A DNA stretch of 64,000 nucleotides from Tamarix chinensis. Taxonomy: Eukaryota > Streptophyta > Magnoliopsida > Caryophyllales > Tamaricaceae. Where the stretch lies: the NCBI GenBank assembly GCA_030549775.1, contig CM060173.1:33414110-33478109 (forward strand), written 5' to 3'. The notes beneath the pieces were generated by a model. It was not told the DNA's origin, searched no databases, and worked only from the letters and a program-made list of their open reading frames with translations. Positions 1 through 64,000 of the stretch are shown here, piece by piece (the first letter of the stretch is position 1; every line of letters starts with the position of its first letter). Position numbers and translations under genes: made by a program.

Positions 1-1923
1 GAAAGTAGTGAACATAACATCATCATCACTTATGGTTCTCACACATCATATCTTCATAATTTTGGCATACTTCAATTATAGGAGCTTTCATAAGCACCAC
101 ATAAAAAATAAATCTCCAATGTTATTTCAACAAAGAAAGATTAGCATAAGGGAAACAATGCTCATTTCAATACAAAGAATTTCAACTTTTCCTAAGTTTG
201 ATAGTTTGGTCTCACTAGTTAATTACAGAATAAAAATAAACTTTATTATTGGTTTTACTTCCAAACCGTTGGAGCCCCATAATAATGCAAAACAATTATT
301 GTTTGAAATTAATAGGAATTAATGGCAATAAACTATTGACTGTTTTGTCTCCTCATTATTTTTCTATACATGAAAAGAAGTGTACTTTTTTTTTGTATCA
401 AATGCATAAAAGGTCAATTGATCAGTCCTCTATTATGAATGTATTCGCTTTCACATTGTTCTAGTTAAACCAACACCGATGGAAAAATGAGTCTATTTCA
501 AACATGTATAATGTAAACCAAAAATAAAAAATCAATTTGCACATAGAGCTTAGTAAAGCGAAATTACAATTCTTTGTGTGATATCTACTATCAACGTGAG
601 ATTCCAAGTTTGGAGAAGAAGACCAACAATTCTTTGGACGTTGGTTAAAGAGGATCCTTAACTTGTGGTGAATAACTAATAGGCAAGCAAGAGACATTAA
701 AAACCTCAATTTGAGTGCAGCATCAATTGAGTGGGGCTACAGCTGCTAGGTCGCCATGTGCTTTATGCATGCCACCGCGTACCACGAAGCACAGCACGCA
801 CAAACACAAATTTCACAATCATGCAAAATTATTCCCTTCTTGAACGCATAATTCTACCCCCTAGTCAGGTGAATTACCCTAATCCCTTTGAGCCCTTCGA
901 TACACCGTCTCCCGAGTCCCAACTAACTTGCCCGACCTCCACTAGTTAAGTACAGTACGTGCATGGATCGATAAAGTTGTACGTACGACACCCATTTATA
1001 GCTAGATCATGTAAGAACAATAATTTAGCATTTCAACTTGATCTATCTCTGCTGGTATAGTACGAAGAGGTACTATTATTTATTGGGAGTGTTGTTCAAA
1101 TGGGTTACTTCCAGCCACGATTACCTCAACTGGTATAGTCAAGCCACGACGAGTCACAGTTGGTGATTAATAAACCTTCGTTCCAATCTATCGTAGCAGT
1201 CAAATAATTAAGGATAGTGATAAGGGTTAATCGTGAAAAGGATAGAGATTAACTATCCCATAATATTAGTATTCAAACATTGCAAATATTCTATTGCTTT
1301 ATGTAGTCAAATATTCTGTAATCTTTAGTTGTTTTTTACCTGGTCTGCTGAGTTGTTGAGATATTAATTCTTTAGTATGACTTTTATCTCATTCATTCAG
1401 TCACGTCAAGGTGAGACTTATGGTATTGGTACCTAAATAAAAATTTTTTTTGGGTAGGTATATATGAACACAAAAATATATGTATTTATATAAGTGGATG
1501 TTTAGTTCAAAAGTCAAGTCATATTATAGTAGCCTTTCTCCATTCAAAGAGTTTATTCGCTAATGCTCAACTCTTGGTTTGTTCTACTAGAGTTTAACAT
1601 TTTGTTACGAGTTACATCATATACGCGCGCACACACATATATGCTACAACAAATTCAGCAATAGGTCGTATACAAATAAGATGTACACTTGGTTTACCGA
1701 CAATTGATATATGATTGTTCCAACTTAACCAAATGTTTCGAGTTTGAGTCCTTAAATATGTATTAGTTGCATGTGTCGAATCTCGGGAGGACGAGGCTAG
1801 ACCATCCTTTGTAGTCACACCCGCCTCGCATTCAAAATAGTCGGGGGCCTCCACATTTCCGAATTTTTATGCAGCAATAAGATCCTAGTCTCTAAAAACC
1901 CGTCTCTCTCTCGGTTTCAACTT
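1..1923. other. Intergenic DNA with no supported gene
   Basis: AT-rich sequence without a long reading frame, recognisable domain or clear transposon terminus. A stretch at about 1735-1850 contains a decayed motif resembling a tRNA B box followed by a GC-richer tract, which may be a fragment of a tRNA-derived SINE, but no A box or target-site duplication could be fixed. Nothing else is supported here. Confidence 0.5.
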
Positions 1924-2181
1924 TCAACAGTAGAAGAATATACTAAACCACAAAATGCTTGCCAAAACTAACATCATCGCACACCGTTCCCCATCTTCTA
2001 TGGAGGGATTTCCTACTGTGAAAACAAGGACGCCTAGCTTTATGAATACAAGAAGCCCTGCAGACAAAGCAAACAAAGCTCCCAAATGGAAAGACGACCA
2101 AGCCACCCAAGCATACACCTTTAGGATTGACGTCAATTCAAAAGGCAAAGAGCATCCAGAACTGCTCGTGGCAAAAATAGC
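1924..2181 (-). pseudogene. Possible orphan 3' exon of a membrane protein
   Basis: On the minus strand an open frame of 85 codons runs from a splice-acceptor-like CAG (2184-2182) to a TGA at 1926-1924. It has no ATG near its 5' end, which suits an internal or terminal exon better than a whole gene. The translation has two hydrophobic stretches, one of about 30 residues in the middle and one of about 18 residues at the C-terminus, separated by a polar GNPSIEDGER segment. Its base composition is richer in G+C than the flanks. I do not recognise the family. No partner exon was found to the right, so it may be a gene fragment or a chance frame. Confidence 0.3.
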
Positions 2182-2187
2182 CTGCCA

Positions 2188-2999
2188 TCATAGAGACGAT
2201 TTAAGAAAATAGACCTGCTACTAAAACACGAATTTGACATTTTTTTTTGAAAGATTAAGGCCTTGTTTGACGTAATCATTAGCTAATAAGTATGCTCGTT
2301 AATTATAGCGAAAAGCTACACGATATTATTACAAAAATTTAGCAAAACTAATTGCCTAATTAATCTGTAGTCGAAAAATGATTTAATGGAATATGTTTAT
2401 ACGAACAAATAAATGAATTAAAAATATACTTCTTATCAGGAGGATTTCTTTTAAATCAATTTCTGACCAATACAGCTAGTTTATTGGCTTAAAAAAAAAA
2501 CTACATGCTATATATAATTTATTTCTATTTTCTTTTTGTTCGTGTATATGTCCGACACACTCTAGATGTCGTTTGGTATTGCATACCATGACTTACCAGG
2601 GAAGTTGAGTTTCCTAGAAACTTATTTATTGAGAAATTTTTTACTACTTCTATTTATGTATAGTTAATTACATCAATGATTGTAGGATATTTTATGACTT
2701 CAAGATTTGTTAGGTGATTCAGTAGTAATTACAATTTTACGGCTAGATGTACTTGCCTTATAAAATGCTATTAATATTAGTGATCTTTTGAGTTACACCT
2801 GAACAAATATTCTTATAAAATTTTATTTGGGTTCTAAATGGGTTGAAATATAAATCTAAAAATTTTCGTTTAATTTTATTTTTGTTTATTATTCCTTTTG
2901 AATTTCATACGTAAAATATATAATTAAGGCGTTCTAGTTAAACGTCATTAAAGATTCTAAAAATTTATAGTTAGGTTTGAAATGAATAAATAGGAGGAT
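2188..2999. other. AT-rich intergenic DNA
   Basis: No gene is visible. The stretch near 2262 begins GGCCTTGTTTGAC after TAA, like one end of a Tourist-type MITE, but no matching inverted end was found. The left border of the LTR that follows probably lies towards the end of this interval and cannot be fixed by eye. Confidence 0.4.
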
Positions 3000-5559
3000 A
3001 TAGAATTTTTTGCGATTTTAGAAATAGTTTTGGTATTTATTTTTGTAATTACTTTGTAAACTTGTTAGTTCACCGTTAGATTAATATTTTATATATCAAA
3101 CCTTGTTTTAAATTTATAAAATTTTACATATGAGTTTAAAGTATTATTAAAGGTTTAGATAAAATTTCATAATTTTATGAGCTTGTTTTCAAATTTTCTT
3201 AACTTTATCCTCTTTATTGATCTTTCTACCACTATAAATAATCTATAAATCCTAAAATTACTGTTCATGCACGAAATTACTTCCCCCATGATCAGATTTT
3301 GTATCAATTTGACCATTGTATTATTCATTCAACCAAATTTTGTGCCAAAATTACTTTCTTACACTTTCTACTTATGTTATTTGTGTTATTTTATTCTTTC
3401 TTGCATGCAAACTCTTTTAGTTGCATTCCCCATGCTTAAATATGACCTTTGACCTACACACGATCACCTCTCCCATCCATTGATTGATTTCTTGGTTTTC
3501 TTAACTTTATTCATCCTAAATGCACTCCACCACCTTATATGTTTAAGTGTTGAACAAGCGACCTCTCCCCTCTTGTTGTTGTAGATTTTTGGTACCTCTA
3601 TCTCCTATTCATACCTCATTTTTCTTGCTTTGTTTTCATTTATCCTTTCTCTCATTTTCTCATTTTGGTTTCTCACACATCTCTCATCATTTTGGTTATT
3701 TTGCTAAGTATTCTTAAACTTTGTTGAGCCTATAATTGAGACTCATCCTCCTCTCATTCTCCTTATTCTCTTGTTTTCACTTCTATATTTTCTTCTATCT
3801 AGCCTTTATTTTATTTTGAATAAGTAAAAAAGGTTAGATTTGGTTAAATTATAAAGTTGTCATCTTTTGTCTCCTCCTCTTGTGTCTCTAGAAGGTGTTG
3901 AAGTTCTTTCGGTAGTTTCTTTGTTTATTTTTCTATTTATACTTAGACAGAGGTAACCCCTATGTTCTTATTAAAGATGTACAAATTATATGATAGCATG
4001 TTTGGGGTTTCTTATATTATGCTTAAGTGTAACTTATAATTTCTTATAATCTCATAAAAAAGATGCATGCACCATGTATTGTTATTAATTTTTCTAAGCA
4101 TGTGACCTTGTATTTTTTCTTATGCAATATTATGTTAATTTTATTTATTTTAATATATGTATGATATAATGATAGAATAGGATTGTTGTGGTAAAATAAT
4201 TATGCATGATTAAGGTTTTATATACTAAATGGGCTTACATGTGTTTTAGGGGAAAAATGATAATTTTATCACTTTTGAAATTTTCTAGAAGTGAAATTTT
4301 ATATTAATGTACCTATTTTTATGTTATTTAGTCATTTCATGAATTTTACTTAATTCTAATGACAATTGGTATTAAAATGAGAATTTATTTAGTGAATAAC
4401 GTATAAGGGCATTTTGGTCATTTATGACGTATTATGCCTAAAAGTATGAACAATAAGACTAGGATAACCTTAACAGATTCCTAGGTTGACCTTTAGTGTT
4501 AATTGTGATTTTGGTTTGGATGGTTAACCTTATAATCAATTTAAGTAATTGGAATTAGCATCATTGTGCATTATGTGATATTTTATGATTACCTTATCAA
4601 GATAGTAATATTTAAAGTGAAGACCTCAATATTTTGGAATGGTTTTTATTTAGGGTTGGCTACCCTAAAAATGAGATAGGAGCCCTCAATTTGGTTTGGT
4701 GGTTTAGTCGGATGCCTCGTCATTTCTACTAAAGCCCTAGTTTACTTTATAGGTGACTTACGAGTTCTATAGGGGGTATTGATACTTAAGGATTAAGTGT
4801 CCTAGGATGGAAAGATATTGTATTGATGTGTTGCACTAGTATGACCGGAGTACTTGTATATCTCTAGGTTATAAGTTGGGAGGATACTATGTTATTTTAG
4901 TGTGCTGGTATAACCGATGTACTTTATATGTCTCTAAATTATTATTATATCTCCTCAAATAATGAAAAATTAAAAATAATTGTTATATAAGGATTTAAAT
5001 GGATTATTGTGATATGTTGGTTTGGTAGTTACCTCTACACACTACTTAGTTTTAACATGTCAGTTTGATAGTTTTATATGTGCACTATTTAGATTTGGTA
5101 TATTGGTTGGTAATTATCTCGGTATTTTCCTTATCATATTATAAGTGGTATAAAGGTGGTTATTATAAAAGGCCTTAATTATGGTTTGGTATTTTCTTTT
5201 GTGAGACACCCTTGGTATAATTGGATTAATGAAATAGTCATAATATGATTAAGTTTGATGTAATGAACATGTGGCATATGATATAATATGAGTTATGATA
5301 TAAATGTGGCACTTAATTATGGTATGTACTATTTAACGTGTTATGCCATGATACTTTGTGTTATCTTCTATGTGCGCCATGTGATATTTACATTCTTAGT
5401 ATTGTGTATTGGTTTACTTAGTATCATTGTATTGATGGGTTCTATTTTATGGTCTCTTGCCTATTTAATGGGTAGTATTTACCTTACAGGAGTACTTTAA
5501 GGAAACAACTTAATGGATTTTAATAGGGGTTGATAGTTAGGACTATCCTGCGGTGTCCA

Positions 5560-6011
5560 TGTAATACCCCAAATTGAGCGGAGAGTTATAATGATTGGTC
5601 TGGTTACTTATATCAACATAGTATACCATCTTTTTGGTGATTCCATCCTAAGAACTCCATAGTTAAGCATGTAGGTTGTGGAGCAATTTTTAGGATGAGT
5701 GACTCTCCTAGGAAGTTTTAATTTTTTTTTGAAAATTTCTTGGGAAGAAATTGCTCTAGGGTATCTCCCTCATTGTCATATTGACTTGGGGTGTTACAAA
5801 TAATATCAAAGAGAAACCACTATTGTAAGCTGATCTTGGATGAGCTAGTCAGCCACCTAGCGGGACGATTCTTGGAATAATTTGTATTGAGATAGTTAGT
5901 GGTTGAGACGCAACAAGGACGTTGCATTCTTTTAGTGGGGGTGAATGTAATACCTCAAATTTAGCGGAGCATTATACGGATTGATCTGACTTCTTATATC
6001 AATATGGTAGA
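5560..6011 (+). mobile_element. Cassandra TRIM retrotransposon, 3' LTR truncated
   Basis: The 5' LTR (5560-5798, 239 bp) begins TGTAATACCCCAAATTGAG and ends TTGGGGTGTTACA. It contains a 5S-rRNA-like block at 5641-5718. The primer-binding site after it is decayed (TAATATCAAAGA, compared with TGGTATCAGAGC for initiator tRNA-Met). A short non-coding internal region follows, ending in a purine tract (GTGGGGGTGAA). The 3' LTR starts at 5946 but breaks off near 6011, where the sequence jumps to the tail of the host LTR. Cassandra elements encode no protein and depend on other retrotransposons. The 5' flank is GTCCA, but its partner was lost with the deletion. Confidence 0.85.
5641..5718 (+). promoter_or_regulatory. 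5S-rRNA-like pol III promoter region of a Cassandra LTR
   Basis: The block has the order of a 5S gene's internal control region: AAGAACTCCATAGTTAAGCAT (A-box side), then TAGGATGAGTGACTC (C-box side), then CTAGGAAGT. This is the diagnostic domain of Cassandra LTRs. It is derived from 5S RNA and is not a functional 5S rRNA gene. Confidence 0.8.
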
Positions 6012-6162
6012 TGAACTAGACTTATACTAAGTATGTCAGTGAAATCCTACACTTTTAATGGTTTTGCTTCCACAATCAACTCTTTTTAATGAAATTTTCA
6101 AGCACTAAAAATGGGGGTGTTACATATGTAATTGAGAAAATTATGTATTTGTGATTAGTTTA

Positions 6163-8403
6163 CACTACCACGGAAAGAGATTTTAATAATGGTTATTTTA
6201 TAGTTTTAATAACGGTTTTCAACCGTTATTGAATCGCCCGTTATTAAATCTTTAATAACGGTTCATAACCGTCATGAAAAATACACAAAAACCCGCGAAT
6301 ATGTGCGTAAACTTCAGATTTAATAACGGTTTTTACTTAAAAACTGCTATTAAAACCGAAGGTTTAATAATGGTTCTTAAACAAAACCGTTATTAAAAGT
6401 ATATGTTTTTTTTAGCATTTTTCTGTTATGTTCCTACCCACATACATAGTTGTATGTTAAAACAATTACCAAATCTACAATGTAAAACAACATCAATTCA
6501 TACTAAATCTGCAATCACACCATAATTTCAATCAATCTATAATTGGTATGCATGTCTCAATACACCAACTATACTTAGGAATAAAAATTAGTGGGCATAC
6601 CACAACTTGGTAGAGCTCTACAACCTAAAGTAAAGAGTTCACAGATGTAGACGAAATACAAACCTAAAAATGCATGTAGAATATATAGATCGCTACCTAA
6701 TACCGAATGAATGAGTGCACGTGCTTGGCCCATTGGTCTCTAACTTCATCAATTTCATCAACATTATATTGCTGGCCTCGTGCATAGTCATCGGTGAAAA
6801 ACTACAACACCCATGTTTCAATTAATAGACAATTAGCCATTAGGTCAAAAATATATATATCATGATTCATTAATAGAAAAATATGGAAAAGCAAACATAC
6901 ATGGCTTGGATCTATGTTGACCAATCTATTCTGGACTATAAGATCCATTGCTCGTCTTCTTCACTTGAACCCTTAAAAACTTCAATTTCATCATCATCAT
7001 CTGGTTCTTTTGTCTTGAAGATCTGGTTCCAGTAGCTCTTTGGAGGTACCTAAAGCTCTTATCTCATCCATAATTACAATAGAGGATAAAGAGATAAACA
7101 ATAGAGGAAAATAATTCTGATAAAAGTAAAAACTAAAATAACTGAAAACATGTATTACCCTACATACAAAATAATACAAGGGGGTAGATATATAATGGTT
7201 GTTTGTAGAATAAATTCTATATAAAAAATACAAAGGTAGGCAACATGTAATACCACTTTAATCAAGAGGTTATATAACACCCTCATACCCTAGAATGTGA
7301 AAAAGGTTTTCAGGATAGTCTAAATTAAAGGTTCAATTTGTTAAAAAGGCCCTAAAAATATACTCTCAAGGTTGTATGACTTGTATGTAACAAAAAAACC
7401 TCAATTTAGAGGCCAAAATGGCCTTTTTTGGGCTCCAAAATTGCCCAAACCCTAATAATGTCTTCTCTTTTGTTTATTACTTACTAATATGTTGAATGGT
7501 GTTAATGTTAGTGATTTTATTTCTCTAAATATATTGTATTTCTGATCCATAGTACCCAAATTTATTTCCCAATAGCCATTATTGTTGAATCTATATTCTC
7601 CATACAAACAAATACAACAATAATATGTAAAGGTCTCGGCCAACACATGCATTTGTTAATATATAACAATAACGCAACAAATTCAACAACAAACAGCAAC
7701 ATTTTCAGCCAACACATTTTCGAACGACAAACCACAATCTTTCAATAACAAACAAACAAGAGGAAGAACAAACACATACATAAAGTGAGCTAGCTACAAA
7801 CACACCAGTGAGAATGTTGAGAGAGGCAAGGGCTTCAAACACGACGGAGAGTTGGCGATGCAAGGGTTTCCTTTACTTGAGAGTTGGCGGTGCGAGTTGG
7901 TGGTGCACGGTGTAGTGGTGCGAGGGTTTGCAAGGAAAAGGAGAGCAAGAGAACGAAGGTGTAGAGAGTCTGAAAACTTTTTGGCACGAAACAGAACTGA
8001 GCGAAATTTTGGGGTTTTAAAACAGAAGGAGAAGTTTGATTTTGGGGTTTTAATAACGGTTCCTGAGAGAACCGTTATTAAAAATAGGATTTAATAACGG
8101 TTCCTGAGTGAACCGTTATTAAAACATCTTTTAATAACGGTTCTTCCAAGAACTGTCATTAAAAGCTTCTGACTTTTGACAACGGTTCTAATATGAACCG
8201 TTATTAAATCCTCTTTTAATAACGGTTTACATAAAACCGTTAATAAAACATCCGTCCAAATTTTAGCGTTGTCTTTTTAATAACGGTTTTTAACTAGAAC
8301 CGTTATCAAAACTCTCCCGCCCATTAATTTTCACGCGTTTGACAACGGTTTTCGAACTACCATTATTAATGTCCCGTTATTATTTCCCGTTTTCGTAGTA
8401 GTG
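6163..8403. mobile_element. Non-autonomous CACTA element with AACGGTT hairpin arrays
   Basis: The left end is CACTACCACGGAAA and the right end, read on the minus strand, is CACTACTACGAAAA. Both are flanked by the 3-bp target duplication TTA (6160-6162 and 8404-8406), as expected for En/Spm (CACTA) transposons. The element is 2,241 bp long. Subterminal arrays of TTTAATAACGGTT and its reverse complement occupy about 6190-6400 and 8040-8390. On the right they form at least six short hairpins about 41 bp apart. No TNP2-type transposase is visible. The interior holds exon remnants read on the minus strand, and a GC-richer tract at 7800-8040 looks like the 5' part of that transcription unit. Confidence 0.92.
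6697..7049 (-). pseudogene. Two exon remnants of a CACTA Ulp1-type protein C-terminus
   Basis: Two short minus-strand coding stretches follow acceptor-like AGs. The first, 7049-6936 (38 codons with stop), begins VPPKSYWNQIFK and continues with an acidic DDDDEIEVF run. The second, 6801-6697 (35 codons with stop), contains YNVDEIDEVRDQWAKHV. The EIDEVRxxWA pattern matches the C-terminal tail that follows the Ulp1 (C48) peptidase domain in plant CACTA-encoded proteins. A related tail, NKVNEVRKE, occurs at 29505-29570 in this window. The peptidase core itself is absent. I infer these are relics of the ancestral element's own gene; the first exon could not be assigned to a domain. Confidence 0.55.
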
Positions 8404-8406
8404 TTA

Positions 8407-9403
8407 CCTAAGAAAATGAGAAAGGATGATATACTAATTAATTATGTCATGTGAGGAAAAAAAAGTAAACAAGGAGAGGAAATCCTACTAATGTAGAATA
8501 TGATTCGAAAGGACATTCAAATCACTTTTGACATTTTCAATTATGCTATATCAAACAACATTAAAATCCAAACCTTTTGAGAAAATTTTTATTTCAACAT
8601 TCTACCTCCCCTCATACCAAATGGGGGCTAATATTTGGTTTGAATAAGTTACATACTGCGATTGACCGTTAGTTATTGTGGTAGTAATTTTGTATATAAT
8701 ACAAAAATAAAGTTAATGAAATGATATAAATTTAATTATAAAAAAAAATTGCAATTGAAAAACTATTATTTAAGCCCAAAAGCTTTCCCAAATCCACACT
8801 AAATGTTCTCATGTTGTATAGGCACTTAGGCATGCAACTTTCTTTATAACGACGACAAACTCTTGATAATATTAAAAAAAAATGGCATAACCTCCCCTTT
8901 TGGGATCCATTTGACAATTCAAACTATTTATTATTAATTAAGTCAAAGCGATTCCTTGTTTCTTTATTTCTTTCCTTCTAAAAAAGGGGTATAAAATATC
9001 TTTATTAGTTATTATAATTTAATAGAATGAAGATAACAAAATTAATACTATATATATATGTACATATTACGTTATTTACCAAAAGTTAATGGACACATTT
9101 ATGATTGAATTACAAGATCATAATGTAGTAATATTTGTATAGGATACGAGAGGTAAATTTGAAAGTTAACAACACAAGTTCAGTTTTCTATACTGTAGGC
9201 ACTAGCTAGCTAACGGATCTTTTAAAAGCGACATGCTGATCGTCTTGCTACTTACAAGCCCTCTCTCCCTGGGGTCCCAAAAGTTGTATTAAAAAGGGTG
9301 GGAAAAATGGAGAACGAAGAGGGGAAAATTAAACTCTAACGCATTAACGGGGTACGATATAAAATAATTCGAGCCCATATTTCACGGATTCTTCTTCTTA
9401 TTA
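8407..9403. other. Intergenic DNA downstream of the RGF-like gene
   Basis: AT-rich, no gene seen. A segment at about 8455-8630 ends in CATACCAAATGGGGGC and has the base make-up of a small MITE, but no inverted partner or target duplication was confirmed. Confidence 0.4.
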
Positions 9404-10765
9404 TTATTTGTTGTGTATGTGACGTCGTCTTCTTGCTCCTGAATAATCCATGTTAAAGTACTCTGATGTGCCATCTCCTCCCACCCATTCTCTCCATTTC
9501 TTTGGCTCTCTTGGTCGCTTGACTGTGTTCTGTCCAGCTTTATGGTACGCCCTTCCTGAAATTTTGGGGCACATATATACATTAACATCAGAGTGAAGTT
9601 TCTACATAGAAGGGGAAGGATATGTCACCCGGAAAACGAACCAAAAAAAAAAGACCGGGGGGGGGGGGGATATCGACTACTAGGTATAAGTGTAGATTCG
9701 AGTTAGTTTTCACGAGGAGCTGATATGTAGTAATTAATGTATATTAACCATTTGATTTATGTGTCTACATGTAATATAATTAACCTTCCCTTACTTAGTA
9801 ATGAAAATGGAACAAAAAAAAAAAACTACATGCTTAGGGAGAGGTAAAAAAATAAAAAAGAATAATTGTTCGGGTATTTATTTTAGTCATTGCATTGTTT
9901 AGGGTAATTATTTGCGGTCATAACTAAATATTTTAACAATAAATAACTTTTTACTAGCTTATAAATTATTATTTAAAAAAAAAACAATTCAAACAGTTTA
10001 GAGTTTATAGACCTTCAGCTAACTTTGTCGGACATACTAATCTCTCAGAGTTGCTAAAGAATTTGGCATATATTTAAGATAAGACAACTGAATTTTTTAA
10101 TTTTTTTTTGTAGGAGTACGTAAAGGTGTTGAAGCTAAATATATAACACTTGTGTCCCTCATCGTCAAAAATCTAACACTTCATCATTCTAAACCGATAT
10201 TTACGATAGCTGAGAGCATACATACATTAAAAAGAAGGGGGAGGAGGAGGTTTCGTTAATTACCTTCTTGCTTTTCTTTTTCGGTCTGTTGGGTTTGGAA
10301 GCCATTGCCTTCGCTCATGACTGCCTGGCTCACTTCCTCCACAGGGTTAAGCTCCCTTGATAGTGTGGGAGGAGAGGATTGAAGATCACGATGAGCTGCT
10401 TGAGATATGATCAAATCAATTGAATATTAAATGTATGTATGTGTATATATATAAGCAATTGAATATTAAATAAGCTATAGTAATGATTTACGTATTTATA
10501 TGAAAGGCAACAATTTTATGCATATACTTTGCCATCATCATACATATTATGAAAATGACAATTCTGTCCACTGTGTCACCCCCACTTGAATAAAAAAAAA
10601 AAACCACACCCAAAAACAGCTAGCGATTCATATATATATACCTCCTTGATCGTGTGAAGAAGGGACGTAAACTCGGACAGAAGTACAGGGAATGAACAAA
10701 ATGGAGAGGCTGTCAATGAGGCATAAGGCTGCTAAAGTGGTTAGGATGACCGGAAGAAGCTCCAT
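9404..10765 (-). CDS. RGF: Root meristem growth factor (RGF/GOLVEN/CLEL-like) peptide precursor
   Basis: This three-exon gene encodes a 135-aa secreted peptide precursor. Exon 1 is 10765-10642, exon 2 is 10395-10264 and exon 3 is 9555-9404. Introns of 246 and 708 bp have GT..AG ends, both in phase 1, and the frame stays open across all joins. Residues 1-27 (MELLPVILTTLAALCLIDSL...) form a signal peptide. A polar variable region follows. The C-terminus, FNMDYSGARRRRHIHNK, carries the family motif: DY at 122-123, the tyrosine-sulfation site in known RGFs, a basic middle, and a closing HIHN. Family members are processed to about 13-residue sulfated peptides that act through leucine-rich-repeat receptor kinases in root meristem upkeep and gravitropism. 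The basic RRRR core and MDY lead resemble the GLV1/GLV2 (RGF6/RGF9) branch; an H stands where many relatives have P. It is the only intact gene I see here. Intron 2 contains a run of 13 G (plus strand, 9657-9669). Confidence 0.82.
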
Positions 10766-10844
10766 TATTTTCCACAAGACACTTGCGATATCGGCACAGA
10801 GGGGCTGCGTTTTACTTTTTGAATGCACAAATGGTCGGACCCCA

Positions 10845-10865
10845 TTTATATAAAGAGGGCACGTG
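10845..10865 (-). promoter_or_regulatory. TATA box and G-box upstream of the RGF-like gene
   Basis: Read on the minus strand, TTTATATAAA (10854-10845) lies about 80 bp before the start codon at 10765, a normal spacing for a plant TATA box with a short leader. A palindromic CACGTG G-box (10860-10865) sits just upstream of it within a GC-rich patch. G-boxes bind bZIP and bHLH factors in plants. Their use here is inference from position. Confidence 0.6.
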
Positions 10866-11899
10866 CGCGGGGAGGACGGGCCCCGCGGCATAGATCGACA
10901 CAAAAAAAAAAAAAAAAAACAAAAAAGGGCAAGGACGTTTGCACAAAGCACAAAATGGAGGGTTTCGAAACCAGCCTAAAATTTTAAATAATATAATTAT
11001 GCTCCCTTCCTAGGATTTATCACATCTCTTGTGTCGGTGACGTGGGCCGGTTTGGCTCAAGGTTATATGGAGTGCTCGTCAAGTGGGTTACCAAGCTTCT
11101 CCTGACTGTGTGGCCAGGGAGTGGGACGGTGCTTTTGGTCTACCGGCGGCATGCAGATAGTTAGGAGATCAAGTCTCATCCAGGTGGTCTCTCTCCCCTC
11201 CCTCCATCTGCGTACCGGTCAAAGAAAAGAGTTTGTGTGGTCAATGCTCCAATGAAATAATATTGATCCCATTAGTGCCGAGGGTCTCAAGGAACCATAC
11301 CATCACTTGTTAGAAGAGAGACCACAAAAAATAACAATCGACAATGAAAGAAACAACCAACCCTTTTTTGTTTTGCTTTTACTATATTTAAGTCTGAACT
11401 GAATAAGATGAAATCTATATCTATATATTATATAATAATACAGTCATTAACTCACTAAATTCTCTCCTAAATCAAACCCTCACATCTGTATGCAATGCAA
11501 TGCAATTGATTGAATTAGCCTTTGTAATTATATTGGTGATATTAAAAGTTGAAATAGAGGAGATGATATGTAAGATAATGAATGATTTATCTTTCACAAA
11601 TGCATGAAGTTTTTGCTTGGTTTGTAGAAAGACTATGTCGACAAAAGTAGGAAGAATGTTGATGTTGTGGACGATTCAAATGCAAACATACAATTGGAAT
11701 GTTTTGATTTTCTCCAAGATTAAAAGAATTCTAAAGAGAAACCACTAATTTTTCTATAGAACAACTCCTAAAACTCAATAGTAACCTCACTTGAAGAGAA
11801 AAGTAGGATATATATACACATATGAGGTCGATTGATTGATTGATTGATGTTCACCACCGAATGTTAAAGTGTATATATATACACATATGAGGTCGAGCT
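10866..11899. other. Intergenic DNA upstream of the RGF-like gene
   Basis: No gene was seen. A GC-rich island at about 11030-11230 stands out from its AT-rich flanks and may be a decayed tRNA-derived SINE, since it holds TGGCCAGGGAGTGG and GATCAAGTCTC as weak A-box-like and B-box-like stretches. A 22-bp direct repeat ending ACACATATGAGGTCGA occurs at about 11812-11833 and 11875-11896, just before the Cassandra insertion. Confidence 0.4.
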
Positions 11900-12954
11900 T
11901 AACCTATAATATCCCAAATTGAATAAAGTATTATAAGAATTGATCTGACTACTTATATCAATTTGGTATACCATCCTTTTGGTGATTCCATCCTAAGAAT
12001 CCTATAGTTAAACATGCTAGTTGTGAAGCAATTTTTAAGATGGGAACCCTCCTAGGAAGTTTCGGAAATTTTCTAAAAATTTCTTGGGAAGTACGTGAGT
12101 GAGGGCAAAGTGCACTAAAAAGCACTACAAAATATATGACTTGCGCCAACAGTAATTTAATCATAGATTTTTTTTTCTGTTGGAAAAAGTTACTAATACC
12201 AACAAATATATTTTTGTGGGCAATAAAGAAATTTTTTCCTACAAAATTTTTTTATTTGTTGGTAATAGTATGTTATGCCAACAGATCTTTTGCCCACTTT
12301 TATATCTGTGGGTATTAGTAGTATTATACCAACAAAACAAATACCCACTCATATATCTGTTGGTATTAGTATATGAGGAAGATAAATGTTTCAACTATTG
12401 TTGTATTCCTTGGCACAACACATTCATTCCTCTTATACTTGAAATACTTCTCTTATTATCATAATTTCTAATTTTATATGAAATACTAATAATATAATAT
12501 ATAACCAGATTTATAATTAACATTATAGTCATTGTTATTAATTAATATTATAATTAACTATGATAATTAAAATAATAAAAAATAATTCTTAAAATAATAA
12601 AAATTATAATCAAAGTAATAATCAATCAAGTCGCACTTCGAATGACCTATAAGACGGGGTGTCACTGCTTGATCGGTGCAATGGGGGTCTAGGAGGCATT
12701 GTATTCCTTGTTTATAGATATCCTTTTGAGCCTAATATTATTATAGTTATTTATATAATTATTATATAATTTCTTATTTTTCAAATTTAATTTTCTTAAA
12801 CTTAATAATTAAATAGCTATTATTATTGTAAGCATTATTTTAATAATATCATAATAAAAAATAATAATTAGTTAATTTGCGTTCGGAATAACTTAGGACA
12901 AGAGTCTTGTGGACCGGTCTGCTAGTTGGGGGTCTAGTGACACTGTACGTGTAG

Positions 12955-15900
12955 TGTAATACCCCGCTTATTAAATACCTAATTTTTATAAAATTTATAT
13001 TGATTTATGAGTTTTAATATTTTATTTTATTTTAATTAGGTTATTTAATTTAAATTGTATTTCTATTTGAATAAGTGTTTCGGTTTATTTTAAATAAAAG
13101 CTTTTATGAGATAAGTATTTTATTTATTTTTAAAAAACTATTTATAAATTTTTTTAGTTAAATTTAATCTATTTAAAATTATATTTTTGATATAAATTCT
13201 TTTAAATATTTGAAAAAGAAAAAAAAGGAAAAATGTCGGTCAATACCTACTAACACAGGCACGCAGGTCCCCCACCCCTTATTCCCTTTTCCACTTTGAC
13301 AAACTCTCGACCCCCCTGTGTATTTGGTTCCTGTGTTACGCAGCCAGCAGGTAAGGATCGAGTGCCCCATCGACCGTCGCACACTGCTCGACCGTGCCGA
13401 CCGTGCCACCACAGCTCCCGGTAGTCGCACACGGCAGCATCAGCGGAGCAGCAACAACAAAACATCAGCAGTAGCGACGGGCCACCGGCCGGACATCTCT
13501 AGCATCGTTCTGCCACTGGTGACTGCTCTTCTCTCACCGACGAAGCTCCATCGCCTTTTACCTGCATTATTTGGCTGATTTCGTTTGGTATAATTTCCCA
13601 AAACTCTAACTTTTTGTTTTGATTAATTATAAAAGAATGGGCTTTAATTAAGCTAAATTAGTTATTTAATTAAGTATATATGTATTGTATGATTGAATTG
13701 GATATGCTAATTGTGTGATATATGTTGATTTCTTGAATTTGTGATTATTGACCCGGTTATGTCCGGATATGTTGGATTCGGTCGATTAAGCTATTTGGGA
13801 TAATTTGATTATGCAATATACTTTAAAATATACTTAGTTTCATATTGGAATTGTCAATTTAAGCAAATTGTGTGAAATTATTCGGAATTTGATTTTTAGG
13901 TCAAATTCTTGCGGATTTAAATTGAATTGTGTAATTGAGTTATTTTATTAAATTGATTATACATTTTGTAATAGAATATGTTTAATTTTATTTCTGAACC
14001 GTCAATTTAAATATTTTGGCAAGATTTGACTAAATTTATAGTACGGGCTCAAAAATCCTAATTATATTATATTGGGTATTTTCTTTATTTTTTTAATCAA
14101 TTGAGTATATAATATGTTATAAAATAGGTCTTGTTACATTTATAAACATTCAATTTAAATAAATTAATAAAATTTGACCGAGTTGTATTTTTTGTCCTAA
14201 AACCCTAACTTTTATATAAATTGTGTAAATTATCATTTGTATAGTTGTTTATTCTAAAATTGATTTTATAGAATTATTTAAAATGACCTTACTTGTATTT
14301 TAACACGTTCAATTTGGATTAATTGGTTTGAATTATCCGGATTTGTATTTTGGGCTTTAAAACCCTAAGTTTTGGGAACAGTTTCTGAAATCAATTATAT
14401 TGAGTTAAAATCAGCTAGCTTTGATTTAAAATCAATTAAATTAAGTTTTAACTTATCGTTTGGATCAATTCTATGAAATTGATTGATTTGAGATTTTGGG
14501 GTTGTAAGCCCTAATTGTGTAAGTGATTTAAATCAATTAAATTTGATATTTTGGGGTTGTAAGAAAAAAATTCTAGTCGGTGAAGTCAGGAAGATCAACA
14601 CATAAGTGGTTGTTGAATATTAGTAGTTGTATAAATTTTTCTTATTAGAAATTGTTACCTTCTTTCTGGTAATATGGTAGTAAATTATTGCTTGTTATTT
14701 CTTAGTGAACACGGTTATACATAATGGTTGTTAAATGTTAGTGAATCCATGAAATATTTCTTACTAGAATAATTATTTGAATAAAAGATGTCGTTTACTT
14801 TTATATTGATGATATTTGAATCTAAAACAATAGTTATCTCTAAGATTTTGTGTTAATGTAGCTATATTATCTTTGTTTATTGGTTCATAATATGCAACAT
14901 AATAATTTTTTTATAAACGATTATCCTTTTACAATCGAATTTTATATGTGCATAATGGTACTCTTTTATATTTGTTTTTGATATATAGTGGTTGTACACT
15001 TTTCTAATTGGAGTTTGAGTATTATCCAAATTTTTTGATTGAAGTTCTTTACTAAAAGTCAATTGGATTTTAAGACACGGTTCTAGATATTTATCAATTA
15101 AATTGGCTGGTTGTTATTATTTTTTGACCTTCTTGTTACCTATATTAATTGTCTATTCAACGCTCTTTCTCTGATTAATGTCTTTATCCGATCATCGTCC
15201 TTACTCTTGTTAACCTACCTTAGCCGACCTATTGAAAAGTTCTAAGTTCATGTCTCGTCATAGGTTCTCAAAATACTTATTAGATGAGGAATCCTACTAA
15301 ATTATTACAAATAGTTAAATATTAAATAAATTATGCAATCCAAACCTAGAAGATAGTTTTCGTGCCTATCTTATGCAAAAACCCAAACAAAAAAACTTTG
15401 GATATGTATATACTCAATTATTTTTGTGCTTCCTGTGCTTAAAATTAATTTTTTTCCATTTATTTATCCAATTGAATCTATTTCTCTCTTAATTTTTTTA
15501 TCCCCTTTAGCCATAACATTGAAATTTATCCATGCTAATTAGGATTTTTCATGGGATGGTTATCTTGCCACATCAAATTTTATCTTAGATAATTCATATA
15601 TTATATACTCATAATGCAAATTACACACATTTTTTATATCATAAGATAAAATATATATGTGTTTGTATAAGAATAAGTTTTCATGTGAAGTTATAATTGA
15701 AATTTTATTACATGGAAAATAATGAATAAAATGAAAACAAAAAAGCAATTGTAGTAGAAATAATTAAAGTGAGTGAGTTGCATTGTGTTCACTATGAATA
15801 ATTAACGTTTTAATGACCAAAATTTTTTGTGTTTAATGGCCAAATTTTTTTATCTTTAATGCCAATAAAAATTTGAAAAAAATTATTGGTTCCCTAAAGT

Positions 15901-16084
15901 GTATAAACTCTCATTGTCTAGCTTTTTGATATGAATTTATATTAATATGATTAAGTTAATTGTATATATATTTTTAGGGAAAACATGTTGACGATTATTA
16001 TCAAATGGAGGATGAAAAGAATGAAAAGGATGACAAGAATAAAAAGATGACACTGAAGTGGAGAATGAAGAAGATGGTGTTTGA
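12955..16084 (+). pseudogene. Exon-intron module of unknown function carried by the CACTA element
   Basis: A GC-rich first-exon-like tract (about 13240-13580) is followed by a long AT-rich intron-like stretch that shares blocks with the reversed module at 36110-34740 (for example TTTCGTTTGGTATAA and TCGATTAAGCTATTT). A final exon at 15978-16084 follows TTTTTAG. It encodes an acidic tail (VDDYYQMEDEKNEKDDKNK) and, after a one-base frame slip, ends NEEDGV-stop. The reversed copy also ends DGNEEDGV-stop at 33470. Conservation of both ends in two elements suggests this was the family's own transcription unit. The TGTAATACCCC at 12955 looks like an LTR start, but no matching end was found. Function unknown. 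Confidence 0.4.
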
Positions 16085-16109
16085 TACGTTTATAAAAACG
16101 CTTTTGTGA

Positions 16110-16372
16110 GTCGGCTTATGAAGATGGTTGATGCTTTTGTTTGTTATCTTACGAATATGATCGATATTTTTGTATATCAAATTATGAAGATATTGTCCGG
16201 TGCTTTTGTATATATGTTAGCTAACAAAGATGTTCGGTACTTTTGCTCATAAGCTTACGAAAATGCTCGATGATTTTGTATATCAGTATATGAAAATGTT
16301 TTTGTATAATAGCCGATGATTTTGTATATTAGTGTATGAAGATGTTTTTGTATAATAGCTTATGCTACAAGT
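16110..16372 (+). repeat. Degenerate tandem repeat of about 40-45 bp
   Basis: Successive units share GATG.T.GATG.TTTTGTATATCAG.TTATGAA. At least five imperfect copies follow the final exon of the CACTA-borne module. They have no coding sense and probably arose by local duplication. Confidence 0.55.
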
Positions 16373-16598
16373 CGTTTATATAGCATTGTATTTAAAGGAC
16401 TGTTATGGCTTTGGGAGCTAAACAACTAATTATTTGGGAGCTAAACAACTAATTATTTTGTACTACACAATGATAATTATATATGGTGTAGTTAATTATA
16501 TATATATAAGCATACATTATTACTTCAGGTGGATATTGGATATTGTTGTAATACGTAATATCAATAAATTTTGTACATTTTAGCCAGTACAGGTTTTA

Positions 16599-16632
<34 letters not shown>

Positions 16633-16857
16633 AGGTTAAAATATGTATAACCAACAATATATATGTTGGCAATAGGTTTTAGTAATAGATATAATATTGT
16701 GTTTAATACTTTTACTCACAAATATGATTGTGTGGTTAATTCTTTTTATCACAGATATGATTTTGTGCCTAATACCTCTAGTCACATATATTATTTTGTG
16801 GATAATAGTTTTAGTAACATATATTGTTTTGTGAGTAATACTTTTAGTCACAGATAT

Positions 16858-19800
16858 TGTAATAACCCGTATTAATTAATCTTTAAATTAGACACGTAAG
16901 ACTTAAAGTTTGATTAGTAGACGGAGTAAGCCATAAGATTATTTATTTATTTATTTATTTTTGTTTATTTATTATTTTTTTTAGCGATCGCCTTGTTATC
17001 TCGAGTAGGTCCATAAATATTGAGTTATAAAAATAACCCGGATTAAATATACGAAAGGGTAGAGGAAGTTAAAAATTGATGTCGTTAATAATACTAATAA
17101 CAAGAAGAGAGTAATTAAAATCGAAGGGGATTGTAAGAATAATAATAATTTTAGCAATAATTGCAAATAAAATAAAATAAGGGAAGTGATAAAATAATGA
17201 TAATAATAGTATTGATCATAATAATAATAGTATCATGATTTCTTTTTGGAGGAAATTAAACTTTGCTTAGGTGGGAATTCTTTTCCTAATAACCTTACTT
17301 GCTACCTTAATACCTTAGGAGGCTTTTTCTAATCTTTTCCTAATCAAAGCCCCACCTTTTCCCCCACCTTTTTCCCCACCTAATAACCCCGTGCAGCCAT
17401 GCATCCCGTCACCTTTTCCTCTCCTCTCCATGCATATGTCTCTTCTTGTCCAGCACTATCCTCCTCTTTTTGCAGCTTTCCCTCTTCCCCAAACGTAGCC
17501 CTTCTCCTCCCTACATTTCCACCTCTCTCACGTCACACACCAACCTGCAGCCGCACCTTCGACACCCAGCCATTTCCCCCCAACTTGCAGCCTCATCTCT
17601 CCTTTCCCCAACCTGCACCCCTCCTATATCTTCTCATCTTTTACCCACATTTTTTCCCTCCTTTCCCATGCCTCTCCACCTGCAAAAACGCAGCCCTTAA
17701 CCCCTAGCCATCCTCCATCACATCTTCCAGCATCTTGTAGCAACAAGTCACGTAACCCCAGCTTCCCTCAACTTGCAGCCCCTATCTTTCCCTCCTCTCA
17801 ACCTGCACACCTACCCCATCTTTCTATCCATCTACCCATATATTTTCTTCCCTTCCCCATGCCTCAACCTTCCACTTGTAGACCTCCTTCCCCATGCAAA
17901 CCTGTCGACACCATCAACCCCTTGAAACAACCCACGTGCAGCCCCCTTTACTCTAACCCACGCAGCCCTTTTTCCCCCAACTTTCCATTCCCTTTTTTAG
18001 CCCCAATCTGCAGATATCACCCTCCTTCCCTCTTCCTTTAAGCCCTCTAAATTTTCCCCTTTTAGCCCCTCCTTCCCTTCCCTAAATTCCAGCAACAAAA
18101 GAAAAGAAAGTGCAGCCCCAAACTCCCCTCCCCTCCACCGAATTTAGCTTCAAAAATATTCCAACTTTTACCTTGTGCTCCACCTCCCCCAAGCAACCAT
18201 TTTTCTTCCCCAATTAATTACTCTATCTTTGGTGGGTTCGGTGCTTAAATTCGTGCACCGGCTGCCTCATTTATTTTTCCTAATCATTTTCAAGTATTAG
18301 CTTATGCAGGTTGCATTTTGATTATTTTTATTTTGCATAAATATTAATGCTTGTAGTTTGGATGGTGTATTCACTTCTAGGTAACCTCGACCTCGCTCAG
18401 AGTATTTGTGGAGGAAGCTTGTGGTGTTAATATTTCTTAGCTCAAGGTAAATCTAATTAATCCGTAGACGGTAGAATTTTTATGTCAAGATGATAGGCTA
18501 GTTTCCTAGGATTAAATCATGATAGGATGAAGTTATCAAATTATTGTATGTTTGTGGGAAATGGGAGCATGATGTATTTCTTTTCTACATGAATATCATG
18601 ATGTGTAAATTTACATGTGTTATCATGCAATCTTTTCATATGCCTAAGTAATATTCTAAAGATTTGATAAAGTGTATGTTAACGATAACGAACTTGAATT
18701 ATGCTAGTAAAATGAGATGAATATGTCTAAGGTAAAATGTAGTTTATATGGGAGCATGTTGTAGTTCATTCATACATGAATATAATGAAGTGTAAATTAA
18801 TATGTGTTATTATGTAATCTTTTTATATGCCGAAGTGATATTCTTAAATGTCAAAAAGTGTATGCTAATGGTAACGAACTTGGATTTATGATAGTAAAAT
18901 AAGACGGGTATGTTTAAGGTAAAATGTAATTTTATAAACTATGATTGTGTTTGAAATTTATGTGTGGAAATTGTCGAACCTATGAAATATTATGAAATAT
19001 TAAAAATGCATGCTAATAGTGTTTACATGTACCATGTATGATAAATGGTTAGGGATAATATAATCCTTTGTAGCACCGAAGAAATTTTCGGATGTAAAGT
19101 ATCATTAATTATTTTATGCTAACATTTCATGACAAATAGCTTATGTAAGTAAAATCGGTAATAAAAGTGAAGGAAAATGTGGTAGTTATAGGTTGAGGGG
19201 TATTTTGGTCATTAAGGCAAAAAGGTGTTCCAAAGTGGATAATTAGATTAATTAAATTAAGTTTTGGCCTTAAAATAATGTTGGGAATAATTGGACAATT
19301 GGTTTGAACACTGAATCAAATAATTATTCAGGCTAGGACATAATGTCTAACCCTAGGCCGTGTTGGCTTGGAATGGTTGTGACCTCGTGGTATTTGGATG
19401 TGACGCTGTTTGTTGATGGTTGACTAAGTTGAACTTTGTGAATCTCGACGTTCTAAAAGAAAATAATAACTCAGAATTTCATAAGACAGTAAATACTTAA
19501 AGAGAAAGACTCAAGTTGGAAAGGAATCTCGTGCCTCAGACTTGACCGCCGAGTACATAGTTTGAGCCTTCGGGTCAAGGGGCTAACTTCTGCTCTATAG
19601 GTATTCTGTACACCCTATAGGGAGTACGCATACTTAAGGTCTTGAGTTTTGAGGTTTAGTATTGGTGACTGTTATGTCATGTGGCTTTCTTGGCGAGCTT
19701 TGCCCTAGAATCGAGTGATTTATTTTGGTACCACCCTCCTTGACGATCTTTGTCATGGATATGGGATTGTATTCCACTTGAGAATTTTTATATAAATTAT

Positions 19801-20601
19801 ATAACCGGATTAGACACCCACCATAATACTTCTATAATAATTGGAATAGGAATGACTTGACCTTGGTGAGATTGCTTGGAATATCACTAATTCTTCCCAT
19901 TAGACCATAATGTATGGTCGTTGGTAAGTTAAATTGATTATGAAATTATAAGCATGCCGTAAATGCCTTTGATAGGGATTTTGACCTAGCTCGTAATGTT
20001 AAATGTGATGTGGTTGTGTGTTTCAAAATCGTGGCCTTGTATGTGAGCATATGTTCTCTTTGAATTCCTTACTTGTAAGATGTTTGCTAAGTGGATATGC
20101 TACCTCTCCAGAGGCATTGTGGTTTACTTAGTATGAGGAAGTTGTATTGATGCTATCACTTTTCAGAGGAGTACGTCCAGGGCATGCATTGGCTAAAAGA
20201 CTACGAGGAGCATCACCTCGACGAATAGGTAGATTTAGGGAGTGAGTGGACCCCACCCCTTTGTCCCTTTTTCCTTGTAATTTGTTGGACCATAAGAGAG
20301 TTAGGTAGGCCATTAATGACTTTTGTGTACTATGTTGTTATTTTCTAAATGGTTAGTTATTTAATTTCCTAAACAATCTTTTGTCATGGATAATATGTAT
20401 TTTGCAAAACTCTTGATTTTGTATTATACTTCTCTTATCTTTGGATGGGTTGATTTGTTTTAAGCCTTAGCACTTGACGTAAGGATGGTGAGGAGACCAG
20501 ACTTATGTCAAGTGTGGCAGTAACACCCACCGTTCTTTAACTTTTGCTTCCACAAAACAAATTTAAACAAAATTTTCAAGCCGTGATTTTGGGGTGTTAC
20601 A
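16858..20601 (+). mobile_element. Solo LTR (3.7 kb) of a Ty3/gypsy-type element
   Basis: It begins TGTAATAACCCG and ends TTGGGGTGTTACA, with a perfect 5-bp duplication GATAT on both sides (16853-16857 and 20602-20606). No second LTR, primer-binding site or pol is present within it, so it is a solo LTR left by recombination. It has the family's module order: pyrimidine-rich tract (17340-18220), a conserved segment closing in AAGGTAAA (about 18445), and a tail with GCTTCCAC and TTTTCAAG. The proline-rich open frames in the pyrimidine tract reflect composition and are not treated as genes. Confidence 0.9.
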
Positions 20602-21171
20602 GATATTATTTTTTGGTTAATACTTTTACTTACAAATATAAGTATGGGCACAAGTTTTACTAATAGATAAATATCTGTGGGCATTATCAATTATTCCCAA
20701 TAGATGATACATATCTATGGGTAAAACTTTTAAGTACAGAGTTTTTACCCATAGTTTTATCACAAAAAAATTCTATTAGTAAAAGCTTTTACCAATAGAA
20801 AAATATCTTTTACCAATAGATAATGCCTTGTTGGCACAAATCATTTATTTTGTAGTGAAGATTCGTGTTGATTTTTGGGGCCAACCAATCAATTAGAAAG
20901 TACTCCAAGGTATCCTCGCATGATTATATTGACTTGGGATGTTACACATGGTATCAAAGCAAAATTGCAACCGTGAGCTAAACTTGGATGAGCTAGTTAG
21001 CCCCCTAGTGGACAATTCTTGGGACAAATTGTATTGAAATAGTCAGTGGTTAAGGCACAATAAGGACACTGATTTTTTTGAATGGGGGTGAATGTAATAC
21101 CCCAAATTGAGTGAAGTGTTATAATAATTGATCTGGCTACTTATTTCAACTTGGTATACCATCCTTTTGGC

Positions 21172-21252
21172 CATTCCATCATAAGAACTCCATAGTTAAG
21201 TGTGTTGGCTATAGAGAAATTCTTAGGATGGGTGAGCAACCTGGAAAGTTTT
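21172..21252 (+). promoter_or_regulatory. 5S-rRNA-like domain of the Cassandra 3' LTR
   Basis: ATAAGAACTCCATAGTTAAG followed by TTAGGATGGGTGAGCAACC mimics the internal promoter and fold of plant 5S rRNA. The matching copy in the 5' LTR is at about 11987-12061 and is more diverged. This domain is known to let Cassandra be transcribed by RNA polymerase III. Confidence 0.8.
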
Positions 21253-21370
21253 GAAATTTTTTAAAAATTTCTCAAGAAGTGTGTGAGTGAAGACAAAGCG
21301 TGCTAAAATGACTTATGTTGATCTATGGGACCAACCAATCGATTAGAAAGTGCTTAGGTGTTACATAACC

Positions 21371-21719
21371 TCCATTAGTTAAGCCCAAATCAACCATCCT
21401 AATTAATGAAGAGTTTAACTAACACACATCCATATGGTATATATGATGAGTTACAATTACAAAGACAAGATATTACGAAGCTTACATAAAATATCAAAGC
21501 TACATAAAACCTAATCATGATAATATATTAAATACTCAAGTAATCAAGCTTCATGTCTTATAACTTTGCCTTCCATATAACTTTATAAACCTTGCATTTT
21601 CATTGTATTATGTACTAGATATCATTGGTGAAGTCGTCTTCTTGCAAACATATGTAATATCTAAAATAATCACTTAATGAAACATTATTAAGTTTCTAAT
21701 GAAGGTGTTTAATATTTTT
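21371..21719. other. AT-rich DNA between Cassandra and a gypsy remnant
   Basis: No gene or transposon terminus was recognised in this short interval. It is the right flank of the Cassandra insertion site. Confidence 0.4.
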
Positions 21720-23660
21720 AAGAACAATTACTACCACATCCAAATATGCTAACTCTTGACCTTTAACGTGAAAAGAATGAGATGAAGATGCTACTATATC
21801 TTTCTCTTCTTGTAAAGAAGAATTTGTTCTCAAATTAGTATCACTATAATAAGAAGATAAATCACCAAAGTTTAAACTCCTAAAAACTCTTACATAAGAT
21901 TATGGTAATTCTAATTCATAAACATTATTTCCAAATTTTCTTAAGATTTTAAATAGTCCATCTTCTCTTGGCATTAGTTTATTCTTTCTTAAGTTTGGAA
22001 ATAATTATTTTCTTAAATGTAACCATACCAAATCTCCTGGTGAAAATATTTGTGTAATTCTATTTTTGTTCTCTTGGTTTTGGTACTTAGCATTAGATTT
22101 ATCAACATTACTCTTCATTTGCTCATGAAGTTTCTTATAGAATTCTATTCTTTTTTTAGCATTATAGTTCTTAATATCACATTTTTTAATTACAACGTAT
22201 AAATGGTAAATTAAGGATTAACTCCATGGATAACTTTATATGTTTTCAATTGAGTTGTATTAGAAAAACTCCTATTGTATGTAAACTCAACATGTGCGAG
22301 TTTTTATATCCTAATGTTTTGTACTCTTTTTAACTAATCCTTGTAGTAAAGTTCCTAAGGTCCTATTAGTCACTTTGGTTTGACCATCCATTTATGGATG
22401 GTGAGATGTACTAAATGATAACTTTGCACCTAAAATAGGCCAAAGTGTCTTCCAAAAGTAACTTAAATTCCACATTTCTATCCGATACTATACTTTTGAT
22501 AATACCATGTAACATTAATATTTTCTTGAAATATAGATTTGCCTCATGAGTTACATTATTCATTTTATTGCGAGGAATAAAATGTGTCATTTTAGAAAAC
22601 TTATCTACTATTGCTGTAATAGAATCATTCCCCCTTTGTATCCTTGGTAAACTTAAGATAAAGTCCATACACCCTCCCATGGCTAGCTAGGAACTGATAA
22701 AGGAGTATACAAACCTTTATGAAATAAAATCTTACTCTTTTTAAAAGTTATGCATCTCTCAAGAATAACTTGTACTAAATTTATCAATCTTGGCCTATAA
22801 AAATTTTCTTGTTATATTTCCATGGTTTTATAAACAGCAAAATAACCACCTATACCTTTCTCATGTACTTGCTCATCAAGTAAATCCCATACACTAGAAT
22901 GAGGTATACACAACTTATTAAGTTTGAAAAGAAAGTCATCCTGAAGCATATAATTTCCAAAACTATGATTCTTCTTACATTTATTATAAATTTAAAAGAA
23001 ATCTTCATATTTGGTATAAAATTCTTTCAACATTTCAAAATCTAATAATTTAGCATCCAACGTAAAACGTATCACAAATCTCTTAGATAATACATTTGCT
23101 AATATATTTTCTTCACCATCTTAATGTTTAATAGAAAACACGAAGGATTGTAAATAACTAATCCATTCTGCATGCCTAAGACTAATCTTCTTTTGCCCAT
23201 GCAAGTATTTTAGATTCTCATGATCAAAATACAAAACAAATGATTTAGGTCTCAAATAATGACTCCATGTTTCTAATCTTCTTATGATGACAAAGAATTC
23301 CTTATTATATGTTGAATAATTCATTTTAGAACCATTTAGTTTTTCACAAAAAAATGCATTGACCTTTTTTCTATAAGCTCTTGTATTTGTCTCTCTAATT
23401 CCTTAGTCTTTTTCAGATTACATCTATAGTTAGGTCAATTAGGGACGATATATGAAGCATTAAGTCTATAACATGTTCTATCCCTCTTTTAGGTGCTAAT
23501 CCTGGTGTTAAGTCATTAGAAAATATATCTTTATATTAATCAATAGACTCATATAGTTGAGGATTATTTTCATATTTCTCCCCTTCTAGGGATTCCTTAA
23601 CAATCATAGCATAGAAAATACCTTCTTCCTCAATATATTTTATTATAACATTTACATGTA
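21720..23660 (-). pseudogene. Ty3/gypsy retrotransposon pol remnant
   Basis: Read on the minus strand, the remnant starts with the lead-in to reverse transcriptase (NDLTPGLAPKRGIEHVIDLM, near 23500). It then jumps, near 23360, straight to RNase H (NAFFCEKLNGSKMNYSTYNK, with LYFDHENLKYLHGQKK at about 23210). The reverse-transcriptase core is missing. The integrase follows: a damaged H2C2 finger (about 22750-22900), then GGCMDFILSLPRIQRGNDS and IVSDRNVEF at 22680-22440, which carry the first two catalytic Asp residues. A C-terminal segment reads PGDLVWLHLRK (about 22030) and ends near NLRTNSSLQEE (about 21810). Stops and frameshifts occur throughout. No chromodomain was seen. No LTRs could be linked to it. 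Confidence 0.85.
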
Positions 23661-24333
23661 AAAATAAACTCTTTTTATTTTCAATTATGTTATCATTATC
23701 ATATTTACACTCTTTACAATACTTAGAATAAATAACATTGCCCTCAACTACAACTTAGTAAGATACTATATGTTGGATGGTAATTCTATTAGGATTCCTA
23801 TTCCAGCTCATTTATAAATAAAATCATAAGATGTGAATATTTAGATTGGGTAGAGGACATCTTGTATTTGTTATAAAGTGAAATGTTACAATATCAACAT
23901 ATAATTGTATATACCCAGTTATTTAAATTATTTCATGTTTAACCTTATTTTAATTATTAGCGGGATGATGATGTTGATACTAAAGAAAAAAAATTCTTTC
24001 ATGTTCATAGGTCCTTGAAAGATAATTTATTTTCTAATGACTAGGGCGAGTTTGATGTATATATATTTCTATATGTAGACATGATCTCTAATGAAAATTA
24101 TAATATTGAATGTGCTTCATATGTGGTTAACTTGATGAAGATGGCTCCACAATACCTTTTGTTAGCTCCATCTTCCTTTGACACGCATTAGGTACTAATG
24201 ATATTGCAACCATCTTTAGGGACCATATATTGGATGCATTCAATTGATGAGAATCCTCGTTCTTATCCAAAATTTCTTGTGGAAAGGTATATATTTATCT
24301 ATATAATGATATTAATTATAATCATACACACAT

Positions 24334-27300
24334 TGTAATCCCCCAAAATTTTATAAAACCCATATTTTAATAAATAACTTTTATTTGAAATAAATTAGCT
24401 TTTAAAATTATTTAGTTTAAGTATTTTGTGGATTTTTGAGTATATAAATGTGGGTAAGAGTATTTAATAAATTAAAAATAAATATTTTTTTATTTCATCA
24501 TATCATCTATATTTAAATAATTTTTCAAACTAATATTTTACTAAAATTATCCTTTTTGGACCAATATATTAAATTATATTGAATTAAATTATTAAATTAA
24601 ATAATTTAGCAAAAATATTACATTTTATTATTTTTTAAATTAAATTAAATTATTTCCCCTTTTTCCTTTTCCTTTCCTCCTCCTTTTTCTTCTTTTTCCT
24701 CCTTCCTCTCTTTTTTTCCTTTTTCTTTTTCTGGGTTCGGGCTACCACGCTTCCCATCCTTGCGCGCCTGGGTCGTTGGCCCATTCTCCCTCACCCAGCC
24801 ACACTAATGCCGACCCAACCCCCTTCCTTCTTTTCTTCCTCCCTTCCCTAGTGAGCGGGCCGGCCCAAATTCATTTTTCCCCCGTGCGCCGGCTTGCACC
24901 TCCCTCTCCCTCCTTTCTTTTCTTCTTCTTCTTCTCCACCTGCCTCAACATAGCAGCCCCAATCGGTCCCCTTCCCCATGACTGCCACCACCTGCAGCCT
25001 CCCTCTACCACCTCCTACAACAACTGCCACCACCTGCCTTCTTCCCCCTTCTCTCTCTCCCCTACCCTTTTTTTTCATTGTTTCGGAAATTGAGCAGCCA
25101 TGCACCCCATCCTGCATGGATCCCCTTTCCTTCCCTTTGTCACCTTCTCCCTGCCACCCTATGACACCCTACCCCCTAAACACTACCACCGACCGCCACC
25201 TATCCCCCTTACCCTCCTTCTTCTTTTTCTTATCCCCTTCAGCCATTTTCTGCCCATCCTTTCAAGCCCCTTACCCCATGACCTCCTCTCCTCTCTCATT
25301 TTCTTCCTCTCCCATTTCCACCCCTATTTTTGCATCACCACCACCCTCCGCCGCTCTATCCGCCTCACCAACCCCCTACACTGCTCCCCTCTACCCTCCA
25401 CCTCAACCTTACACCACCCCAATATTTCTCTCAAGCCATCCCGCAACCCTTCTTCCTCCCCACCTATTTTCTCTCCATTTGCCCCCTTCTTGGCAGTCCT
25501 CCTATAATGCCACCGATCGCCGCCTTCCGGCCGCCTCTATCATCACCCAACCCACCATTCAACTCCCTGCAACCTCCTCTATGATCCCCATACATTGTTT
25601 GGCCAAAACAAGCCCCCGAACCCCTTCATTTTTCCCTGCACTTTTTCTACCTTCTCAGACTCTCCACCTCGACCCACCTCGGCAGCCATCTTCGCCACCT
25701 TGCCGCCGCCATCACCGTCACTCTTGGCAGCCACCAACCCATCACCAGCCTCCACCTACACCCCCTCTTCACTCCTGCACCATCCCCTTGCCTCCAAACC
25801 TCCCCCATCTATCTTCTTTCCTAGCCCCAAACCTTTAACCCGAAAATAAGTAATTTTGCCTCCTTTAACCCCCTCTTCAAGACTCCCTCCTTTTTATTTT
25901 GCATGCAGCTCATGCTGTATGAGCAGATGAGTTGCTGCATGATTTAGAATTTTAGTACAACTTTTTTAAGGTATAATAGCATTTTAAGCTAAGTGTTTCA
26001 TTAATTAAATTTTATAAAGTTTTATGCTTGGATTCTTGTTTCTAACATGATAAGTTTTGATATAATTTTTAGGTGTTGATTTTGCTATTTAAAGCTTGAA
26101 TCTTTAATCGGGATACCAGTAAGATTCAATTATTTGCGGGATATAAGGTAATCGTTAAACCTCACTTAAATGCATGGATAAACGTATGTTTACACATTAG
26201 AATTTTTAATACATTATTATGTTTTATATATGGTTGTTAGTATGATTTATATGTTTGCTTGTATTGTTTAATAAAAAGGAAAGTATGCTCTTTTATGTGC
26301 TATGTGTGTAAATGTTGTCTAAGGGGAGGACTTGATTATTAATGAAAGTGTTAAAATACTTATCCATGTCATAATATGTTATTGTGACTATTTATGCATG
26401 AATAATATTATTATGAACCCTAGGGGCATTTTAGTAATATTTCTTATGCTAGATTATGGCCTAATATGTATGGGTGATAATAAGTATTATATTAAAATAT
26501 AATGGTTGGTGGAGTTGGATATTGTTAGTGGAGTATTAATATTATTATTCCATTTAGTAATGTTAATTTAATAAAAGTGATGTAATAAAAAGAGGTAAAG
26601 TGTTAATTTTGGAGGCAAAAGGGAAATATGGTAATTTTATGATTAAATGGAAAAATCGTAATTTTATAAGCAAAGGGGTATTATGGTAATTTTATAAGTA
26701 AAGGAGTATTATGGTAAGTTTGGGAGTAAAGGGTAAAGTGGTAATTTTGGGAGTAAAAAGGGCAATATGGTAATTTTATAAGCAAGTGGAAAAATGTTAA
26801 TATTATAAGTAAAGGGGTATTATGGTAATTTTGGGAGTAAAGGGTAATATGGTAATCTTGGAAAAGAAGGGCAAAATGGTAATTTTTTAAGGAAAGATAA
26901 AAATGGTAATTTTGGATGAAAAAGGGTAAAATAGTAATTTGTAAAGTAAAAGGGGTGTTATGGTAATTTTATAAGTAAAAGGGTATTATGGTAATTTTGT
27001 AAATAAAAGGATATTATGGTAATTTGGAAGTAAGGGGTAGAAGGGTAATTTTGTAAATTAAAAGGACATTTACGGCAAACTTGGGAGTAAGGGGTAACTG
27101 GGTAATTATGATAACAACGAAGGATAAGTTGGTAATGAAATTATGATTATAAAAGGGTAATTGGATAATTACAATAATAGAGAAGGGTAATTTGGTAAAT
27201 TAGCCGATAAAAGGGCATTATGGTAACTTATAATAATGGAGAAGGGAAATATAGTAATTATAAAAATGGAGAAGGGTAAATTAATAATTATAAATATGGA

Positions 27301-29229
27301 GAAGGGTAAATTAATAATTATAAATATGGAGAAGGGTAAATTGGTAAATTATAATTATGAAGAAGGGTAAATTAATAATTGTAATTATGAAGAAGGGTAA
27401 TTTGGGATTTATAATAATTGAAAAGGGTGAAATGGCAATTATAATAATTGAGAGGGGTAAAATGGTAATTATGATAAAGGAGAAGGGCAATTTAGTAATT
27501 TATCCAACTAAAGGGGCAATTTGGTAATTTAACCGACTAAAGGGCAAATTGGTAATCATTTAACCAACAAAAGGGGTAAAATAGTAATCATGATAATGAA
27601 GAGGGTAATTTGGTAATTTATCCAACTCAAGGGTAATTTAGTAATTATAACAAAGGAGAAGGGCAATTTGGTAATCTAACCAACCAAAAAAGGACATATG
27701 TTAAGCTTAACAATGATGAAGGGTGAATGGTGATCTAAAAAGTGTAGGAGATAATTTGGCAACCTAAAACGAGTAAGGGGTAATATGGTAATTTGTCAAG
27801 TAAGGAAGGGATGACTTAGCAATTATATAAGGGGTAAATGAGTAATTTGCACCTAACATGTTGTTGTGATTGTGAAATTTTATAATATGACTCAAATAAC
27901 ACTAATTAGCAAGGTAAGAGTATTTTATAATTAGTAAGTATTACAAGAACGAATCCTAATTTGGAATTATATGAGACTATGATGGCCTTAATGATTTCTC
28001 TATGTTATCTTGGATAACCGCCTGAATAAGAAATGACTAATGATATCCGAACGATTGAAAGTGAATAAGTAACTGATTATTGTGCTTTTTGTGATCACCT
28101 TTAATTAAGACACTAATACTTGAAGTGAAAGACCTTGAGATCGGGAATGGTGGCTCTTTAGGGGTCGCTATCCTAAATACATAGTATAGCCCACGATTAT
28201 TCTGGTATTTGCTGGTGTGCCTTTGTGCCCCAGCCAGGCCCTATATCTTACTCTATCTAGCTCTACGGACCTTGTTAGGGGGTATGCATACTTATGGATT
28301 AGGTGTCCTTGTCGGTAGGGTACTAAGTAGCTTTATGCACCAGTACGACCAGGGTACCTTTGTGTCCCTGGGTTCTTGATTGAAGGGTACTGAGTAGCTT
28401 ATATGCACCGGTATGACCAGTGTACCTTTGTGTCCCGGGTTCTTGATCTCCCATCCGAGGCAAATAAATGGAATTGTTGTGCTGATTAAAGAAAGAAAAA
28501 ATACTAATCATGAAAGTGAAAGATTATGAGCCGGCCTAGTTGAATTATGATATTGATTACCGATCCACCAGTTATAATAGTGGCCTAGGAGCGTGTTGCC
28601 CTGGCAAGTGATTATGAGTACCAATTCTCTGGATATAATAGTGGCCTAGGAGCATGTTGCCCTAGATGATGTTGATATATATTCCAATCCACCGACAATA
28701 ATAGTGGGGGTCCCGAGCTCAACAAAATCAGTCATGAATGTGAATAAGGTTATAGAAAAATGCTAATCACTTATAGTGGAATACCATGTGAGTCGGGGCC
28801 AGACCGGTCCACCGACGAATAATAGTGGCCAGGACCATTTTGCCCTGGAGACCAATCCACCGGCATATAATAGTGGTTAGGTGCTTTCTGCCCTATAAGT
28901 GACCGATCCACCAGCTATAATAGTGGGGTTCCCGCACTCACATGGATATAAAATATGAGAGTTGATTGAATAATAATGGACTAATGGCTTAAGGCCGAAG
29001 GTATCGATCATACATTGCGACCTATTGATATCTGATGTGATTGCTAATTATGTGAATGTTATATGTACACATCTTGTTATATATGTATATAGATTTGTAT
29101 CATGTGTGACATTACGGGCCTGCTTTTAAGTGTAATTTTAAAGGGTTACTCATTACCATAGTACTAAAGGGTTCCCTTTGTGGGGCCCATGCCTATTCAA
29201 TGGGCAGTGTCCCTTGTAGGTCATTTCAG
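24334..29229 (+). mobile_element. Long LTR (4.9 kb), 3' end missing, inside a Ulp1-like intron
   Basis: It begins TGTAATCCCCCAAAATT after the flank CACAT and is collinear with the LTR at 38417-43531 along nearly its whole length. Shared parts are a TATATAAATG box (24441-24450), a pyrimidine-rich tract (24650-25850), a segment closing in AAGGTAATCG (about 26146), a GGTAAT minisatellite (26580-27850), an ATAATAGTGG repeat block (28555-28930) and AATGGGCAGTGTCCCTTG (about 29199). Similarity stops near 29229, about 300 bp before the expected TGTTACA end, so the 3' end and its target duplication are lost. A 286-codon Pro/Ser/Thr-rich open frame at 24978-25838 lies in the pyrimidine tract and is best explained by composition. 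Confidence 0.82.
26580..27850 (+). repeat. GGTAAT minisatellite inside a long LTR
   Basis: Imperfect units of about 20-33 bp built on AAAGGGGTATTATGGTAATTTT. They include a perfect tandem run of a 30-bp unit (GAGAAGGGTAAATTAATAAT...) near 27278-27340. The same array, in the same position, is in the LTR at 38417-43531. Confidence 0.85.
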
Positions 29230-32200
29230 ATTTATAGTTTTTATGTCATTTAAGAATTATTATCATTTAATATTAAGTATAGTGTGAGAAACTAATAAGA
29301 TAATGTAATTAATATTTTATTTTTGTAGTATCCACACCAACAAGATAGGGTAAGTTGTGGATACTATATGATGATTTTTATGAAGGAAATCATTTGCAAA
29401 CATTAAGCGAGGTAAGGAGCAGTATTTATTTATTTATTTTAGTTCATATTAATTATGTTTATCTTTACACATTAATAAAACATGGTCTTTTCCATCTTGT
29501 GTAGGTGTATCAATATCATGACTTTCTTAATTATCAAAATAACAAGGTTAATGAAGTTAGGAAAGAATAGTTAGATTTTATTATAAGTTTTTATGATGAT
29601 TATGTGTGAAATCATGTGTAGCTTTAATTTTTTGTAATTCCATATTAAATATGAATGAAAAAGAATTTTTCTTAAGGCTTTGTATGCAAAGTATATAATC
29701 GTTTAGTCTAGTTTCATGTTGTTTTGGATGAGGCAAATACTTATAATACTAGTAAAATTATCATGGAAACATATAAAGATTTCTTGTAGAAAAAAAAAGT
29801 AATCTTAAAAAAATATTAGGAATGCATGATGGTTATGCATAAACCTTGTTGTGTCTACCCATACCATAGATAATATACAGTGGTTGGGACATAGAACCGC
29901 CGTGTAATGTAACACGTTAAACAATACATGGTGGTTCTGTACCATTCTAAAATTTACTATTAAAAAATTTCGTTCAAATAGAAAATTATATTCAAACATG
30001 AATGGGTTCTATCACTATAATTGATATAAGTCTGGTTGTAAACCATCTTCACACAAATTACAAGGAAAAAGTAAATCAAGATAATAGATTTGATAAATAC
30101 ATAATGAGGATACTTCATAACATAAGTAAGAGTTTAGAGTTTAATTCAAAAATGGAACCAAAATACATAAAGTAAATATTTTAGATGAAAATGATAAAGA
30201 AGGGAAAATGGTTTAAAAAATAACTAGATAACATAGCTCTTTGACTCCCCTACCCGAGCATGCTACGATATCACTCCACCCCAATTAGAGCATCGTAAGC
30301 AATGTAGTCATCTAATGGGTCCTCATTTATTTACATAGGCTAAAAAAGGGCCTCTGCTTATGGGAATGAGTAGCACTTATAATACGGATGATTAGTATAC
30401 CTCGTACTAAGAAAGGAAACCATACAGCTAAGAAAGGTCTCATAAGTTCATAAGACCACAACAAGAGATGACATGCACATAAGATGAACTTACTGATTTA
30501 TTTGTTACTCTCTAAACCGTATAGTAATAGTGTAGTGTTGATTGTTCATGATTTTATTTATGTTGGATTCAGGGACCCCATTATTCTCAATCGATGGATC
30601 GGTAATCAAGTACAACCCTAGGATAGAATGCTAACTAGTCCTAACCCACATGGTGTTCCACTGTAAGTAATTAGTTTATTATCAATAGTTATGATTATTA
30701 AATGTTTTAATTAACTCAAGTTCAAGATACCACTATTCTCAATTAGTGGAACGGTAACAAGGTATAACCCTAGGGCAAGACCTTCCCAACCACTATTCTC
30801 ATATAGTGGAACATATAACTGGCCCTATAATAAGTGATATTCCATTTTAAGTCATTAGTGTATTATTCATGCTTTATTTATTTCAAGGTCATCACACAGT
30901 CATGTATTCATACTCATATAAGGCACTAACCCAACACATACCCCAAAACAACCCTACTTCCCCTTAGAAACCCTAATCTCATAACTCTAGCATATTCTCT
31001 TCTCTAGTTCACATTTAGTCCCCAATTTTCCTAAAAATCTTAACACATTATTATGAACCACATATTCAAGATTCATGGTTTATTACCCTTATGTTACACA
31101 TTTGACAATATCCTACCCTTAGGGTTACTATTCCGGCCTCCACCAAAAATCCTAATTTCTCATACCTAGCATAGTCCCTTCTCTAGGGCTTAGTTAGTTC
31201 CCAAATTCAAATTTAATGCATAGAATGCAATTTTTAACCATTAAATCAAAATCATGGCCTAACCCCCACATATTGCACATGAGATAATAACCTACTCTAG
31301 GGTTATTGTTTGGGGCTCCTCTAAAAAACTTAATTTATCTCTTTAGTCATAACTATTTCCTTAAACCTTGTATGGCTACCAAATTTAATATACATTCCCA
31401 AAATATTATTATTGATATCATATCCTAAGGTTGAATTCCAACTCCCCCATCTTTTATATGTGATAATGACCAACCTCTAGAGTTACCACTTGGACCTTCC
31501 AAAGCCCTAATTTTACATTTAGGCCATAACTCTTTCCATAGAGCTCAAATGACTCCTCAAATTTGTAAGCCCACCCAATATTCCATCATTAACATTTTAT
31601 TCAATCCCCCACCTTATGAACATGTGATCATGACTCCACCCCTAGGATTTACTAATCACCCATGTGACCTTTCCCTTCTTTTATTGTAACACCTCCAAAC
31701 TTTACTATTGAAAAATTCTATTTTTAAAATTTATATATGGAAGCAAATACAGTAAATTTTAGGGTGCTACTGTCACACTTAGTAGTAGGCTAATTTCCCT
31801 CTATTGTTTCGATACCAAGTGTTAAGGATAAAAATGTACTTTGTACAAATTAAAAGCTATAATTATAAAATAGAGTAGTGTAATAGTTAGAATACAAGAA
31901 ATACAACCCACTAATTGTGGATACACTTTAAAGTCAATGAAAAGAGAATACAAGAGATTATAAAGAACTTACATAAACTTTTCCTAGATAGTCCTATACT
32001 CTTAACCCAATGAGTGAATCTTGAATAATACTTGTGAGCTAACCTGCAAATGTCACTGCCCATTGAATAAATAGAGGCCCAAGAAAGGAACCCTTTAGTA
32101 CTATGTACTGAGTAACTCTTTAGACAAGACTAATATGTAAGGCTTGCATGCAACACATAAAGTGTAACATATCAAACATATGAACATGGAATAATGCATA

Positions 32201-32424
32201 TATTAATTGAGATGCAATAATCATTCAAATAGCTACATGCATCAAGATCATATGCCACAAATACTCATTCACTTAGAAATAATAAAACTTACCAATGGAA
32301 CATCTAAGTGATACACTTTATAGTATAATTAGAGAGCCACATCATACTCAACAATGCACACCACACATTTAACTCATAAATAGGTCATAGGCCCATCAAT
32401 ACAATACCATACACCATCCATTAT

Positions 32425-32835
32425 GGTAGGCACAAAAAACTACTACCAAATCATAGGTAGGCTCAAAAGCTACTACCAAAACTCAAGTAGGCTCAAAGGC
32501 TACTACTGACACACAGGTAGGCTCAAAGGCTACTACCAAAACTCAAGTAGGCTCAAATGCTGCTACCAAAACATAGGTAGGCTTAAAGGATGATACTGAT
32601 ACACAAGTAGAATCAAATGCTACTATCAAAAATTAGGTAGGCTAAAAGTTTTCTAATGATATATAGATAGGATCAAAGGCTAATATTGATACACAGGTAG
32701 GCTCAAAAGCTACTATCAAAACTCAAGTAGGCTTAAAGGTTACTTCCAAAACTTAGGTAGGCTTAAAGGCTACCACCGATATACATGTAGGCTCAAAGGT
32801 TGCTACCAAAATTCAGGTAGGATCAAAGGCTATTA
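32425..32835 (-). repeat. Tandem repeat with an exact 30-bp period
   Basis: About 13-14 units of GTAGGCTCAAAGGCTACTAC followed by a variable CAAAACTCAG-like part, in strict 30-bp register. It lies in the minus-strand LTR just left of the CACTA insertion. I did not see this array in the other long LTRs. Confidence 0.85.
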
Positions 32836-33469
32836 ATGATATATACTAATAAACATTTTCATTTGATTATCACACACACTACAAAATAATTAACTTTTTC
32901 CAACAGGCCTTATCTGTTGGTAAAAGCCATATTTCTGTATGCAAAAGTTTTTACCAACAGATATTTTTCTGTGACAAATCTGTGGGTAAAAACTCTGTGC
33001 TTAAAAGTTTTACCCACAGATACGTAAGATCTGTTGGTATTAGTTGCTTATACCCACAGATATTTATCTGTTGGTAAAATTTATACCCACAATTATATCT
33101 GTGAGTAAAAGTATTAGCCACAAAATGATATCTGTGACTAAAAGTATTGTCCACAAAACAATATCTGTGACTAAAACTATAACCCACAAAAGAAAATCTG
33201 TGACTAAAAGTAGTATCCACAAAATTATATCAATTGCTAAAATTATATATATATATATATATTATCTGTTAGTAAAACGACAATAATGTCCATAACACCC
33301 GTTGTAGCAATATTTACTTATAACAATAACTTATCTTTATATAAAATATAGTACACCATACATAATCATCGTTCTTTAGTTTAACTATCAAAACAATAAT
33401 AGTCATATAGGTATAATATATATACAACTTGTAACCTATGCTAACATATAAGACATCTTCATTAACATA

Positions 33470-33563
33470 TCAAACACCATCCTCTTCATTCCCATCCTAT
33501 TTAGCATCTCCAACGACTTCTATGTATTCAATATTTTCTTTGATAATTATCAAGATTTATTCC
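33470..33563 (-). pseudogene. Last exon of the CACTA-borne module
   Basis: After a TTTTTTTCAG acceptor (33564) the minus strand holds a short exon with in-frame stops that ends DGNEEDGV-stop. It corresponds to the exon at 15978-16084 in the other CACTA element. The 5' counterpart of this module in the present element is the GC-rich tract at about 36100-36510 (minus strand). The captured ZYP1 exons lie between the two. Confidence 0.45.
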
Positions 33564-33942
33564 CTGAAAAAAATATGCACGTAACTTAATTAGATTAATA
33601 TAAATTCGCCTAGGATATTATTTAACTGGCGTGGTGTCTTTTAATATGCATGTAATTCCAAGTTTTTAACTTGCAATTTCAATTACCAATACCTACCTTA
33701 GCTATAAAAGTCCAACAACAATCAAATACTAGTATTAAAAATGAAGTGATTAGCACATAACCTCATTTCGAAACAACAATATGCTAAAAGTATGTTTGAG
33801 CTACTGAGTATGAGGATTAGAGGACATTAATAAATATGTAAAGTAATGAAAATACTTGTTATGGTATCAAATAAGTAAAGCAAGATTTGCAGGGTAGAGA
33901 GCAGTGGAAAGGAGGAACAATGTGTATCTTTCCAAAGCATAC

Positions 33943-34726
33943 CAAAGCACTATGTTCCTCCTGAATTTTCTCAAAGTGTTGCCGTGAATCTTCATTTCAT
34001 TTCTCAAGTCTAGCTTCACATTTCTTCTCCATTTCTACTATAATTTTGTCAGCTTGAAGAACAAACAACCTTCAATGCATGTGTCCACCAAACAGTACAA
34101 TAAAAAGTCATGGAAAATAGGGCAAACCTTTTTTTCTCATGGTTAATGATATCTTGCTTTTCTACCTCATACTTCTTCTTGATGTCGTTTATGGCCTGCT
34201 TAAAGAGTTATCATAGCAGCGAAAAACAATATAGAACTACTAAATTCATATTTGCATTGAGGTTTAACATATGTCGCACCTGATCATTCTTCTGAGATAT
34301 CTCCTTCAAATGTCGTGACAATTCTAACTGTTTACTCTCTAGCAATGAATCATACTGCTTTTTAGCTTCCCCAAGTTTACTTTCTGAAGCTGCCAACAAG
34401 GCTTGAATCTAGAAAAAACAATAATTATTGAAATAGTCCTATACTCGTCAATTTATTTTCCACAAAAATGGAATGACCTCGGCTCGTTGCTCTTCAAGTT
34501 GTTTCTCCCTTTCAGTATACTGCAGAATGAGTTGCTCTTTTTCTTCCAACATATTGCAGAAATTGATGGCCTGCTTCTCTAAAGCGTTAACTTGTTGGCT
34601 CTACTTTGCAATCTCCTTTTGCAAAAAGTCAGTGTCCTCCTCCTTCTTATGTATCTGTGCCTGCAGTCTCTCTATAATCTGCTTGTTCTCAGATTCTACT
34701 GTTGACAACTTCAGCTTGAGATCCTC
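33943..34726 (-). pseudogene. ZYP1: Captured fragment of the synaptonemal complex gene ZYP1
   Basis: Four consecutive minus-strand exons with intact GT..AG introns: 34726-34478, 34408-34280, 34195-34128 and 34052-33943. They encode coiled-coil sequence matching plant ZYP1, for example [18 protein letters not shown] followed by [17 protein letters not shown], then AINDIKKKYEVEKQDIINHE, and DSRQHFEKIQEEHSAL. ZYP1 is the transverse-filament protein that bridges homologous chromosomes in meiosis and controls crossover number. The fragment covers part of the long coiled coil upstream of the C-terminal domain. It is dead as a gene: TAG at codon 42 of the first exon, TGA after ARLEK in the last, and a shifted frame at the third exon's end. 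Introns are retained, so capture was at the DNA level and not through a spliced RNA. Confidence 0.9.
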
Positions 34727-36074
34727 CTGAAAGGTTAAGAATGCAGAGTGAGCATGATATTAAGGTTTGCTAAATTGTTTTAAGAAGGTTTTATGGTTGT
34801 AAAAGGAGATAATGCAGTATAATGATATTATATGAGAATCTTTAAGAGCAAAACCGAAAGGACCAACTCCATAACGCATGACCAAGAAGCTATCAAACCC
34901 TAAAGCTACTGTTATGGTAATCTATAAATGAAATAGGTAAAATAATAGGATATATTATACAGTGAACTTTATTAGCTATCAGTGTATCTAGCATGAAGAC
35001 ATCCAAGATTCAGCATGCTTATTCTTGATATTCATTCCTTAGGTTGGTCAAGCTACATACATTCAAATATACTACCTTGAGGTAGAGTACAATACCATGA
35101 TATATCTCTTGATTAAGTGAGCTAATGTAACATATATAAAGTAGGGCATGACATAAAACAATCTTTCAAGTAGCCAATTCAAGACTATTAGATATCGAAA
35201 CAAGGGTTTCAAAGCCCAAGACACAAAATTGGATAGTTCAAATCAATTAATTTCAATTAAAGGCAATACCATTTCAACTATTTCTATACATTCAAGTTAA
35301 GAAAAATAACCATACAAATGACCAACTTCATAATTTCACTTAAAATCTAGGATTTTAGGCCCGAAAATACAATTCGATTGAATTCTATTAATTTATTTAA
35401 ATTGAATGTTTAGAAATATATTTAGACATATTTTGTAACATAACATATAATCAATTGCTCAAAAATAATAAAAGAAATATCCAATTTAGCATAATTAGGG
35501 TTTTTGAGCCCGGAACGCAAATACGATCAATTCTTCCTAAAGTATATAAATTGACAGTTTGGAATTGTAATTAAATGTATTCTAATGTAATTTATATAAT
35601 CAATTGAATAAAACAACCTGATTACACAATCCAATTTAGACCCGCAAGAGTTTTGACCCAAAAATCCAATTCCAATCAATTTCACATAATTTTCCTAAAT
35701 CAATACTTTTGATATGAAATTAATACATTTCAAAAGATATTATAAAATCAATTGAGTAGAAAAACTCAATTATACAATCCAATTCCATTACACACGAATT
35801 TTGATCTAAAAAGTCAATTCCAATGAATTCCACATATATTTCTCAAATTGACGGTTCTAACATAAAATTAGATACATTTTAAAGCATAACATAAAATCAA
35901 TTTTCCCAAAATAGCTTAATCGGATGAATCCGAAAAATTCGGACACAACCCGGCCTAAAATCATATTTTCACAAATCAACCAAATGTACTGCAATTCACC
36001 ACTCTAAATTAATCATACAACATATATATACATAATTACACAATCAATTTAGCTTATCATAAGCTTATTCATAC

Positions 36075-36523
36075 TCAATTAATCAAAACAAGGGTTAGGG
36101 TTTTCAAAAATTTATACCAAACGAAACTAACAAATCTGAATGGGTGAAGGCCGGAGAAGATACGTCGAAGTTCGAGGATTGCTCGCCCGCAACTAGTGAG
36201 GCTCGTCGTGGCCGGAGGATGGCAGCACAACCTGTGCTGCTTCTCGTGGCTGTTGCTGCGCACAGCTGCTGGTTGTTGCAACGCTGCAGCTGGCAGGCAC
36301 AACAGTGGCGTGCAGTTGGAGTGGCGACACCGATGGTGGCCGACGGTCGGCAGTTGACAATGGAGGAGCTGGTGGCGACGTCGATGGGGCGCAGAGGCAG
36401 AGGGAAAGAGACTGTCGGGAAATAACAGAAGAGAAGGGAGAGAAGAAGAGAGAAAGGGAAAAGGAAGAGGGTCGGGGTCTGGGTTTTTTGTTTTTTTTTT
36501 TTCAAATACACATATATAAATAA
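36075..36523 (-). pseudogene. GC-rich first-exon-like tract of the CACTA-borne module
   Basis: This minus-strand tract is much richer in G+C than its surroundings and is followed by TTTGTTAGTTTCGTTTGGTATAA and then a long AT-rich intron-like stretch. The same join occurs on the plus strand at about 13570-13600 in the other CACTA element. A 135-codon open frame exists, but it lacks a recognisable domain and the counterpart does not share its protein sequence clearly, so it is more likely leader or promoter-proximal DNA than a conserved protein. Confidence 0.35.
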
Positions 36524-38416
36524 ATACTATACATCTAAAAATATTCTTGGAAAATTTTATCTACAAATTATTTAATAAAAAATCATTTCAAAAGGATCCG
36601 AAGGCCTAAAATAATATAAGAGTTATATAAATAATTTCGAAAATATTTTCAAAAAAATTTACTAATGAGTATAAATATCTAGATTATTTACAAAAATATT
36701 TTATACGTCCTCGAAATAATATCTTCTTTTTAAACTTTAGAAAATATTTATAAAATAAACTATAATAGAAAGACACTCATAAAAACTATAAATAATTTTC
36801 AGATAAAAATAAAAGACTTATCCGAATAAATAATTTTATTTTAAATAAATCGTTACACTTATTAAAATAAAAAATAATATTTCAAATAAATCAAAAGAAA
36901 TATTTTTATAAATTTTTGAGCGACTAAAAATAAAATAACACATTTTCGAAAAGTCAGTTATAAGCCAAAACGGAAAGAAAAACATAAATAAGTTGTGAAA
37001 ATCTTTAATTTAATATTTTTTATTATCTTATCGACCTCGTAAAAGTAAATAAATTCAAAAATAGAAATATTTACTACAGATAAAGATATTAAAAGGTTCT
37101 ATAATAGATGACATTAAAGATAATCTTTCAAATACATTCGAGAAATATTCTTATAATATTTTAAACGACTAAAAATAATTTAACACATTTTCAAAAAGGT
37201 CATTTGTAAACCCTAAAAAAATAATTCTATTAATATCAATTAATTATTATAATATTGACTATAATAATTATAATTTTTTTCTTACAAATAATATAATTAA
37301 TTTTACTGCTAATAATAATAATATTATTAATTATCTAATAATATTATTAAATTAAAATTTTAAATAATAATTAGTATTATTTAAAAATATTTAATATAGA
37401 ATTAATATTTTATAATGTATTATTAAGATAATATTAATCATAATTTATAATAAAATAATAATTATTATTAAAAATAATTAATAATGGGAAATAAATATAA
37501 ATAATATAAATATTAATCATAATTTCCAACAATTAGTAATAATATTTTTATTAAAATAATAATAATAATAATAATAATAATGTCCTAAAATATTTATTCT
37601 TAGTAATAATTAATAAAGAATTATATTTATAAGAATAATATAACTCGTTGTTTTAAATAAATTAATAATAGTATCTAATAATTAATAATATATTATTAAT
37701 AATGTGAATGAATATTGATAATATTTATTATTGTTAAGATAATATATATTTGAATGATAATTGATAGTATTTAATAATAAATTAATTTAATAGTAAATGG
37801 TAGTAGATATAATATATATTATTTGATTATAATTGTTAAAAGACACAATTATGAACAATATTAATATAAAAAATTAGAAATAAAATAATAATTAATAATA
37901 ATATATGTAAACTATTATTTATAATAATGACTAATGACTTAATTATTATTATTATTATATTAAAAAGAATAGAATTAATCATTATTAAAATTATATAAAA
38001 ACAAATATTATTGTTGAATTTTATAAACACTAATACCAACAGATAAAAAATTGGGTATTAGTTCTATTGGTGTAATGCTACTAATAATCACAGATATAAG
38101 TGATGATAAAAGATCTGTTGGCATAACAGTTTAATACCATCAGATAAAAAATTTCTACGGGAAAAACTACATTATTGCCCACAGAAAATTATCTGTTGGT
38201 ATTAGTTACTTTTACCAACAGAAAAAATATCTGTGCCTAAGTTTCTGTTGGAAAAATTCAATTATTTTGTAGTGACAATACCAATTATATCTACATGAGG
38301 GGGAGATCATGAACCCGAAGACATTAAGGTATACTAGTCATACTGATTCATAAAAGTAGCATATTATCCTACTGACTATAAACCTAGGGACACAAAAATA
38401 TCCTGGTCTCACTGGT

Positions 38417-41400
38417 TGTAATCCCCCAAAATTTTAGAAAACTTATAATTTAATAAATAGTTTTATTTGAATTAAATTAGCTTTTAAAATTATTTAGTTT
38501 AATTATTATATGGACTTTTGAGTATATAAATGTGGATAGGAGTATTTCATAAATTCAAAATAAATATTTTATTATTTTATCATATTATTTTTATTTAAAT
38601 AATTTTTCAAAGTAATCATTTACTAAAATTAGCATTTTTGAACCAATATATTAATTTATATTGAATTAAAATATCAAATTAAATAATTTACCAAAAATAT
38701 TATATTTTATTATGTTTTAAATTAAATTAAATTATTTTTCCCTATTTTTTCTTTTTCCTTCTCTTTCTTTTTCTTTTCCTTCTCCTTTTCTCCTTTTCCT
38801 CCTTCCTTTTTTTTCCTTTTTTTATTTTCCTGGCTCAGGCTGCCAGGCCGGCCTCCCTCTTTGTGTGTTGGGCCAGAGGCCCGTTTCTCTCCCTCTCTTT
38901 CCCCTCCCGTGCGTCTTGACCGAGCCAGACTGGCTTACATCTTTTTTTTCTTTTCTCCCCAGACCGGGCCGACCGCTCGTTTTTTTGCCCCCGTGCACCG
39001 GCCTACAAATCCCTCTCCCTCCTTTCTTTTCTCTTCTTCTTCTCCACCTACCTCGACACAGCAGCCTCCTACTGCCACCATGACTACCACCATCTGCAGC
39101 CTCCTGTTGCCACCTCCTGCAACCACTACCACCACCTGCATTCTTCTCTCTCTCTCTCTCCTACCTTTTTTTTCATTGTTTCGGAAACCGGGCAGCCATG
39201 CACCCCATCCCGCATGGCTCCCCTTCCCTCCCCGTCGTCACCGTCTCCCTGCAACCCTAAACACTGTCACTGACTGCCACCTATTCCCCATACCTTGCAT
39301 CTTCTTTTTCTTCTCCTCTCCACCCTCTTTCTGCCCATATTTTCAAGCCCCTTACCACCCCTTCTCGGCAGTCCTCTTGTAACGCCACTGATCGTCGCCT
39401 TCTGGCCGCCTCTTCCGCCACCAACCCACCATTCAACTCCCTACAACCTCCTCTACGATCCCTATCCATTGTTTGGCCGAAAAAAGTCCCCGAACCCCTT
39501 CATTTTCCCTCCTCTTTTCCTTCCTTCTCAGCCTCTCCATCTCGACCCACCTTGGCAACCAACTTTGCCACCTTGCCGCCACCATCACCGCCTCCCTTTG
39601 CCGCCACCAACCCATCCCCAGTATCCACCTACACCCCTTCTTCACTCCTGCACCATCCTCTTGCCTCCAAACCTCCCCCATCTATCTTCTTTCCTAGCCT
39701 AAAGACCTCAACCCAAAAATGACCATCCCTCACCTCTACCCGCTACCTTCGACCCAATTTTCCCATCCCAACTTGCATGTGGTTCACGTTGCTCATGCAG
39801 CGTGAGATCCAAATTATTTTGGGAGTTTTATGTTTAATTATTGAGGTACATTAATAGTTAAATAAAGTGTGTTATTAATTAAGTTTTTTTTGTATAAAGC
39901 TTTATCTTTTTTCCTACTTCTAATATAATAAATTGACATTCTTTTTAGGTGTTGATTTTGCTATTTAAATCTTGAATCTTGAATCGGGATACCTGTAAGA
40001 TTTGATTTGTAAGGGATCTAAGGTAATCGTTAAATCCCACTTAAACACATGGATAAACGTATGTTTGCACATTAGGATTTTTAATATGTTAGTATAAATT
40101 ATATGTTTGCTTGTATTCTTTAATAAAAAGGAAAGTATGCTCTTTTATGTGATATGTGTGGAAATGTTGTCTGAGGGAAGAATTTGATTATTAATGAAAG
40201 TGTTAATTACTTATCCATGTTATTTTATGTTATTGTGATTATTTATGCATAAATAATATTATTGTGAGCCCTAGGGGCATTTTAGTTATATTCCTTGTGC
40301 TAGATTATAGCTTCATAGGTATGGGTGATAATAAGTATTATACTAAAATATAATGGTTGGTGGAGTTGGATATTATTAATGGAGTATTAATATTACTATT
40401 CCATGTGGTAATGTTAACTTAATAAAAGTGGTGTAATAAAGGGGGTAAAGTAGTAAATTTGAAGGCAAAAGGGCAATATGCTAATTTTACAAGTGAAAAG
40501 GGGTATTGTGGTAATTATGGAAGTTAGGCAAATTATGGTAATTTTATAAGTTAAGGAAAAGATGGTAATTTCTCAAGTAAAGGGGCATTATGGTAATTTT
40601 GGAGTTAGAGGGGAAAAATAGTAATTCTATAAGTAAATTGTAATATGGTAATTTTTTAAGTAAATAGAAAAATGGTAATTTTATAAGTAAGAGGTATTAT
40701 GGTAATTTTGGGAGTAAAGGGTAATATGGTAATCTTAGAAAAGAAGGGCAAAATGGTAGTTTTGTAAGGAAAGATAAAAATGGTAATTTTGGATGTAAAA
40801 GGGGTAAAATAGTAATTTGTAAAGTAAAAGGGGGTGCTATGGTAATTTTATAAGCAAAAGGGTATAGTGGTAATTTTGTAAATAAAAGAATATTATGGTA
40901 AATTGGAAGTAAGGGTAGAAGGGTAATTTTGTAAATTAAAAGGACATTTATGGAAAACTTGGGAGTAAGGGGTAACTTGGTAATTATGGTAACAACGAAG
41001 GATAAGTTGGTAATTAAATTATGATTATAAAAGGGTAATTGGATAATTACGATAATAGAGAAGGGTAATTTGGTAAATTAACTGATAAAAGGACATTATG
41101 GTAATTTTTAATAATGGAGAAGGGCAATATAGTAATTATAAAAAAGGAGAAGGGTAAATTAATAATTATAAATATGGAGAAGGGTAAATTAATAATTATA
41201 AATATGGAGAAGGGTAAATTGGTAATTATAATTATAAAGAAGGGTAAATTAATAATTATAATTATGAAGAGGGGTAATTTGGGATTTATAATAATTGAAA
41301 AGGGTAAAATGGCAATTATAATAATCGAGAAGGGTAAGATGGTAATTAAGATAAAGGAGAAGGGCAATTTGGTAAATTACCCAACTAAAGGGGCAATTTG

Positions 41401-43531
41401 GTAATTTAATCAACTAAAGGGTGAGTTAGTAATTTTTTAACCTACTAAAGGGGCAATTTGGTAATCATGATAGCAAAGATGGGTAATTTAGTGATTTATC
41501 CAACTAAAGGGCAAGTTGTTGATTGTAATAAAAGAAAAAGGCAAATTGGTAACTTAACCAACCAAATGGGAGACATGTTAAGTGTAGTAGTTATGAAGGG
41601 TGAATGGTGATCTAAAAAGCATTGGAGATAAATTGGTAACCTAAATCAAATAAGCGGTAATTTGATAATTATGCAACATAAAGGGTAATATGGTAATTTG
41701 TCAACTAAGGAAGGAATGACTTAGCAATTATATAAGTAAGGGGTAAACAAGTAATTTGCACAGAACATGTCGTTGTGATTGTGGAATTTTATAATATGAC
41801 TCAAATAACGTAGATTAGTAAGGTAAGAATATTTGATAATTAGTAAGTATTACGAGAACGAATCGTAATTCAGAATTATATGAGATTACGATGGCCTTAA
41901 TGATTTCTCTGTATTATCTTGGATAATCGCCTGGATAAGAAACGACTAATGATATCAGAACGATTGAAAGTGAATAAGTATCTGATTATTGTGCTTTTCA
42001 TGATCACTTTAATTAAGACACTAATACTTAAAGTGAAAGACCTCGAGATCGAGAATGGTAGCTCTTTAGGGGTCACTAACCTAAAGACGTGGTTTAGCCC
42101 AGGATTATTCTGGTCTTTGCTGGTGTGCCTTTCTGCCCTAGTCAAGCCCTATATCTTACTCTATCTAGCTATACGGACCTAGTTAGGGGGTATTCATACT
42201 TATGGATTAGGTGTCCTTGTCGGTAGGGTACTGAGAAGCTTTATGCACTAGTACGACCAGGGTACCTTTGTGTCCTTGGGTTCTTGGTTGAAGGGTACTG
42301 AGTAGCTTGCATGCACCGGTATGACCGGTGTACCTTTGTGTCCCGGGTTCTTGATCTCCCATCCGAGGCAAATAAATAAAATTGTTGTGCTGATTAAAGA
42401 AAGGGAACATACTAATCATGAAAGTGAAAGTTATGAGCCGGGCCTAGTTGAATTATGATATTGATTACCGATCCACCGGTTATAATAGTGCCCTAGGAGT
42501 GTGTTGCCCTGGCAAGTGATTATGAGTACTGATCCATCGGATATAATAGTGGCCCAGGAGCATGTTGCCCTGGATGATGTTGATATATATTCTGATCCAC
42601 CGACAATAATAGTGGGGGTCCGAGCTCAATAAAATCACTCATGGATGTGAATAAAGTTATGGAAAAATACTAATCACTTATAGTGGAACACCATGTGAGT
42701 TGGGGCTAGACCGGTCCACCGGTGAATAATAGTGTCTAGGAGCATTTTTCCCTAGAGACTGATCCACCGACATATAATAGTGGTTAGGTGCGTTCTGCCC
42801 TATAAGTGACCGATTGGCCAGCTATAATAGTAAGGTTCCCGCACTCACATGGATATAAAATATGAGATTGATTGAATAATGATTGACTAATGGCTTAAGG
42901 CCCAAATGTATTGATTTTGTACTATGACAAGACTTAAGGCCTGAAAGTATCAATTGTTTATAACTACCTATTGATATCTGATGTGATTGTTAATTATGTG
43001 AATGTTATATATACACATCTTGTTATATATGCATGTAGTTTTGTATCATGTGTGAGATTACGACCTGCTTTTAAGTGTAACTTTAAAGGGTTACTCAGTA
43101 TCATAGTACTGAAGGGTTCCATTCATGGGGCCCCTGCCTATTCAATGGGCAGTGTCCCTTGCAGGTCCAATTTCAGGTGCTATTCAAGTGGGAAACGGGA
43201 AAGAGCGTAAGGATTATCTGGACTCTTAGGTTTCTCCCTTTACTTTTACTTTCTGGTTTAAATGTATCTCTTATTCTTGTAACCACCATTGGTGGAACCT
43301 ATTCCTATAAAATGTTTACTTGCGCCACTCTGATTTTAAAATGGTTTGAATTTCTATCAATTGATATTTTGTTCTTTAGCCTTAGCACTTGGTACTGGAA
43401 TGGTATGAGTGAACTGGTCTGGTACTAAGTGTGGCAATAATATCCCCAAAATTCACCGTTTAATATTTTGGCTTCCGCAATTTCTTTTAATAAAACAAAA
43501 TTTTTCAGTAGTGAATTTTGGGGGTGTTACA
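38417..43531 (+). mobile_element. Solo LTR (5.1 kb) of a Ty3/gypsy-type element
   Basis: It starts TGTAATCCCCCAAAATT and ends TTTTGGGGGTGTTACA, with the perfect duplication CTGGT on each side (38412-38416 and 43532-43536). Internal direct LTR repeats, primer-binding site and pol are all absent. Order of parts: TATATAAA (38523-38530), pyrimidine-rich tract (38740-39770), AAGGTAATCG (about 40021), GGTAAT minisatellite (40440-41750), ATAATAGTGG block (42470-42840), AATGGGCAGTGTCCCTTG (about 43145) and the GGTACTGGAATGG / TACTAAGTGTGG tail. It is the best-preserved full-length reference copy of this LTR family in the window. Confidence 0.93.
40440..41750 (+). repeat. GGTAAT minisatellite in the 5.1-kb solo LTR
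   Basis: Same array type and position as 26580-27850, with units of about 20-33 bp on the AAAGGGGTATTATGGTAATT theme and the 30-bp GAGAAGGGTAAATTAATAAT unit repeated near 41145-41220. Collinear with the other copy, so it was present before these insertions. Confidence 0.85.
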
Positions 43532-46500
43532 CTGGTACACAAAGGCATACAGTATCCTACTGATAAGGACACCTAATCTATAAGTATCCATAAGATGTAG
43601 GTCCTGCCTGGGGTGCTAAGTCATGTAAGCAAAATCTAGAATAATCATGGGCCCACGTCTTTAGGGTAGCGACCCTAATGAGTCACCATTCCCAATCTTA
43701 AGGTCTTTCACTTTAAATATTAGTATTTTAACTAGGGTAGCCATGAGAAGCACACATTAATCACATGCTTAACCAATTTTTTTAATATTTCCAATGTTAT
43801 GATGTAACCAAAATCAAGATTATTATCAATGTTAACACGAGTAATCCATTAAGGCCATCTTAGGCTAAAATGATCAAAATGCCCTAAGGCTAAGGCTACC
43901 TATTTACCATCCATTCCCATCACAAACTCCATTTTCTTTATCAACATGTCATAAAGTAGCAATACACCATAATTAAACTATTGATCATAAAGTCAAGTTA
44001 CCCGACACACCAAATGACAATTTTACACATAAAACTCTAACTTTCACTTCTAGATCAACCAAAAATACATTTTCATGCTTAATCAACAATCAATGCACTT
44101 CCTACATGTTCATGAGAATAACAACATAGCATACTCTAATTGACCAAGTTACCCCTAAAACATGTATATTTTGTTAGCATATTCATCATGGTACACTCTA
44201 AATTACAAAAATACTCCTAGATCCTATAATATTAATCATGCTTGAATAGGTGATACGAAGGCAATAAACCCCTATTCTCATATTTAATATCAATTAATAC
44301 TTATCATGAAGGTTTATTAGATTAATTGCTATATTACATGAAAATTTTCTAAAGTGCCTCTAAACCATATATTATTGATCATCATGCTCAAATAAGTGCT
44401 ATTAATACCGTAAAGCCCTATTATCATATTTAACATCAATTTATATCTATCATGCATGTTTATTAGACTAATCACCACATTACATGTAAAATTACCAAAA
44501 TGCCCCTAGACCATATATTATTGATTATCATGCTCAAATAAGTGCAACTAAGACAATAAACTCCTATTATCATATTTAACATCAATTTATACCTCTCATA
44601 CATGTTTATTAAACTAATCACCATATTACATATAAAATTACCAAAATACCCCTATGTCATATAATACTAATAACCATACCCAAACATGCATTACTAACAC
44701 TATAAACCCCTATTATTATACATAGCACCAATTATTACTTATCAGGCATATTTATTATGTTAACTCTCATTGTACATGTAAAATTACTAAAATGCCCCTA
44801 GGTTATAAAACATTAATAATCCTATTGAAACATGTATTTTTAATATCATAAACCCCTATTATCATTTTCAAGACCATATAACACATAATAAGTATTTTTA
44901 TTAAGATGATCACCACCATACATTAAAATTACCAAAATATCCCTAGGCCATAAAATATTGATATTTCTAATGAAACATATATTTATAATCTACCAAACTC
45001 CTATTTCCATTCTTAGCAACATTTATAACACATTAGTCATCCCAATTAGGATTAAATATTATGAAGGGTTCAAATAACCAAATTTCCCCTAGGGCTCATA
45101 GTAGCAATATTGTTAGTACAAGTTTCCATCCATACTCCACCTAGCATTTTATATACCCGTAACATCCACCATCAAATATTAGACCAATTCTTATTAACCC
45201 TTTCTCACCCATCACATTATACACAATATACATGCACTCTTTTTCCTTTTTTTCCAATATAACATTTATAATGATGGGACCATTTGTAAAACGTCATATC
45301 TACACAAAACATATGCCAAAAAACTCTAATGTGATAATATACAATAATCCATACATTTTAGTGGGGTATAATAGTTACTTTATTTCTAGCAAAAATAAAC
45401 TTTACTGGTATCTGTTTTAAAATACTCAGGCTCCATTTAATAAAATTTTATATCTAAAAATAATATCACAAATGCAATATTAATATTATATGAATAAAAG
45501 GATGGTTTTTATTAAAGATATTTATTAAATATAACATTACCAAAATACCTTAAACCTTAATATTAACTCATGATCCATGTGCAACGTGAGCCATACAAAA
45601 AATATGGCCAAAGTAAATGGAAAGGGAAGAATGGTGTGCCTCAAGTAAAGGGTTAGAGGGAGGTGGTGGTGGATGTTGGTGCTAGTTATTGGATGTAGAG
45701 ATGAAGTAGGAGGTGGATGGTGGTTGGTGGTCGTGGTGAGGTGGCTTGGGGTGGCATGAGTTGTAGAAGAAAGTTATATAGAAGGGAGGGAGAAGAGCAT
45801 GAAAGGAGAAGAAGATAAAGGAAGGCAGAGAGGCAAATAACTCAAGTGAGGTGGTGTAGGGGGAGGTCGAGGTGGCAGCAAGCAACTGTGGGGCTAAGGT
45901 GAAGGTGGAAAGGGAGGGGTAAAAGTTAGATAAGGGTGGTGGGTGTAGGAATGTTGAAGGGAAGAAGGAGAAAAGGGAGAGGTAAGCTACAAGGGTGTTT
46001 AGTGATGGTTACCCGAGGTAGTGCTGGGGGGAGGTAGGGTGAAGGAGATGGTAGTGTAGAGGCTGGGTTGGTGGTGGAGATGGTTGAGGCGATGTTGAAG
46101 GAAAAATAGGGGAGAATATAGGAGAAAAAACTAGAAGAGAATATTGAGATAAAAGAGCCAATCATGAGGGAGAATAAGGTAGAAAATAAGAGAAGAAGGA
46201 AAGGAAAAAGAAGAGGAGGAGAGGGAGGCATGTAGGGTTAGGTGTGAAATGCCCCAAAATTATTTATTTTAAGAAATATAATTAAATATGTATTTATTAA
46301 GAAATTTATTTATTTATTTGAAATGGGAAGGAGTTAATTAGAGCAAATTAATAAGAATTTATAAATATTTTTATAAAGGAAAAGTTGATCTTTTTGCTAA
46401 TTAAAAAGGAATTTAAGAGAAATATTTTAAAACCCCTAAATTATCCTGAAAAGAAAATTTAATATTATTTTAATTAACTATTTTATTCTAAATACCCAAA

Positions 46501-47649
46501 ATATTCTAATTAATTTATTTAAACCCAAACCACTTAAATTTTCCTTTTTCCTGTTTCTTTTTCTTTCATCCTTTTTCTTTTTTTTTCTTCTTTTTCTTTT
46601 TTCTCTCACCAGATTGGGCCTGGACACGGCCCAACTCCTTTTTTCCTTTCTTCTTTCCTCATGCAGTCCAACGCTGTTCCTTTCCTTCTTCCTATGACAA
46701 CCAGACACTGCATTTTATGCCTTTTATTCCTGGGACGCCGCATTTCATTTAAGGAAATTATAACCGTTGTCAGCCTGTCGGTTCTTCCCTTTTCTTTATT
46801 TTCCTTAGCCACCTGGTTCAACCCTTCCTTCTTCCTCCTTCAGCGTTCACCATCGACCTGCATCTTTGAGCTCCAAAAATGGCGGTGCCACCCACATGCA
46901 ATTTGGCCAACCGTTTCTCCCCTCTTTATCTCCCTCTTGACTCGCATATCGGCTTGGTATAATCCTTTTCCCTTATCTATCACTCGATTTCTCTCTTTTG
47001 CTTCATGAAAGTTCGACCTGACCAAAACATTCACCGGCCGATTACAACCGCCGGCTACCCCAAACCCTACATAAAACGCCCTCCTATTGACCCCCAAAAC
47101 CCAACCATTCCCTCTAAACTCTATAAATAGCCTTGGTTGGTGTGATTTCAAAAATTCTTCTCCCCAAAACCCTAAGAGCTAACCATGTGCCACCGTGACT
47201 TCAAATGAGTCGTTTTCCGCCATTAGTGAACTTCGTCGCTACCTCTGCCTCCCAAATTCTTCCCTACATTGCACTCTAGCTAACTAAGCTCTCCACCTCA
47301 TTTGATTCTTCTCACACGAGCCACCATAGCCATAAGATGTTCCCTATCCCTTTGGGAAATTTTTTTACCCTGCAACCTTCAAGCCACTGTCCGCCAGCAT
47401 ATTCACCACTTCTATTGCCTTCTGCACCACCCAAAAGCTTCTACTAATTCTCCTCCACCAAGCCATAACCTTATTTTCTCTTTTTCCCTTCTCCTCCTCT
47501 CTTTTTCTTCATCTTTTTCCTTTTTAGCCCTCTTTTCCGTGCACCACCGCCAATGCCACCCATCTTTGCCAACTCAAGGTGAAACCCTAAACCCTCTCAT
47601 CCCTTCTTTTCTATTTATTTAAAATTATTCTATTTTTATTCAAATTTCC

Positions 47650-48186
47650 AATGGTTATTCGATTATAATTATTATTATTATTATCATCATCATCATTATT
47701 ATATTGGATGTATTATTAGTGCTAAATTTTCTTGGCAGGGTCGAGAGTAGTAATAAAATAATTAGAGTGTTGGTTTCGAATTTTAGGTATTAATTGAATT
47801 ATTATATGTTTTATTATCATTCTTACTATTATTATTGATATTATTATTATTAATGTAATTATTTTAATTATTATTGTTAATTATTTAAGGAGGGCCGAGG
47901 CCTTAATTTTGTTATTAGCATTTGTACATATGCATTATTATTACTATTATTATTATTATTATTATATTTATTATTTTAATATTATTATAAGTATTATATG
48001 GTATTGATATTATTATTACTATTAGTGATTAGTATTTTCATTATTAGAGGTAGAGTCAAAAACCCCACCTTGTAATTTTAAGCTTATATTATTATTATTA
48101 TTATTATTATTTCTACTCATATTATTATTACTATTTTATTATTATTAAAATCATCATCATCATCATCATCGTCGTCATCATCATCA

Positions 48187-48238
<52 letters not shown>

Positions 48239-48260
48239 CATCATCATCATTAGTAACATT
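47650..48260 (+). repeat. ATT/ATC trinucleotide microsatellite
   Basis: Long interrupted runs of ATT with blocks of ATC (around 48150-48190 and 48238-48250). The same kind of array, reversed, occupies about 62760-63400 in the related LTR near the window end, so it is part of this LTR subtype. Confidence 0.85.
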
Positions 48261-48433
48261 ATTTTTGGTAAAGAGTAGAAACCTTATATCACCTTTTCGC
48301 TTTAAATTACATTAGTATTATTATTAGTGTTTTTAGTAGTATTTTGTATAGCTAATTCTAGTATAGTATTAATTTAATTAAAAACCAAGTCTTAGGATAA
48401 TTTATTAATTGATAGTATATTTAGGAGGAAACC

Positions 48434-48595
48434 TGATGTGGGATTCCCACATCGGTTACTGAGGGGATCTTTGGGCAGTTTATATAGGGGAGTCAGTCCT
48501 CACCTCTTGAGCTAGCTTTTGGGTGGAGTTAGGGCTCTTCCCGGGGGAGTACCCCTGGGGCCCACTAGGGGAGTACCCCCTTTGGGTCCGTATCA
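48434..48595 (+). mobile_element. Solo LTR of a TRIM-type miniature retrotransposon
   Basis: 162 bp running TG..CA and flanked by a perfect AAACC duplication (48429-48433 and 48596-48600). It opens with the palindrome GATGTGGGA-T-TCCCACATC; the CCCACATCGG motif is widespread in plant TRIM and related small LTRs. It also has TTTATATAGGGG, a TATA-like site. No internal region remains. Confidence 0.82.
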
Positions 48596-48927
48596 AAACC
48601 TAATTCTAGTATTTTTCCAATAATAGATGCGCCCAGTCAAAGCCCTCAAGTGGTATAGAAGCGTGCTCCAAGACCGGTGACATTTTTAGGTAAGGGGTGC
48701 TAAGGCCATTTTTATAATATGTGATTATATGCCATGCATGCCATGTGATATGATTTATCGTGTATTTTATGTGTATATTGTATAACTGTTATGAATGCAG
48801 CATGATATGGAAGTTGAGGTATGTTTTGTGTAAATAATTGTGGCATGAGAATTATATGTATGAGTGTGCTATTATTAGGGTATTATGTGGCCCTAAGACA
48901 TGCATTATAGGGTTGTAAAATAATGAC

Positions 48928-49170
48928 ATTAATGTTGCATGGTGTTAGGGTTTTGCATGGTGGTATTAATATTGCATGGTGCTAGGGTTTTGCATGTGGT
49001 ATTAATGTTGCATGGTGTTAGGGTTTTACAAGGCATTGGGCTTTGCATGGTGTTAGGGTTTTGCATGGAAATTCATGGTATTAGGGTTTGCATGGTGATA
49101 TTGCATGGAGCTAGGGTTTACGTGGAGCTAGGGTTTGCATGGAGTTAGGGTTGCATGGGTGTTATGGTTA
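48928..49170 (+). repeat. GCATGG..TTAGGGTTTT tandem repeats
   Basis: About eight or nine irregular units combining TTGCATGGTG with TTAGGGTTTT or TAGGGTTT. The repeated TAGGGTTT is the reverse complement of the plant telobox core (AAACCCTA). Units vary in spacing, so this is not a telomere array. Confidence 0.65.
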
Positions 49171-50161
49171 CCATGGGTTGATGTGGTTAACTAGGGTTGG
49201 AGGATGAGAGTAGCAGGAGTTAGTCATGCATGTTTGGGTGAAAGTTTTGAATAAAATACTTAAGACATTAATCACTTAAAGTGAAAGATTATTTAGCTGG
49301 GTCTAGCCGATCCACCAGTTAGGAATAGTGGTGTGGACTATTGTCCCGCAAGTGATCGACCCACCGACAATAATAGTGGGGTAACTCGAGCTCAATAAAC
49401 ACAAAATAGAGTTGCTAAAGTATTTAAAAGATATTAATTACTTTAAGTGGAACACCATGTGAGTAGGAACCAACCGATCCACCGGTAAGGAATAGTGGTG
49501 TGGACTATTGTCCCGCAAGTGACCGGCTCACCAGCTAAAATAGTGGGGTATTCCTGTACTTACATGGATTTGATAAAAGGCATGGTATGTATCAACTTCC
49601 AATAAAAAGATTAATTAAATAATTAATCTGGACTATTTGGGCCTTTATGTGTGGGCTTGATCATTTAAAATATGTATACTTATCTGTATGACCTTATGCA
49701 TTATATATGTTGGCTTGAAAGTATAAGTTGAATATTATCCTGTATGATTTTATGTGATTATGTGTTGGCCTTAGTGCTCGGTTATCTTACTCAGTAAGTA
49801 GCGTACTGATCACCCCTTTATGGGTGCTTCTCATTCCCATGAGTAGAAGGCCCATCTAACTTGCTGTAGGTAGGAGATGTTTATTTTGATGCTATAGATG
49901 TCTATGGGACATCAAGTGGAGCCGAGTGATGATTGGGTTGGATCGATTCTTGGAGTGACGTGGCCGGCTTTCCATTTGAGGTTATTATTTCTATTTTCTC
50001 TAATTATGTTTAACACTTCAAAAACAAATTTATTATTGTAGTTATCTCTTTTCCCTGAAAAACTAACTCTCGTATTTTGGATTGTGTAAAAACTTATGCA
50101 TACTTTAATTTTTGTATTTATGAATTTAGATTATTAATGATGTTCTATGTAGTGTTTTCTT

Positions 50162-50657
50162 TAGGGATGTAAACGGGGCAAATTTTACCCGAAACCCGAA
50201 GGATTTTATCTAACGGATATTTAAACGGATATGGATAAATGGATATGGATGATGGAAAAAAATAGCCATCGAATTCAGGTAGGGAAACGGGTATGGGATA
50301 TCCATACCCGTACCCGTAACCATACTCGTATCCATATCCATACCCATTTACCCGATATATAAGTACTCTTTTACCCTTAATTTTAAAATAAATGTATTAT
50401 AAATTAAGGTTAAAATTGTCATTTGGCTTAACTCTAAATGGGTTTATCCGTCGGGTAATGGATTTATCTACTAGATAATATCCATTAATGGGTAAACAGA
50501 TAATCCATCGGGTAATGGATATCCAACTGATACAGATATGGATACGTTAACGGATATGAATTCAGGTATAGGTACGAATTCGGGTACATATTTTCTTAAT
50601 GGGTACAGATATGGGTATGGGTATAATTGCCCCAAACCCGCCCCATTTACATTCCTA
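50162..50657. mobile_element. hAT-type MITE rich in CCATACCCGTACCCG repeats
   Basis: 496 bp with terminal inverted repeats TAGGGATGTAAACGGGGC and (minus strand) TAGGAATGTAAATGGGGC. It is flanked by a perfect 8-bp duplication GTTTTCTT (50154-50161 and 50658-50665), the signature of hAT insertion. The inside is largely imperfect inverted repeats of CCATACCCGTACCCG and GGATATGGATA, so the RNA would fold on itself. Removing it restores the LTR tail TTTTCTTGGCCTTAGCAC. No coding sequence. Confidence 0.92.
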
Positions 50658-53600
50658 GTTTTCTTGGCCTTAGCACTTGGTACTGGAACGGTAGGAGTGA
50701 ATCGGTCTGGTACTAAGTGTGGCGATAGCATCCCCAAAATTTATGGTTTTAATTTATAAGTATTGTTTTTAAAAAAATGTGTAAATTTTGCGGTGTTACA
50801 AGGTGGGCGTAGGGAGGGAGGTCACAAGTAGGGGGCATGCATGATAGATAAGGTGACAAGGACAGGGACAGACAAAATTGGAAGGAAGAGGCATGTGAGG
50901 GAAGGGAAGTTCAGGGTTGTATGGTCAAAAATGGTAAGGAAAAGTACAACAAGGGAGGAGGGTAGTGTAGGTTGTTCGGCCAAGTAGAGGGGCGTGAATA
51001 CATGTAAGGGTGTAGGAGGAAGAAGGGGAAGAAAGTGTGTGAGGGGCGTTGTTTGGCTCGGGAGATGTAGATGGGGAGAAGGAGAGGGAGACAAGCATGG
51101 GGAAAAAAAGAAGAAGAAGGGGAATGAAAGGTTGGGCTAGCTCAAAAGTAGAAGAAGAGAAAAGGAAAAATAGAGTTTTGGCTTGCCTATGCAAGAGAAT
51201 AAGGAAAATAAGGATAGTGTGTTCGGGCTGGCCTAAGGAAGAAGGAAGAAAAGAAAAAAAAAAAAGAAAAGGAAAAAATGAAGAATTGAAAGGGGAAAAA
51301 AAGAAAGGAAAAAGGAAAATATTTTTAGAGTTAGGATTATAATTTAGATTAAAATTGACTATTAAAAATATCAAATTATCCAAGATTGGGTTATTAATTT
51401 AAGAAAATAATTTTGATTAAATTATGGTTTTAGGGATTTATTTATTTAAAAAGAGTAAATAAAATGATAAAAATAATTATATTAAATTATTACTTAATTC
51501 TATCTATTTTTGTAAATCAAAGGTCCACAAAATAATTAAATTAGTTAATTTAGATTAAATTATATTGGATCAAAGGCTAAATATTTAAATTTTAGGTTTT
51601 AAAAATTTTGGGTATTATATTTATTTACCATAAACCCTTTATTTTCACTCTAGTTATCTCATATAATACCCTTAACATATTTTGAGTCAGCTAATACCTC
51701 AAAGTACTCAACATGCCACTTTTTAATTGTATTAACTAAAATACCCTTAGGTTACTAGAATACCTATTTTTACCTTCCCCAAATCACATGACTCCTAACA
51801 TGAAGGACTCTTCAACTTTCCACACATACAATATCATAAAAAGCATACCTATGATTATACGTAAATGCTTCGTATTCCACACAGTCATATCTATACATCT
51901 TTCTTACCTTCTTTTACCATAAAGAAAAACTACATATTATATACAACACTAGATTCATGTAACATTTCCTACCATACGGTCACACATCAACAAAATAAGG
52001 ACATATATTATAACACAACAATACCCTATCTATGACAATATCCTTACCGAAGCAACTCTTGTCTCTAAGCATGCAAGACCTATGCTACATCCTCTACTAT
52101 CAGTGAAATATCACATAGAAATAAGGACGTACACAATTTAGACATTTTTTTCTTTTTTAAATACTTTAACATAAATGAAGAGTAAAAGAGAGGAAAGGAA
52201 ATAAAGGTAACCGAAGTGGGAAAGATTGGGTTGGGTGTCGCACGATGACAGTAGTGGTGATGATGTTTAGAGGGTGGGTGAGGGTTAGCAGCTAGGGTTA
52301 AGGCGGTAGCACTATTGGGATTGACGTTGGGGACTGACGTTGGTTGGTGGTGGAGCTAGTAGCCAACGGTGGTGTAGGGAGGAGAGTGGTTGAGAGGGGG
52401 AAAAAGGAGGGCTGAAAAGGAAGGTCTTGGTGTGGTGGTGATGCTAGTTGGGTGGTTATGTAAGATGCCTCCAGTATGGTGGTGGCAAGGAGGGAGAGAA
52501 GGGTTTTGGTGGTGGTGGTGCAACCAGTCTAGGTTATAGGTGTAGAAGAGGAAAAGAGGAGAAGGATTGCATGAATGCGGGTGTTGGTGTAGTGCAAGGA
52601 AGGAGGGGAGATGGTAGGGAGGTTAGATAGGAAATCATGTCGTTGAAGGATAGGCAGAGAAGGAGAAGGGAGGAAAAAATATGAGAGGGCTCAGTTGGCT
52701 GGCTCAACAGTGAAAGAAATGGAAGAGAGGAAGTGGTCAAATCATATATATATAGGTAAGGATTGAGGGAGATGAGAAGAAAACAAGAGGGGAGGTGCAA
52801 GCTTTGGCATCCATGGCCATAGGGAAGGAAGGTCAAGGGTGTAGAGGTAGGTGTAAGACGTAGGGTATAGGGGTAGGTGTAGATGCAAGGGTAGGGGTAA
52901 GGCAACGATAGGGAGTGCATGGAGGCACATAGCCGAGAGAGGTAAGGAAAGGAATGTGTGGGAAGGATAGGGGAGGGGTTGTTTGGTCTAGAAAAGGAAA
53001 GAGAAGGGGGTGAGGAAGACAAAATGCAGGAGAAGAAGAAAATGGAAAATAAAATAAAGGGAAGAAAGGAAAAGGGAAAAGAAAGAAAAAAATAGAGGGG
53101 CAGACAAGCTTGGTCTTGGCCAGAGAGGAGTGAAAGGGAAAAAAATAAAGAGAAGAAGTAGAATTGGGCTAGTGGTGGTGCCACTCGGGAAGAAGTCGGC
53201 GAAGAAGAAAGAAGAAAAAGGAAAAGAAAAAGATGGAAGAAGGAAGAAAAAGAGAACAGGAAAAAAATTTGGTGTGGCACTTGGGTTTAAGTTTTAGGGT
53301 TAAATTTTTGGTTAAGTTATTATAAAAATTTTATCTATATATATTTCAGGTTGGGGTTAGGTTAAAATAAGATAAATAAAAAACTAAATATTAGAAATTA
53401 GATTAAGTTAAAATGTTGATAAATTAAAATTAAAAGTTTATAAGATTTTGGGGTATTATAAGTTCTATGTCCCAACTGCCATGTATTCTTTATCATGGTA
53501 CAATACATGGCAATTGGGATGCAAATTTGTTGTGTATTATGTATCTCTCTTGTAGCATACACAATAGGTTTTAAGTATAACCTTTGTATATTTACCGTCT

Positions 53601-53818
53601 CAATGATCTAAATAGGATTTTTTTACAGTATACATAATAGGGATGATTTATAATCGCCATATATATTTAATATACATGACTATTTTTTTAATTAAAATGC
53701 CATATAAAATATGAAACCAATGATTTTTTTGACTAAATATAAATAACTATATGGTGGTTATAAACCACCACATATACTACTTTTTTAATCATTGTGTATG
53801 AGTTTTTCTATAGCGGTG

Positions 53819-54394
53819 CGCCTTACATGCTATATCATGCCTTTTAGGGAAGCCTATGTTTATAAACTACGTGGTTTAACTAATGCAACTCTTATTGCTT
53901 GGTCACCATAATGATCTCAATTTTTTTTCCAAATAAGCAAAGTTATATAAGTCTTATTCTTAGTTGTTTGCAACTTTGATTTAGCATGGTTTCGAATGTA
54001 AGGTCATTTAATGTAGTACTAACCTTGTTTGAATTCTCTTATTTTGAACTTAGGTTAGAGTGTAAGGTCATTTGGTGTAGTACTTTCATTGTTGGAATTC
54101 TCTTATTTAATTTCTTCATTTAGATCTTTGCTTCCTCAATTGCATCTTTTGATTTCGTAGTCGAGTCTCTATAATTTGTAAGTTGTTTTATTCTAAATTG
54201 AATGTGCCCTCTTTAATCTCAAGTAAAATTTTAGAGGTCTAGGAAAATTATTTAGTCTTATATCTGCTATAGGTTTGATATCGATCATGACTCTTTGTGT
54301 GTGGAATGTGACACTGACACCCCTAGTTTAAAGTTTCGGCTTTTGTAAATTCTTAAATAAACAAAAAAATAGTTGTAAAAATTAGGACATTACA
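53819..54394 (+). mobile_element. 3' fragment of another long LTR
   Basis: The segment ends TTAGGACATTACA (54394) and has the family tail: GTGTGGAATGTGACA, a CACCCCTAG, then GTTTCGGCTTTTGTAAATTC. It abuts the CACTA right end, so the CACTA element probably landed in this LTR; the matching left part was not found. Confidence 0.5.
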
Positions 54395-57300
54395 ACATCA
54401 CACTATCCTAAATGGATCTACTAATTAAATCAAAGACTTTTAATTTAAAAAACTCCATGAGTAAAGCCAAGCCATCACATACATAGGTACATATGAGATG
54501 TCATACTTACATACCAATCAAGATTTCATGCAGTCAACTCATGTAACACATGAAATAATAAAGATGTCAAGATCTCAATATATTGATAATAATATACATA
54601 TTATTGAACTCTTTATAATATTTTTCATATAATATTAGTAATATAATCACATTATTCTAGTAATGTTCATATTATATTCACATTGTATTGATGCAAAAAA
54701 ATTAAGTAACCAATTCTATTTTTTTTCAAATCAAATAACCAACCAAGTTAATAAAATGTAAAATAAATCAAATATATGATCCAACAGACATAAATAATAT
54801 CTAATATAATAAATTATACACATATGTTCTAAAAATTATTTATTTTACAAAACATTATATTTTTTTTATCTAATTTGAAAAGGGAGAGTTAATGGTGGAA
54901 AATTTGATGAAGATGAACAACTTGTAAAGGTTATTGTTTATCTTTATGGATTGTATTTTTTTTATTACAAGTACATTCTGTCTTTTCAATTATTATTTTT
55001 GTTAAATATCTAAATCTATTCTAAAATTTAGAATTACTAATTAAAAATAATACAATTTAATACTTAAATCAAAGCATTAGACCAAATCAATTAAAATTGA
55101 ATCAATCTATTACCTTTAGATTAAAGAATTTTTATCTAATATTTCTCATTTCGGACATGCTTAAAAGTTTTATATATTTGATGGATTATTTATTATTTGA
55201 TCCAATATTTTAGATATTTGATTTTTTTTCGTTTACCTAATTCAGTAACACCCCAAAATCATGCACATAAAACAATAAAGAATTAAAATTTTTGTTTGAA
55301 AAATACTATAGGGTCTTAACTCAATTAGAAAAATACTCCTATCACATAACCAAAAGCTTCAAAATCTTATGATCTTGAGAATTAGTTTAATGAGAAGAAA
55401 CTTTCTTTGAGGGATGGGAGAGAGAGAGGAATTGAATTTTTGCTTGGAAAGGGTTTGAAGATCTTAATCACCTAGAGGAAGATGCTATTAGAATCGTTGA
55501 AGGTGAAGAGTAAAGAACAACATAAATGAGAGAAAAATTATACTCATATTGTGCTATTTTAGGCTTTGTCATGGGATTTCATAGATTTCTTTGAATAAAA
55601 GATTTTATTCTAGATTATTCTATGATTAACTATCATTCTTTGGAAAAATAAATAACTAAGAGAAAAGAAATGAGGATGACATATATATGATGCCAATGTG
55701 AGTATATGACCTCCATTAATGCTTATATAAGCTACTTTAAATTTTAGGAAGAACATAATATTGCATATTTAATTTTAGGATTTATTTGGATTAAAAATAG
55801 GATAGTAAGTAAAATTGAAAATTGATCATATATAGGCATTAGAGTGATGTCACCCATGCCTGAGAAAAAAGAAAATTATGTTGTTGTCATATAGCAATAA
55901 CAGTTATTAAAATCACGATTTCATTATACAATTCTACAATCCTATGATCCAAGAATCATAAAAAGATCAATGATCCTATGTAGAATCTTAAATTTTTGAA
56001 TAGTTATAGAACCTTACAACTCTATAGTAAATTCTTACAACCATAGAGTATATTCTTAATATCCTATCGTAGATTCTTATGATCCTATGGTAAAATCCTA
56101 TAATTATAAGTTATGAATATAATATTATCATTTTACCTCCAAATATATTTCTAATATTATTCCACATATCTACATATTTTAATTATGTGATTCTCAACCC
56201 TATATTATTTTACAATAGGTCTTAAAAATGAGTTGAAGCAAAGATAATATGATTAAGATACCACTAAACAATGAAGCATATTATTGATGTAAAATGTTAA
56301 TAAGGAATGTTATTTCCATCTAAATATTAAAATAAATATATTTATTATAATATTTTTAATTATTAAATTCTATTAAACTCAAAATTAATATTTTTTTCCT
56401 TAGTTTCTTATACCTAGGTTAGCTTCATAATGCAAACTAGCTTTAGTTTATGCCTTGCAAATTGTTTTTATGGTAGCTTAAAATGTGCACATATAGCCAA
56501 AAAAAATAGCATCTTGATACATCAAAATTTCAAAAGCTAACATAATTTTTTAGGCCTTATTATCTTAAATTATAGAAAATAATATCCTCTCATTGTTTCC
56601 TTCATTACCATTCACTTCATTTTTTGTATGTTTTTCTTAAGGCTAAAAATATTGTATATTTTGAACATAATGTATCATACATTACCTCTATCTAGAATCT
56701 CATCGTATTTTTCATATTTCATTTGAAAATTTTTTCTAATGTTGTTAATAAAATATAGTGCCTAATATGAAAAAAATGTGTTGTGACAACTCAATCAATG
56801 GCGATATTAGAGCTCAAGATTGTAATTCTTGTGTTCTTTTAACTTAAAAGATGTTTCATAATAAGTAAGTATATAAGTTACATATTTTTATGGTTTTCGA
56901 TCTTACAATCCAATTTTATAATCTGATCGTGAGCCTATAAATCAATCCTAGGTAGAATCTTGATTCTAACAATCTTGTTGGCAATAATAAATAAATAAAG
57001 ATTATAGTAAAAGATATTCTAGAATTAGATAATTACTAGTTATCAAATAATAAGATAATGAGTAAAATAAAAATAAAAATATTATTTACATGACCAAAAA
57101 TTGACACATGAGAGAGAGAGAGAGAGAAATAGGGCTACATCATGTAACTAGGGTTGTAAATGAGTTGAACTAGTTCAGTATTTGGATTGGTTCATTTGAT
57201 TAAGAGCTCAGTGTAGCTCATTCGTTTAGTTAAATAAGCTAACCTCAAGCCTGAAAAGGTAATACTCGGTTCATTTTATGGCTTTAGCTCATGATCTCAG

Positions 57301-59086
57301 CTTGGCTTGGATAGTTAAGAGCTCAACTTGACTTGTTTGTTTAGTTAAACGAGTTAAACTTAAGGCTAGGGATGACTTGGCTTGGCTCATTTAAAACCTT
57401 ACTTGTACCTAGAGCAGGCAATATGGTAGGTCAAGTCATATGAAAATTAGGTCATCTAAGACCATTTTATTAGATTAGGTCAAATTGAGTTTAGTTTGGG
57501 TAATTTTGGGTTTAAATAGTCTTGGGTCATTTTGTTAAGTTAGGTCAATTTGGGTATTGTTAGGGTTGTTTTATGGTTGGATAACTTTGATTCATTTTAT
57601 TAGTTCAGGTATGGTTTGAGATTAGATAACCTTGAATTAGAGCAAACTCATATTATTTTGTTTTAGAGTCATATTTGGGTTAGGTTCCAATATGTTTAAA
57701 TCATTTCACTTATAGGTACTACTCATATCATATTCGGTTCATGTCGAATTTGAGTTATGCCCATGTTGGTTTTTCCCTATTGTAAGACGTAATCTAGTTT
57801 AATTATTCCAAACTCATATATTTCAGTTTATTTTATTCATTGAATTTGATTGTATGATGCACTTAGAATTTTTTTCATTATTTAATTTTTGGAATTTTTG
57901 TGAATTTATAATCAAGCATTTCACATTTGAAAATTTTTCAAATTGAATCACTTCTCTTAAAGTATAATTTTCAATTCATATCCATTATAAGTAAGATTAT
58001 ATCGAACTGGAGTATTATTTTAACTTTATGCTATATTCATATCTTTTGAAGTCCTTACCTAATAATAACTTATATTAACCATTTATAATTGGTAAATGAT
58101 AATGAAATAAGATTTATAAGTTGTAATACTCACCTTCATGTTATAATACATCGATAGTACAAATTAATAATAATTTTTTATTAAAAAATAATGACAAAAA
58201 ATAGTAATATTTGTGCTTAATAAGTTATCACTTTAAAAAAAATAATTAGATTATGTTAAATAAGTAAAAGTTTTATGAATATAACATGCTCTAGTAATAT
58301 CCATTGATAAATTATCAACTAATGTGACTTCTTACTCTCAATAGTCAACATATTTGATATTATAAAAAGTTTCATAATGAGATAATAACAATCTTACTCT
58401 AAATTTTCCATATTTTCATGTCATGTTGTCATTGGAATATTTCAAAAAGTTTTATTGATCTTTTCTTGTAAAATGATTGATATGTCTTTTCTCTTATTTA
58501 ATTAGATTGTACTTAAATATGCATGTTGTTATTTTTATTTTCTTATAATTTTACTAATTTGTTCTAAATCTTCTAAATATGATAAATTAGTATTATGATC
58601 AATAATACTAGCTATATTTTGAATAATTGGAATAAATGTTGATTAGGTAATATTGGTTTGAATCTAAAGTGGTAATTGGCTTCTAGCATAACTTTTTTTT
58701 GGGATTGGATCACAACCATAGGGTTAGTGGCTCAAGATTTGGTCATAACATTTGATGGGTTTGATTACTCAATATTTACTAGATATTTGGGTATCTTATG
58801 TAGTCATTGAGCTTAAAGTTGTAAAAACTATTTTTAACCCAAATATCATATTGTATTATTAACCAGTTGGGTCCATTAACAATTCTAAATTATCTTTTAA
58901 GCCCATGCATTTATTTAACCTCAACTAGTTGGCTAGGCTATGTGTTCTAATGTGGCCTATAAGGTAAAATGCTCCTTACTAGTTATTAATTATTAGGATT
59001 GAATATTTGTGTTTTATATTAGATTCACCCTAGGGCTAGGAGATATCATATACATATATACATACATACATACATATACCTTTTTG
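54395..59086. other. Decayed repeat DNA without genes
   Basis: Very AT-rich and without a supported coding region. Near 55243 AGTAACACCCCAAAATC looks like the 3' end of an old minus-strand LTR. At about 55930-56110 imperfect repeats of ATCCTATGGTAGATTCTTA occur. A (GA)n run sits at about 57111-57127, followed by inverted GTTTAGTTAAACGAG-like stretches (57220-57360) and a GGTCAATTTGGGT-type repeat (57415-57790). None could be closed into a complete element. Confidence 0.45.
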
Positions 59087-59465
59087 GATCAAGTAGAGTT
59101 ATATGCTCAATTCAGTTAATGAAGGTTATGTGCCATTTGTTTTTCTTCGTTCCTATATTAGTATCTTGGTGAAAGATGGTGTGCCAGTGAAATAATTTCA
59201 ACAATTCCCAACAAAAACATCTATCTCCAATCTTAGTCTATAGCTTGGGTCACAAAAGATTTATGGTGGATCTATTTAGATTAGGCAGAGTTATATGCTT
59301 AATTTAGTGAATGGAGGTTATTGGCCATTTTTTTCCTTTTCTCCTCTCTTTTTATATTGGAAAAAATATGATGTGTGTGAAGAAATGATAACAATGCTCA
59401 ATAAAAACATCTATCTTAGACCTTGGTCCATAGCATGGGTTGAGAAAGATTTATGGTGGAAAATT
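59087..59465. repeat. Tandem duplication, period about 192 bp
   Basis: Two adjacent, diverged copies (59087-59278 and 59279-59465) share AGAGTTATATGCT, AACAAAAACATCTATCT-like and GATTTATGGTGG blocks in order. The second copy has an open frame, but its partner does not, so coding is not supported. Confidence 0.7.
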
Positions 59466-59550
59466 TTTCTTCCTATTATCTTCGATTCTTCAATATTCTT
59501 CTTAGTTTAATTTAGTTTTAGGTTGAATTTGATGAGTCTTTTGCCATGTC

Positions 59551-60262
59551 TATAACAACCCTAAATTTACTACTTAATTTTTTTGTCGGAAGTGGTGATT
59601 ACAAAAATAATAGTTGTTACCACCACATTTAGCATAATTTTGATATACTATACCATTCTTATACGAAGTACTAATGCTAAAATGTTACTTTGTTTACATT
59701 AATAATTAAATCATAAGAGAAAATTAGTGATTTCTTTGCCAATTAAAATTTTCTTAAAAAATAAAAAATACCATGGAAAAAAGTTCTAATATGAAAAATG
59801 AAGGGATATAAGAGTCTAAGGAATATCCGACTCAAAAGATTTTAGGAAAAGTATTAGATATTTCTAACTCTAAATCCCTACCAAAAGCCACTAAGATAAT
59901 CTCTAATACTTCCCATTCAATAGATGAGGAACCATAAAATGAAACCCTTTAGTACAATGATATTGAGCAAAAAAATGTATAACACTTATATACAAAGGCC
60001 ACATGAGGCACATAAGCTGTAACATAACATAGCTACATCAAGAAAATCATGCAATAATGAGATATGGTAAATAATGTTTACATATTCCAAGCCACACTCT
60101 CATTATATTATCATTCTTAAACAAAACATCCCCATCTCAGACATTCAACTGTATCCAAGAAAACTAGAATACAACTAAGAGGGGAAGGACACTCGGGTAT
60201 CTACAAACCAACCAAACCATACCATACCATTTCTAAACCAAGGATAGTGCACAAAGGATACT
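59551..60262 (-). mobile_element. 3' part of a minus-strand long LTR
   Basis: It opens TATAACAACCCTAAATTTAC on the plus strand, then has a GGAAG..GTTACCACCACATTTAGC block. This is the reversed LTR tail with a decayed first base pair. It is cut at 60262 by the next LTR; the rest should lie beyond the window. Confidence 0.55.
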
Positions 60263-63200
60263 TGTAACACCCCTAAAATTTATAGTTGAAAATTTTTGTT
60301 TAAACAAACAAACACAAGTACGGGGGTGCTATCACTGTGATCAGTAAAAGCCCAGCCCCCGACCAGTCTCGTACTAACCATAAGGCTAAAAAAACGTTAT
60401 CATCAAACATTAGTCAAACTTAAAACAAGGATTCATAGAAATATTGAAATGTTTGTAATAGGGAAATCATAGTGCACATAAAAATTTATTACAATCTAAA
60501 TGAGTGCATAATTAGAGTTCCTAAAGGGATAAAAGATACAATACAATAAAACACAGCCAAACTAAAACAGTACATAAATAGTAAAAGAGAATCCAACCAA
60601 TGTCACTCTCAGTCTCTAGGCCAAGTCTAAGCTCAACTCTCAGCCCAGCCTGATGTCTCATAAGTATCATAAGCTTCAAAGATGGTATCTCCTACCTATA
60701 CAAACTCAGCAAGACCCTCTGCTCGTGGGAATGAGCAGCACCCATGAAATTGGTGCTCACCGAGTAAGGTAACCATGCATCTAAGGCCAAACATAAAAAG
60801 GCATATAAAACAAGTAGGATCATATAGATAACATACCAGTAATGCAAATAATAAAGGTTGCACTATAGTCTGGTTAAACTCAATCATTAGATCTATGGTC
60901 AAAATGCTCATTTCACACCATGCTCTTTATAAGTCCATGCAAATATGGGAACCCACTATTATATCTGATGGATCGAAAACCTATAGGGTAAAATTCTCCT
61001 GACCATTATTTTTGCTGGTGGATCAATCTCTAGGGCAAGATGCTCTTGGCCACTATTATGCTGATGGATTTGTCTAACCCCAAATCTCATGGTGTTTCAC
61101 TATAATTACTTAATGTCTTTCCCATGTCTTATCTTAACTTAGAGTTTGGTTTATTGAGCTCGGGATTCCCCACTATTATAGCTGGCGGATTGGAAACGTA
61201 TAGGGCAAAACGCACCTGACCGCTATTATATATTGGTGGATCGGTCTCCAAGGCACTTTGGCACCTGGCCACTATTATGTTGATGGATTGGTATGGGTCC
61301 GACTCAATAATCTTTTTCTTTAAATGATTAGTATCTTACTATGTCTTATTCAATATATTTTTACCCTAAATATACATGTTTTTTTAGGTTACACCATCCA
61401 TCTACTCGCATTCTCCCAAGAGAGCCCATCTTATATCTTAGAACTTCTATACCTCCTAATACATCCCCACATCCTTTCTCTCTTCTACTTAATCACCATG
61501 ATTACCTAACTCCTAAGTGTGTGGGTCAAGGCTCATTTCCTTATGCCATCTAAGTCCACTCACTATCATCTTCTAGGATTTTCCCTTAAAACCCTAAATG
61601 GGCCTATGTGGCCCATCCTTCCTCTATCACACACAACTAAAGCTCTCCTTTACCATCTAACACTTCACCTCACTTAGATTCAACCCCAAGCATACAACTT
61701 TACTTCCCATTTACACATGCGACCATAAAACCCTAGTTGGCCATCTAAATCCTAGCACCTTTCCTTTCCTATATATCACCTCTCCATTACTCACCTACCA
61801 TATTTTTCCCCATGACACCCATACTCACCCTTCATATGATATTCTTCCACTCTTGTCCTATATTCCACTCACCGTCCATTATTTACTTCCACAACCTCCT
61901 CTAGTTAGGGTTTTCTTCCCAAACCCTAGCCAAGTTTTCTATGCACCCTTATACCAACCTACATACTATTTTCACCCAAGGACTCCAATCACCCCCAACA
62001 TTTCTTCCCTTACCTTAGTTACACCCCTAGGAAACTTTTCCACATAAGGATCATCCCCATATAAACTCCATATATCCCATGCAAACCCTAGAATTCTCCA
62101 TGCAAGATTCACTCCACTCTTTTATTTTATCCATATTTTCCTTTTATTTGTCCCCTCATATATTATGAGATAATTAGGTCAATCTTATATCCCTTTAGTT
62201 AACTCACTTCCCCTTTTTCCCTTTTCATTGTTTCACCCCATATCATATTATTAGAATATCCTATCATACATGTCCTAGAGGGTTATATCATATAACACTA
62301 TAAGCACAACTTACATATCATTATACACATACCATAAAGAGGTTGAGTGTACCTCAACTCCAAGTTGTGCTACAAGTAAACAGTCATAATAACATAAAGT
62401 ACACAAATATAACATAACACATGGCATACAAGGCACATAACACACATATAGTTGGTCTTAGATACATTCTTACCTAACACAAAGCCGGGCTTGGAGCATG
62501 CTCCTACGCCTCCTTGGGGTTTTGACTTGATTCACCTATAAGACGGAAATACTATAAATTTCCTCTTACCAAAATTATCATTATTTCCTACCTTAACCTT
62601 ATCATAGCCTAATATTAGGGTTATTATTAATAATAGTAGTTTTATAAGTAAAAGTAGGGTTATTATTCTTAAAGTAGCTAATCATGCTACTACTAGTCAA
62701 AATAGGTCTTAGTAGTTATATTGGTTCATGTTAAAATATTTATAGCAATATCTATAACACTAAAGATAATAGCTTTAATATTAGTAGTAGTAGTAGTAGT
62801 AGTAGTAGTGATAATACTAATAACAACCCAAATCTTAGTAATAATAATAGTAGTATAAGTAATACTAAAATAGTGACAATAATGATACTAATAGTAATAA
62901 TCGTAGTAATAATAATGCTAGTAGTGATAGGGATATTAGTGATATAGGTAATATTAACAATAAGAATAAAGACGTATGGTAGTAGTAGTAGTTTGAATCT
63001 TAAGAATGATAATAATAAGGGTCCTAATAATCATAATATTAGTAACATTAGTAATGATAGGGTCAGGGTTAACAACAACAACAACAACAATAATGATGAT
63101 GATGATGATGATACTTCAAATCTTAGTAATAGTAATATTAGGGTTGTAATGACCATATTAATATTAGCATTAGTAATAATAGTTCCCAAATTCATAATAA

Positions 63201-64000
63201 TAATAATAATGATGATGATGATGGTGATGATGATGATCATAATCATAATAATAATATTAATAATGGTTCCACTATTATTAATAATGATATTAGTAGCAAT
63301 ATTCCAAAGTTAGTAATAATAATAATAACAACAATAATAATAATAGCCATAGTATTAGTAGCAGTGGTAGCACTAGTAGTAATAATAATATCAACCTAAA
63401 ATAATTAATAACTAAATAAATTAGTTTTTAAAGGTTAGGGAGGCTAAGGCATAACATAAGGTGGTGGTGACCAAGCGGCGTCGATGGCGGCGAACTGCAA
63501 CGGCGGTGGAGGAGGATGAGAAGGTGGAGAAATGATTTATAGGCTAGAAGAGGAGGACTAAGAGGGTGGTTGTGATGGTGGTGGGTGCTCTGGGTTAAAA
63601 GGGTTGGAATGGTGGTGGTGGTGTAGCCAAAGGGGCAGTGTAGGCAGCTGTTTATGTGGTGGCCGAAGGTGGTGGAGGGGGAGGAAGGGAGAAGTAGAGG
63701 GAGGCATAGGAAAGAAAGGTTGACGGAGGTAGGGGAGACTCTACTGGTTGTGGCGGGGACGGCGGTACACGATAGTGAGAAGGGTGGCGGTGGATGAGAA
63801 TTGGTAAATCGAGGGGCCAACTTTAGATGGTTGCGGTAGCTTATGTAGGAGGAATCAAGGGTGGTGAAGGGTGTGGTTCGATGGAGGGTGATATAGGGAG
63901 TATTTTGGTAGGTGGTTCGGGCGGCAGTGCTAGGCAACGGTGGCTAAGGGGTCATCTAAACAGGTAGCAGAGCAAGTGGGAAAAGGAAAAGAAGGTCTAT
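60263..64000 (-). mobile_element. Minus-strand long LTR, ATT-rich subtype, running off the window
   Basis: The 3' end is TGTAACACCCCTAAAATTT at 60263, followed by the reversed tail (GGGGGTGCTATCACTG, then ACCAGTCTCGTACTAA). Going right it shows CTCGTGGGAATGAGCAGCACC (about 60722), CCACTATTAT..GATGGAT repeats (60950-61290), a reversed splice-donor-like TTCTTACCT (about 62468), a trinucleotide array (62760-63400) and a purine-rich tract (63420 to the end), which is the pyrimidine tract on the minus strand. The order mirrors the LTR at 46245-50800. The 5' end lies outside. The left flank is ATACT. Confidence 0.8.
62760..63400 (-). repeat. AGT/AAT/GAT trinucleotide microsatellite
   Basis: Interrupted runs of AGT, AAT, AAC and GAT. 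It matches, in reverse, the array at 47650-48260, and is a shared trait of this LTR subtype. Open frames across it are simple repeats read as Asn/Asp or Ile/Met runs. Confidence 0.8.

Follow-up and report, generated by a model that had tools for sequence, protein, structure and literature searches.

In the CACTA (En/Spm) superfamily, short repeats are grouped near both ends of the element, and autonomous members carry a TNP2-type transposase. Among the plant elements that enclose host sequence, the Pack-TYPE elements of Arabidopsis, rice and maize are described as having inverted repeats, target duplications and captured host coding DNA, with no transposase (PMC8903248); the packFinder pipeline of the same source clusters elements and discards singletons. 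Tgm-Express1 of soybean is a CACTA element of about 5.7 kb with five host gene fragments (PMC1947982). Four grapevine CACTA families are tabulated with 3-bp target-site duplications (PMC2528002), in conflict with the 5 nt given for rice and maize (PMC8903248). For Pack-CACTA capture, a route has been proposed in which closely spaced insertions lead to aberrant excision and complementary terminal deletions, leaving a hybrid element that encloses genomic sequence (PMC13317346).

We examined a locus in a 64-kb stretch of DNA (the window) that contains two CACTA-like elements, termed here e1 and e2. Our reading, in which we have high confidence, is that e1, a non-autonomous CACTA (En/Spm-type) element, captured a segment of a host ZYP1 gene at the DNA level and carried it as cargo, and that this segment has since decayed.

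Element e1 spans 5398 bp (32877..38274) and is taken on the minus strand, which is the strand of its ZYP1 exons. Its terminal inverted repeats (left, 32877..32906, plus strand; right, 38245..38274, minus strand) carry CACTACAAAATAATT on both ends and agree at 28 of 30 positions; they are flanked by the target-site duplication ACA, at 32874..32876 on the left and 38275..38277 on the right, so that the CACTA ends and ACA duplication of the initial annotation are borne out. Short subterminal repeats lie inside both ends, at 32907..33277 on the left, where they include 33-bp units with an ATCTGT motif, and at 38028..38244 on the right. Of the 35 copies of this motif (ATCTGT/ACAGAT) in the entire window, 12 and 5 lie in the outermost 400 bp at the respective ends of e1 and two in the 4598 bp between them. 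The sequence CACTACAAAA is by itself no rarer than chance in this A+T-rich window (6 found with at most one mismatch, against a mean of 8.34 expected), and the case for e1 therefore rests on features that do exceed chance, namely its long pair of inverted ends, its duplications and the ends that it has in common with its sister element e2. A search of all six frames against Pfam gave no transposase at E<=0.01 for e1 or for e2, the expected picture for non-autonomous members. An empty site for e1 was not found within the window. We also considered the flanking direct repeat of ~4.8 kb as an LTR pair and rejected it; both copies start TGTAATCC, but the edges inspected showed neither a target duplication nor a primer site.

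The sister element e2 (12123..20857, plus strand), 12 kb away, is a relative of e1 in the window; it is inverted with respect to e1, has the same ends and a different middle, is flanked by AAG duplications (3 bp, as in e1) and has no ZYP1 match, making it a good cargo-free control. It contains an LTR-like insert (TGTAATA..TGTTACA; 16858..20601, positions counted from the printed sequence) flanked by duplications of GATAT; this insert is probably a solo LTR, and without it e2 would be ~5.0 kb, close to the 5.4 kb of e1. The ends of the two elements match at 80% (12123-12370 of e2 with 38274-38029 of e1) and 82% (20596-20857 with 33138-32877). When the flanks of e2 are joined with one AAG, they match a neighbouring repeat copy at 21114-21354 with no gap at the junction (left flank, 154 identities in 198 columns; right flank, 36 in 44), which marks 21114-21354 as an empty target site.

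Comparison of the two elements delimits the cargo. They have one arm in common, at 62-73% identity in its main pieces. The alignment runs from 38274/12123 (e1/e2) to about 35203/14376, with 73-83% identity between 35677 and 35203 (five 100-column blocks); the remaining blocks range from 38% to 87%, some of them with few aligned columns, and include three at 44-54% in the leader-like stretch discussed below. Similarity returns, in pieces, at 33607/15933. The intervening stretch of e1 (33608..35202, minus strand), which bears the ZYP1 exons, has no clear counterpart in e2 and sets the outer limits of the captured segment; given that the ends are shared, the ZYP1 piece is cargo. From two elements, it is not certain whether ZYP1 was gained in e1 or lost from e2. 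The corresponding middle of e2 (14378-15932) has no Pfam match, and no run of 90 codons in it is free of stops.

The captured piece consists of four exons, collinear on the minus strand: exon A (34478..34726, 249 nt), exon B (34280..34408, 129 nt), exon C (34128..34195, 68 nt) and exon D (33943..34052, 110 nt), the last followed by a GT donor-like site. They are separated by three GT..AG introns, A-B (34409..34477, 69 nt), B-C (34196..34279, 84 nt) and C-D (34053..34127, 75 nt). Splice sites are canonical throughout; the acceptors are, in order, CAG, TAG, CAG and AAG, and the donors GTCATT, GTGCGA, GTTTGC and GTATGC. In the three best homolog alignments a gap of one residue falls at the C-D junction, and A-B and B-C are crossed without a gap. 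The retention of introns whose removal neither adds nor deletes residues argues for capture at the DNA level, as had been proposed from the sequence at the outset, and we rejected a retrocopy origin on this ground.

We identified the exons by a search of 5.8 billion proteins with the exon stretch, which gave 300 matches at E<=0.01 among 2267 candidates, from which 120 homologs were fetched. The search returned plant synaptonemal complex proteins, the best at E 5.4e-28. Many of the 120 matches listed are named synaptonemal complex protein; the rest are hypothetical, unnamed (several) or otherwise named (a few), the odd names including one myosin heavy chain-related and one putative ribosome-binding protein. 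The spliced fragment of 185 residues matches all 120 fetched homologs at 47.6-65.1% identity, over almost its full length (from query 1-3 to query 180-185) in 117 of them and with a single gap in 108. This collinear match places the fragment at residues ~440-625 of plant ZYP1/SYCP1, the transverse filament protein (numbering of homolog P0003, 876 residues). In the reverse direction (tblastn, low-complexity filter on), all 120 homologs match the window inside the exon region, with no match at E<=1 in the rest of the 64 kb. The initial annotation had called the exons ZYP1, quoting a ZYP1 motif that is indeed present in the sequence; it had also named two outcomes that would count against it, another coiled-coil family and a full ZYP1 locus, and neither occurred, the protein search returning plant synaptonemal complex proteins and the window holding no further ZYP1 match. 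Candidates from other coiled-coil families amounted to seven weak Pfam matches, all under the curated cut-offs, and three solved-structure matches at E 0.23-0.32, against the synaptonemal complex proteins of the protein search. Separately, we noted 16 proteins that are relatives of fragment length, with a best identity of 64%; nine are named and come from other plants, and seven are unnamed.

The parentage of the fragment was approached with a tree whose 101 distinct rows are the fragment and 100 homologs, obtained by merging identical rows among the 117 near-complete homologs and omitting the 3 of 120 that were incomplete. Eleven rows cluster with the fragment (support 99/90); ten of them are named (Rumex, Dionaea, Ancistrocladus, Nepenthes, Gypsophila, Beta, Amaranthus, Spinacia and two from Chenopodium quinoa) and the eleventh is unnamed; the next row outward is Dillenia (97/89). 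All ten named neighbours are Caryophyllales. The end branch of the fragment is long (0.35) and the tree tool warns that the position of such rows is unsure, so we treat the apparent placement beside Caryophyllales ZYP1, by which the window would probably derive from this order or from close relatives of it, as a lead. The source of capture would presumably be the ZYP1 gene of this same genome.

What remains is a fragment rather than a gene, and its part of ZYP1 can no longer be encoded by it. Exon A is interrupted by an in-frame TAG and exon D by an in-frame TGA, and the reading frame breaks at the third junction, where the frame of exon C does not fit exon D. The description of four ordered exons with intact GT..AG introns thus holds for the order and the splice sites; given the two stops and the frame break, "intact" does not extend to the coding sequence. 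The fragment departs from its relatives at 7 of 52 columns that are fixed in 12 of them. The same test applied to each of the 12 relatives, with the fragment among the others, gave 0 to 2 departures in 45-47 columns for 11 of them and 8 of 53 for Rumex; since the annotated Rumex protein reaches such a value, the 7 of 52 alone is no proof of relaxed constraint. On the assumption that both stops arose neutrally once the segment had been captured, their number in 546 sites points to a change of ~5-7%, with a very broad interval of 0.6-25%.

The history that we propose starts with capture by e1 of a ZYP1 segment of at most 1.6 kb, which would comprise four exons from the interior of the gene with the three complete introns between them, and probably some sequence of the introns on either side. 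The hybrid-element route outlined above (PMC13317346) would fit as the mechanism of this capture. The ZYP1 piece would then have moved between the element ends by the action of a transposase supplied in trans, which would be needed in that e1 has no transposase match, and would have been inserted at the present site. The piece has since decayed. When the capture took place is likewise a matter of reconstruction.

A G+C-rich, leader-like stretch of e1 (36118..36484, minus strand) lies upstream of the exons and on the same strand. It ends in TTTCGTTTG/GTATAA and is weakly alike in e2 except at this end, which is present in both elements. It is possible that TTTCGTTTG/GTATAA is the donor site of a leader exon; we infer this function from sequence features. 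If e1 were transcribed, splicing could join the leader-like stretch to the ZYP1 exons and so produce a chimeric RNA in the sense orientation. This RNA, if read in the ZYP1 frame, would stop early, at the TAG of exon A. The captured fragment is probably without consequence for the host.

Other interpretations give the fragment a function or deny its capture. In Arabidopsis, ZYP1 restricts crossovers that lie close together (PMC8040812), and the locus would gain greater weight if small RNAs directed against ZYP1 were made from copies of the fragment; a transposon would then be tuning the recombination of its host. We consider it very unlikely that the captured fragment gives rise to an siRNA or miRNA that lowers ZYP1 and alters crossovers. 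Such an effect would have precedents in miR820, which lies within rice CACTA elements and targets OsDRM2 (PMC3459959), and in the captured sequences of maize Helitrons, Pack-MULEs and Sirevirus elements, which a review presents as siRNA reservoirs (PMC13317346), and ZYP1 loss in Arabidopsis does raise map length, by 1.3- to 1.7-fold (PMC8040812). However, the exon stretch (33943-34726, the only stretch of e1 that was folded) contains no hairpin; it folds no better than its shuffles (z 0.46, with 13 of 20 shuffles folding at least as well), and we rejected a miRNA hairpin there for that reason. Moreover, no antisense copy of the exon stretch lies within the window, and the ZYP1 exons are in the sense orientation relative to the leader-like stretch. 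Slightly more doubtful still is the extended form of this idea, in which a mobile family of ZYP1-carrying CACTA elements would produce meiotic small RNAs that dampen ZYP1 and so relax the crossover limit.

It is also highly improbable that the exons are what is left of a ZYP1 gene resident at this site, or of a segmental duplicate, with CACTA ends there by chance. Nothing was found in favour of this except the exons themselves, and the 64 kb holds no ZYP1 match beyond the four exons (120 fetched homologs, E<=1), while the ends form a matched pair with duplications and recur in a sister element without the exons. A ZYP1-like protein piece, produced from a chimeric gene and acting on the synaptonemal complex, is scarcely credible: the splice sites are intact and the exons of soybean Tgm-Express1 are spliced into chimeric transcripts (PMC1947982), but the two in-frame stops and the frame break stand against a product of this kind. 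We retain the DNA-level capture of a ZYP1 segment by e1, followed by its decay, as the preferred reading.

Comparison with the known systems places e1 as follows. Captured sequence in Cactavine-5 of grapevine resembles that in e1 in being transduplicated host sequence within CACTA elements with 3-bp duplications (PMC2528002); those elements are described as 21-25 kb long, however, with the captured sequence downstream of the transposase gene (PMC2528002). The miR820 elements of rice share with e1 their membership of the CACTA superfamily; they differ in carrying a miRNA against OsDRM2 (PMC3459959), whereas the captured piece of e1 has no hairpin. Tgm-Express1 is similar in size to e1, and its captured fragments likewise retain exons and introns (PMC1947982); the difference is that e1 has one recognised gene fragment, which is broken and known from sequence alone. 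The Arabidopsis CACTA end CACTACAA (PMC8903248) is the end of e1 too and, as in Pack-CACTA elements, host coding DNA (the ZYP1 exons) lies between the inverted repeats with no transposase match. The difference lies in the gene: our literature search (titles and abstract openings, mostly open-access) found no earlier report of captured ZYP1, and e1 adds a central meiotic gene to the list of genes captured by plant transposons. By its structure, then, e1 fits Pack-CACTA-like gene capture, a phenomenon already established in soybean and Arabidopsis.

The CACTA element that carries the four ZYP1 exons (e1, 32877-38274) lies between two copies of a direct repeat of about 4.8 kb (24333-29229 and 38416-43176), the second of which begins about 140 bases beyond the element. 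Both copies start with TGTAATCCCCC, and they agree at 84.5% over 3913 columns and at 78.5% over 980; the pair may represent either LTRs or a segmental duplication. We found no Pfam match in any of the six frames of 29230-32876. At 32425-32832, ending about 45 bases before e1, a 30-bp unit (10 codons) is repeated in tandem; one frame reads by eye approximately as VGSKATTKTQ. Another tandem array, with about five copies of a 146-bp unit, occupies 44200-44963.

A retrotransposon RNase H remnant was detected on the minus strand at 23124-23402 (PF17917, E 2.8e-17), and an open stretch at 22414-22686, without a Pfam match, appears integrase-like by eye.

e1 shares its family with another CACTA element, e2 (12123-20857), which is flanked by AAG duplications. 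Its middle (14378-15932), in which no content was recognised, is unlike that of e1. It contains an LTR-like insert (16858-20601) with TGTAATA..TGTTACA ends and GATAT duplications, which is probably a solo LTR. The insertion target of e2 is itself a repeat, further copies of which are found at 5559-6009 and 20895-21354.
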